This document shows, piece after piece, positions 1-42,994 of a stretch of DNA of 42,994 nucleotides. A program made the translations under genes and the position numbers. A model generated the notes under the pieces. It made no database searches, was not told the DNA's origin, and was given only the letters and a program-made list of their open reading frames with translations. Position 1 is the stretch's first letter. Every line of letters starts with the position of its first letter. The DNA is from Planctomycetota bacterium (GTDB lineage Bacteria > Planctomycetota > Phycisphaerae > Phycisphaerales > SM1A02): NCBI GenBank assembly GCA_022564665.1, contig JADFKZ010000006.1:1-42994 (forward strand), read 5' to 3'.

Positions 1-2
1 GC

Positions 3-311
3 GAAGCCGCGCCGTCCGCGAGCCCAAGCGTCACCGTGTTACCGGAACACCTGGCTCCCGCGCTGGGGACAGGCGGCAAGGGCACGCTTGATTCGGCGGT
101 CCAGCCGAGGGCGGACACGCCAGCGGGGATCGAGTCGAGCTCCCTGTGGGCGCGCGTGGAGCCTGGCGTGGGCACGCTCTTTGAGTGGGTGAACTACCCG
201 ATCCGTTTTCTTCCGCAGTCGGGTCGGCCGGTCATCAGCTGGCTGGCGCTCTCCCTTCTTTTCTGGGCGCCGATCGTCTGGCTGATCGCGTTGCTGGTCG
301 TGGGAAGGTGA
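3..311 (+). CDS. C-terminal part of an unidentified membrane-anchored protein
   Basis: The reading frame is open from the left edge (codons begin at base 3) to a TGA at 309-311, so the gene starts outside the window. About 102 residues are visible. The first 60 are Pro/Ala/Ser-rich and look like a linker. The last 25 or so form one hydrophobic helix (WLALSLLFWAPIVWLIALLV) ending in Gly-Arg. This is a C-terminal membrane anchor with almost no tail. A GTG at 36 could serve as a start, but the frame continuing through the edge makes truncation more likely. I do not recognise the family. The C-terminal helix with a terminal Arg recalls exosortase sorting signals only loosely, because there is no PEP motif in front of it. 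Confidence 0.5.
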   Translation, partial: EAAPSASPSVTVLPEHLAPALGTGGKGTLDSAVQPRADTPAGIESSSLWARVEPGVGTLFEWVNYPIRFLPQSGRPVISWLALSLLFWAPIVWLIALLVVGR

Positions 312-315
312 GGAG

Positions 316-354
316 GGCTGTCGGCTGTCGGCTGTCAGCTATCAGCTGTCGGCC
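316..354. repeat. Intergenic GGCTGTC/GGCTATC simple repeat
   Basis: This stretch is built from tandem variants of GGCTGTC and AGCTATC. The same words recur at 19085-19100 and 20952-20976, always between genes, and a shorter trace is at 463-478. It is a dispersed intergenic repeat and shows no coding signature. Confidence 0.6.
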
Positions 355-497
355 GGAGCGGAGGACCCAACAGAGAGCAGCAGGTTCGTCCCGGCCCCAG
401 CCGCGCCAGGCAGGACGCCAAGCGGCGTGGGGAACATGGACGCCGAGCAGCTGACAGAAAAAGAGGCTGTCGGCCATCAGCCCCATCGGAGGGGGAT

Positions 498-1397
498 TCA
501 CTTTTTTCGATACTTCCGTGCCTGCTCCTCGGCATGATACGAGCTTCGAACCAGCGGGCCGGACTCGACGACCTCGAATCCCCGCTCGAGCCCTTCTCGC
601 CGGAAGCGATCGAACTGCTCGGGCCTGACCCATCGGTCCACAGGAAGATGGTTGCGGCTGGGCTGGAGGTACTGGCCGATGGTGAGAATGTCGGCTCGGC
701 TGATCGCTCGTATGTCGTCCATGAGCCCAAGGACCTCTTCATCGTGCTCACCGATACCGACCATGAGGCCCGTCTTGGTCACGAGCCCCTGCTCCTTGAT
801 CCACTTCAGCACACTCAGAGATCTTTCGTACCGAGCCTGTGGGCGGACGGCGGGGTGCATCCGCCGAACGGTTTCCATGTTGTGGGCAAGGATGTCCGGG
901 CCCGACTCGATAACGAGCTGAAGGGCGCTTGGGTCACCCCTGAAATCTCCGACGAGCGCTTCCACGGAGGTGCGGGGGCTCGCCACACGGACGCGTCGGA
1001 TCGTCTCGGCCCAGTGAGCGGCCCCGCCGTCGGGCAGATCGTCGCGATCAACGCAGGTGATGACGATGTGTGTGAGGTCTAGCTGTGCCACCGATTCCGC
1101 GACCCGGCGGGGCTCGTCGGGATCGGGAGGCTGGGGTCGGCCAGTCCGGACGTTACAAAAGCCGCAGGAGCGGGTGCAGACATCACCGAGGATCATGATG
1201 GTGAGGGTACCCCGCGCCCAACAGTCCCCGATGTTGGGACAGGTTGCCTCCTGACAGACCGTGTGAAGGCCCTGCTTGGCAATGAGCCCCCTGAGCCGCT
1301 CGTACTCGGCCCCGGCAGGGGCCTTGGCTCGGATCCAGGCTGGTTTGCGAGGGATTGCCAGCTGGCGTGCATCTGTTTGGGTGTTGTTCAGTATCAT
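498..1397 (-). CDS. lipA: Lipoyl synthase (radical SAM)
   Basis: Lipoyl synthase inserts two sulfurs into protein-bound octanoyl groups to make lipoyl cofactors for 2-oxoacid dehydrogenases and the glycine cleavage system. Both iron-sulfur clusters are visible. The auxiliary cluster motif is CX4CX5C (Cys48, Cys53, Cys59) and the radical-SAM motif is CX3CX2C (Cys74, Cys78, Cys81). The C-terminal RSSYHAE segment, which supplies the serine ligand of the auxiliary cluster, is also present. The frame stays open up to 1550, but the extra 51 residues are Arg/Pro-rich and unlike the family. I use the ATG at 1397, which gives 299 aa, close to the usual 290-330. No strong ribosome-binding site precedes it; a GTG at 1412 is an alternative. 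There is no lipB in the window, so it appears as a single-gene unit. Confidence 0.95.
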   Translation of the reverse strand: MILNNTQTDARQLAIPRKPAWIRAKAPAGAEYERLRGLIAKQGLHTVCQEATCPNIGDCWARGTLTIMILGDVCTRSCGFCNVRTGRPQPPDPDEPRRVAESVAQLDLTHIVITCVDRDDLPDGGAAHWAETIRRVRVASPRTSVEALVGDFRGDPSALQLVIESGPDILAHNMETVRRMHPAVRPQARYERSLSVLKWIKEQGLVTKTGLMVGIGEHDEEVLGLMDDIRAISRADILTIGQYLQPSRNHLPVDRWVRPEQFDRFRREGLERGFEVVESGPLVRSSYHAEEQARKYRKK

Positions 1398-1565
1398 GCC
1401 GCTGAGGCTCACCCGGGGCCGACCGAGGTGGCGGGCTGTGTCGCCACCGAGAGGGCGTGGATGGCGGGCTGTGGTCAGGCTGATCGTCCGCTGGGAAGGG
1501 CGGCCGGGATCGTGGCGACCAGGTGAGTCGGAGTTGGGAATGCGGGTCATGGCAGCGGGACTCTA

Positions 1566-1626
1566 GCCCGGATTATTCATGAACGTCGTCGCGAGGGCGC
1601 AGTAGATGGTCATGAATAGTCCGGGC
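1566..1626. repeat. 61-bp palindrome-ended repeat, copy 1
   Basis: The ends are inverted repeats of about 17 bp: GCCCGGATTATTCATGA on the left and TCATGAATAGTCCGGGC on the right, with one mismatch in the arms. They enclose a 27-bp centre containing GTCGCGAGGGCGCAGTAG. Copy 2 at 3547-3607 matches at 57 of 61 positions in the same orientation. The two copies bracket the Wza-like gene. The size and inverted ends suit a MITE-like or REP-like non-autonomous element. No transposase is in the window. Confidence 0.75.
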
Positions 1627-1843
1627 CAGGCTCATCCCCTTGGATCGGCCTCCCGCCGGGGCGGGACCAGCCGATTCGTGGTCCCATCGGCACGTCCGAG
1701 AACATTCGCTTCCTTGTCTGCCTATCTAACGAAGGCGGCGAGCCGATAAGGGGCAAACGCTTGGTCACCGGGATCCCTGCGCGTCATGCGAACCGACGCA
1801 GGCGTAATCCCCCCGCGCCGTTTGTTCATGGGACGCTGAGGCG
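1627..1843. other. Upstream region of the Wza-like gene, no gene seen
   Basis: With copy 1 of the 61-bp repeat, this makes 446 bases between the divergent lipA and Wza-like genes, so both promoters should lie here. I see a GC-rich inverted repeat near 1650-1665 and a bulged hairpin pairing CCTGCG with CGCAGG near 1777-1802. I looked for sigma-54 (-24/-12) and strong sigma-70 boxes and found none that were convincing. Confidence 0.3.
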
Positions 1844-3439
1844 ATGGAAGCACAATCGGTCAAGAATTCCGCGAACTCGGGACCGCAGCGGCGGCCTGGG
1901 GCGGGGTGCGGAAACCTGCCTGTCGCAGGGCGCATCTGGTCACTCACGTGTAGTTGCTGGCTTCTGGCCACGATGGGGGCGATGCCCGGCTGCGAGGTTG
2001 ATTCCTTCTTCGACCCCTCCAGGACCGGCCGCTTCGAGCACATGCCCACGACGATCCCGATTCTGGAGCGGATCGATGTGATCGAGCAGGCTGAGGAGCC
2101 CTGGGCGCGGGCGACCGCGGTCACCCGCGACGACCTGCTGCCCAGCGATCTGACCTACCGGCTTGCACCGGGTGATGTCATCACCGTGGAGATATTCGAA
2201 CTGCTCGAGCAGGGTGTGGTGTGGCAGTCGATCCGGCGTATCGACGCCGGCGGGTTCTTCCGCCTGCCGGCCCCGCTGGGTGATGTCCGCGCCGTCGGGC
2301 TCACCGTCCAGGAGTTCCAGGACGACGTGACACGGCTGGTGGATGAGCTGGTGATCAAGGACCCGATGGTAAACGTTCAGATCGAGGAGGGGGGCGCATT
2401 CCGATACACCATCTACGGCGCATCGGCGGGAGTCGGTCTCTACACGCTGATGCGGCCGGACATGGGCCTGCTCGAGGCCTTGGCCCAGGCGGGTGGCGTG
2501 CCCGCGGGGACAAAAAGAATCTACGTGATCCGCCAAAAGGCCTTGAGCCGCGATGTGATCTTTGAACCCTCTCCCCGGAGGCCGGCGCCCGCCGAGGATC
2601 GCCCCCGGGAGCCGCCTGACATAGAGAAACTGATCCGAGAGCTCGAGGAGCAGGAAGCGCGTGACGTCCATCCAGGGCTGCTGCGTCAGGAGGGCGAGCC
2701 TGTCATCGATATAGACGAGTTGGAGCCCTTGCAGCAGCCGCCAATGCCCGAGCTGGTGACTGCCCCGCCCACGCTGGGGCCCTCCCCCCAGCCCCGACAG
2801 GAGACAGACGCCGTGCGGCAGTCCGGTGATGTCTTCATCTACGACGAGCAACTGGAGAAATGGGTCCGCGTGCCTGCCGAGGAACCTGCGGGCCGGGTGC
2901 CGCAAGTTGAGAGGGCACCGACTGAGGAGGAGGAGCTTATCGTTGAGCGGATCATCGAGGTTCCCTATGACAAGCTCAGGGAGGGTGACAGCACCTACAA
3001 CATCATTATCCGGCCCGGAGACCGGATTTACGTTCCCGAAGCTGAGGTTGGCGTCGTGTACATCGACGGGGAGATCGCCCGACCCGGCGTCTATTCGCTG
3101 CCCGTCGCGGGCCGTCTGACGCTCAGCCGTCTGATCGCCGCGGCGGGAGGGGCGGGTCCGCTGGCCATTCCCGAGCGCGTCGACCTCACCCGCATCGTGG
3201 GAGAAGGCCGCGAGGCCACGCTGCGGCTCAATCTGGCGGCCATCCGGCGCAAGACCGAGCCCGACCTCTACCTGAGGCCCGACGACCACATCATCATTGG
3301 CACCAGCTGGATCGCCACCCCGCTCGCGGTCGTCCGAAACGGGTTGCGGGCCACCTACGGCTTCGGATTCCTCCTCGACCGGAACTTCGGCAACGACGTC
3401 TTCGGCCCGCCCCCGGTCAGGTTTATCCAACAACAATAG
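1844..3439 (+). CDS. Wza-like polysaccharide export lipoprotein with SLBB domains
   Basis: This is a polysaccharide-export outer-membrane protein (Wza/GumB/EpsE type), which forms the exit channel for capsule or exopolysaccharide. After a long N-terminus, a hydrophobic stretch (about residues 33-49) ends in a lipobox AMPGC, with Cys50 as the likely lipidated residue. The Poly_export domain follows (about 105-190, with YRLAPGDVITVEIFE and the sheet around VKDPMVNVQI). A first SLBB-like segment is at about 190-225, and a second at about 400-450 (VYIDGEIARPGVYSLP). The region between, about 245-375, is Pro/Glu-rich and low complexity, and makes the protein (531 aa) longer than the usual 350-400. 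The C-terminal helix expected of Wza is not obvious. The gene sits between the two 61-bp repeats, just ahead of the exosortase. The start is uncertain: only a weak GAGG precedes the ATG. Confidence 0.85.
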   Translation: MEAQSVKNSANSGPQRRPGAGCGNLPVAGRIWSLTCSCWLLATMGAMPGCEVDSFFDPSRTGRFEHMPTTIPILERIDVIEQAEEPWARATAVTRDDLLPSDLTYRLAPGDVITVEIFELLEQGVVWQSIRRIDAGGFFRLPAPLGDVRAVGLTVQEFQDDVTRLVDELVIKDPMVNVQIEEGGAFRYTIYGASAGVGLYTLMRPDMGLLEALAQAGGVPAGTKRIYVIRQKALSRDVIFEPSPRRPAPAEDRPREPPDIEKLIRELEEQEARDVHPGLLRQEGEPVIDIDELEPLQQPPMPELVTAPPTLGPSPQPRQETDAVRQSGDVFIYDEQLEKWVRVPAEEPAGRVPQVERAPTEEEELIVERIIEVPYDKLREGDSTYNIIIRPGDRIYVPEAEVGVVYIDGEIARPGVYSLPVAGRLTLSRLIAAAGGAGPLAIPERVDLTRIVGEGREATLRLNLAAIRRKTEPDLYLRPDDHIIIGTSWIATPLAVVRNGLRATYGFGFLLDRNFGNDVFGPPPVRFIQQQ

Positions 3440-3546
3440 GGCCCGGCTCCCCCCGGCTCCCGGCCCAACCCCCACCCGGCCCCCTCCACAAGGGCCATCG
3501 GGGCGAACCCAATGGGTGCCAGCACCCGTATCAAGGGACATCACAA

Positions 3547-3607
3547 GCCCGGATAATCCATGAACTTCGTCGCGAGGGCGCAGTAGATGGTCATGAATAA
3601 TCCGGGC
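3547..3607. repeat. 61-bp palindrome-ended repeat, copy 2
   Basis: This copy has the same orientation as copy 1 at 1566-1626 and differs at four positions. The arms are GCCCGGATAATCCATGA and TCATGAATAATCCGGGC; flanking bases extend the pairing by one base on each side (A...T). It lies 108 bp after the Wza-like stop and ends about 120 bp before the preferred exosortase start. Confidence 0.75.
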
Positions 3608-3718
3608 TAGCCCCGGTAGGTACCGGCACCGGGTCGGTGTGGCCAGCGGGCCTGGAATGGCCGGGGAAGAAAGGGCGCGACCGGATGCCGCTACCCAGGC
3701 CGACCATCGGTGCCGATC

Positions 3719-3725
3719 GGAGGGG
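3719..3725 (+). promoter_or_regulatory. Shine-Dalgarno site supporting a TTG start for the exosortase
   Basis: GGAGGGG lies directly upstream of an in-frame TTG at 3729, five bases from the GGAGG core. It is the best ribosome-binding site near this gene. The upstream GTG (3639) and ATG (3657) starts have no comparable site. Confidence 0.55.
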
Positions 3726-3728
3726 CCC

Positions 3729-4694
3729 TTGACCAGCATTGCTGGCGGATCTCCGGTCGCTTTCCCGCCCACGGCGATCCAGGGGCAGTTGCGGGGGCTG
3801 CTTCTCGGAGGGGCGATTCTGACGGCCGTTTTCGTCTGGGTGTTCTGGCATTTCCTTGCCTCGCAGGTTCGCATCGGGATCACGCAGCAGGCGGACTGGG
3901 GCCACACGCTGATCATCCCCCTGGTTGCCGGCTATTTCGTCTACCTCAACCGGCACCGCCTGCTTGAAACGGGGTTCCGCACCTCGTGGGTCGGGCTGAT
4001 CCCGGTTGTGCTTGGTGTGGGCTGGTACACCTTCTGCTGGCTCGGGCCGCCGACGGTGCGCCACCACAACCTGCAAGGTGCCGGGTTGTCGCTGACCCTC
4101 TTTGGGATCGCGTTGCTCTTTACCGGCTTCAGAGCAATGACGCTGCTGTGGTTTCCCCTGGTCTACCTGTGTCTGTTCAGCCAGACGATCTCTCAGCGGT
4201 TGATGGAGGTCGTCACGTTCAAACTGCAGGACATCACCGCCCGGGGATCGCATATCTGCCTGAACCTCATCGGGATCGATACCGATCGGTCCGGCAATGT
4301 CCTGTATGTCTGGGATTGGAATGAAGGGGTCTCCAAGCCGCTGAACATCGCCGAGGCGTGCTCGGGCATGCGAATGCTCATGGCCTTTCTCGCCCTGGGT
4401 ATCGCGATGGCATACACGGGGTTCAAGCACTATTGGCAACGGGTGGTGCTGGTCCTCATGGGCATCCCGGTCGCCATTTTCGTCAACATTCTCCGCGTGG
4501 CCACCCTGGCCATTCTTAGCATATTCGACACGAACTTCGTCGCCGGCGACTTTCACACCTTCATCGGCCTGATCTGGCTCGTCCCGGCGTTCCTTATGTT
4601 CCTGGGGGTGATGTGGATCCTGCGGCACATGGTCATTGAGCAGCCCGAGGCGCCGGCCGCCGGACCCGCCGGGGAAAGGCCTCCATCCTCATGA
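3729..4694 (+). CDS. xrt: Exosortase (cysteine transpeptidase-like membrane protease)
   Basis: Exosortases are polytopic inner-membrane enzymes that cleave and transfer proteins carrying a C-terminal sorting signal (PEP-CTERM type), usually in step with exopolysaccharide synthesis. Seven to eight hydrophobic helices are visible. The three catalytic residues sit in their expected contexts: Cys211 in EACSGMRML, Arg256 in NILRVATLA and His276 in GDFHTFIGLIW (numbered from the TTG start, 321 aa). Starting at GTG 3639 or ATG 3657 would add 30 or 24 polar residues. I prefer TTG 3729 because of the GGAGGGG just upstream. The gene overlaps the EpsI gene by four bases (ATGA), as usual for this pair. 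No obvious sorting-signal substrate is in the window. The subfamily cannot be fixed by eye; planctomycetes have their own exosortase types. Confidence 0.92.
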   Translation: MTSIAGGSPVAFPPTAIQGQLRGLLLGGAILTAVFVWVFWHFLASQVRIGITQQADWGHTLIIPLVAGYFVYLNRHRLLETGFRTSWVGLIPVVLGVGWYTFCWLGPPTVRHHNLQGAGLSLTLFGIALLFTGFRAMTLLWFPLVYLCLFSQTISQRLMEVVTFKLQDITARGSHICLNLIGIDTDRSGNVLYVWDWNEGVSKPLNIAEACSGMRMLMAFLALGIAMAYTGFKHYWQRVVLVLMGIPVAIFVNILRVATLAILSIFDTNFVAGDFHTFIGLIWLVPAFLMFLGVMWILRHMVIEQPEAPAAGPAGERPPSS

Positions 4695-5551
4695 TGTACG
4701 ACCGTCAGGCCCCAGCCGCTCTCGCTGTCACCAGCCTCACCCTGCTGGCGTGCGGCATCGGCTTCCGCTTTGCGGTGCATGCCGCTGACTTGTATCTGCG
4801 CAAGGAGGCCGTTGAGTTGCGGATCCAGTTGTCCAACATCCCCAAGCGTCTCGGTCAATGGACCGCCAGTGGGCCCGACGGCAAGCTGACGGCCGAGGTT
4901 GAGGAGGTGCTCGGGACCGCTCAGTACCTCGACCGCTGGTATGTCAACCAGTCCCGGTGCGCCGGGAGTCGCGGCAAAGCCCTGAACGTCCACATCACCT
5001 ATTACACCGGCCTGATCGACACGGTGCCCCACATACCGGACAGGTGTCTCGTGGCCTCCGGCGCAATAAAGGCCACCCTGCCCCTCAATATCGACCTCAT
5101 CGTCGATCGCAGCGACTGGATAAGTTCAGATCTCCTGAACCGCAGAACCGGCGACCCGTATCCGGTGTATACATTCACGCAGAGCATCACCGGCCGACCG
5201 GTCACGGTGCACATGCCGATTGGGAACTTCAGGCTCCGCATCACGGAGTTTCGGTACAAGGGTCGCCCGAATGAACGGCTCTATGCCGGGTACTTCTTTA
5301 TCGCCAACGGCTATACCACCCCGCGGCCGGAGAGAGTCCGGTGGTTCGCATTCGATCTGACGACGAAATACGCCTATTTCACAAAGATTCAATTCACCAT
5401 GCGCGCGTCGGAGAGCGTCGATCGATCGGAGTACGTCGAGTTGGTTTCAGATCTTTTGGATGATCTTCTGCCCGAGCTGATGCGCTGCTTGCCGGACTGG
5501 GCGGAGGTCGAGTCCCGGTCCCAATCGCGGTCCGCAGAACGGGCCTCTTAG
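4691..5551 (+). CDS. epsI: Exosortase-associated EpsI family protein
   Basis: EpsI (DUF3485) proteins accompany exosortases, either as separate genes or fused to them, and are thought to help exosortase-linked polymer export or substrate processing; the biochemical role is not established. The N-terminus has one membrane helix (about residues 8-30). Family features follow: IPKRLGQW near residue 50, an HITYYTG segment, and the VPHIPDRCLVASG motif with the conserved Pro-x-x-Cys-x-x-x-x-Gly pattern. The last 20 residues are Ser/Arg-rich. It starts inside the exosortase stop codon (ATGA overlap), so translation is probably coupled. At 286 aa it is somewhat longer than many stand-alone EpsI proteins. 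Confidence 0.88.
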   Translation: MMYDRQAPAALAVTSLTLLACGIGFRFAVHAADLYLRKEAVELRIQLSNIPKRLGQWTASGPDGKLTAEVEEVLGTAQYLDRWYVNQSRCAGSRGKALNVHITYYTGLIDTVPHIPDRCLVASGAIKATLPLNIDLIVDRSDWISSDLLNRRTGDPYPVYTFTQSITGRPVTVHMPIGNFRLRITEFRYKGRPNERLYAGYFFIANGYTTPRPERVRWFAFDLTTKYAYFTKIQFTMRASESVDRSEYVELVSDLLDDLLPELMRCLPDWAEVESRSQSRSAERAS

Positions 5552-5573
5552 CCGACACCAAGAGGGGACAGAT

Positions 5574-6818
5574 ATGGCAGCCCGTGTCAATACCAGGTTT
5601 GTGCTCATACTGAGCTTCTCGATCTTTTCGATCGTTGGTCTCGTCGGTGGACTGTGGGTCCTGAAGATCCGCGGCGATGCAACCCGCAACATCAGGGCCG
5701 GTGATCAGCTCATGGCCCAGGGTGACTACTCGCTGGCGGTGCAGATGTATGGCCGGGCGGTGAACAAGGAGCCGGGGAGCCTGGATCACCTCCGCAAGAT
5801 GGAAAAGGCGATCCTGCGCGTTCGGCCCAGTACACAGGGCGACGTGGAGGAGTTGTACGCCAGGCGAGTCGGGGTGCTTCGCCACAGGGTCCGCTACCGA
5901 GGGCAGGATGCCGAGGTGCATTTGAGCCTCCTTCGGGAGCTTCACCGGGCCGCCCGGTTTGTCAATCGGGCCGTTCTCTGGCAGGAGCTGGCCAATGTCG
6001 CTGAGGAAATGTGGGAGCAGGTGCCGGCGAGCGATCCCAAACGCATCCATGCCAGGTTGTACCGGGGGATGGCCAACAGCCACATGATGACGCCGCGCTC
6101 CGAGACCGATACGGGGATTCGCGAGCTCAGCTCGGATCTGGAGAGCTTTGTCGACAGCGTTCCCCGCGATGATCTGGGCTGGGCGGCGCTGGCCTGGAGC
6201 CAGTTGTCGATCGCACTGCACCTGGAGCTCGACGGGCAGACCAGCCAGGCCCTGACGTGGTTCAGCCGGCTTGAGGAAACGCTAGATCGAGCTGAAGCTC
6301 CTGACGCAGCTCCCGACGGACCGGAAATCGCCAGGATCACCGCCGGATACTTTGCGACCAGGTATCTGGCCGATCCGGAGTCGGTCGACCCCGATGAGAT
6401 GAGGGCTGCGATCGACAGGATGGTCCAGCTTGTTCCGCGCTCGACAGAGCCCCAGCTCCTTCCCCAAGTCGTGGAGATTCTGCGCCAGGTCAATGACGCG
6501 CAGGGGGCGTCCAGGGCGATCCAGCTGCTGGAGCAGTTTCTCGAGGAAAATCCCGAGTCGCACTACCACCGGATGCTGCTGGCCGAGCTGTACTTTCGCA
6601 ACGACGACCTCGAGGCAGCGCACGGGGCGTCGGAGGAGATCGTCGCGGCCCGGCCCGTGCCGGTCAGCCTGCTCTCGCGGATTCAGCACCGGCTGAGGAT
6701 TCGGGCGGCAAGCCTCATCGTCGACATCCAATACCAGCGCTGGGAGCGGGCCGAAGACGCCGAGAAAAAAGCGCAGCGTCGGGCCATCGAGGACGCCCGT
6801 ACCGCTTGGCGTCACTGA
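5574..6818 (+). CDS. Membrane-anchored TPR protein, N-terminal part of a probably split gene
   Basis: This is a 414-aa protein with one N-terminal membrane helix (about residues 8-30) followed by helical TPR-like repeats (for example GDQLMAQGDYSLAVQMYGRA near 45, and ESHYHRMLLAELYFRND near 325). It lies 22 bases after epsI, in a position where exosortase loci often carry large TPR proteins such as PrsT. The frame ends at TGA 6816-6818 in the middle of what looks like a repeat helix. Reading on in the -1 frame near base 6805 joins it smoothly to the next ORF (...EDARTA + LASLMVDPE...). I therefore suspect a frameshift, natural or from sequencing, splitting one protein of about 1,590 aa. The alternative is two genes coupled through TGATG. 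Confidence 0.75.
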   Translation: MAARVNTRFVLILSFSIFSIVGLVGGLWVLKIRGDATRNIRAGDQLMAQGDYSLAVQMYGRAVNKEPGSLDHLRKMEKAILRVRPSTQGDVEELYARRVGVLRHRVRYRGQDAEVHLSLLRELHRAARFVNRAVLWQELANVAEEMWEQVPASDPKRIHARLYRGMANSHMMTPRSETDTGIRELSSDLESFVDSVPRDDLGWAALAWSQLSIALHLELDGQTSQALTWFSRLEETLDRAEAPDAAPDGPEIARITAGYFATRYLADPESVDPDEMRAAIDRMVQLVPRSTEPQLLPQVVEILRQVNDAQGASRAIQLLEQFLEENPESHYHRMLLAELYFRNDDLEAAHGASEEIVAARPVPVSLLSRIQHRLRIRAASLIVDIQYQRWERAEDAEKKAQRRAIEDARTAWRH

Positions 6819-9800
6819 TGGTCGACCCGGAAAGGGAGCCGTTATGGTTGCGAGCCGAGGGCAAGCTCGCATACATCAAACGGGATTACCGAACCGCCGC
6901 CGCCCGATTCGAGCAGATCGTCAAGTTGCAGGGGACCGGCGATTTCGAGACCTTGTGGTACGGGTCATCGGCACTCGAGGAGTTGGGTGAGCTGGGGCTT
7001 GCGTTGGAGCGGCTTGATGCAGCCATCAAGCAACGACCCCGCCAGGTCCCACTACTGGTGGCGAAGATCCGCCTTCAGGCCAAGATGGGCCGCTTCGCCG
7101 ATGCCCAGGAGACCCTCGACAGGGCCAAAGCCATTGCTCCCGACCACGAGAGCCTCGGTGAGCTCACGAGCTTGATCCAGCTCAGAATACCGGGATCGGG
7201 CCCGGAGCCGGCAGACCCCCTTACCAGAGCAAGGGCGGCCGCCCAGGAGGCCTTCGATGAAGGTGACGTGGAAACGGCCCGGGCCACGCTCCTGAGCCAG
7301 TTGAAGGAACGGCCGGATCACGTCGGGTTGCTCATTCAGCTCATGGCCGTCGAGCTGCGCGACGGCCGATTGGAGCAGGCACGCGCCTACGTCGACCGGG
7401 CGGTGGCGTCGAATCCGGAGAACTGGATTCTTCGGAGGTACCAGGTGCGGTTGCAGCAGGATGACCGGACCGAGGTGATGAAGCAGTACCTGGCAGACCG
7501 CTATGACGACGAGGTCGATCGCACGGTGTTCACGGCGATTCAGCTCAGCCGGATGGCCGGGCCGCATGTCGAAGCTGCCGAACGCGAGCGAGCGGCGGGC
7601 AATGAGCAGGCAGCGTTGGACGCCGAAGCGCGGGCGGCTCGCTTCCGAGAGGAAGCGGAAGGGTTCATGGTCGAGGCGAAGCAGCTGGCCCCCGATCACC
7701 CGAGCCTTCTGGAATATTTGTTCTCCGAGGCGATCGGTCAGGAAGATTGGGAGGCGACCTCGCAGCTGGTCCAGCGCGCCAGCGCCGTCAACGCAGACCA
7801 GGCGCACGGCCTGATCTTCAAAGGTCGCGATGAGCTGGTCCGAGCGGAGTTTGAGCAGGCCGTTCAGACGCTTGACGAGGCCACGACTTACGTACGTTAT
7901 TCGTCCGCTGTCTGGCGGCTGATGGGGGTGGCCCATGAGGAGCTGGGGAACTACAACGAAGCCAAGCGGGCGTACGAGGAGGCGTACCGCTGCAATCCGA
8001 ACGATTGGATGGCGCTGCGCCGGTATGCGAGATTGTTGGTGCAGATGGACGAGAAGGTCCGCGCCCTGCGCATTCTTCGTACCGCTCGCCAAGCGATTCC
8101 AAACGACGAGACGCTTCAGGAGATGTGGCTGCAGCTCGAGGCGGATGCGGGCGACCGGGCGCTGGCAATCCGCGTGCGGCGCCAGATTCTGCGGCGCTCA
8201 CCGGACTACCGGCGCAACGCGATGCAGCTTGCCGCGATCCTTGGTCGGTTCAAACCCTCCTTCGAGCACGTCAGGGATGACGAGGGGAGGTCCAGGTATG
8301 GCGCGATGCAGTGGCAGGCGCTTCCCGAAGTGACGCGTGAGCAACTGCTTCAGGAGGTGCGGTCAGAGTGGATCCAGGAGTCCAACGAGGTTCTTCAGAA
8401 CCTCGCTGCGGCCCAAGACACCCTGGACGTGGCGTCCCTGCAGGCGCAGATTCTGAGGAGCCGCGGGGAGATCGATGGCGGTGAGCAGGCGCTGCGTGAG
8501 TTCTGCGATCGGCATCGGGATACCGACGTCGCTCTCGAAGCGCTGATCTTACTGGGCCAGTACCAGTCGTCGATCGGGCGGCTGAATGAGGGTATTGCGA
8601 CGATCGAGTCTGCTCGCGCCCTTCAGAGCGGCGACCGGGAGGCGGATCGCGCGCTGGCCGGGCTCCTCGCCGCCAACGGTCGTGTGGAACAAGCACTCCA
8701 GCTGTGTGTTCAGATGCTGGAAAGTGGCTCGGACCTGGGAATTCAGCTTCTGGCGGTTGATTGCCATACGAGACTGCAGCAGTTCGATGAAGCTGGCGCG
8801 GTTCTGCGAAAGGTGATCGATGCCGAGGGATCGAGCGTCACAACCGCGATGCTCTTGGCGTCCATGGCCTTCGGTCAGGGCGATCGGGCGTACGCCCAGG
8901 AGAAGTTCGATGAGGCGGAGCGCAGATACGCCGAAGGCCGAGAGGCACTGGCCCAGGCGCAGCAGATGGAGCCGTCCAATCCGCTGCCCCTTGTTCAGCT
9001 GGCGCGAAGCCTGCTCGGCGCGTTCGGTCGGACCCGAGAGCTGTCCGCTCTGGATGAAGGGCTCTTGGCACTGGCGCGCGCCGATGAAGCGCAGGGCAGC
9101 GCTGAGTCGATCAGTATGGTCCGGGCCGAGCTGCTGTCCGCCCAGGGAGATCTCCGGGGCGCGGTGGGCGAGCTGAACCGATTGCTCGAGCGTTTTCCGG
9201 GCAATGACGCGGCTCGGCGAAGGCTCTTGTTTCTTTATGAGGCAACTCGAGACCTCGATGGTGCGATGGCGGTGGTCGTCGCCGGCATCGAGCGGAATCC
9301 TTCGTTGGCCTATTGGCATGAGCAGCTGGGCGACGTGCATGTGCGCCAGCGAGACCTTGAGTCGGCTGCGGCCTCCTTCGCCAAGGCGCAGGAGCTGGAG
9401 TCCTCCCTCAACCGCGTCTACAAGCTCGCCCAGGCGTCACTGGCGCTGGAGGAACCGGACTTCGCCGCCATTGTGGAGGCTCTGGAGGCTTATGCCGACT
9501 CGCTGGAGAACAGGCCCGGTGTCCGGACCGTCTACGCGCACGCGCTGGGCGGGGTGAAGCGTCGTGATGAGGCGATCGCGCAGTTGCGGATCGCCTACGC
9601 CGAGTATCGCCAACGGATCGAAAACAACCCCTCCCGACCCCACTACCGGGGCCGCTGGTTCGGAACGGTTGTGAGTCTCTTTCCGACGGAGAGGGTGCGG
9701 GGGATCGAGCCGTTCCTGCGGGAACTAGCCGGCGATGACCTCGATCCATTCGAGCTCGACTGGCTGGCCGGGGTGTGGGCGGGCGAGGGCGCGGAGGGCA

Positions 9801-10348
9801 TGACGCGAGCCATCGAGCTTCAACGCCAGGCAGTCGGGCGCTGTCCCGAGGACGATCAGCCCCTTCGGGCGCAGCTCCTTTTCAAACTCGGCCAGTTCAT
9901 CCTCGCCACCGGGGATGTCCGGACCGCCGTCGGGACGTTTGAGGAGGTCATTGGGATCAACGCCGACCACGCCACAGCGCTCAACAACGCAGCGTACATT
10001 TATGCAGAGCTTCTCGATGAGCCGGCCAAGGCGGTTCCGTACGCTGAACAGGCGGCGGCGGTTACGCCAACCGATCCAAATGTGCTCGACACGCTGGGCT
10101 GGGCATACTTCAAGGTCGGGCGCAACGACGAGGCCGAGGATGCCCTCCGGAAGTCGATCACGGCCGAGCCTTCGGCGGAGAACCACCTCCACTTGGCTCA
10201 CGTCCTGGCCAACGCCGATCGCCTCCAGAGTGCCGAGAACTACCTCCGGAGGGCGGCGGAGTTGGACCCGGATGCTGAGACGAGTGCGAAGATTGATCGG
10301 CTGGCCGACGAAATCGCCCCCAGGTTGGGCAACAAAGGGAGCCAGTAG
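6818..10348 (+). CDS. Giant TPR-repeat protein (C-terminal part, or a coupled second gene)
   Basis: This protein has about 1,176 residues made almost wholly of TPR-type helix pairs. Clear units include LWYGSSALEELGELGLALER near residue 45, AVWRLMGVAHEELGNYNEAK near 365 and LDTLGWAYFKVGRNDEAEDA near 1095. It has no signal peptide or membrane helix of its own. That is odd for an exosortase-locus protein and supports its being the rest of the preceding membrane-anchored ORF. The ATG at 6818 overlaps the upstream stop as TGATG; a TTG at 6806 is also in frame. No good ribosome-binding site precedes either. TPR scaffolds of this sort probably organise polymer-synthesis or export complexes, but no partner can be read from the sequence. 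It is followed 44 bases later by the Wzc-like gene. Confidence 0.85.
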   Translation: MVDPEREPLWLRAEGKLAYIKRDYRTAAARFEQIVKLQGTGDFETLWYGSSALEELGELGLALERLDAAIKQRPRQVPLLVAKIRLQAKMGRFADAQETLDRAKAIAPDHESLGELTSLIQLRIPGSGPEPADPLTRARAAAQEAFDEGDVETARATLLSQLKERPDHVGLLIQLMAVELRDGRLEQARAYVDRAVASNPENWILRRYQVRLQQDDRTEVMKQYLADRYDDEVDRTVFTAIQLSRMAGPHVEAAERERAAGNEQAALDAEARAARFREEAEGFMVEAKQLAPDHPSLLEYLFSEAIGQEDWEATSQLVQRASAVNADQAHGLIFKGRDELVRAEFEQAVQTLDEATTYVRYSSAVWRLMGVAHEELGNYNEAKRAYEEAYRCNPNDWMALRRYARLLVQMDEKVRALRILRTARQAIPNDETLQEMWLQLEADAGDRALAIRVRRQILRRSPDYRRNAMQLAAILGRFKPSFEHVRDDEGRSRYGAMQWQALPEVTREQLLQEVRSEWIQESNEVLQNLAAAQDTLDVASLQAQILRSRGEIDGGEQALREFCDRHRDTDVALEALILLGQYQSSIGRLNEGIATIESARALQSGDREADRALAGLLAANGRVEQALQLCVQMLESGSDLGIQLLAVDCHTRLQQFDEAGAVLRKVIDAEGSSVTTAMLLASMAFGQGDRAYAQEKFDEAERRYAEGREALAQAQQMEPSNPLPLVQLARSLLGAFGRTRELSALDEGLLALARADEAQGSAESISMVRAELLSAQGDLRGAVGELNRLLERFPGNDAARRRLLFLYEATRDLDGAMAVVVAGIERNPSLAYWHEQLGDVHVRQRDLESAAASFAKAQELESSLNRVYKLAQASLALEEPDFAAIVEALEAYADSLENRPGVRTVYAHALGGVKRRDEAIAQLRIAYAEYRQRIENNPSRPHYRGRWFGTVVSLFPTERVRGIEPFLRELAGDDLDPFELDWLAGVWAGEGAEGMTRAIELQRQAVGRCPEDDQPLRAQLLFKLGQFILATGDVRTAVGTFEEVIGINADHATALNNAAYIYAELLDEPAKAVPYAEQAAAVTPTDPNVLDTLGWAYFKVGRNDEAEDALRKSITAEPSAENHLHLAHVLANADRLQSAENYLRRAAELDPDAETSAKIDRLADEIAPRLGNKGSQ

Positions 10349-10392
10349 CCTCGTAGGCGGCTGCGGTCGCCGCCGAAGGTCGCACAGGGATT

Positions 10393-12600
10393 ATGAGTAG
10401 CGTTCCCCCCAGCCCTGTCCCATTGCCGCAGCCGGCAGGCACCCGGCCGCGGTGGGCCGTCCCTTTCTCCGCTGCGCGGAACATCGATCCATTCCGCATC
10501 CTGCGGCGGCATATGGTGCTCATCATCGCATCGGCCTTCCTTGGCGTTTTCCTCGGGGTGGCGGCTTTCTTCCTCTTCAACCAGTTCTTGCCGATCTACA
10601 GCGGCGAGGTGCTCTTTGAGATCCGCGCCGCCCTGAGTGAATCAACTGATATTGCCTCCCGCGACATCACGCAGGATGACCTGGTGCTCCGACTTGCAAG
10701 AACAGAGGGCACGCTCATGGTCAGTCGCAGAATACTGGAGGCGGCCGTCAAGGAACCGGATATCCAGGCCACAACCTGGTTCAGGAAGGATTTCATCGCC
10801 GACGACGGATTTCCGTTGATCGACGAAGCGGTGGATGAGCTTGAGGAGGATGTTACCACGAGGCTGATCAGGGGAAGCAACCTGTTCGGCTTGAGGTGGT
10901 CCACGGGGGTGGCGGTCGATGTGCCGAGGGTGTTGAACACGATTGCCCGGAAGTACATCGCCAGCAGAGAGGAGTTTGACAGAGGGAAGTACAATACAAA
11001 TCTTGAGCTATTCAACTCGGAGCTCAACCAGACCAACCGCGAGCTCGACGACTTAGCCCAGAAGATCGGCTCGTTCATTCGCGAAAAGGGAATTACTTCC
11101 CTGGATGACCCGCGCTCCCACCAGCTCTCGCTGGCAATGGCAGAGGTGGTCGAGCGGATCGCGGAGGTAAACGCGGCGCTGAGCTATGGGCAGACCGCGT
11201 ATCAGCAGATGGCGGCGAAGCTCGATGGAACGGTAGAGCCATCGGACGAGGACCGCCGGCTGGCCATGCAGAATCCGACGATCCAGCCCCAGGAGTTGGC
11301 CATGCTCCAGAGCAAGACGTTCCTGCGGCAACTTCGCGGGCAGTACCGTGATCCAGGCCACTGGGGCATCCGGAAGGAACAAGACAAGCTCAACGCGATG
11401 GAGATCGAGTATGAGGTGAAGCTCCAGGAGATCATGAGCACCAGTCTTGAGGCACAGCTCAGGGAGATTGGCGATGGGCTCGAGGGCAGTCGTGCTGCCC
11501 TGGAGAATCTGGAGCAAGAGTATCAGGCAAACTCCGTGCTGCTGCAAACGCTCGCGGCGGACATGGCCCGTTTCCAGGAGATGGAAGAGCGGCAGGACCA
11601 CCTCGAGCAGATGCGACAATCCTATATCGAGCTGATCAAGGAGCTGCGACTCATGCGGCTGCGAGAGGACGCCTCGCGGATCGTCTTGGTCCAACGAGCG
11701 GAGACGCCGCGCGAGAAGTCCTTTCCTCGGCTGGAGAGCGTGCTCCCGTTGACGATCGTCATCGTAGTCGGCCTGGTCACGGGGCTTATCTTCCTCCGCG
11801 AGCTCACCGACCAGCGGGTCAAGACCGCCAGCGATCTGGAGGTCCTCCCCGGCGGCCGGGTGCTGGGGGTGATCCCCGAGCTTCTGGAGGACCCCTGCAA
11901 ATCGGAGGCGGCGGAACTCGTCGTCCGCAAGTGTCCTACGAGCGTATTGGCGGAATCGTACCGCCAGACGTGTGCGACAATCGACAGATTCAATGGCCCC
12001 CAAGGGCACCGGACGATGCTTATTGTCGGTGGTTTGCCGGGATCCGGCACCACGACCATCGCCACCAACCTTGCCGCCGCCGCGGCCGCCTCCGGGCGCA
12101 AGGTCGTCGTGGTCGACGCCAATTTCAGACGGCCGAGACTGAGCCAGGCTATGGGTCGCGCGGAAGACGGCCCCGGGCTCGGCGAGGTGCTCGGTGGCTC
12201 CGAGAAACTTGACGACGTCATTTGGGAGACGGAGTTCGCCGTCGACGTCATCGGCGCTGGTCGATCGGTCGACCGGGTCTTTGAGCGGTTGAGCAACAGC
12301 CGGTTCGACAACGTCATGGCCGACCTCCGCCGCCGATACGACCTGATCCTTGTCGATGCGCCGCCGGCGGTGGTCGCTGGCGATGCAATGGTCCTGGCGA
12401 CCAAGCTTGATGCGGCGATTCTTGTCATACGGGCGAGCCAGGAACAGCGTGGTCTGGTGGCCCGCCTGGTCAATGAGCTCTCCGAGGCGCACTGTGAGCT
12501 TCTGGGAATCATCCTGAACCGTCCCCGCGGCACGGTGGGTGGATATTTCAAGAAGAACTTCGCGGCGATGGCGCACTACGCCTCGGAATCGCCGGCTTGA
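10393..12600 (+). CDS. Wzc/GumC-like chain-length protein with a degenerate tyrosine-kinase domain
   Basis: This is a polysaccharide co-polymerase of the Wzc type: an N-terminal Wzz domain with membrane helices at about residues 43-63 and 447-467, a long periplasmic coiled-coil between, and a C-terminal cytoplasmic BY-kinase fold. The kinase-like domain has a Walker A' (VVVVDANFRRP, Asp575) and a Walker B (LILVDAPPAV, Asp655). The P-loop at 547-555 reads GLPGSGTTT: the lysine expected at position 553 is threonine. The C-terminal tail has only two tyrosines instead of a cluster. Autokinase activity is therefore doubtful, and the domain may be structural. Its stop overlaps the epimerase start (TTGA). 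The Wzb-like phosphatase at 15087 would normally act on such a kinase. Confidence 0.9.
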   Translation: MSSVPPSPVPLPQPAGTRPRWAVPFSAARNIDPFRILRRHMVLIIASAFLGVFLGVAAFFLFNQFLPIYSGEVLFEIRAALSESTDIASRDITQDDLVLRLARTEGTLMVSRRILEAAVKEPDIQATTWFRKDFIADDGFPLIDEAVDELEEDVTTRLIRGSNLFGLRWSTGVAVDVPRVLNTIARKYIASREEFDRGKYNTNLELFNSELNQTNRELDDLAQKIGSFIREKGITSLDDPRSHQLSLAMAEVVERIAEVNAALSYGQTAYQQMAAKLDGTVEPSDEDRRLAMQNPTIQPQELAMLQSKTFLRQLRGQYRDPGHWGIRKEQDKLNAMEIEYEVKLQEIMSTSLEAQLREIGDGLEGSRAALENLEQEYQANSVLLQTLAADMARFQEMEERQDHLEQMRQSYIELIKELRLMRLREDASRIVLVQRAETPREKSFPRLESVLPLTIVIVVGLVTGLIFLRELTDQRVKTASDLEVLPGGRVLGVIPELLEDPCKSEAAELVVRKCPTSVLAESYRQTCATIDRFNGPQGHRTMLIVGGLPGSGTTTIATNLAAAAAASGRKVVVVDANFRRPRLSQAMGRAEDGPGLGEVLGGSEKLDDVIWETEFAVDVIGAGRSVDRVFERLSNSRFDNVMADLRRRYDLILVDAPPAVVAGDAMVLATKLDAAILVIRASQEQRGLVARLVNELSEAHCELLGIILNRPRGTVGGYFKKNFAAMAHYASESPA

Positions 12601-13643
12601 CCGCGGTGCAAGCAGCCCGGCCTCTGCGCCGGGCATGGAGCGGTGAGCAGATTCCGTCAACATCCGACCAACGCGTTGCACTGGTCACCGGCGGGGCCGG
12701 CTTTATCGGTTCGCACCTGGTCGAGCATCTCGTTGGGCGCGGCGATCATGTCATTGTGATCGATGATCTGTCGACCGGTCGGCGATGCAACCTTCAGGAC
12801 GTCGATGAGACGCACATGACCTTCATCGAATCAAGCGTCGCTGAAGGGCTGCGCAGCCTGGAGCCAGGCAACATCGAGGAGATCTATCATTTGGCTGCGG
12901 CCGTCGGCGTCCGCCTGGTTATTCGCCGACCGATCGAGACGATCGAGACCAACGTGCTTGAGACATCCGCGGTGCTGGGCTTCGCCTCCAGGGGCCGAAT
13001 TCCCACCATGATCGCGTCAACCTCGGAAGTGTATGGCAAGACGACCCGAATCCCCTTCGCCGAGGACGACGATGTGGTGTACGGTCCGCCGCAGCAGGCC
13101 CGCTGGGCCTACGCGTGCTCAAAGGCGCTCGATGAATATCTCGCCCTGGCTCACCACCAACAGCATGCCCTTCCCGTAGTGGTCGTGCGGTTCTTCAACA
13201 TCGTCGGACCGCGGCAGGTCGGCGAGTACGGCATGGTGCTTCCTCGGTTTGTCGAGCGAGCGCTCGCGGGCGAGCCACTCGAGGTGCATGGCGACGGGCG
13301 GCAGACGCGGTGCTTTTGTGATGTACGCGACGTCGTCAGCGTCCTGCCGCAACTGGTTGGGACGCCGGATCATCGTGCCCGCGTGATGAACTTGGGAGGT
13401 GATCAGCTCATCGAGATTCGGGCGCTGGCGGAGCTGGTACGTGGCACGCTTCGAAGCGAGTCGCCCATCGTTTTCGTATCCTACGAACAGGCGTTTGGCG
13501 CTGATTTTGACGACCTCCGGTGCCGCCAACCAGACCTCACCCGCATTCGCGAAGCTACGGGATTCGTGCCCCGGACGCCCCTGGTTCAGACGATTCGCGA
13601 CCTGGCTGTTGCGCTGAGTGGCCGGCCGATGTCGGTGGAGTGA
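12597..13643 (+). CDS. NAD-dependent nucleotide-sugar epimerase/dehydratase (extended SDR)
   Basis: This is an extended short-chain dehydrogenase/reductase acting on nucleotide sugars. The Rossmann motif TGGAGFIG is at 31-38, IDDLSTG follows the second strand, and the catalytic residues are Ser142 region (STSEVYG), Tyr172 and Lys176 (YACSK). The NIVGPRQ segment and the HGDGRQTRCFCDVRDVV stretch are typical of UDP-glucose 4-epimerase and UDP-glucuronate decarboxylase relatives. Substrate cannot be told from sequence alone; UDP-glucose, UDP-GlcNAc and UDP-glucuronate are all possible. The start is a TTG overlapping the Wzc-like stop by four bases; a GTG at 12606 is the alternative. The first 20 residues lie before the fold and are not conserved in the family. 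Confidence 0.87.
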   Translation: MTAVQAARPLRRAWSGEQIPSTSDQRVALVTGGAGFIGSHLVEHLVGRGDHVIVIDDLSTGRRCNLQDVDETHMTFIESSVAEGLRSLEPGNIEEIYHLAAAVGVRLVIRRPIETIETNVLETSAVLGFASRGRIPTMIASTSEVYGKTTRIPFAEDDDVVYGPPQQARWAYACSKALDEYLALAHHQQHALPVVVVRFFNIVGPRQVGEYGMVLPRFVERALAGEPLEVHGDGRQTRCFCDVRDVVSVLPQLVGTPDHRARVMNLGGDQLIEIRALAELVRGTLRSESPIVFVSYEQAFGADFDDLRCRQPDLTRIREATGFVPRTPLVQTIRDLAVALSGRPMSVE

Positions 13644-13651
13644 ACGATCTG

Positions 13652-15031
13652 ATGTCGCCTACGGTCATTCCGAGACCAGCGAACGACGATCTCGCCCAGG
13701 CGCTCGAGCTAGTGAGTGACGCCAGTGAGCCCGCCGCGGCGTCGGCGGTCGACGTCCTGAACAGCTACGCCGTTGTCTTCATGGCAGCTTTCCTCGTCAC
13801 GCTCCTGTCTACACCGTTGGTCCGCTGGTTGGCTCTTGCCTGTAAGATCACGGACCGTCCCGACAGGATTCGCAAAGCGCATGCGTATCCCGTCCCGTAT
13901 CTCGGTGGCGTGGCTGTGTACCTCGGGCTCATGGCGGGCGTGGCGATCAGCTACCTGTACTTCGACCGCACGGCCAGTCACTTTCGGCAGATTCCCATGG
14001 CGGTCGTCGTTGGTATGGCGGCCATCATGTTCACCGGGTTGGCGGACGACGTGTGGGGGTTGGGCCCTCGGCTGAAGATCGCCGGTCAGCTCGTCGCCGC
14101 CGCAGCGCTGGCCATTGAAAACGTTGGGGTGCGGGTGGCTGCGGGGCTTGTCGAGCCCTTTGCGGATTTGCTGGATCCGCTGCTCGGCACGGAACACCTC
14201 GTGTATACCGCCCTCCCCACCCCGTGGGGAGACCTCGTCTATTGGATGGGTACCGCCCTGATCGCAATCTTTGTGCTGGGTGGTTGCAACGCAGCGAACC
14301 TGCTGGACGGTCTGGACGGCCTGCTCTCGGGTGTTGTGGGCATCGTTGTTGTCGGCCTGCTGGCCATCAGCGTGCTGATGGTCCTGCATCTGCCTCCCGA
14401 ATCGCCGCTGGGGGAGGAGCCGTTGGCCGGCGCGCGGATCGCACTGTGCCTGGCTCTGCTTGGCGCGGTGCTCGGGTTCCTGCCTCACAACTTCAATCCC
14501 GCCAGCATCTTCCTCGGCGATTGTGGGAGCCTGCTGCTGGGCTATCTGTGCGTCGTCATCATCCTCATGTTCGGTGAATATGGTCACACCCACCTCGTGT
14601 TTGCCGGGCTCATCATTTTCTCGGTGCCGATCATGGATACGACCCTGGCTATTATCCGGCGGTGGCTGGCAGGCTCGCCATTGTCCGTAGCCGATGATCA
14701 GCATATTCACCATCAGCTCAAACGGGCGCTCGGCGGCACCAAGCGCGCGGTCTTTGCCGTCTATGGAGTCAGTCTCGCCTTTGCGATTGTCGGCGTAACC
14801 CTCGCAGCACTGGTCATGTGGGCGCAGATTCGCATTCGCATCATCTATGCGATCGCTCTGGTCCTGTTCGGCTTTATCACCATGATCGCCGTCAAGACTG
14901 TGCGGCGCCAGCGGCACATCGCGATGGCTCAGGAGAAGGGGACGGTGTCAGCGCCGCCGGTGGTCGAGCCGCCACCGGGAGCGCCCGCTGCCGGCACAAC
15001 TCCCCCGAGGTCCGAGAGCCTCCGTCGCTAG
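13652..15031 (+). CDS. wecA: WecA/TagO-type undecaprenyl-phosphate GlcNAc-1-phosphate transferase
   Basis: This enzyme moves a sugar-1-phosphate (commonly GlcNAc-1-P) from a UDP-sugar to undecaprenyl phosphate, the first membrane step in making a lipid-linked polymer. About ten to eleven membrane helices are visible. Family motifs are present: KAHAYPVPYLGGVA near the first loop, LADDVWGLG with the catalytic Asp pair, NAANLLDGLDGL, FLGDCGSLLLGY, and HIHHQL in the last cytoplasmic loop, which marks WecA rather than MraY. The frame is open back to 13520, but that part lies inside the epimerase gene. I use ATG 13652; GTG 13640, overlapping the upstream stop (GTGA), is possible. The C-terminal 35 residues are Pro-rich and unlike the core family. 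It probably starts the polymer exported by the Wza/Wzc-like pair. Confidence 0.92.
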   Translation: MSPTVIPRPANDDLAQALELVSDASEPAAASAVDVLNSYAVVFMAAFLVTLLSTPLVRWLALACKITDRPDRIRKAHAYPVPYLGGVAVYLGLMAGVAISYLYFDRTASHFRQIPMAVVVGMAAIMFTGLADDVWGLGPRLKIAGQLVAAAALAIENVGVRVAAGLVEPFADLLDPLLGTEHLVYTALPTPWGDLVYWMGTALIAIFVLGGCNAANLLDGLDGLLSGVVGIVVVGLLAISVLMVLHLPPESPLGEEPLAGARIALCLALLGAVLGFLPHNFNPASIFLGDCGSLLLGYLCVVIILMFGEYGHTHLVFAGLIIFSVPIMDTTLAIIRRWLAGSPLSVADDQHIHHQLKRALGGTKRAVFAVYGVSLAFAIVGVTLAALVMWAQIRIRIIYAIALVLFGFITMIAVKTVRRQRHIAMAQEKGTVSAPPVVEPPPGAPAAGTTPPRSESLRR

Positions 15032-15086
15032 GCCATCCTGCGCCCGCAGCTTGCCATCGGCGTGTCGTTTGTGGACAATCGGCGGC

Positions 15087-15569
15087 ATGACGGTGTCCGA
15101 CGGCACGATCGGTGTTCTGTTTGTCTGTATGGGCAATATCTGCCGCAGCCCGCTGGCGGAAGGCCTCTTCCTGGCCAGGGCCGCGCAGAGGGGTGTCGCC
15201 CACCGCTTTGAGGTCGACTCCGCGGGGACGGGTGCCTGGCACGTCGGCGAGCAGCCTGACGCACGCGTCAGGGAGGTCGCCGCCCGCCACAACATCATCC
15301 TTGCGGGTCGTGCCCGGCAGGTCTCCCGCGACGACTTCGATCGTTTTGACCACATCATCTGCATGGATGAGGACAATCGCGATCGGCTTGCCCGCCGAGG
15401 CGCGCCGGAGAGCAACCTCCGCCTGCTGCTGGAGTTCGATCCGACGGCTGGGACCCGCGAGGTGCCCGACCCCTACTTCGGTGGATCGCAGGGCTTTGAG
15501 ATCATCTACGAGCTGATCGATTCCGCTTGCCGAGCGCTGTTGGAGAGCCTGCTCGCGGGTCGGCCATGA
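15087..15569 (+). CDS. Low-molecular-weight protein tyrosine phosphatase (Wzb-like)
   Basis: This is a small cytoplasmic phosphatase of the LMW-PTP/Wzb/ArsC-like fold. The P-loop CX5R-S is CMGNICRS (Cys14, Arg20), and the general acid lies in the VPDPYFGG loop (Asp128). In capsule loci such enzymes dephosphorylate the Wzc-type tyrosine kinase. ATG 15087 gives 160 aa, the normal family length; the frame extends to another ATG at 15051 with 12 extra non-conserved residues. It overlaps the next gene by four bases (ATGA). Keeping an intact phosphatase next to a Wzc-like protein without its P-loop lysine is unexpected (see findings). Confidence 0.93.
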   Translation: MTVSDGTIGVLFVCMGNICRSPLAEGLFLARAAQRGVAHRFEVDSAGTGAWHVGEQPDARVREVAARHNIILAGRARQVSRDDFDRFDHIICMDEDNRDRLARRGAPESNLRLLLEFDPTAGTREVPDPYFGGSQGFEIIYELIDSACRALLESLLAGRP

Positions 15570-16468
15570 GCCTTCCGGCCGCGATCGAATACGCTCTTTG
15601 CGAGGTGGGCATCGCTGGTCGGGTTGCAACCATGAGCCCTCTGACGGGCGGGTGCATTCATCGGGTCGACGAGATCACGCTGGACGATGGCACGACGCTG
15701 GTTGTCAAGAGCAACACCGCCGACCATCTGGGGTTGTTCCGGGAGGAGGCGGCTTCCCTGCGTGTCCTGGAGCGTACGGGCACGGTCCTGGTGCCGGTGC
15801 CGCTGGCGGTGGTCGGCCGCGGCGGCGTTGCGGTTCTGTTGATGAGGGCCATCCGATCCGGCCGGGGCACGCCGGAGGCCTGGCAACGGCTCGGTCGCGA
15901 TCTCGCCGCGCTGCACTTGGACAATCCCGATCCGCCGCCGGCGGGGTATGGTTTTTCAGTCGACAATCATCTCGGCACGACACTCCAGCCCAACGCCTGG
16001 TGCGATGACTGGGTGCGCTTCAATGCCGAGAACCGCCTCGGTCACCAGCTGGAGCTGGCCCGCCGCCGGGACCGGCTTCAGTCCTCCGAGGCCGCCGGCG
16101 TCCAGCGGGTGATCGCGAAGCTCGGGATGCTGATCCCCGCGGCGCCCAAGCCGGCGCTGATACACGGAGACCTGTGGTCGGGCAATGCCATCGCCGCGGT
16201 CGATGGGCGCGGGGCCGAGCGGATCGCCCTGATCGACCCGGCCTGCTCCATCGGGGACGGGTGGGCGGACATCGCCATGATGAGGCTCTTCGGCGGGTTT
16301 CCACCCGATTGCTTCACCGCCTACGCGTCCATGATTGATGACCACGATCGCCTCGAAAGCCGGATCGCGGTTTACCAGCTCTACCACGTCCTCAACCATG
16401 TCAACCTGTTCGGGCACGGGTATGTGGAAAAGGCGATGGGACTGGTCAATCGCCTGGTGGGTGAATAG
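15566..16468 (+). CDS. Fructosamine kinase family protein (aminoglycoside-phosphotransferase fold)
   Basis: Fructosamine-3-kinase-related proteins phosphorylate sugar adducts on lysines (ketosamines and ribulosamines) so that the adduct falls off, a protein-deglycation repair. The 300-aa protein shows SPLTGGCIHRVDEITLDDG in the nucleotide-binding lobe, VVKSN with the ATP lysine, the catalytic loop HGDLWSGN, and LIDPACSIGDGWADIAMM holding the metal-binding Asp of the family (usually DPA...GHREADLAM). It starts at ATG 15566 inside the phosphatase stop codon, so translation is coupled; the upstream ATG at 15527 lies within the phosphatase gene. Why it is last in a polysaccharide operon is not known; it could act on a sugar in the polymer pathway. 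Confidence 0.88.
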   Translation: MSLPAAIEYALCEVGIAGRVATMSPLTGGCIHRVDEITLDDGTTLVVKSNTADHLGLFREEAASLRVLERTGTVLVPVPLAVVGRGGVAVLLMRAIRSGRGTPEAWQRLGRDLAALHLDNPDPPPAGYGFSVDNHLGTTLQPNAWCDDWVRFNAENRLGHQLELARRRDRLQSSEAAGVQRVIAKLGMLIPAAPKPALIHGDLWSGNAIAAVDGRGAERIALIDPACSIGDGWADIAMMRLFGGFPPDCFTAYASMIDDHDRLESRIAVYQLYHVLNHVNLFGHGYVEKAMGLVNRLVGE

Positions 16469-16470
16469 CT

Positions 16471-16534
16471 GTTGGAGTCCGCGACGGTATCGTCCGTCGA
16501 GCCCTGACGGGCTCGATCCAACGTCGTCCTTTTT
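16471..16534. terminator. Structured terminator-like region between convergent genes
   Basis: A long hairpin TCGAGCCC-TGAC-GGGCTCGA (16497-16516, eight perfect pairs) lies between the fructosamine-kinase stop and the serC stop. It is nested with a small GACG-GTAT-CGTC hairpin inside an outer pairing of GTTGGA (16471-16476) with TCCAAC (16517-16522). A T5 tract follows at 16529-16533. Convergent genes should have a terminator here, and the perfect stem could serve both directions. The T tract is some 12 bases after the main stem, so it is not a textbook intrinsic terminator. Confidence 0.45.
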
Positions 16535-16536
16535 AG

Positions 16537-16562
16537 ACTCTCTGCGGCTCTCCGCGGCGAGT
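16537..16562. repeat. Diverged copy of the CGCGGAG-type dispersed repeat
   Basis: Read on the minus strand this is CGCCGCGGAGAGCCGCAGAG, a relative of the 28-bp repeat at 20915-20942 and 42744-42771. Such purine-rich CACCGCGGAG... words are common between genes in several bacterial groups. Confidence 0.4.
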
Positions 16563-16598
16563 TCTTCTGAGCGCGAAACTGGCCAAGTGGAAACGTCG

Positions 16599-17738
16599 CT
16601 AGCTATTCTTCTTTGCAAAATCCTTCATGAGCGCCGCAAGCGCTTCGCATCCGGCGCGCGGAAAGGCGTTGTAGATCGAGGCACGCATGCCGCCCACAGA
16701 GCGGTGCCCCTTCAGGCCCTCCATCCCCAGCTGTCTGGCTTGAGTGACAAACTTCTCATCGAGATCGTCGCTTGGTGTGCGAAAGGTCAGGTTCATCATG
16801 GATCGCGAATCGGAGCGGGCCATGCCGCGATAGAACGTCGTCCCGACGCCTAGCGCCGAGTCGATCACGTCGTAGATGATCCTGGCCTTTTCCCTGTTGC
16901 GGCGAGCCATCACCTCGAGGCCTCCCTGGCGTTCGATCCACTTGAAGACCTCGCCCATGAAGTAGATGCCGAAGACCGGTGCCGTGTTCAGACGCGAGCC
17001 TTGTGCCGCATGCTGGCGGTAGTCGAGCATCGACGGTAGCTGGTCCCTGGCACCGCGCAGGAAATCCTTGGAGACGATGACGAGGGTGCAACCGGCGGGG
17101 CCCAGGTTCTTCTGGGCACCGGCGAAAACCAACGCGTAGCGGGCCACGTCAATCGGCCGGCTCAAGATATCAGAGCTGGCGTCGCAGACGAGCGGCGCAT
17201 CGGTGGCAGGGGGCTCGGAGTATTCGGTACCGACGATTGTGTTGTTGGAGCAAAAGTAGACGTAGGCGGCGTCGCGGCTCAAGCTCAGCTCATGCGCCGC
17301 CGGGATATGGTCGTACCCTCTTTTGCCGCCGTCAAAGGCGATGTTGAGGCTTCCAAGAAGTCTTGCCTCCTTGATTGCCTTGCTCGTCCAGCTTCCGGTG
17401 TCGAGGTAATCGGCGACCTTCCCCGCGGGCAGGAAATTCATCGGCACCATGGCGAACTGGAGCGTGGCTCCGCCTTGAAGAAAGAGCACGTGATAGTCGT
17501 CGGAAATGCCGGCGACCCGCCGACAGGCCGCCTCGGCCTCTTCGATGATGCGGGTAAAGAGTGAGCCGCGGTGGCTGTGCTCGAGGATGCCGATCCCGGT
17601 GCCGGCGATATTGAAGATATCACTTTGCGCCTGGCGGAGCACCTCCTCTGGAAGCGTGGCCGGCCCAGCGGAGAAGTTGAAGATTCGTTCGCCGGTGCGA
17701 TCCCTGTCGGTCGGAGTCGTGGTCGTGGTCGTGGTCAT
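16599..17738 (-). CDS. serC: Phosphoserine aminotransferase
   Basis: SerC converts 3-phosphohydroxypyruvate and glutamate to O-phosphoserine and 2-oxoglutarate in serine synthesis; it also serves pyridoxine synthesis in some bacteria. It is a class-V, PLP-dependent aminotransferase. The N-terminal FNFSAGPATLP signature is at 20-30, the PLP Asp is in CDASSD (Asp186), and the Schiff-base lysine is Lys210 in GAQKNLGPAG. The substrate-binding GHRSVGGMRASIYNA lies near the end. Length (379 aa) is normal. The first eight codons give a run of threonines from a repeated ACCACG word, probably unimportant. It follows serA by 12 bases on the same strand, so the two are one operon. No serB is present. 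Confidence 0.96.
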   Translation of the reverse strand: MTTTTTTTPTDRDRTGERIFNFSAGPATLPEEVLRQAQSDIFNIAGTGIGILEHSHRGSLFTRIIEEAEAACRRVAGISDDYHVLFLQGGATLQFAMVPMNFLPAGKVADYLDTGSWTSKAIKEARLLGSLNIAFDGGKRGYDHIPAAHELSLSRDAAYVYFCSNNTIVGTEYSEPPATDAPLVCDASSDILSRPIDVARYALVFAGAQKNLGPAGCTLVIVSKDFLRGARDQLPSMLDYRQHAAQGSRLNTAPVFGIYFMGEVFKWIERQGGLEVMARRNREKARIIYDVIDSALGVGTTFYRGMARSDSRSMMNLTFRTPSDDLDEKFVTQARQLGMEGLKGHRSVGGMRASIYNAFPRAGCEALAALMKDFAKKNS

Positions 17739-17750
17739 GAGAACCCGCTC

Positions 17751-19034
17751 TTAATCACTTTGACCGACGCGCCGCAGGCTTACGCTCATGACATCATCGT
17801 TGGCTCGTATGGCGCTGAGCTGTTCGGCGCTGGGGCATTGGTCCAGCTGAATGCGAGCGCAGGCCGCCTTGGCACCATGATAGATCGTATTCTGCATCTC
17901 CTGGACGTTGATGCCGCCCTGGCCGAGCGTGTAGAAAATGTGGGCCAGGACTCCAGGGTGATTCAGGTGCCTGACCGTCAGGAGATTCGTGGCGCTGGTG
18001 GAGGCCGCCCGGTTGACGCAGTTGAGGACCTCGCCCGTCTTCTGGTAGTTCTCGATGATTCGCAGGACCTCGGCGGCGATCGCAAGTTGGGCCTGGGCCG
18101 TCGAGGCGCCGATGTGGTGGGTTCCGTAGACGCCCGGCTCCCGGATGATGGGATCGGTCGCCTGGCCCGTGGAACTACCCGGCTCCGTCGAGAAGACGTC
18201 GAGCCCTGCGCGAACACCCTTCTCGCGGATCGCCCGGGTCAGTGCCTCTTCATCCACGACTGATCCGCGGCTGGTGTTTATCAGGTACGCGCCGGGTCGC
18301 AGCGCGGCACAAAACTTTTGGCCGATGAGCCCCTTTGTCTCGCCCGTCGCCGCAACGTGGACGGATACGACGTCTGAGAGCTTGGCGAGGTTCACGAGGT
18401 TGGCACAATAGCCGACGCCAAGCTCATCGGCCTTCACCTCGTCGAGGCTGCGTGACCAGGCGATGACACGCATGCCGAACGCCTTGCCGCGCCGTGCCAC
18501 CTCCCGGCCGATCCGTCCGAGCCCCACGATGCCCAGGGTGCGATTGCAAAGACCGGTGGACGTGGAGTACTCCTTCTTGTTCCATGTGCCGGCGCGGAGA
18601 TCGGCGGTCTGGTCGGGCACGCGCCGGTCGCAGCACAGAATCAGCGCCCAGGTGAGTTCGGCCACGGCGATCGAGTTCTTGCCTGGGCAGTTAGCGACGA
18701 AGATACCCTTGGCAGAGGCGGCCTCGACATCGATCGTGTCAAAACCCGCTCCTGCCCGAGTGATCAGGCTCAATTTGCGTGCCACTTCCACCGCTTTTGC
18801 CTGCACCTTCGTTGACCGCACGATGAGCACATCCGGATCGTGCTTGATGATCGCGGCGGGGAGCGTGTCGGCGGTCAGGTCGGGATCGAAGTGGACGTCA
18901 CAACCCAGCGATTGGAGCCCGTCGAGGCCCACTTGCTCGAACTTGTCGGCGATCAGCGCCGTCATACCGGTCGTGGCCCGTGCTTGGGATTGATCGGCGG
19001 TGCGGGGAGACGCTGAGGGCGGGCTCGTCATCAT
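17751..19034 (-). CDS. serA: D-3-phosphoglycerate dehydrogenase with ACT domain
   Basis: SerA oxidises 3-phosphoglycerate with NAD, the first step of serine synthesis. It belongs to the D-2-hydroxyacid dehydrogenase family. The NAD motif GLGRIG is at 171-176; the catalytic residues are Arg256 (NTSRG), Glu284 (FSTEP) and His307 (HHIGAST). Residues 352-424 form a C-terminal ACT domain (HPGVLAHIFYTLGQGGINVQEM), suggesting feedback by serine. It lacks the extra domain of long SerA forms. The first 23 residues are unstructured; Met24 (MTALIADKF) is a plausible alternative start. The upstream 176 bases before DUF1015 hold dispersed repeats, so it may have its own promoter or be read from the DUF1015 gene. 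Confidence 0.95.
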   Translation of the reverse strand: MMTSPPSASPRTADQSQARATTGMTALIADKFEQVGLDGLQSLGCDVHFDPDLTADTLPAAIIKHDPDVLIVRSTKVQAKAVEVARKLSLITRAGAGFDTIDVEAASAKGIFVANCPGKNSIAVAELTWALILCCDRRVPDQTADLRAGTWNKKEYSTSTGLCNRTLGIVGLGRIGREVARRGKAFGMRVIAWSRSLDEVKADELGVGYCANLVNLAKLSDVVSVHVAATGETKGLIGQKFCAALRPGAYLINTSRGSVVDEEALTRAIREKGVRAGLDVFSTEPGSSTGQATDPIIREPGVYGTHHIGASTAQAQLAIAAEVLRIIENYQKTGEVLNCVNRAASTSATNLLTVRHLNHPGVLAHIFYTLGQGGINVQEMQNTIYHGAKAACARIQLDQCPSAEQLSAIRANDDVMSVSLRRVGQSD

Positions 19035-19079
19035 ACCGATAGTGTACCGCGCCTATTGGGGGCCTGCTATCGGCCGAGG

Positions 19080-19175
19080 CGGAAGGCTGTCGGCTATCAG
19101 ACGGGAGGGAAGGCTGTCCAAAAAAGGGCTGTCGTCCGGAACGGAGCTGGAGGAGTTTTCTTGCCGATAGCCGAG
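19080..19175. repeat. Dispersed intergenic repeat between serA and DUF1015
   Basis: GGCTGTCGGCTATCAG at the left end faces TTGCCGATAGCCGAGAG at the right end, an imperfect inverted repeat about 95 bp long with another GGCTGTC copy near 19125. A similar arrangement is at 20952-21017. Both lie between genes and neither contains an ORF. Confidence 0.5.
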
Positions 19176-19210
19176 AGCGAACAGTAGACCGCCGGCATAC
19201 ACAGCCGGGC

Positions 19211-20527
19211 CTACCTGTCTTCAATTGAATGTACGAACAGTCCGCTCAGAAGCTTCGGCTCGAACCAGGTCGATTTGGGCGGCATGACCAGCCCGGCATC
19301 GGCCACGCTGAGCAACTGGTCGATCGACGTGGGGTACACCGCGAACGCCACGGCGGCCTGGCCGGAGTTCACCCGGCGTTGAAGCTCCTGCGTTCCCTTC
19401 ATGCCGCCGACAAACTCGATCCGAGGATCGCTCCGAGGGTCGGTGACCCCCAGTATCGGTCCCAGCACCCGGTTCTGGAGCAAGGCGACATCAAGCGAGC
19501 CCAACGCATCATCGGTCTCGGTCGCGCCGTCCTGAGCGAGCTGGAGGCGGTGCCACGCCCCCGGCAGGTAGACGCAGAAGACGCTTGGTCGGTCGGGTCG
19601 CGGATCAGTGGTGCGGCTGAGTCTGCCGACGCGGGCAAGCTTGGATAGAAACTCCCCCTGAGTCTGGCCTCCCAGGTCCTTGATGAGTCGGTGATAGGGC
19701 AGGATCGTGACCTGGCCTGTGGGGAAAAGCGCAGCCAGAAACCAGTTGTACTCTTCGCCACCGGTGTGATGGGGGTTGGACTTGCGCCGCTCGAGCCCCG
19801 CCCGCAGGGCGCTTGCCGCGCGATGGTGCCCGTCGGCGACGTAGACAGCTTCGGTGGCGGCAAAGATCTCGCAGTAGCGGTCGGGATCCCTGGCGGTCCA
19901 GACGGTGTGGGTGACGCCGTCGGGGGCATCGAAGTGGTACAGAGGCCGGGCGTTGAGGTCCTGCTGAACGATGGGATCGATTTCCGGCCGGTCGCGGAAG
20001 GTGAGGAATACCGCGCCCGTCTGCGCGCCGACCGCCTGCATGAGCCGGGTCCGATCGTCCTCCTTGTCGGGTCGGGTCTTCTCGTGCCTTCTGATCACGT
20101 TGTTGGCGTAGTCGTCGATGTGGCAGCAACAGACGAGCCCCGTCTGGCTGCCGCCGTCCATGACGAGCCGGTAGAGATACATCTTCGGCGTCGCCTCGCG
20201 GAGAAGGATTCCCTCATTCAGCAGGCGGTTGAAGTTCTCCCTGGCCTTCTCGTATACCGCCGTGTCGTAGGGGTCGATGTCGTTGATCAGATCGATCTCT
20301 GCCCGTATGACGTGCAGAAAGCTCTCGGCGTTTCCGGCCGCGAGCCGTCGGGCCTCCTCGGCGGTGACGACGTCATAGGGCGGGCAGACGACGCGGGTGG
20401 CGACGTTTGGACGTGGCCGGATGGCGGCAAATGGTCTCAGACGTACCAAGCGGGGTTTCGCTCCCGATTTCAAGCCGGTACAGCGGGGGGAGAGTCTACC
20501 CCCGGGTACCGGTGTGTGCGCCTTCAT
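19211..20527 (-). CDS. DUF1015 family protein of the serine operon
   Basis: This is a DUF1015 protein (438 aa from the ATG at 20527). The family start RPFAAIRPRP, the VVCPPYDVVTAEEA motif, HEKTRPDKEDDRT and the signature YVADGHHRAASAL are all visible. DUF1015 has no agreed function. It is often next to serA and serC, as here (DUF1015, serA, serC in order on one strand). The DGHHR motif resembles the active-site motif of the ParB-like free-serine kinases SerK and SbnI, so a role in phosphoserine/serine metabolism is a reasonable guess. The frame continues to a GTG at 20575, but that part is not conserved and would abut the PilZ start. Confidence 0.88.
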   Translation of the reverse strand: MKAHTPVPGGRLSPRCTGLKSGAKPRLVRLRPFAAIRPRPNVATRVVCPPYDVVTAEEARRLAAGNAESFLHVIRAEIDLINDIDPYDTAVYEKARENFNRLLNEGILLREATPKMYLYRLVMDGGSQTGLVCCCHIDDYANNVIRRHEKTRPDKEDDRTRLMQAVGAQTGAVFLTFRDRPEIDPIVQQDLNARPLYHFDAPDGVTHTVWTARDPDRYCEIFAATEAVYVADGHHRAASALRAGLERRKSNPHHTGGEEYNWFLAALFPTGQVTILPYHRLIKDLGGQTQGEFLSKLARVGRLSRTTDPRPDRPSVFCVYLPGAWHRLQLAQDGATETDDALGSLDVALLQNRVLGPILGVTDPRSDPRIEFVGGMKGTQELQRRVNSGQAAVAFAVYPTSIDQLLSVADAGLVMPPKSTWFEPKLLSGLFVHSIEDR

Positions 20528-20575
20528 GCCGATTTTGGATAAAGGGGGTCCTCCGTTGGTCCGAAAATACTCCAC

Positions 20576-20902
20576 ATGCCATCTGAGACACTGGACGAGG
20601 ATGCTGTGGCACCGCTGCGATTCGAGCGCCGAACGTGTGACCGGTGGCCGCTGGCCGGCGTGGCCACGGCGTGTCGGCTTGGGGGAGAACGGTTCGGCGA
20701 GACAACTGCGCTGAAGATGCTTGACTACTCCGAGGAGGGGCTCGGCGCGATCTGCCGGAGCCCCATCGAGCCCGGGGCGATCATCTCTGTGGTGTTCCGA
20801 GCGCCTGGTCAGCCCTCAAGGCAGGGCGTCGTGCTGCGGTGCCTACCCTGCGGTGACGGGTATCGCGTTGCCATCCGCTTCGAGCGGCGCTGGGCTGCAT
20901 AG
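20576..20902 (+). CDS. PilZ-domain protein (c-di-GMP receptor candidate)
   Basis: This 108-aa protein is a single PilZ domain. The c-di-GMP-binding residues are seen as RxxxR in RTCDR (near residues 19-23) and as DxSxxG in DYSEEG (near 50-55), followed by the usual beta-strand pattern ending in VAIRFERR. Both motifs are intact, so ligand binding is likely. It is divergent from the DUF1015 gene and ahead of the pilus block, separated from the first pilin by 712 bases of repeats, so it is probably its own unit. No clear ribosome-binding site precedes the ATG. Confidence 0.8.
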   Translation: MPSETLDEDAVAPLRFERRTCDRWPLAGVATACRLGGERFGETTALKMLDYSEEGLGAICRSPIEPGAIISVVFRAPGQPSRQGVVLRCLPCGDGYRVAIRFERRWAA

Positions 20903-20914
20903 AAACGGTAGAAG

Positions 20915-20942
20915 AAGGCGAAGATTCACCGCGGAGGGCCGC
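20915..20942. repeat. 28-bp dispersed repeat, copy 1
   Basis: AAGGCGAAGATTCACCGCGG plus eight more bases is identical to 42744-42771. Both copies start at or near the end of a gene (PilZ and adk) and run into GGCTGTC-type repeats. Confidence 0.7.
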
Positions 20943-20951
20943 GGAGGGGAA

Positions 20952-21017
20952 GGCTGTCAGCTATCAGCTGTCAGCCGGAGGTGCCCCGGCCGCCTTCTCT
21001 TGCCAACAGCCGATAGC
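20952..21017. repeat. Dispersed repeat of the GGCTGTC/GGCTATC family
   Basis: The left part is GGCTGTCAGCTATCAGCTGT and the right part ends TTGCCAACAGCCGATAGC. It is laid out like the element at 19080-19175 but shorter. Confidence 0.5.
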
Positions 21018-21119
21018 GCTGCTCTTATGGGACCCAGCGAACAGGGCGAGCGCAGGTTGCGTCAAAGCGTAGCGGCCTTTTTGATCGGCCGCGTAGCCGC
21101 CAGAGCGAGTGTGCGGCCC

Positions 21120-21175
21120 GCAGCCCGGAGGGCTGCCAAACCAGAGCAGCCCCGCAGCCCAAAGGGCTGCCAAAC
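21120..21175. repeat. Twin hairpin direct repeat (GCAGCCC...GGGCTGCCAAAC)
   Basis: Two 22-base units start at 21120 and 21154. Each begins with a seven-pair stem GCAGCCC/GGGCTGC around a three-base loop (GGA in the first, AAA in the second) and ends in CAAAC. Twelve bases separate them. Confidence 0.6.
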
Positions 21176-21580
21176 AAGGGCGGCAAGGATGCCGCGAGGT
21201 CGCTGCGCAGCGCTCGAAGCAGTTCTTGTCGCACGATCAGCCGTCGATTCTCGCGCACGTGAGACTTGTCAAGATGTGGCGTCTACGAGGTCGCGGGGCC
21301 TGGCAAATGGCCCCTCGCCATCCACATTGGTTTGACAAGGATCGGTCCGAATCGTGCACTTTTCCTGGCGACCGGCGCTGGCCCCTGCGTGATGGCCTTG
21401 ACACGCGCAGCGGCGGGCCGCGGTCGTCTGACGTCGGTGCGGCCGTCGGAGCCGCTCCGACATTTCGGTGTGCCGGGCTCAATGTGGGCGCGGCCCCGGA
21501 GGTTTGAATGAAACGGCTGTGGTCATCTTCCGGCCGCAGTCCTCAGCAATATGTGGAGGGGTTCTCTGGAGAATTGTCTG

Positions 21581-21594
21581 CGAGAGATCTCTCG
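21581..21594. promoter_or_regulatory. 14-bp perfect palindrome upstream of the pseudopilin
   Basis: CGAGAGATCTCTCG is fully self-complementary and ends six bases before the Shine-Dalgarno sequence of the GspG-like gene. A second inverted repeat, TTCTC-TG-GAGAA, lies at 21562-21573. Both could be operator sites or the base of a leader-RNA hairpin. Confidence 0.35.
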
Positions 21595-21600
21595 ACTATC

Positions 21601-21606
21601 AAGGAG
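21601..21606 (+). promoter_or_regulatory. Shine-Dalgarno site fixing the GspG-like start
   Basis: AAGGAG lies eight bases before ATG 21615. The frame is open further upstream (to 21468), but this strong site places the true start so that the prepilin leader is short and basic. Confidence 0.8.
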
Positions 21607-21614
21607 CGCCTTAC

Positions 21615-22070
21615 ATGCGAACTCATTTAAGAAAGCGGATGCGCCGGGCATTCACGCTGATCGAAATTCTGATCGTCGTGGTGATCCTGGGCATCCTCGC
21701 TGCCATCGTCATCCCGCAGTTCACCGATGCCTCGCAGGAGGCGATGCGAAGCAGCCTGCTCACCCAGCTGCAGACCATCCGCAGCCAGGTCGAGCTGCAC
21801 AACGTGCAGAATCCGACCACGCTCTTCGACCCGATGAACCCGCCTGTGGCCGGCGAGCCGTGGAGCGCCCTGGTGAACAACAACTATCTGCAGTCTCCAC
21901 CGAAGAACCCCTTTACGCCGTCGGCCAACGACGACACCGATGTGGCGACCGCCCCCGCGGATGGCGGCGCCTGGGTCTGGTCGAACTTCAACGGCTGGGG
22001 CACCACCATCTACGCCGTGAATGTGGACGGCGAATATCTTGACGTCGACGGCGACGGCAAGGCTGACTGA
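21615..22070 (+). CDS. GspG-like major pseudopilin
   Basis: This is a type II secretion / type IV pilus major (pseudo)pilin, 151 aa. A short basic leader (MRTHLRKRMRRA) precedes the class III signal FTLIEILIVVVILGILAA. The prepilin peptidase would cut between Ala12 and Phe13; the usual -1 Gly is Ala, and Glu at mature position 5 is present. The C-terminus carries YLDVDGDGKAD, a Ca-binding-type DxDxDG loop; GspG proteins use a C-terminal calcium site for stability. AAGGAG precedes the ATG, and a strong terminator follows 36 bases after the stop. It is therefore probably transcribed on its own at a high level, before the rest of the cluster. Confidence 0.9.
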   Translation: MRTHLRKRMRRAFTLIEILIVVVILGILAAIVIPQFTDASQEAMRSSLLTQLQTIRSQVELHNVQNPTTLFDPMNPPVAGEPWSALVNNNYLQSPPKNPFTPSANDDTDVATAPADGGAWVWSNFNGWGTTIYAVNVDGEYLDVDGDGKAD

Positions 22071-22106
22071 TGGCGGAGATCTCTGAAACGGTCTGCCGAT
22101 AAAGAC

Positions 22107-22136
22107 ACGCCGGCGTGGAAACACGCCGGCGTTTTC
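22107..22136 (+). terminator. Intrinsic terminator after the GspG-like gene
   Basis: ACGCCGGCGTG-GAAA-CACGCCGGCGT forms 11 perfect GC-rich pairs with a GAAA tetraloop, followed by TTTCTTC. It separates the major pseudopilin from the minor pilin genes; some read-through is likely. Confidence 0.85.
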
Positions 22137-22199
22137 TTCATTTCTGAGGGCTGATCGCCGAAAGGCCGATGAGCGAAACAAGAACGCTGGAAGGGGTCC

Positions 22200-22904
22200 A
22201 TGAACTGGTCGAGGCTCGATGACGGCACCCGATGTCGACGGCGGGGGGAAACGCTCGGTGGGCTCCTCCTGACGCTGTCGATCATCGGCGCGCTGGGGGT
22301 GACCGCTGCGGTGGTCGCGCCACGGTACCTTGTGGGGGCGGTGGCAGGTCATCCGCCGGATGCCGCGGATGGTGGAGATCTGATCAAGGCCCGCAACCCC
22401 ATGCACGGGGAGCTGATCGACGCCCTGACGCGATTGATCGCCCGCAGCGTCGGCATTCTGGCGATTCACCACCGCGGTCCCGGTCCGTACCTGGAGCTGG
22501 TCCTATGGCTCGATGACGACATCAACCCGGGCCGGCCCGATGCCCACGAGCTTGCCCTCCTCAGCCACAGCAGGATCCTGCAGACCCTCACCCTGTACCG
22601 CAGGCCCTCCGGGACACCATCGAAACGGGGGGGCGGCGTGGGGCTCTGGGCCTCCGGAGATTCCGCCACCGACCCGTCATTCTGCGGGCGCTGGCGGGCC
22701 GACTCCGGCGTGAGGGCGCTGGTCCTGATGAGAGGCGTATCGGACATGCGGGTCGAGCCGGTCGCGAGCCCGCATGCATCGTTGCAGCGGCTCCGCATCC
22801 AGCTTAGCTGGGCCGCGGATTCGGTCGATGGTGCTGATGAGGCGTCGGCGATGGTCGACACGGTGATGTTCCCGTCGGCAGATCGCCCGGTCGGGAGCTC
22901 CTGA
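22200..22904 (+). CDS. Divergent minor pseudopilin-like protein
   Basis: This is a 234-aa protein beginning with a basic stretch and a pilin-like helix, RRRGETLGGLLLTLSIIGAL. Cleavage after Gly16 would leave Glu at position 1 and Gly at position 5, instead of the usual Phe1 and Glu5. The T-L residues at +2/+3 and the hydrophobic run are kept. The rest (a GPYLELVLWLDDD strand and a poly-Gly turn near residue 145) matches no family I can name. It is preceded by GGAAGGGG close to the ATG and overlaps the next frame as TGATG. The position between two clear pseudopilins makes a minor pseudopilin the best guess, but it may not be processed or assembled like the others. Confidence 0.6.
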   Translation: MNWSRLDDGTRCRRRGETLGGLLLTLSIIGALGVTAAVVAPRYLVGAVAGHPPDAADGGDLIKARNPMHGELIDALTRLIARSVGILAIHHRGPGPYLELVLWLDDDINPGRPDAHELALLSHSRILQTLTLYRRPSGTPSKRGGGVGLWASGDSATDPSFCGRWRADSGVRALVLMRGVSDMRVEPVASPHASLQRLRIQLSWAADSVDGADEASAMVDTVMFPSADRPVGSS

Positions 22905-23011
22905 TGCGGTCAGGATCCACACACAGACCTTGGAGGCGTCCAAAACGCTGCTCGGAAGGGCCGCGTCCGGTCCGACAACGGCCGCATGCGTGGCTCTCAA
23001 GGGAGTCACCA

Positions 23012-23590
23012 ATGCCTGCTCATTCGCGTATGCGTGCTGTTCGCCGGAGTTACACGCTCATCGAGCTGATCATCGTAATGGTCGTCCTTGCCCTGGCGGC
23101 TGCTCTGCTGGTGCCGCACCTGGTGGGACCGGACCTGCTGAAGGCCCAGGCTGCGGTTCGCTTGATCATCGCCGACCTGAGCTATGCCCAGGCCGACGCC
23201 CTGGCCAATCAGGAGTATCGGCGTGTTCACTTCTACCCGGACGGACGGGGATACTGTCTGGTACGTATCACCTCGACCGAGCTGGCGCAACCCTTTGATC
23301 CTCTGACTGCGGAATACCTCGTCGATCCACTCGGGGCGCTGCGGGACTACATCGTTGACTTCACCATTGACAATCGCTTCAAGGGCGTTGCCATTGAGGC
23401 GACGTCGACGATCGACACCGTTTCCATCATTCCCGACGGAACGGACATTACCTACGACGCGCTGGGCGGGACGATCAGGAGCGATGGGAACGCGGGCACG
23501 GGCGGAGTGATCGTTGTTTTCTTTGACGACGAGCGTTATGAGATCGCGATCTCGGGGTTCACAGGCAAGCTGACGGTGAAGAAGCTCTAG
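23012..23590 (+). CDS. GspH-like minor pseudopilin
   Basis: This is a minor pseudopilin, 192 aa. The leader MPAHSRMRAVRRS is followed by YTLIELIIVMVVLALAAALL, with Glu at mature position 5. The residue before the cut is Ser, where Gly is usual. Downstream ARLIIADLSYAQADALANQE-like residues and the later beta-rich part, including VIVVFFDDERYEIAISGFTG, resemble GspH/FimT. The frame is open to 22904 (TGATG with the previous gene), but AAGGGAG six bases before ATG 23012 and the normal leader length favour that start. Confidence 0.85.
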   Translation: MPAHSRMRAVRRSYTLIELIIVMVVLALAAALLVPHLVGPDLLKAQAAVRLIIADLSYAQADALANQEYRRVHFYPDGRGYCLVRITSTELAQPFDPLTAEYLVDPLGALRDYIVDFTIDNRFKGVAIEATSTIDTVSIIPDGTDITYDALGGTIRSDGNAGTGGVIVVFFDDERYEIAISGFTGKLTVKKL

Positions 23591-23647
23591 GGTCAATCGC
23601 AGCGCTGCGCATTTGGCGCACCGCGACCGTGTCGGGGAGGACTACGC

Positions 23648-24799
23648 GTGATCGCAGGGCGATTCTCACCGTCGATTGGATTGGTCGGCGTCGACTTCGG
23701 CACCCGCTCGATCAAGCTCCTGCAGCTTCGCCAGCACGGCCACCAACCACAAGCCGTGGGGGCGGCAAGCCTCGACATCCAGCGGACTCCAAGCACCCCC
23801 GAAGAGCGCGCGAGTTTGACCGAGCAGTTGCGGGGAGCGTTTTCCGTTGGAGGGTTCACGGGCCGGCGCTGCGTGGTCAGCCTGCCCCGTGGCGATGTCC
23901 GCGTGCAGTCGGTCCGGCTCCCGAAGATGCCCGACGAGGAGCTTCGGCAGGCTGCCGTCTGGGAGGCCGCGCAGCGATTCGGGTTCGAGCGGGCCTCCAT
24001 GGAGGTGGATGTCATCCGGACCGGTGCGGAGATGCATGGGAGCGAAGACCGCCAGGAGGTTCTCCTGATCGCCGCATCCCATGACACGATAAACGCCTGG
24101 ATCGAGCCGCTGTTGGCCGCAGGTCTTCGGCCCGTAGCGATCGAGACCCACTTCATGGCGCAGGCCAGGGTGTTCGGCCAACGGGAGATCCCCGGCATGA
24201 CGCCACCGGTACGTGCGGTTGTTGACGTCGGAGCCTCAGGGTCCACCGTCATGATCCTCCGCGGCGACGAGATTTCCTTTTGCAAGCCGATCGCCTTTGG
24301 AGGAGAGCAACTGGACCAGGCGGTCGCCGAGCACCTTCAAATGGAGCGTGCGGCGGCACGGGAGCTGCGGGCCGCCCGGATCGCCGCCGCCAGTCGCGGG
24401 TCCAGTGCCCAGTCGATCACCGACTCCTCGATCGATCGGGCAGTCTACAACGCGGTGCGACCTCTCTTCGGCAGCTTTGCCAAAGAGGTGATGCTTTGCA
24501 TCAGCTACTACGGCGTCGCGTTTCGCGGGCACCCGCCGAAGGAGCTGATCCTCACCGGCGGCGACGGCCTGGAGCCCAGGCTCCCGGAGACGCTGGCCTT
24601 GCAGTGTCAGGTCTCGGTGGTGTTCGACGAGGACGCCTCGCCGATCTGCGCGTTGACACGCAGCATCCAGGCAATCCTCCACCGCCCTTCAGGTCCAGCG
24701 GCATGGTGGACGGTGGCGGCCGGCCTCAGCCTCCGCGGCCTCTCGAAGCGCGGGCTGGCACGTATGCGGTTGCCGTCATCCGGCCGGGAGGCGGCATGA
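23648..24799 (+). CDS. pilM: PilM-like actin-fold ATPase of the pilus platform
   Basis: PilM is a cytoplasmic actin-like protein that binds the N-terminus of PilN and links the inner-membrane platform to the assembly ATPases. The 383-aa protein has the family opening GLVGVDFGTRSIKLLQL (phosphate-1 motif), VSLPRGDVRVQSVRLPKMP, the VVDVGASGSTVMILRG phosphate-2 motif and ELILTGGDGL (adenosine motif). The start is GTG with GGAGGA seven bases upstream. It overlaps pilN by four bases (ATGA). The gene order pilM, pilN, pilO, pilP-like, secretin is that of type IV pili; the pseudopilins before it are more T2SS-like, so the system is a mixture. Confidence 0.9.
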   Translation: MIAGRFSPSIGLVGVDFGTRSIKLLQLRQHGHQPQAVGAASLDIQRTPSTPEERASLTEQLRGAFSVGGFTGRRCVVSLPRGDVRVQSVRLPKMPDEELRQAAVWEAAQRFGFERASMEVDVIRTGAEMHGSEDRQEVLLIAASHDTINAWIEPLLAAGLRPVAIETHFMAQARVFGQREIPGMTPPVRAVVDVGASGSTVMILRGDEISFCKPIAFGGEQLDQAVAEHLQMERAAARELRAARIAAASRGSSAQSITDSSIDRAVYNAVRPLFGSFAKEVMLCISYYGVAFRGHPPKELILTGGDGLEPRLPETLALQCQVSVVFDEDASPICALTRSIQAILHRPSGPAAWWTVAAGLSLRGLSKRGLARMRLPSSGREAA

Positions 24800-25476
24800 G
24801 TCAACCGCCGATCGACCTGCTGCCCGAATCGATCCGTGCCCGCAGCCTGGCCGCGGTGGTGGCGGGGCGCTACATCGCGGCTCTGCTGATCGCGAGCGTG
24901 TTGCTGCTGGTTCCCGCGACGCACTCTCGGCTCCAGCTCGAATCGGCTCGCGACCGCATGCGGGCGGCGGAGGAGCAGGCGGATCTTGTGTTGACGGCGG
25001 AGGCCAAGGCGAGCCAGCTCCGCGACGAGCTCCGGGAGACTCGCGTCTTCATTGACCGTTACCAGCATCTGGCAATGCCCATTCCCATGAGCCGCCTCAT
25101 CGCCACGATTACCAATGAGCTGCCGCCCAGCGTGACCCTCGATCGGATCGATCTGAATGCGGCTGGTCGCAACGCACAAGGAGCGGTTCGACGGCGCGGG
25201 TTGAGTGATGGCGCTGAGTCACCCCAGCGAATCCTCATCGGTGAGCTGAGCGGCTTTGCCGCATCGGACCGGGACGTCGCCGACCTCGTGGCAAGGCTGG
25301 AGAGCCTCGGTCTCTGCCGGGAGGTCAGACTTAATTTCAGCCGCACGCGGAACATTCGTGGCCGCAGCGCGCGGGAGTTCCGCGTCAGTTTCCGCATCGA
25401 TCTGGATAAGGCCTACGAGGTTGTCGACCGCGAACCTGCGCGGGCAAGTATGAGCAAGACGCGCCATGTCCAGTAG
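24796..25476 (+). CDS. pilN: PilN-like inner-membrane protein
   Basis: This 226-aa protein has the PilN N-terminal motif INLLP as IDLLPESIR (residues 6-14), used to bind PilM, then one membrane helix (about 25-42), a coiled-coil (45-80) and a ferredoxin-like periplasmic domain (about 95-215) with LPPSVTLDRIDLN and a GFAASDRDVADLVARL helix. The start ATG lies within the pilM stop codon. Its end overlaps pilO by 11 bases. Confidence 0.87.
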   Translation: MSQPPIDLLPESIRARSLAAVVAGRYIAALLIASVLLLVPATHSRLQLESARDRMRAAEEQADLVLTAEAKASQLRDELRETRVFIDRYQHLAMPIPMSRLIATITNELPPSVTLDRIDLNAAGRNAQGAVRRRGLSDGAESPQRILIGELSGFAASDRDVADLVARLESLGLCREVRLNFSRTRNIRGRSAREFRVSFRIDLDKAYEVVDREPARASMSKTRHVQ

Positions 25477-26035
25477 GAAACATCTCGTGATCGCCGTCGT
25501 CGGCCTTATCGCGGTGGCGACGGTGGGGAGCCTGATGCTGGTGTGGCCGGTCTATCGAAAAGCGGCGATCGTCGACCGGCGAAGCTCTGAGTTGCTGGCC
25601 AAGTGCAGGAACTACAGCGATCAGGCGGACGAGATCGTCCGGCTTCGCGCTGATCTGGAGGCGGCCAGGGAATTCGTACAACGGGAGCTCAAAACCGTTC
25701 CCGAGTCACCGGACATAGCGGGACTGATGCGTGTCCTGTCGCTTCCCGTGGATGGCGTGAATATCCGTGACCAGACGTTCACGGCGGGTCAGTCCAAGCG
25801 GGCCTCCGCGGATCCCGATATCACGACGCTGGCGATGCCGTTGACGGTTGACATGGAGGCTCGATTCGAAGTCGTCTTTTCACTGATTCAGGCGGTGGAG
25901 TCGATGGACCGTCTCCTGCGGATCGCCTCCGTGAGTATGCGGTGCGAGAAGTCCGATCAGGACGTTCCGTTCGCCAAGGCGTCGGTCGTCCTCGAAGCGA
26001 TCTACTCTCCTCCTGCAAGCGAGGAGGCGCCCTGA
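25466..26035 (+). CDS. pilO: PilO-like inner-membrane protein
   Basis: This 189-aa protein has one N-terminal membrane helix (about residues 7-29), a coiled-coil (30-75) and a C-terminal ferredoxin-like fold, the plan of PilO. PilO pairs with PilN in the periplasm. In the fold, LTVDMEARFEVVFSLIQAVE matches the typical PilO strand-helix region. The assignment rests mainly on architecture and position between pilN and the PilP-like gene. Confidence 0.82.
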   Translation: MSSRKHLVIAVVGLIAVATVGSLMLVWPVYRKAAIVDRRSSELLAKCRNYSDQADEIVRLRADLEAAREFVQRELKTVPESPDIAGLMRVLSLPVDGVNIRDQTFTAGQSKRASADPDITTLAMPLTVDMEARFEVVFSLIQAVESMDRLLRIASVSMRCEKSDQDVPFAKASVVLEAIYSPPASEEAP

Positions 26036-26036
26036 G

Positions 26037-26657
26037 ATGTTCCTGGTGCTGAGGCGATTGTGGATTCAGGCCACTTCAGACCGCAAGCGATTCGGCCTCC
26101 TGTGCGGGCTCGTCGTGCTCGGGCTCTTGCTATGGGCCCGAATCATCGTGAGCGAGAGCGTTCCGCGTACGGCGGTGGCCGGCAACGATCCGATTCTCTC
26201 CTCCGTTGCGGGAGCGAACGGTCCAGACACCGGGGCTGGTTCCGATAAGCGAAAGATCCCTCCCGTTCGTGTCGAACTTGCACGTCTGCCGGAACGGGAT
26301 CCGCTTCAGATCAGCGCGGTGCACTTTCCCAGACCAACCTCGGTTGAGGCATTGCCGCAAGAAGGGGCGAAGTCCCCCCGGGAAGCGACCGAGAATGTTG
26401 ACCTAGAGGAATCCCGTTTGACCAGCCGACTTGGGGCGTTGGTCGCCCATTTTAGACTGGAAGCGGTTATGCAGGGTCACCCGATGGCCGTAATCATCAA
26501 TGCCAAGACATACCAGCTGCTCGACTCGGTTCCCGCAATCGACGACGACCAGATCCGTTTCCGGCTGGTTGACGTGAGGGACCGCTCGGCGGTCCTGGAG
26601 TGTGAGGGTCGCCGATTCGAGCTGAAGATGAGAGTTCCAGGGAGCCAAGAGCGCTAG
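26037..26657 (+). CDS. PilP/GspC-like protein with an HR-type domain
   Basis: This 206-aa protein has one membrane helix (about residues 19-37), a polar Pro-rich linker and a C-terminal beta-rich domain (about 130-200) containing LEAVMQGHPMAVIINAKTYQ and a final strand FELKMRV. That is the pattern of the homology-region domain of PilP and GspC, which links the inner-membrane platform to the secretin. It is not a lipoprotein, unlike classical PilP, and has no PDZ domain, unlike many GspC proteins. It begins one base after pilO and ends 34 bases before the secretin. Confidence 0.7.
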   Translation: MFLVLRRLWIQATSDRKRFGLLCGLVVLGLLLWARIIVSESVPRTAVAGNDPILSSVAGANGPDTGAGSDKRKIPPVRVELARLPERDPLQISAVHFPRPTSVEALPQEGAKSPREATENVDLEESRLTSRLGALVAHFRLEAVMQGHPMAVIINAKTYQLLDSVPAIDDDQIRFRLVDVRDRSAVLECEGRRFELKMRVPGSQER

Positions 26658-26691
26658 CAGCGCACCGGGCAAGGCAGGAGTACACCTGATC

Positions 26692-28803
26692 ATGCAGAAC
26701 AGCACATCCGTCGAGAGGCGTCTTATTGCGCGCGTGGGGGCCGTCTGTGCAGCCTGGGCCGGTCTGTGCGCGCCGGCGCTCGGGCAGAACTGGAGGTCTG
26801 AGGAGGGCCCGAACGTCAAGGTGAGTGAGTACGGCACGGTCGATCTGGCCGTTCAAGACACCGACCTTGCCCAGGTGCTGGAAATGCTCTCCATTCAGGG
26901 CCGCAAGAACATCATCGCCAGCAACAGCGTCTCCGCGACCGTCAGCGCCAATCTGTACGACGTGACCTTCTATGAAGCCCTCGATGCCATCCTCCGCGTC
27001 AACGGATACGGCTACATCGAGCAGGGCAACTTCATCTACGTTTACACCCAGGGTGAGCTGGAACAGATCGGCCGGACGGAGAGCCGCATCTTCGAGCTCG
27101 AGTATCTCTCCGCCACCGACGCCGACGAGTTTATCAAGCCGTTGTTGAGCGAGAAGGGCCAGAGCTCCGCCCGCGGCGATGTGCAGGCGGGATTCCAGCC
27201 CAGCTCGTCTGACGGGGGAGCGGACAGCTACGCCTACAACGTCAAGCTGGTGGTCAACGACTATCCGGAGAACCTCGACAAGATCGCCGAGCTGCTCGAG
27301 GCGCTCGACACTCCGCCCCAGCAGGTGCTCATCGAGGCGGTCATCCTGCAGACCTCCCTGGACGAGGACAACGCGTTCGGCATTGACTTCTCCTTGATTG
27401 CCGATATGGATTTCACTGATCTGAACAATCCTCTGTCGGCGGTATCAGACATTTTCAACGGCAGCACCGGGGTGCCGGCTGGATTCCAGCCGCTGGACAA
27501 CAAGGCAAGAGCCCTCCAGAGCACGGTCGGAAACACTGGGGGTGCCGGCGGTCTGAAGCTCGGCCTCCTCACCGATGATGTCAGTGTCTTTCTGAAGGTG
27601 CTGGACCAGGTGAACGACACCAAGGTGCTGGCGAGGCCCAAGATCATGGTGCTGAACCGCCAGCGGGCGGAGGTGGAGGTCGGCCGTCGTGTCGGCTTCC
27701 TCCAGACGACCTCCAACCAGAACACCACCACCCAGACGGTTGCATTCCTGGAAACCGGTATCAACCTGTCCGTGCGACCGTTTATCTCAAAGAACGGCAT
27801 GATCCGGCTGGAGTTGTCTCCACGGGTGTCGGATTTTGTCTTGCGTGACGTGTTGGACTTGAACGAGAACACGGTGACGATCCCTGACGAGCTCACCAAT
27901 GAGTTGACCACGAACGTCCGCGTCAGGGATGGTCAGACGCTGGTCCTGGGTGGGCTCTTCCGGGAGTCCACCACGATCACCAGGCGACAGATCCCGCTCC
28001 TGGGCGACATTCCAATCCTGGGCGCCCTCTTCCGGGGCCAGGAAGATTCCGTCGATCGGAGCGAGATCGTTTTCTTGATCACTCCTTCGATCGTGCACGA
28101 CGAGATCTTGTGGGAGATCGGTAGCGAGATGCTCTCATACACCGATGCCCTTTCCGTCGGCGCGCGGGCGGGTCTGCTTCCATTCGGCCGGGAATTCGTT
28201 ACATCCAATTACAACCGCGATGCGCTGAAAGCCTACCGCGCGGGCAACCTGTCCAAGGCCCTTTATTACGTCAATGCCTCGCTTGGGATGGATCCGACCC
28301 AGGCCGAAATCATCCGCCTCCGCGAAGAGCTGACCGGCGAAAAAGAGACCGCCGCCAACCGCAGCTTGTTGGACCGCGCGTTTCGCAGCAAGCTGGGATC
28401 GAAGGCTTCCGGGGGCGTGTCGCTTCCCCGTGAGGTCTCTGTGCTGCCCGGTCTGGGAGCGATTGGTCTGGGCGTCGATGCTCCCGATCGATGGAGCGGC
28501 AGCCCTGAGGGGCGGTGGGAGGCCACGGAGCCGCAGACGCCGTCCATCGAAGCGGCGGTGGCCGAGACGGACCCGGAACTGAGCCAGCCCGGTGAGCCGC
28601 TAGACCCGGGTGCGGAGGCGATCTTCGTGGATCCCCGCCATCCCAGGACCAAACAGATCCCGCGGGTTTCTTCCCATCAGCGTTTCTGGCGGGCGGGCGA
28701 GCACCCCGCCGGTCTCGATGATCCGGCCTGGAAGCAATCATCTGGCTTTGTCACCTTTGATGGCATGCTCGAGACCGACGGCGCAGCCGACGGCGGGGGC
28801 TGA
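26692..28803 (+). CDS. Secretin (PilQ/GspD family) with a C-terminal TPR-like extension
   Basis: This is an outer-membrane secretin, the exit pore of the pilus/secretion system, 703 aa. It has a signal peptide (cut near ALG-QN, residue 32), a short STN/N0-like domain (residues 48-118, with VDLAVQDTDLAQVLEML), an N1-type repeat (about 130-220) and the beta-barrel secretin domain (about 225-475). The barrel shows the signatures VLARPKIMVLNRQRAEVEVG, VRDGQTLVLGGLFRE and IPLLGDIPILGALFRG. After the barrel there are some 215 more residues: a TPR-like helix pair (LKAYRAGNLSKALYYVNASL) and a Pro/Gly-rich tail ending GADGGG. This extension is unusual. AGGAG lies 11 bases before the ATG. Confidence 0.93.
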   Translation: MQNSTSVERRLIARVGAVCAAWAGLCAPALGQNWRSEEGPNVKVSEYGTVDLAVQDTDLAQVLEMLSIQGRKNIIASNSVSATVSANLYDVTFYEALDAILRVNGYGYIEQGNFIYVYTQGELEQIGRTESRIFELEYLSATDADEFIKPLLSEKGQSSARGDVQAGFQPSSSDGGADSYAYNVKLVVNDYPENLDKIAELLEALDTPPQQVLIEAVILQTSLDEDNAFGIDFSLIADMDFTDLNNPLSAVSDIFNGSTGVPAGFQPLDNKARALQSTVGNTGGAGGLKLGLLTDDVSVFLKVLDQVNDTKVLARPKIMVLNRQRAEVEVGRRVGFLQTTSNQNTTTQTVAFLETGINLSVRPFISKNGMIRLELSPRVSDFVLRDVLDLNENTVTIPDELTNELTTNVRVRDGQTLVLGGLFRESTTITRRQIPLLGDIPILGALFRGQEDSVDRSEIVFLITPSIVHDEILWEIGSEMLSYTDALSVGARAGLLPFGREFVTSNYNRDALKAYRAGNLSKALYYVNASLGMDPTQAEIIRLREELTGEKETAANRSLLDRAFRSKLGSKASGGVSLPREVSVLPGLGAIGLGVDAPDRWSGSPEGRWEATEPQTPSIEAAVAETDPELSQPGEPLDPGAEAIFVDPRHPRTKQIPRVSSHQRFWRAGEHPAGLDDPAWKQSSGFVTFDGMLETDGAADGGG

Positions 28804-28858
28804 TGGCGTGATGGTCGATTGATTGACCTGGCTGGTCCGGGGAGGGGTCGGAGGTTGA

Positions 28859-28894
28859 GAGAGGTTTCGTGGTGTACGGAAGAACCCTCTTTTT
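28859..28894 (+). terminator. Possible weak terminator after the secretin
   Basis: GAG(A)GGTT pairs with AACCCTC across a 16-base loop, with one bulged A, and a T5 tract follows. The stem is short and the loop large, so it may only reduce read-through. Confidence 0.3.
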
Positions 28895-28915
28895 GACAAG
28901 ACAGGAGACCGCTCG

Positions 28916-30145
28916 ATGTCAACGCGACCCCTCCTCATCGTCCTGCTCATCGCTGTAGGCGGATGGAACGCGGGCTGCGCGACCCCGAGCTACGGGGAGC
29001 AGGCGAGGATCGACGCCAGGCGGCGCATGAATATCGTGAACGCCGAGCTAACCTACGATCAGGCCGAACAGGCGTTCAAGACCGGACAGTTCGACGACGC
29101 CCTGAAGAATATCAACAGGTGCGTCGAGGTCATGCCCGACAGGCCGAAGTTTCATCTGCTTCAGGGCCGCATCCATCTCGAGACACACCGCCTTGATAAG
29201 TCGATCGAATCCTTCCAGGCCGCCCTCGAACAGCAGCGCGATTACGCCGAAGCGCACTATTTTTCCGGCATCGTCTACCAGCGCTGGTCGGATGACGAGA
29301 AGGCGCACGAGCATTATCGAGCTGCCTATGAGCTCGAGCCGAGCGCCGTCGGGTACCTGCTTGCGGCCGCGGAGTCGATGGTCGCCCTGAGCCGGGTCGA
29401 TGAGGCGAAGCGTCTGGTCGAGCAGAAGCTGGACTACTTCGAGCACATCCCGGCATTGCGGCAGCTGCTGGGGCAGATCGCCCTGCTTCAGGATGATCCG
29501 GAGACGGCCGCAACGTATCTTGCCGAGGCGTCGCGATTCAATCCCGACAACCTGATGCTGCTGGAGGAGGTGGCGCATACCCAGTTTGCGGCCGGCCTGT
29601 ACCTAAAGTGTCTCGACTCGACAAGAGAGCTTCGCCGGGCAATTCACGAGCAACGCCCGGACCTGGTGCATCTGGAAGCACGGTGTCTTGCCCAGCTGCA
29701 GCGGTTTGAGGATGCCCGGGAGGCGTACCTTCAGCTGACGCGTCTGACTCCGAGGGACGTGGAAGTGTGGGTCGATCTGGGGGTGTTGGCGTGGGAGATG
29801 GATGATTTCCACCGCATGGCTCTGTGCGGCGCCCGACTCGCCACCCTTGCGCCGCAGCGGTATGAGGGGTATCTGCTGAAGGGAATCAATGAGCGCCACC
29901 ACGGCAATTTGCCGGAAGCGATCGCGCTTCTGAAGCGAGCGGCGTCTCTGGCACCGGATACGGCGCTTCCCCAACTCGTTCTCGGACGCGTACTGGATGA
30001 GGCCGGCGACCGCAAAAGTGCTCTGGCGGCCGTCCGCAGGGCGATTCAAGCTGAACCTGAAAACGGTGATGCGAATCTGATGTATGTGGAGTTGAGCCAG
30101 GATCACACGCTCGTGACGGTGCCGTCCCAGGAGCAGGCACACTGA
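28916..30145 (+). CDS. TPR lipoprotein, candidate pilotin or assembly factor
   Basis: This 409-aa protein has a lipoprotein signal peptide; the lipobox NAGC puts the lipidated Cys at 21. About nine TPR units follow (for example YDQAEQAFKTGQFDDALKN near 47 and AHYFSGIVYQRWSDDEKAHE near 112). AGGAG lies nine bases before the ATG. TPR lipoproteins such as PilF/PilW help the secretin insert and multimerise in the outer membrane, and this gene follows the secretin directly. It is longer than PilF (about 250 aa), so the match is by type only. Confidence 0.75.
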   Translation: MSTRPLLIVLLIAVGGWNAGCATPSYGEQARIDARRRMNIVNAELTYDQAEQAFKTGQFDDALKNINRCVEVMPDRPKFHLLQGRIHLETHRLDKSIESFQAALEQQRDYAEAHYFSGIVYQRWSDDEKAHEHYRAAYELEPSAVGYLLAAAESMVALSRVDEAKRLVEQKLDYFEHIPALRQLLGQIALLQDDPETAATYLAEASRFNPDNLMLLEEVAHTQFAAGLYLKCLDSTRELRRAIHEQRPDLVHLEARCLAQLQRFEDAREAYLQLTRLTPRDVEVWVDLGVLAWEMDDFHRMALCGARLATLAPQRYEGYLLKGINERHHGNLPEAIALLKRAASLAPDTALPQLVLGRVLDEAGDRKSALAAVRRAIQAEPENGDANLMYVELSQDHTLVTVPSQEQAH

Positions 30146-30163
30146 ATGAGCCTGACGGGAGGG

Positions 30164-30184
30164 CTTCGCACCTCCGGTGCGAAG
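30164..30184. repeat. Perfect 9-pair hairpin before the histidine kinase
   Basis: CTTCGCACC-TCC-GGTGCGAAG ends nine bases before the GTG start of the kinase. There is no T tract, so it is not an intrinsic terminator. It could shield the start region or protect an mRNA end. Confidence 0.5.
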
Positions 30185-30192
30185 AAGCATCT

Positions 30193-31665
30193 GTGAGGGC
30201 GGGAAAGATCGCAAGCCTGTGTCTTGTGCTGATCGTGGCAGCTGTGGGAGCGGTGTTGTCTCTCCTGGCAACCTCCCTGCCCTGGCTGGCTTCGATGCAC
30301 CCGGTGCTGCGGTTGTGTCTCACGTTCCTCGGCCTCGCAACCGTGTCCGCCGCCATCCTGCTGCCATTGGGCACCACCTTGGACCGCACGGTGGCAAGGC
30401 TTCGCAGCTATATCGAAGCGACTGGAACCGAGCGGCGGACGGCGACGTTCTGGGGGCCAAAATGGGCAAGACCGATCACCCGCGCCCTCATCGGCGCGGT
30501 GGAGCAGTTCCGGCAGCGGGAGCAGATGCTCACCAACGAGCTTCGCGAGGTTCAGATCCGCCATCGGGTCTCCGAGGCCGAGCGGCGCCAGATCGAGTCC
30601 GTTCTCCATGTATTGCGGGACGCTGTTCTGGTCACCAACGCATTCGGCGACATCGTCATCGTCAATGAGGCGGCGGGAAGGATCCTGGGGTTCGACCACA
30701 CCCAGGCCCTCCACCAGCCGCTGGAGCAGTTCGTGGACGATGAGTGCCTTTGCCAGCTCATCAACGAGACGGCAGAGACCGCGAACTTCGCCGATCGTCG
30801 TCATGTCGAGCACGAGATCAGCGTTCCCGACGGCCAGGGGGACAAGGAACAGACGCTGTTGTTCCTCGTCACGCTGGCTTGCCTCGAGAACCACAAACGC
30901 GAGGTTGGAGGGGTCGTGACCATCCTCCACGACCTCACACGAGTTCGCGAGATCTCGCAGATGAAGACGGACTTCGTTTCCAAGGCCAGCCACGAGCTGC
31001 GCACTCCGCTGTCCTCGATCCGCGCGTACGTCGAGATGCTCGTGGATGGAGAGGCGACCGACGAAGAGTCCAGGCAGGAGTTCTACCGCATCATCCAGAA
31101 TGAGACTGAGCGGCTCGGCCGCCTCATCGACAACATGCTCAACATCAGTCGCATCGAGGCGGGAATCGTCCAGATCGAACGAGAGAACGTCGACATCAAG
31201 CATCTGATTACTCGGGCGATCGATACGCTGGAACCGGAGGCGAGTCAGAAGCAGATCACCTTGAACTCGAAGATGGCCGAGGTTGATCTGAGTGTTGAGG
31301 GTGATTGCGATATGTTGTTTCAAGTTGTTCTGAACCTCGTGTCAAATGCCGTGAAGTACACGCCGGCCGGAGGGCGTGTGACGGTTGCTGCCGATTCCGA
31401 CAATCTCACGCGCAGCGTGGTGGTGTCAGTGTCGGATACCGGTCTTGGCATTCCGCCCGACGCCATTGGGAAGATATTCGACAAGTTCTATCGCGTCGAA
31501 AACTACAAACGGGTGGCCAAAGGCACAGGACTGGGGTTGAGTCTCTGCAAACACATCGTGGAGACACTCCACCACGGCCAGGTGGGCGTCGAGTCGAAAC
31601 TGGGAATGGGTTCCAAGTTCTGGGTCACGATCCCGATGCGCTACGCGGGGTCGCAGGCGGCGTGA
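30193..31665 (+). CDS. Membrane PAS-domain sensor histidine kinase
   Basis: This 490-aa kinase has two membrane helices (about residues 8-28 and 40-60) with almost no periplasmic loop, then a linker/coiled-coil, a PAS domain (about 133-250), HisKA with the phosphoacceptor His267 in SKASHELRTPLSS, and a HATPase domain with N box NLVSNAVKYTP, G1 DTGLGIP and G2 GTGLGLSL. The lack of an external domain suggests it senses an internal or membrane signal. It has a GTG start with no clear ribosome-binding site, after a strong hairpin. The next gene is its likely partner receiver. It belongs to a four-gene signalling set placed between the TPR lipoprotein and pilB. Confidence 0.92.
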   Translation: MRAGKIASLCLVLIVAAVGAVLSLLATSLPWLASMHPVLRLCLTFLGLATVSAAILLPLGTTLDRTVARLRSYIEATGTERRTATFWGPKWARPITRALIGAVEQFRQREQMLTNELREVQIRHRVSEAERRQIESVLHVLRDAVLVTNAFGDIVIVNEAAGRILGFDHTQALHQPLEQFVDDECLCQLINETAETANFADRRHVEHEISVPDGQGDKEQTLLFLVTLACLENHKREVGGVVTILHDLTRVREISQMKTDFVSKASHELRTPLSSIRAYVEMLVDGEATDEESRQEFYRIIQNETERLGRLIDNMLNISRIEAGIVQIERENVDIKHLITRAIDTLEPEASQKQITLNSKMAEVDLSVEGDCDMLFQVVLNLVSNAVKYTPAGGRVTVAADSDNLTRSVVVSVSDTGLGIPPDAIGKIFDKFYRVENYKRVAKGTGLGLSLCKHIVETLHHGQVGVESKLGMGSKFWVTIPMRYAGSQAA

Positions 31666-31680
31666 GGTGGGGGGGGAGTG

Positions 31681-32094
31681 ATGGCTGGGCGCATCCTGGT
31701 TGTCGATGACGAGGCACACATCCTGCATGTGCTGTCATTGAAGCTGCGAAACGCGGGATACGAGGTGGTAACGGCGGTCGATGGCGAGGAAGGCTTCGAG
31801 TTGGCGTGTGAGAAGTTGCCTGATCTGATTATCACGGACTTACAGATGCCCTACATGACCGGACTGGAGCTGTGCCGGATGCTGGCCGCTGACGAAGAGA
31901 CGGCTCATATTCCCGTGCTGATTCTGACCGCCCGTGGGTACGCCCTTGATGAGGAGGACCTCAAGATCGGCAACATCAGAGAAGTTCTCAGCAAGCCGTT
32001 CAGCCCTCGGCGCGTGGTCCAGATGGTCCGGGAATCGCTGGCCGCCGAAGCGGATCGCGTCCGGACAGACGAGTCGAAGCCGGAGGCGGCGTGA
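31681..32094 (+). CDS. Stand-alone response-regulator receiver protein
   Basis: This is a single receiver domain, 137 aa. The acidic pair is Asp9-Asp10 (VVDDE), the phosphoacceptor is Asp53 (IITDLQMP), the switch Thr is in LILTARG, and the lysine is in LSKPFSP. There is no output domain. The ATG at 31681 follows a G-rich Shine-Dalgarno stretch; a GTG at 31678 is equally in frame. It overlaps the HD-GYP gene by four bases (GTGA). In many bacteria receiver and HD-GYP are one protein (RpfG type); here they are separate, adjacent genes. Confidence 0.93.
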   Translation: MAGRILVVDDEAHILHVLSLKLRNAGYEVVTAVDGEEGFELACEKLPDLIITDLQMPYMTGLELCRMLAADEETAHIPVLILTARGYALDEEDLKIGNIREVLSKPFSPRRVVQMVRESLAAEADRVRTDESKPEAA

Positions 32095-33740
32095 GCCCAC
32101 AGGTCACCCATCTCGACGCCGCGGAAAACCCGGACCTCACTCGGAGGCTCCGGGAGGTGGGGATGCTCCTGCTGGAATGCGAAGCCAACGGTGCACTGTG
32201 TAGCCCAAACCCAACCGGAGACTGGCTGGCCGATCTCTTTTGTCAGGCCCCGATCTTCACCGCTGCCCTGCGGGAGGCGGCCGAAGCATGGTCATCCAGC
32301 AACGATCCGGAGCCGGCGGAAGTCTTGCCCGGGTGTTGGCTGTCGCCGATGCCGCGGTTTGATCGTCGTCGGCGGACAGGCTACCTGGTGGCGGTCATCA
32401 TCACCGAGGCCTTCCTTGGGTGTGAACAGCTCTCGGCGATGTGCCACGCAGCGCGGCAGGACTACAAGACCACCAGACGACGGCTGGCGGGTCTGGGCGC
32501 GGTGAGCTATTCGGACGTGCCCAGGTTGGTGACGATGGTTCGGTACGCGGTCCGGGACCAGCTTCAACTGGCCTCCGTCGGCACGGCCCTGGAGAGCATT
32601 GGTCAGCAGCTGGCCGAGTCGTATGAGGAGATGAACCTCCTCTATACGACCATCCAGAGCATGTCGGTGGTGGCGCAGCCCGCCCGTTTCGTTGGCATCG
32701 TCTGCGAGGAGCTGCTTGCGACGCTTCCCTATACGTGGATCGGCGCCCAGCTCGCCGACGACCGCGATCGGCTCAAGAAGCTTGCCGGCGAGTTCATCAT
32801 GGCCGGCGAGGCCGATCATCCGGCCCAGACACTCTCGGATCCGGCGTCCAGACTGCTCGCGAAGGTGTCGCCAGATGTTCCTCTCGTGCTTGACCCGGTC
32901 GGCAATCCCGCCCACGCCGAATTCCGGGCGCTCGGCCGGACGGTGCTCGTTCATCCCGTCAGTCGCGATGAGACGGTGATCGGGGTCCTGATCGCGGGCG
33001 AGAAGTGCGGACCGGACCTCGAGGTTTCGAGTATCGACATGAAGCTGCTCGGTGCCACCGCAACCAGCATGGCGATCTTTCTGGAGAACGCGGCGCTGTA
33101 CGAGGACCTCAACGCGATGTTTCTGGGGACCCTCGAAGCACTGACGGCTTCGATTGATGCCAAGGACACCTACACCTGCGGCCACTCCCAGAGGGTTGCG
33201 CACCTCACACAGCAGCTGGCGAGGGCGGTGGGGCTGGATGAGCACACGGTCGGCCGCATGCACATTGCCGGGCTTGTCCACGACGTCGGCAAGATTGGGG
33301 TGCCTGAATCCGTGCTGACAAAGCCGGGCCGGCTCACGAAGCAAGAGTTCGCCTTGATGCAGAAGCATCCGGAAATCGGTCATCGGATCCTCAAGGACAT
33401 TCCGCAGCTTCGGGACATTCTCCCCGGCGTACTTCACCACCATGAGCGATTTGACGGCGGTGGCTATCCGGAGGGCCAGGCCGGCAACCGGATCCCAGTG
33501 GTCGCCCGCCTCATCTCCTTGGCAGACGCCTTTGACGCCATGAGCTCAACGCGGACGTATCGGCCTGCCCTTTCCCGTCCTGCGGCGATGAAGGAGATTC
33601 TTGACTTTGCGGGGACGCAGTTTGACCCCGAGTTTGCGCCGATATTCGTGAAGCTTGATTTCAGCGAATACGACCGAATGTTTGCCGAGCACCAGAGTCC
33701 CGAGCAGCAGGCCTCAGGCGAGACGGAAGAAGCAGCATGA
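32091..33740 (+). CDS. HD-GYP domain phosphodiesterase with GAF-like domain
   Basis: This is a 549-aa cytoplasmic protein. Residues 1-160 match nothing I know. About 185-340 look like a GAF domain (ending ATSMAIFLENAALYEDL). The HD-GYP domain is at about 345-520, with GHSQRVAHL, HDVGKIGVPE (His397, Asp398), the HHHERFDGGGYPEG segment and LADAFDAMSS. HD-GYP enzymes hydrolyse c-di-GMP; the metal ligands and GYP motif are intact, so activity is likely. GTG start within the receiver stop codon; the end overlaps the STAS gene (ATGA). This overlap on both sides makes receiver, HD-GYP and STAS one translational unit. Confidence 0.93.
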   Translation: MSPQVTHLDAAENPDLTRRLREVGMLLLECEANGALCSPNPTGDWLADLFCQAPIFTAALREAAEAWSSSNDPEPAEVLPGCWLSPMPRFDRRRRTGYLVAVIITEAFLGCEQLSAMCHAARQDYKTTRRRLAGLGAVSYSDVPRLVTMVRYAVRDQLQLASVGTALESIGQQLAESYEEMNLLYTTIQSMSVVAQPARFVGIVCEELLATLPYTWIGAQLADDRDRLKKLAGEFIMAGEADHPAQTLSDPASRLLAKVSPDVPLVLDPVGNPAHAEFRALGRTVLVHPVSRDETVIGVLIAGEKCGPDLEVSSIDMKLLGATATSMAIFLENAALYEDLNAMFLGTLEALTASIDAKDTYTCGHSQRVAHLTQQLARAVGLDEHTVGRMHIAGLVHDVGKIGVPESVLTKPGRLTKQEFALMQKHPEIGHRILKDIPQLRDILPGVLHHHERFDGGGYPEGQAGNRIPVVARLISLADAFDAMSSTRTYRPALSRPAAMKEILDFAGTQFDPEFAPIFVKLDFSEYDRMFAEHQSPEQQASGETEEAA

Positions 33741-34072
33741 AGCTCAGCTACGAGGATCACGACGCGATTACCGTGCTGACGATCAGCGGTGATATGACGA
33801 CCGACCAGGCTGAGTCGTTTCGGCGGTCGTGCCAGGAACGCTTTGGTGCGGGGATTCGCGATTTCGTTCTCGATCTCAGGCACATGACATTCATCGATTC
33901 CGCCGGGCTCGAGGCGCTGCTCTGGCTGATTGATGAGGTGTCGGAGCACGGCGGGCAGCTCCGGCTTGTCAGCCCCGACGAGGCGATTCGAAAGATCCTT
34001 GAGGTGACGCGGCTTGAACGGCGCTTCAACGTGCACGACAGCATCGAATCTGCGGCCAAGAGCCTGCGATAG
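33737..34072 (+). CDS. STAS-domain anti-sigma-factor-antagonist-like protein
   Basis: This is a 111-aa single STAS domain (SpoIIAA/RsbV type). The phosphorylatable serine is Ser55 in FIDSAGLEALL. Such proteins are switched by serine kinases/phosphatases and bind anti-sigma factors or other partners. No RsbW-type kinase or PP2C phosphatase lies in the window. The gene overlaps the HD-GYP gene by four bases and is 15 bases before pilB, so it may act locally on the pilus machinery or on the histidine kinase pathway rather than on a sigma factor. Confidence 0.9.
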   Translation: MKLSYEDHDAITVLTISGDMTTDQAESFRRSCQERFGAGIRDFVLDLRHMTFIDSAGLEALLWLIDEVSEHGGQLRLVSPDEAIRKILEVTRLERRFNVHDSIESAAKSLR

Positions 34073-34087
34073 GCGGACCAGTTTCCC

Positions 34088-35815
34088 ATGAACCTCGAAC
34101 ACAGCAAAGCCCTCAGCGTCGGCCCTCGCGTTCAGGTCGGCGAGACCCTTGTCAGCAAGGGACTGATCACGAACAAGCAGCTCGACGAGGCGCTGGAGCA
34201 TCAGGCGAGCAGGGGACACAAGAAACTTCTTGGCGAGGTGCTGGTGGAGCTTAGCTTCCTCACCGAGGAGCAGGTGATGGAGGCGCTGGCGGAAGGGTAC
34301 GGCGTGCCGTTTGTCACGCAGACGGCCAAGATCGCTGATCCCAAGATTGTCGAGTTGCTTCCCCGTGATTTCCTGGAGAGGCACAAAGTTCTTCCGCTGT
34401 TTCGGGTGCGCGGCGTCTTGACTATCGCCGTCGCCGAACCGGCAAATCTGTTTCTCGTGGAAGAGATCGAGCGGATGACCGGCGACAAGGTGCAGATCGT
34501 CGCCGCGACGTCGGCGGAGATCGTGTCGTCCCTGCACGCGTATCTCCCTGCCGCCAACGTCTTCGTGGTCGACGACATTTATGAGGATATTGACGACGCA
34601 GATTTCAGCGTCATCGAGAAGCAGGTTGCGGACCTTGCCGACTTGGAAGAGGTCGCGGGTCGGAGTCCCGTGATCAAGCTCGTGAATTACCTGATCTATT
34701 CTGCGGTCCAGGAGGGGGCGTCTGACATCCACATTGAACCGGGGAATCACCGGCTACGCGTCCGCTACCGCGTGGATGGCCGGCTCTTTGAAAAGCTCTC
34801 ACCGCCTTATCAGATGCATGCGGCGATTACCAGCCGCATCAAGATCATGAGCAATCTCGACATATCGGAGCGGCGTCTCCCTCAGGACGGTGACATCCAC
34901 GCGATGATGGAGGGTCGGCCCGTCGACCTGCGGGTCTCCACCATTCCGGGCAAGTTCGGGGAAAAGGTGGTCATTCGCATCATCGACCACCGAAGCTCCA
35001 TCGTGTCCCTTGACAAGCTCGGGTTTTCACCCGTCATGCTTGAGGGGTGGAAGCAGGTTATCCAGCAGCCCAACGGCGTGGTCCTGGTCACGGGACCCAC
35101 GGGAAGCGGCAAGTCGACCACGCTCTACTCAGCGCTCAGCCTGCTGAACTCCGATGAGCTGAACATTTCGACCGTCGAAGATCCCATTGAGGCGACGCTC
35201 TCCTGCATCAACCAGACGCAGTTGAACGAGAAGGCGGGGTTCACCTTTCCCGTCGCCCTGCGGTCGCTGCTGCGACAGGATCCGGATATCTTGATGATCG
35301 GGGAGATTCGGGATGCGGATACGGCGTCGATCGTCATCCAGTCCGCTCTCACGGGCCACCTGGCCTTGTCGACACTTCACACCATGGACGCTCCCAGCGC
35401 GGTGACGCGCCTGGTGAACATCGGCATCGAGCCCTACCTGGTCGCGGCCACTCTCCGCGGAGTCCTGAGCCAGAGGCTCGTTCGAAAGATCTGCCCCCAT
35501 TGCAAGACATCGTATGAGCCGGATCCGGCGATCCGTGAGGCGGTGGAGCTCTACTGCGGGCCGGTCGAATGCCTCTATCAAGGTGAGGGGTGCAGCCGTT
35601 GCCGGGGAACGGGCTTCGCCGGACGGATCGGGATCTTCGAGTTGATGATTCCCGATGAGGGGTTACTGGCGGCGATCGCCCGGGGAGCGACGCTCCAGGA
35701 CATCCGCGCCATTCTCGCCAAGAACGGCTTCGTGACGCTGCGAACCGACGGCATGGAGAAAGTGGGCGGAGGCCTCACCACCGCCGGGGAAGTTTTCTAC
35801 GTCACCAGCCTGTGA
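34088..35815 (+). CDS. pilB: PilB/GspE assembly ATPase with a degenerate MshEN-like N-domain
   Basis: This is a hexameric ATPase that drives pilus/pseudopilus assembly, 575 aa. Residues 14-69 hold two MshEN-like repeats (VGETLVSKGLITNKQLDEAL and LLGEVLVELSFLTEEQVMEA). MshEN domains bind c-di-GMP, but the Arg of each RLG motif is replaced (QVG, LLG). The ATPase core has Walker A GPTGSGKST (336-344, Lys342), an Asp box (ASDIHIEP), Walker B (DILMIGEIRD) and a His box (GHLALSTLHT). A zinc-type cysteine pair CPHC and a later CSRC follow, as in GspE/PilB. Gene order STAS, pilB, pilC. The next gene starts inside its stop region. Confidence 0.95.
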   Translation: MNLEHSKALSVGPRVQVGETLVSKGLITNKQLDEALEHQASRGHKKLLGEVLVELSFLTEEQVMEALAEGYGVPFVTQTAKIADPKIVELLPRDFLERHKVLPLFRVRGVLTIAVAEPANLFLVEEIERMTGDKVQIVAATSAEIVSSLHAYLPAANVFVVDDIYEDIDDADFSVIEKQVADLADLEEVAGRSPVIKLVNYLIYSAVQEGASDIHIEPGNHRLRVRYRVDGRLFEKLSPPYQMHAAITSRIKIMSNLDISERRLPQDGDIHAMMEGRPVDLRVSTIPGKFGEKVVIRIIDHRSSIVSLDKLGFSPVMLEGWKQVIQQPNGVVLVTGPTGSGKSTTLYSALSLLNSDELNISTVEDPIEATLSCINQTQLNEKAGFTFPVALRSLLRQDPDILMIGEIRDADTASIVIQSALTGHLALSTLHTMDAPSAVTRLVNIGIEPYLVAATLRGVLSQRLVRKICPHCKTSYEPDPAIREAVELYCGPVECLYQGEGCSRCRGTGFAGRIGIFELMIPDEGLLAAIARGATLQDIRAILAKNGFVTLRTDGMEKVGGGLTTAGEVFYVTSL

Positions 35816-35826
35816 GAGAGGGATTC

Positions 35827-37071
35827 GTGCCCGCCCAGAGCACATACGCCTACAAGGCCCGTGATGGCAGCGGAGCGATCGCCGCCGGAACGATGATCGC
35901 GTCGAGCGCTGATGAGGTCAGCGCCTCGCTGCGCGCGGAGGGAAAGTTCGTCTTCGCGATCGAAGAGAATCCCCTGCGGGCGACCGCTGATCTCGACAAG
36001 GCGCAGATCCGGCGGAACGAGGCCGCCAAACGAGTCAGGCGGGAGGACGTTATCGCCTTTGCCCAGCAGTTGTCAGTCATGTTGGAGACGGGTGTTCCCC
36101 TCTTGGAGGCACTCAGTGCGTTCAAGAAGCAGACCACCCGAATGGAGTTCCGCGAGGTTCTCGACGTGTTGTTGGAGGACATCCAGAGCGGTGAATCGCT
36201 GTCAATGGCGATGTCGAAATGGCCGCGTGTCTTCCCGGTACTGATGGTCAGCCTCATGAAGGCTTCGGAGGCATCGGGTAGCCTGTCGACCATGCTGGGG
36301 CGGGCTACTGAATACCTGGCCAAGGAGCGTCGAACCGCCAAGCAAATCAAGGGCGCGTTGGCCTACCCGATCTTCATGATGGTCTGTGGCCTCGTGATCA
36401 CGATCTTTTTGATGTCGTTTGTTCTTCCGCGGTTTGCTCGCATCTATGAACAACGGGCGGCCACGCTTCCCGCTCCCACCCGCGTGCTGCTGGCGGTCAG
36501 TGACTTCGTCACCACGCAGTACATGTGGTACGTCCCGACGATGGTAGTCGTCGCCGTTACTGCGTTCATCTGGATCAGATTGCCCTCCGGCCGCCGGACG
36601 TTGGACTTTCTTCGACTCAACCTGCCGGTATTGCGAACAATGTATCGTCACCTGTACATCACGCGGTTCACGCGGACGATGGCAACGCTCCTGGCGGCGG
36701 GAGTTAACGTACTGGACACCATTGAAATCTGTCGGGGCGTGACCGGCAACGTCTATTACGATGAGTTGTGGGACACCATGGAGGAAGGCGTGCGGGGAGG
36801 CGATCAGATCAGCGACGCGGTATCGCAGAACCCTCTCGTCGGGGCGGATGTCGCCTCGATGATGTCGGCGGGAGAGCGATCCGGCAAGCTGAGCGAGGTG
36901 ATGGAGAAAATCGCCGACTTTAGTGCTGAAGAGCTCGATGGCGCGATCAGCACGGTGACTTCTTTCATCGAGCCGCTGATGATCGTGTGCATGGGTGCGG
37001 CCATCGGCGGTGTCGCCCTGGCGTTGCTGTTGCCGATCTTCAGCATGGGAAAGATCATGGCGGGGGGATAG
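35827..37071 (+). CDS. pilC: PilC/GspF inner-membrane platform protein
   Basis: This polytopic membrane protein (414 aa) forms the base of the pilus and works with PilB. It has two T2SSF domains (about residues 65-190 and 270-395), each with helical bundles, and three membrane helices (about 170-195, 215-240, 370-400). Family stretches include FAQQLSVMLETGVPLLEAL and FTRTMATLLAAGVNVLDTIE. GTG 35827 follows AGAGGG and gives a normal start; GTG 35812, overlapping the pilB stop (GTGA), would add five residues. No prepilin peptidase or PilT follows. The next 110 bases contain part of a dispersed repeat. Confidence 0.93.
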   Translation: MPAQSTYAYKARDGSGAIAAGTMIASSADEVSASLRAEGKFVFAIEENPLRATADLDKAQIRRNEAAKRVRREDVIAFAQQLSVMLETGVPLLEALSAFKKQTTRMEFREVLDVLLEDIQSGESLSMAMSKWPRVFPVLMVSLMKASEASGSLSTMLGRATEYLAKERRTAKQIKGALAYPIFMMVCGLVITIFLMSFVLPRFARIYEQRAATLPAPTRVLLAVSDFVTTQYMWYVPTMVVVAVTAFIWIRLPSGRRTLDFLRLNLPVLRTMYRHLYITRFTRTMATLLAAGVNVLDTIEICRGVTGNVYYDELWDTMEEGVRGGDQISDAVSQNPLVGADVASMMSAGERSGKLSEVMEKIADFSAEELDGAISTVTSFIEPLMIVCMGAAIGGVALALLLPIFSMGKIMAGG

Positions 37072-37107
37072 CAACAGGCAGCGTCGGCTGTGCCGGCCGC
37101 CGAAGCA

Positions 37108-37141
37108 GGCTGTCGGCAATCTCTGGGTGATTGGGACTCGG
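37108..37141. repeat. Diverged dispersed repeat related to 42798-42830
   Basis: GGCTGTCGGCAATCTCTGGG and the following bases resemble GGCTGTCGGCAAACTCCGGG at 42798. Both lie just after a gene and belong to the GGCTGTC family. Confidence 0.4.
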
Positions 37142-37182
37142 CCACAACCACCCAGGAGAGCGAACCTGTCTACCATTGTGTG

Positions 37183-37677
37183 ATGGCCCCAGAGACACTC
37201 GTCCGACCATATGAAGCGCTCGCCGAATCCCTCCACCCGACGGGATCGCGCGATCAACGGATGCAGCTGGTCGTTGATACATTGTTTGAGGCGCTGAAGG
37301 AAACGGGGGTCTCATGGGTCGGGTTCTACCAGGATCGCCCCGGAGAGCCGGATGAGAGGCGTCTGGTCCTGGGGCCTTGTCGGGACAAGCCCGCCTGTTC
37401 ACCGATCGGTCTGGACGGGGTGTGCGGCAAGGCGTTGCTCTCGCGGCGGCCGCAAATCGTCCTGGATATTCGCGATCTTGGTGCTGCCTATATCGCGTGC
37501 GATCCCAGCGATCGCTCGGAGATCGTGATCCCGCTTGCCGAGCAAGGGGGTCGGTGCTGGGGTGTGCTCGATCTGGACTCGCATGACGTGGCGGGGTTCG
37601 ATGAGTCCGACGAGCGAGGCCTCTCGCTCGTGCTCCAGGCCGCGAGTTTTCAGACCCACCAACCGCCGGATTGTTGA
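37183..37677 (+). CDS. msrC: Free methionine-(R)-sulfoxide reductase (GAF-domain MsrC)
   Basis: This 164-aa GAF-fold enzyme reduces free L-methionine-(R)-sulfoxide, an oxidative-damage repair role. The family pattern is clear: WVGFYQ, LVLGPCRDKPAC, DGVCGKA and IACDPSDRSEIVIPL. The three cysteines expected in the active-site relay are present (Cys72, Cys81, Cys106), with the first spacing one residue shorter than in E. coli fRMsr as I recall it. The frame is open back to 37090, but ATG 37183 gives the usual family length (about 165 aa). It stands alone between the pilus and GGDEF-EAL genes. Confidence 0.88.
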   Translation: MAPETLVRPYEALAESLHPTGSRDQRMQLVVDTLFEALKETGVSWVGFYQDRPGEPDERRLVLGPCRDKPACSPIGLDGVCGKALLSRRPQIVLDIRDLGAAYIACDPSDRSEIVIPLAEQGGRCWGVLDLDSHDVAGFDESDERGLSLVLQAASFQTHQPPDC

Positions 37678-37903
37678 TGCGACGGCCGACCGGCTAAGCC
37701 ATTGCGACCACCTGTCCGATGAAGCCTCAAGGGACGATTTTGAGGCAGAGGCGAAGTACCGCAGCGACCGATGAGACTGCCGTCTGGGGGTGCAGACCGC
37801 GTGCCCGAGAAAGGCACCGATCGCTGCCACCCGGCGCGGGTCCGGTAATCGAGCCTCCACGTCGCCCAGCGCGTTTTCCTATAGCCATGACCGAGTTGTC
37901 AAG
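37678..37903. other. Untranslated region before the GGDEF-EAL gene, no feature identified
   Basis: The 226 bases hold no family-like ORF; the frame open from 37790 gives Arg/Ser-rich non-conserved sequence. I looked for a c-di-GMP riboswitch because of the downstream gene. A short resemblance (ACCGGCTAAGCCATTGC) is present, but the paired halves of the motif are missing. Confidence 0.3.
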
Positions 37904-39994
37904 ATGAGCCATGCCCTCACCCAGCTGCTCTGGCCGGCAGTGATCGTGACCGTCATGGTCATCGCGGTCGAGTTTCTGGCAGGGCGTGTGCGACTTGGCG
38001 TTCGCCGCGGAACTATCTCGATCTGTATCGGCCTCGGGTTGCTGATCTTCGGCAGCGCGCTCAGTGTGGTGGGACCGCGCAATCCTCTCCTTCGCGTGCC
38101 GCCCCTCAACAGACCGCTGACGCGCGTCTTTCTGAGGGAGCGGATCTGCCTCTCCGGGGGAGCGTTCTTCCTGGCTTGCGGCATCATCTGGCGGGTTGCC
38201 GCTGTCATCGGCCATCGGGACGTCAAGAGTCTACGTAGGAAATGTCGTCGGACGGCCGACGAGCTTAGCTCCGCCCAGGAGGTCCTCAACAGCATCGTTC
38301 GCAGCTCGGTCAGCGGCGTGATGATCCTGGACACCGTCCGCGACGAGGCCGGCATCGTCGTCGACTTTCGATGTCGGTTTATGAACGATGAGGCCGAGCA
38401 GATGCTCAATCGCAAGGCCTCCGTCCTGCTTGGCGAGCCGCTCCTTCAACGCGTTCCATGTATCAAGACGGAAGGATTGCTCTTCGAGGCGGTCAATGTC
38501 CTGGAGACGAGGCGCCCTTTCCGAGACGAACGTTGCTGCAGTCAGGACGGCCGGGAGAAGTGGTTCCAGATCGCGATCGTCAAGCACGGCGACGGGCTCA
38601 TCACGACTTTCACGGACGTCAGTCGCCGCAAACGCACCGAGGAAGAGCTCCGCCGCACGCGGAGGCATGACGCCCTGACTGATCTGGCGAGCCGGCCGTT
38701 GTTGATCGATCGGGTTGCACAGGCGATTACCCGCCGGAAGCGCTTGCCGGAGTATACGTTCGCGGTGCTCCTTCTGGATCTGGATCGCTTCAAAATCATC
38801 AACGACAGCCTCGGGCACGAGATCGGTGACCAGCTGTTGATCAGCGTCGCCAACCGACTCCGCGCCAACCTTCGGGAGATCGACATGCCGTCCCGGATCG
38901 GTGGTGAGCACGTGCCGTCGCGGCTGGGTGGTGACGAGTTCGTCGTCCTGCTCGATGGCATTGCGGATGCGCGGGCGTCGATGATCGTCGCCGAACGACT
39001 CCAGGACGCGCTTGGCCAGCCGTACATCATCGAGGGTCACGAAGTTACTACCAGCGCAAGCATCGGGATCGTCACCAGCGATGGTGAGTATGAGCGTCCG
39101 GAGGACGTCCTTCGTGACGCGGACACGGCGATGTACCAGGCCAAGAACACGGGCAAGGCGCGCTCCGTCATCTTCGATGAGCGGATGCATAAGGAGGTCC
39201 TGGAGCGTCTTACGCTGGAAAAAGAGCTGCGGCAGGCGACGGAGGAGCAGGGTTTCATGCTCAACTATCAGCCGATCGTCACGCTTGAGACGTTGGCGCT
39301 CAAGGGCTTTGAGGCGCTGATCCGCTGGCCTCACCCCCGGCGCGGCATCGTTCCTCCGGACAAGTTCATTGGCCTCTCCGAGGAGCTCGGGCTCATCATT
39401 CCCATCGGCGAGTGGGTGCTGAGGGAGGCCGGCGAGCGGCTCCAGGAGTGGCGTGAGCGTCGCCCAGGCGGGCTGCTCTCGATGACGGTCAACCTTTCCA
39501 AGAAGCAGCTGATGTACCCCGACCTCATCAGCTTCGTCGCCGGCGTGATCAAGCAGTTCGGCATCGACCCGCCATCTTTCGTGCTCGAGGTCACCGAGAG
39601 CATGATTATGGACGACATCGACGAGCTGACACCCGTGTTGGCGGGCCTTCGGGAAATGGGGGTCCGTCTGGCCATGGACGATTTCGGTACGGGCCACTCC
39701 TCGCTGAGCTTCTTGCACAAGGTCCCGATGGATATCCTCAAGATCGACCGCAGCTTCATCATGCGGTCAGGCAAGGCCGACAGGTACGACGCGATCATCC
39801 AGGCCATCGTCCAGCTGGCGCACAACCTCGATATGGAAGTCGTGGCGGAGGGCGTTGAAACTCCAGAGCAGGTCGCCCTGCTCAAGAGCCTGAACTGTGA
39901 CTTCGGGCAGGGATACTTCTTCAGCAGGCCGCTGAAGGAGTCCGACGCCGCGGAAGTCGTCGCCAACGACGAGCGTTTCCGGAAAGCCGCCTAA
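37904..39994 (+). CDS. GGDEF-EAL protein with PAS-like sensor region and membrane anchor
   Basis: This is a 696-aa c-di-GMP enzyme. Two or three membrane helices (residues 10-25, 35-52, 82-100) are followed by a PAS-like domain (about 130-240), GGDEF (about 250-415) and EAL (about 430-685). The GGDEF active site is intact (RLGGDEFVVLL, Gly342-Phe346) with a nine-residue near-copy just ahead of it (PSRIGGEHV). In EAL the key groups are all present: EALIRW, NLSKKQL, LEVTES, DDFGTG, KIDRSF, EGVE and QGYFFSRPL. The phosphodiesterase side should be active, and synthesis cannot be ruled out. ATG 37904 is chosen because the membrane helix begins there; the upstream frame is not conserved. The ribosome-binding site is weak. 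Confidence 0.92.
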   Translation: MSHALTQLLWPAVIVTVMVIAVEFLAGRVRLGVRRGTISICIGLGLLIFGSALSVVGPRNPLLRVPPLNRPLTRVFLRERICLSGGAFFLACGIIWRVAAVIGHRDVKSLRRKCRRTADELSSAQEVLNSIVRSSVSGVMILDTVRDEAGIVVDFRCRFMNDEAEQMLNRKASVLLGEPLLQRVPCIKTEGLLFEAVNVLETRRPFRDERCCSQDGREKWFQIAIVKHGDGLITTFTDVSRRKRTEEELRRTRRHDALTDLASRPLLIDRVAQAITRRKRLPEYTFAVLLLDLDRFKIINDSLGHEIGDQLLISVANRLRANLREIDMPSRIGGEHVPSRLGGDEFVVLLDGIADARASMIVAERLQDALGQPYIIEGHEVTTSASIGIVTSDGEYERPEDVLRDADTAMYQAKNTGKARSVIFDERMHKEVLERLTLEKELRQATEEQGFMLNYQPIVTLETLALKGFEALIRWPHPRRGIVPPDKFIGLSEELGLIIPIGEWVLREAGERLQEWRERRPGGLLSMTVNLSKKQLMYPDLISFVAGVIKQFGIDPPSFVLEVTESMIMDDIDELTPVLAGLREMGVRLAMDDFGTGHSSLSFLHKVPMDILKIDRSFIMRSGKADRYDAIIQAIVQLAHNLDMEVVAEGVETPEQVALLKSLNCDFGQGYFFSRPLKESDAAEVVANDERFRKAA

Positions 39995-40029
39995 AGAGGC
40001 ATGCACAAGGCTGAGGTGAACGACGCCAT

Positions 40030-40161
40030 ATGCAGGCACTCGTGATCAGGTGGCGGTTCGAGCTGACGTTCAGCGAATCGCTGCAGGTCTGCCTGGTCAT
40101 GATCGGCAGTCCCATTGGCCTGGTTCTCGTTATTGGTGGCGTGCTTGTGGCCATTCTGTAA
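40030..40161 (+). CDS. Possible 43-aa single-helix membrane peptide
   Basis: An ATG at 40030, about 10 bases after GAGGTGA, opens a 43-codon frame ending in TAA. Residues 1-18 are polar and mixed (MQALVIRWRFELTFSESL); residues 19-43 are a continuous hydrophobic helix ending at the stop. It lies 35 bases after the GGDEF-EAL gene on the same strand and convergent with recJ. Small tail-type membrane peptides are often missed. Against it: no known family, and short hydrophobic frames arise by chance. Confidence 0.35.
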   Translation: MQALVIRWRFELTFSESLQVCLVMIGSPIGLVLVIGGVLVAIL

Positions 40162-40189
40162 TCACCCATCACCCATTACCCCCCATCAA

Positions 40190-41941
40190 TCACTGATCAG
40201 GAAGTTTCACATCTCGCAGCTCCGCCTCGATGCTCGTGCGACCCTTATAGGTGTTGATCTTCGGTTCGATGAGGACCTCCAGCTGCATGCCGGGGACGAG
40301 GGTGGCCGCCAGCGCACCCGCATTGAACCACACCGACCGCAGCCAGCGGCGTCGGGCAGGCTCACCGGAGCGAAGATTCATGATCAGGTGTCGCCCCTGG
40401 GCCCCCACGGTCCGGGGCGAATCGGCGAGCGTGGCATCGGGGAGGCGGAGCGTCGGCCGGGGGTTGTCGCGGCCGAAAGGCGCGAGCGCCCCGATCTGCC
40501 GCACCGAGTCGAAATCGAGCTCGTCGATGGTCGCATTGCAATCGATGTACGCGGTTGGGGTCAGCTGCCGGGGCGAGAGATGGGCGTTGGCGTGGGCGAT
40601 GAGCGCCTCGACAAAGGCGGGGAAATCGGTGGTGGCGAGTGAGAGACCGGCCGCGGCATCGTGGCCGCCGAAGCTCTGTAGGCAGCCGGAGCACGCCCTG
40701 AGCGCGTCATATATGGAGTACTCTTTGATGCTTCTCGCGGATCCCTTGCACAGGTCGCCCTGGCGCTTAAGCAGAACAACAGGTCGGCTAAACCGTTCAC
40801 ACAGCCGGGTGCAGGCGACGCCGAGAACGCCGGTGTGCCAGGACTCGTGCGCCAGGACAATCGCGCGGCGGTCGTCTTTCGTCATGCCGGCGTCGGTTGC
40901 CAGCAGCGCCGCGTGCTCAACGATCGACCGCTCAGTCTGCTGACGCTCGCGATTCAATGCGGTGAGCCGCCCGGCGATCGCGCGGGCCTTCGACGGCGAG
41001 GCCGCGGTGAGCATGTCTACCGCTTCGGCGGCATGACCCATTCGCCCGCAAGCGTTCAGTCGGGGAGCGAGTATGAAGCCGACCTTCTCCGAGTCGATGT
41101 CCGCATCCATCAGGTTGGCCTCCTCAATGAGGGCCCGGAGCCCGACGAGAGGCGTCTGTCGTATCCAGCGCAGGCCGAAGGTGGCGATCGTTCGGTTCTC
41201 ATCGACCAGCGGGACCATATCGGCGATCGTCCCCAGGGCGGCCAGCGGAAGCAGGTTCAGCAGCAGCTGCTGGAGGGAGCTGCCGACCCGCCGCGACCCG
41301 GACCAGATCGTCGCGAACCCCCAGGCGAGCTTGAACGCGATGCCGGCGCCGCACAGCTCGCCGAAGGGATACTGGCTTCCGGGCAGCCGTGGGTGGACCA
41401 CGGCCATTGCCTCGGGAATCGCGCCGTCGGATGCGGGCAGATTGTGATGATCTGTGATGATGAGGTCTAAACCGATCGAGCGGGCGACCCGTGCGGGCTC
41501 GATCGCGGTGATCCCGCAATCGACGGAAATGATCAGGTCGACGCCGCCGGCATGCAGGTGGCGCAGCGCGTCGCTGTTTAAGCCGTAGCCTTCGTCGATC
41601 CGATGAGGGATGTAGATTCGGATATCGCTCTCCGGGGCCACGGCCTTGACGGTGTGGTAGACGATGGCACTAGCGGTGATCCCGTCGACGTCGTAGTCGC
41701 CGTAGATCGCGATCGACTCGCCCCTCCTGACCGCGGCCACCAGACGGGTGGCCGCCATCTCGAGTCCCGGCATCAGCTCAGGATCATAAAGATCGGTAAG
41801 CTTGGGCTCGCAGAATTGTCTCAGGACGTCAGGGTCACGGAGTCCCCGGGCATGAAGGATGCGTTTAGGAAGCGGCATCCGATCCAATTCGGCCGTTGCG
41901 GCCGGGTCGCGAAAGACCCACCTTCGAGTCAGCCCTTGCAT
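40190..41941 (-). CDS. recJ: Single-stranded-DNA-specific exonuclease RecJ
   Basis: RecJ is a 5'-3' exonuclease acting in recombination and mismatch repair. The 583-aa protein has the DHH-family motifs: YGDYDVDG (metal ligands), ISVDCGI, ITDHHNLP (DHH), GTIADMVPL and PRLNACGRMG. The DHHA1 domain shows SFGGHDAAAGLSL, and the C-terminal OB-type part is present. The frame continues upstream to 42391, but that part is Arg/Pro-rich and antisense to the adk gene; ATG 41941 gives the normal RecJ length. It is divergent from adk. Confidence 0.95.
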   Translation of the reverse strand: MQGLTRRWVFRDPAATAELDRMPLPKRILHARGLRDPDVLRQFCEPKLTDLYDPELMPGLEMAATRLVAAVRRGESIAIYGDYDVDGITASAIVYHTVKAVAPESDIRIYIPHRIDEGYGLNSDALRHLHAGGVDLIISVDCGITAIEPARVARSIGLDLIITDHHNLPASDGAIPEAMAVVHPRLPGSQYPFGELCGAGIAFKLAWGFATIWSGSRRVGSSLQQLLLNLLPLAALGTIADMVPLVDENRTIATFGLRWIRQTPLVGLRALIEEANLMDADIDSEKVGFILAPRLNACGRMGHAAEAVDMLTAASPSKARAIAGRLTALNRERQQTERSIVEHAALLATDAGMTKDDRRAIVLAHESWHTGVLGVACTRLCERFSRPVVLLKRQGDLCKGSARSIKEYSIYDALRACSGCLQSFGGHDAAAGLSLATTDFPAFVEALIAHANAHLSPRQLTPTAYIDCNATIDELDFDSVRQIGALAPFGRDNPRPTLRLPDATLADSPRTVGAQGRHLIMNLRSGEPARRRWLRSVWFNAGALAATLVPGMQLEVLIEPKINTYKGRTSIEAELRDVKLPDQ

Positions 41942-41980
41942 CACGACTCCGACGATACGGCAGGCGTTGGGATGACGCCA

Positions 41981-42020
41981 CCCCCGGATTCCCCCGGAAT
42001 CCCCCGGATTCCTCCGGGTC
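41981..42020. repeat. Tandem 10-bp repeat between recJ and adk
   Basis: Three adjacent units CCCCCGGAWT (41981-42010) are followed by a changed unit CCTCCGGGTC. They lie in the divergent promoter space of recJ and adk. Simple repeats like this can change number by slippage. Confidence 0.65.
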
Positions 42021-42126
42021 CGGGTCCGCGTCGGGCCGGGACGATCCCGACGGGCGCGGCGATGCCGCAACCTATCCGTGGAACCAGAGTTAGGATTTTC
42101 TTGTTCGGTGCTCTCAGGGAGCCCTG

Positions 42127-42744
42127 ATGACAGACCGCCTCCGGACCGTGTTGTTGTTTGGCCCCCCCGGTGCGGGCAAGGGAACGCAGGGGAAGCTCCT
42201 GGGAGCGATTCCTGGCTTCGTCCACATGGCCAGCGGCGACATCTTCCGCACGCTGGATCGCGAGTCTCGACTGGGAAAGAAGTTTGTTCAGTACTCGTCG
42301 CAGGGATTGCTCGTGCCCGACGAGATGACGATCGAGGTCTGGCGCGACTATGTGGATCGACAGATCGAGACGCAGGTCTACCGCCCCGCATTTGATCTAC
42401 TCGTTCTCGATGGCATCCCGCGAAACGTCGTCCAGGCCGAGGTCATGGCCGGGCATGTACAAGTGCTTCGGGTCATCCACCTCAGGCCGCCGGGTATTGA
42501 TGAGATGGTCGTGCGTCTCAAGGGCCGGGCGCTGAAGGAGGGTCGGCACGACGACGCCGATGAAGCCGTGATTCGTCGGCGGTTTGAGGTCTACGAGAAG
42601 GAGACGTCGCCCTTGTTGGCGTACTACGACGCCGACATGATCTGTGACATCAGTGCGCTGGGCAGTCCGGCGGAGGTGCTCCAGAAGATCCTCGACGCGA
42701 TCGTGCCAATCTACAGCGCGCATTTCGCCAACCCGTTGGGCTGA
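42127..42744 (+). CDS. adk: Adenylate kinase, short (LID-less) form
   Basis: This enzyme interconverts ATP, ADP and AMP. The 205-aa protein has P-loop GPPGAGKGTQ, HMASGDIFR for the AMP site, LDGIPRN (the family usually has DGFPRT), and a compact VRLKGRALKEGRHDDADE segment in place of the long LID domain. That makes it a short-type or UMP/CMP-kinase-like form. AGGGAG lies six bases before the ATG. It is a stand-alone gene, away from the usual ribosomal-protein operon. A 28-bp dispersed repeat begins at the last base of its stop codon. Confidence 0.87.
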   Translation: MTDRLRTVLLFGPPGAGKGTQGKLLGAIPGFVHMASGDIFRTLDRESRLGKKFVQYSSQGLLVPDEMTIEVWRDYVDRQIETQVYRPAFDLLVLDGIPRNVVQAEVMAGHVQVLRVIHLRPPGIDEMVVRLKGRALKEGRHDDADEAVIRRRFEVYEKETSPLLAYYDADMICDISALGSPAEVLQKILDAIVPIYSAHFANPLG

Positions 42745-42771
42745 AGGCGAAGATTCACCGCGGAGGGCCGC
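42744..42771. repeat. 28-bp dispersed repeat, copy 2
   Basis: This is identical to 20915-20942. It begins at the stop codon of adk and continues into further repeat sequence up to the intron. Confidence 0.7.
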
Positions 42772-42852
42772 AGCGGGCCACGGAGAAAGAGGCTCTTGGC
42801 TGTCGGCAAACTCCGGGTGGCTGGGTCTGAGCGAAGCGAAGCCCCGGTCTTC

Positions 42853-42994
42853 GTGTGCCGAGCATGTTCGTCAGCTTGGGGGTGAAAGTCCCCTGCACAA
42901 CCTGGTGGAGGTGAAGTGCTAGCGAAGGGCAAGGGCGTCGCCGCGAGGCGGGGTCTGAAGGAAGCCTGGAGCAAAGCCGCGACCCGATGGACAA
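42853..42994 (+). mobile_element. 5' end of a group II intron (cut by the window edge)
   Basis: The sequence from GTGTG (42853-42857), matching the GUGYG 5' splice-site consensus, runs into the typical start of bacterial group II intron domain I. Landmarks are GGGGTGAAAGTCCCC (42879-42893), AAGTGCTAGCGAAGGGCAAG (42914-42933) and GGTCTGAAGGAAGCCTGGAG (42952-42971). Only about 142 bases lie inside the window. The rest of the ribozyme and the reverse transcriptase/maturase gene should lie to the right. It is inserted after adk, in repeat sequence, and does not break a gene. Direct evidence is the domain I words; the exact first base is an inference from GTGTG. Confidence 0.82.

Follow-up and report, generated by a model that had tools for sequence, protein, structure and literature searches.

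The DNA analysed here (the window) comprises 42,994 nucleotides of contig JADFKZ010000006.1 from a Planctomycetota bacterium and carries on its minus strand a gene encoding a DUF1015 protein (19211..20449), which is followed by serA (17751..19034) and then serC (16599..17738). The 427-aa serA product resembles D-3-phosphoglycerate dehydrogenase: it matches PF02826 and PF00389 and scores 304 bits against TIGR01327, which is below the cut-off of 454 and covers model positions 3-316 of 525. The serC product, a phosphoserine aminotransferase of 379 aa, scores 455.1 bits against TIGR01364 (cut-off 443.6) and 471 bits against NF003764. An earlier sequence-only reading had placed DUF1015 at the head of these serine genes, which the gene order confirms, and had claimed that no phosphatase gene comes after serA and serC, which was also borne out. 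Two genes lie 3' of serC, one fructosamine-kinase-like and convergent, the other LMW-PTP-like, and no SerB gene was found there within the window. The serA and serC genes are separated by 12 bp; because the gap between the DUF1015 gene and serA is 176 bp, a single DUF1015-serA-serC transcript is only inferred and has not been shown. Alternative in-frame starts of the DUF1015 gene lie at ATG 20527 and GTG 20575, and the start at TTG 20449, which yields 412 aa, appears more likely than ATG 20527 because the beginning of the protein, 'M-VRLRPF', then equals the 'M-LRINPF' of its relatives in length. We take COG4198 to be the DUF1015 family. Neither the window nor any of 33 related loci gave a glycine riboswitch match with Rfam. 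In the open-licence literature, COG4198, PF06245 and IPR008323 appear in a riboswitch context, and the accessible portion of that report describes glycine riboswitches upstream of serC and COG4198 genes in metagenomes, those before COG4198 being from presumed Firmicutes (PMC2211319).

The assignment of the first gene draws on its Pfam match, an alignment of the window protein with 14 relatives (A1), an AlphaFold2 model, fold searches and a profile match to the serine kinase SerK. The protein matches PF06245 at 331.7 bits (gathering cut-off 25.8), and a Pfam scan found no DNA-binding domain in it. All 49 members of a broader alignment of DUF1015 proteins (A2) match PF06245 as well. The sequence YVADGHHRAASAL was confirmed in the gene, with the DGHHR motif (residues 205-209) at 19834-19820 of the minus strand; this motif aligns with DGHHR 69-73 of SerK, and the pattern DG[HN][HN]R was found in 87 of 87 DUF1015 sequences. 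Near the C-terminus, a PKST motif (residues 390-393; 19268..19279, minus strand) is the counterpart of PKTT 220-223 in SerK and lies outside the Pfam DUF1015 match, whose end is at residue 320. For comparison across genomes, we scored proteins in the fetched stretches with phmmer and called those with at least 290 bits type I (window-like) and the remainder type II, which includes three loci without a phmmer match (L086, L102 and L123); the scoring leaves out the second DUF1015 matches of genomes G092 and G097. The window-like sequences, 31 with the window's own, group together in a family tree with a support of only 0.38, and a 35-member node has a support of 0.955; type I is therefore defined by score and is not established as a clade.

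The sequence-only reading had also remarked that DGHHR resembles the active-site motif of SerK and SbnI, and structure prediction indicates that the resemblance reflects a real relationship. The AlphaFold2 model of the window protein (pLDDT 89.4, pTM 0.85) was compared by Foldseek with 350,542 PDB chains, which returned nine matches at E<=1e-3, all of them SerK (5x0b, 5x0e, 5x0g, 5x0j, 5x0k, 1vk1) or SbnI (5uje, 6nr6, 5ujd), with E values of about 1e-7 to 8e-7; the next match had E 0.039, and structures of ParB, Noc or sulfiredoxin did not appear at E<=1e-3. In VIA, SerK and SbnI chains of 232-254 residues scored Z 11.6-12.9 with 212-225 residues matched, and the next entry had Z 2.4. The model thus has the whole-protein fold of free serine kinases, namely a ParB-like core with the SerK C-terminal domain, and nothing else comparable was found in the PDB. 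A phmmer search of the PDB with the single DUF1015 sequence gave nothing at E<=1, and a profile of the 49 DUF1015 proteins gave only 1vk1 (6.9e-5) and SerK (0.0029) below E 1, which agrees with the fold search. In a comparison of A2 with SerK by HMM-HMM alignment, residues 340-394 aligned to SerK 173-224 with a probability of 95%, the DGHHR part aligned weakly, and the HE part remained unaligned in local mode. For this reason, the proposed equivalence of H121-E122 in the 411-aa model (20081..20086, minus strand) to H29-E30 of SerK rests on the order of motifs and of secondary-structure elements, which matches in the model, without a residue-level structural alignment. E30, the catalytic glutamate of SerK in an HE motif ahead of the first core helix, is the residue mutated in the SerK structures 5x0e and 5x0j (phosphoserine plus AMP). 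E122 is invariant in A1 and is kept in each of 30 sequences of type I and in 98% of 56 of type II. We consider it very likely that DUF1015 belongs to the SerK/SbnI superfamily, within which the model would make it a large and divergent branch that combines a ParB-like nucleotide-binding fold and a SerK-type C-terminal domain with an N-terminal extra of about 85 residues.

The arrangement in the window recurs in related genomes. In the phylum sample, 17 genomes are of type I, and in at least 13 of them no more than 5 kb separates the DUF1015 gene from serA or serC; 0.17 would be expected by chance. The type I genes not near serA or serC among the matches listed number four of the 17 (G038, G019, G003 and G021). 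As separate observations, the DUF1015 gene of G003 lies at a contig edge, and G021 is without both serA and serC by the profile searches used. Of 28 genomes that have a serB-like gene and no DUF1015, at least 13 carry that gene on the strand of serA and no more than 3 kb away from it, so that the slot beside serA is filled by serB in relatives and by DUF1015 in type I loci. These neighbour counts are lower bounds, were obtained from searches for serA and serC in the first phylum sample only, and include one SerA (G030) counted from a separate stretch (L109). A contiguous DUF1015-serA-serC set is also present in a Gemmatimonadales metagenome-assembled genome (L018) and in a 3.9-Mb relative assembled as a single contig (G118), which has no serB match over 28.2 bits. 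The flanks of ten verrucomicrobial-type loci (L008-L017), some of them incomplete, contained no serA or serC, and no serine gene was present among nine neighbours in L010, L012, L014 and L015 and one in L018, for which the gene sets are partial.

The distribution of serB follows the same division. We called a gene serB-like if it matched TIGR00338 with at least 65 bits over at least 170 positions; the curated cut-off is strict and was exceeded in only 6 of 118 genomes. Genome sets, families and co-occurrence counts were compiled by hand from the search tables. In the phylum sample, a serB-like gene occurs in 28 of 42 DUF1015-less genomes, in 14 of 59 of type II and in 1 of 17 of type I (type I versus DUF1015-less, p 2e-5); a second phylum has one in 2 of 84 genomes with type I and in 11 of 31 others (p 6e-6). 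Both are Fisher tests that ignore phylogeny. The division also runs within three families (f11, f17 and f43), each of which contains members with type I DUF1015 and no serB as well as members with serB and no DUF1015. The 14 DUF1015-less genomes without a serB-like gene include four with shorter or weaker matches (G015, G098, G063 and G047). Bacteroides ihuae and Methanosarcina acetivorans carry DUF1015 and serB together, which indicates that replacement of SerB is not universal.

We also asked whether serB lies elsewhere in the window's genome (3.06 Mb, 226 contigs, 91.3% complete). None was found in this assembly, the best TIGR00338 match being 18.5 bits against a cut-off of 144.15, so that serA and serC are present in it and no serB was recognised. 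Candidates for a hidden phosphatase were three PF00300 proteins and, in the HAD class, two proteins about 240 aa long (PF12710 at 40 and 25 bits) and a partial match within a 777-aa frame. By eye, none of the HAD and PF00300 candidates is a typical SerB: the sequences of the two HAD proteins read like phosphoglycolate-phosphatase types, and the best histidine phosphatase has KCG in place of the RHG catalytic motif.

Taken together, the computed fold, motifs, neighbourhood and exclusion with serB suggest that DUF1015 is most likely a divergent phosphotransferase of the SerK/SbnI type that acts between serine and phosphoserine and replaces SerB, for which neither the direction nor the phosphate partner has been shown. 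SerA and SerC would make O-phosphoserine, from which DUF1015 would transfer the phosphate to water, or to ADP, AMP or phosphate as acceptor, thereby doing the job of the absent SerB. That DUF1015 acts on serine or phosphoserine seems probable to us, with binding and catalysis both inferred; a net flux toward serine is likewise an inference, as is the choice of phosphate partner. We lean toward the view that DUF1015 replaces SerB in the window's genome, and we favour, with slightly more assurance, the explanation as a whole, in which a divergent SerK/SbnI branch dephosphorylates O-phosphoserine in lieu of SerB. The earlier suggestion that DUF1015 could supply the last step of serine synthesis therefore finds support in the neighbourhood and in the exclusion of serB in two phyla, although a regulatory or kinase role is not excluded. 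Of the outcomes named with that suggestion as refuting it, an unrelated fold was not seen in the model, and a dedicated serB was not seen in the available assembly. A broader extension, which we offer only tentatively, is that in many bacteria DUF1015 runs the serine-kinase reaction in reverse as the normal last serine step, saving the phosphate that SerB wastes. The reaction could then be phosphoserine plus Pi to serine plus PPi (EC 2.7.1.80), or phosphoserine plus ADP or AMP to serine plus ATP or ADP. EC 2.7.1.80 denotes diphosphate-serine phosphotransferase activity, for which we know of no gene. Our reading of DUF1015 has several points against it: the unfavourable thermodynamics of phosphate transfer from phosphoserine to ADP, the kinase direction and ADP dependence of SerK, the presence of serB beside DUF1015 in Bacteroides ihuae, Methanosarcina acetivorans and 14 type II genomes, the DUF1015 loci without serA or serC nearby, and the lack of a glycine riboswitch match. 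The riboswitches described before COG4198 and serC genes in metagenomes speak in its favour.

DUF1015 might instead be a true serine kinase that converts serine to phosphoserine, either for assimilation to 3-phosphoglycerate or for synthesis of cysteine from phosphoserine, as in Thermococcus and Desulfurococcales. Genomes with serB would then seldom carry it because the two together would set up a futile cycle. SerK works in this direction, and in Desulfurococcales serK adjoins genes for 3-phosphoglycerate dehydrogenase and an aminotransferase, which the accessible part of the report reads as an assimilation route (PMC5120207). SbnI has the same direction according to its PDB molecule name, 'O-phospho-L-serine synthase', and the window's genome has no cysE match at E<=1e-10, which would allow cysteine to derive from phosphoserine. 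However, genomes with serA and serC and without serB or another assigned step would then miss the step to serine. In addition, a cysE-like match at the same threshold is present in 16 of 25 type I genomes, including the single-contig relative (1 of 25 is over the curated cut-off), which suggests that phosphoserine there is probably not needed for cysteine. On these sequence matches, a cysteine-only role appears less likely and is not excluded. In the second phylum, 82 of the 84 genomes with type I are without a serB-like gene, which further suggests a housekeeping biosynthetic role, and we regard the kinase explanation as possible but rather unlikely.

We consider it still less probable that DUF1015 is a catalytically idle ParB-fold switch that senses a nucleotide or phosphoserine and regulates the serine operon while another phosphatase makes serine. 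ParB-fold proteins are able to act as switches, and HAD and histidine-phosphatase proteins are present in the window's genome. In one study, the 50 ParB-fold proteins picked for nucleotide-binding tests included a 'DU1015' protein, which is unnamed among the binders reported in the accessible part of that work (PMC12704722). However, the conservation of HE, DGHHR, and the lysine and threonine of the C-terminal motif across types I and II suggests catalysis, the candidate phosphatases have the atypical features described above, and anticorrelation with serB would be unexpected for a regulator. Finally, an incidental association, in which DUF1015 has an unrelated function and serB escaped the searches because it is divergent or falls in an assembly gap, is allowed by the incompleteness of the window's genome and the strictness of TIGR00338, but it is highly improbable given that weak serB homologs were also counted, that the pattern recurs in two phyla and a single-contig genome, and that the neighbourhood far exceeds its chance expectation.

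A missing phosphoserine phosphatase is an acknowledged gap: as far as the accessible text shows, a survey of gut genomes counted 450 with serA and serC and none of four known SerB types (PMC9026213). If DUF1015 fills this gap, a widespread family of unknown function would gain a role, auxotrophy predictions would change for many genomes, and a kinase fold would be doing the job of a phosphatase. We found no literature that links DUF1015 to a serine kinase or to SerB replacement among open-licence papers, and such a link may exist in closed literature.

Among known systems, SerK (Thermococcus kodakarensis TK0378, 5x0b; Pyrococcus furiosus, 1vk1) resembles DUF1015 in that the fold match spans nearly all of SerK (VIA Z 12.0-12.9 for 5x0k, 5x0g, 5x0b and 1vk1), the DGHHR and PK(S/T)T motifs and the proposed HE counterpart occur in identical order, and both genes can adjoin those for 3-phosphoglycerate dehydrogenase and an aminotransferase. 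DUF1015 differs in its extra N-terminal residues, a longer spacing between HE and DGHHR, and an identity of only 13%. SbnI of staphylococci (5uje, 5ujd, 6nr6) shares the fold as well, giving the best Foldseek E value (9.7e-8), Z 11.6-11.7 and the lowest rmsd (4.3-4.9 A). SbnI is ATP-dependent and part of siderophore synthesis; DUF1015 sits in serine operons. SerK, in the accessible part of its report (PMC5120207), is a kinase that uses ADP rather than ATP or PPi and comes from a host with a SerB homolog, whereas DUF1015 occurs mostly where serB is absent. The ParB-CTPase fold proteins (ParB, Noc and sulfiredoxin) have the core nucleotide-binding fold in common with SerK. SerB itself (HAD superfamily, TIGR00338) performs the step proposed for DUF1015 and occupies the same slot beside serA in related genomes. 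SerB and the replacements for it described in the accessible text, which are of the histidine-phosphatase type or other HAD types (PMC9026213), are phosphatases, whereas DUF1015 has a different fold and would act as a phosphotransferase-type enzyme.

The DUF1015 gene (20449-19211, minus strand) is the first of three genes and is followed by serA (19034-17751, minus strand) and serC (17738-16599, minus strand). The sequence-only reading placed its start at an ATG at 20527, which remains possible, but the N-termini of related proteins align with a TTG at 20449 that lies 11 bases downstream of a GGGAG. The nearest named relatives of the protein are encoded by Phycisphaerales MAGs (55-62% identity), from which we infer a probable planctomycetal origin for the window. 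No phosphoserine phosphatase gene follows serC, in line with that reading, and the next genes are convergent and belong to other families. They include an exopolysaccharide-type cluster (10393-16468, plus strand) that encodes a Wzz/tyrosine-kinase-like protein, so named by eye because Pfam shows a P-loop domain only, an NAD-dependent epimerase, a family 4 glycosyltransferase and a low-molecular-weight phosphatase; after these comes a fructosamine-kinase-like gene, convergent with serC. Divergent from DUF1015 is a gene for a small PilZ-domain protein (20576-20902, plus strand; 25.8 bits), a possible c-di-GMP receptor, and beyond it are pilin-like (N_methyl), PilM and PilO genes (21468-26035, plus strand) of a type IV pilus or type II secretion-like system. 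At 42937-42994 (plus strand) the window ends within a group II intron (RF02001, 42.7 bits), of which it holds the 5' part.

The resemblance to free serine kinases that had been proposed from the DGHHR motif was borne out by structure prediction. An AlphaFold2 model of the 411-residue protein, built from an alignment of 15 sequences (the window protein and 14 others), reached a mean pLDDT of 89.4 and a pTM of 0.85. When this model was compared with 350,542 PDB chains using Foldseek, all nine matches at E<=1e-3 were free serine kinases: SerK accounts for five (5x0b-5x0k series), SbnI for three, and the remaining one is the SerK homologue 1vk1 from Pyrococcus. The match ranked tenth, at E 0.039, was unrelated. 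In VIA-align 2 these nine entries scored Z 11.6-12.9, with 212-225 residues aligned, against Z 2.4 for the row below them. The rmsd values are large (4.3-6.3 A), which we attribute to domain movement and inserted loops. Evidence independent of structure came from a profile built on 49 diverse members of the DUF1015 family, which matched 1vk1 (E 6.9e-5) and three SerK variants (0.0029) and nothing else below E 1 among 177,635 PDB sequences. The DGHHR motif is aligned in this match as well, and most of the score derives from the C-terminal part (PPKST versus SPKTT). The Pfam DUF1015 match ends at residue 320 and omits that part, which may be why Pfam does not record the kinship. Across 30 type I (window-like) and 56 type II (lower-scoring) proteins, the best-conserved residues are Y24-D25, H121-E122, R132, D205-G-H-H-R209, R253, K391, T393, F395, P397 and K398. 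In SerK, E30 sits within an HE motif and is mutated in the deposited E30A and E30Q structures; from motif and secondary-structure order, without a residue-level superposition, we infer that E122 is its counterpart.

DUF1015 is present in 76 of 118 genomes sampled from the phylum (requested completeness >=90%). Its phmmer scores against the window protein are bimodal, with 17 genomes, including that of the window, at >=290 bits (type I) and the remainder at <=150 bits (type II). Type I DUF1015 has a serA or serC homologue no more than 5 kb away in at least 13 of the 17 (G000, G006, G009, G011, G014, G030, G031, G033, G049, G051, G067, G085 and G094), when 0.17 would be expected by chance; among the matches listed, it does not in G003 (a contig edge), G019, G021 and G038. 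For type II, such proximity by phmmer was found in at least 8 of 59 genomes (G016, G042, G104, G073, G010, G046, G058 and G002), and a weak SerC-like aminotransferase is nearby in three more (G095, G084 and G004). Among 14 loci of relatives, serA adjoins DUF1015 in four (L005, L006, L007 and L018), three of which also have serC, and neither gene was found in the flanks, some of them truncated, of the ten verrucomicrobial, kiritimatiellal and opitutal loci.

A dedicated serB elsewhere in the window's genome, which would have counted against a role in serine synthesis, was not found with the TIGR00338 profile (best match 18.5 bits; 3.06 Mb, 226 contigs, 91.3% complete), and none of its HAD and histidine-phosphatase proteins, judged by eye, resembles a phosphoserine phosphatase. 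One histidine-phosphatase-family protein (locus L127 on G000:C200, 1468-2094, plus strand) has KCG in place of the catalytic RHG and, from its sequence, is likely inactive; a shorter frame on G000:C101 (L128) resembles it. Counting as serB-like only near-full-length matches (>=65 bits over >=170 positions), we found such a gene in 1 of the 17 genomes with type I, 14 of the 59 with type II and 28 of the 42 in which DUF1015 is absent (Fisher p 2.3e-5 and 3.1e-5 for type I and type II versus none, uncorrected for kinship). In at least 13 of those 28 (G022, G026, G039, G050, G055, G061, G068, G074, G076, G080, G096, G112 and G116), it shares the strand of serA and is no more than 3 kb away from it, the place that DUF1015 takes in many of its own genomes, and families f11, f17 and f43 contain both arrangements in different members. 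A further 115 genomes were sampled from the phylum of a kiritimatiellal genome (G125); among these, serB-like genes occur in 2 of 84 genomes with type I DUF1015 versus 11 of 31 others, one of which has a weak DUF1015 (p 6.3e-6, no phylogeny correction). The TIGR00338 cut-off for serB was exceeded in none of 14 genomes of DUF1015 relatives, and one of these, G118, with DUF1015-serA-serC on a single-contig chromosome, has a best match of 28.2 bits; many sampled genomes are fragmented.

The exclusion has exceptions. Of three DUF1015-bearing control genomes, Bacteroides ihuae and Methanosarcina acetivorans also carry serB over the cut-off, and Thermotoga maritima does not. Both genes also occur together in 14 type II genomes, and type II may therefore include other functions. 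Family f36 hints at a second function for type II: its member G090 has two type II paralogues (G090:C1:1971428 and 2432451; L059 and L064), and all its listed members but G053 carry serB-like genes. A SAM riboswitch (88 bits) lies just downstream of another type II gene (locus L025, 2890-3011, plus strand). By the near-full-length rule used above, a serB-like gene is missing as well from 14 of the 42 genomes that have no DUF1015, and therefore another route from phosphoserine to serine, or auxotrophy, must exist.

Fold, motifs, neighbourhood and serB exclusion were shown by computation, and a role in converting phosphoserine to serine best accounts for the loss of serB where serA and serC persist. 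O-phosphoserine produced by SerA and SerC would be bound in a SerK-like pocket, and its phosphate would pass to an acceptor; substrate, activity, direction and acceptor are all inferred. Direction is the strongest doubt. SerK phosphorylates serine using ADP, not ATP or PPi, and the serK-dehydrogenase-aminotransferase clusters of Desulfurococcales were interpreted as serine assimilation (PMC5120207). DUF1015 could instead be a purely cysteine-directed serine kinase, in keeping with the absence of any cysE-like match found in the window's genome; this is less likely, though not excluded, given such matches in 16 of 25 type I genomes (1 of 25 passing the curated cut-off). Phosphate transfer from phosphoserine to a nucleotide is unfavourable, and therefore the reaction towards serine would be favoured by using phosphate or water as the acceptor or by a strong serine sink.

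We found no publication linking DUF1015 to SerK or serB in the open-licence literature. COG4198 is presumably the DUF1015 family. Glycine riboswitches are reported upstream of both COG4198 and serC (PMC2211319), a 2022 survey of gut genomes left 450 that lack SerB without an explanation (PMC9026213), and a 'DU1015' protein is mentioned once, among 50 ParB-fold proteins picked for nucleotide-binding tests, and is not named among the binders in the sections consulted (PMC12704722).
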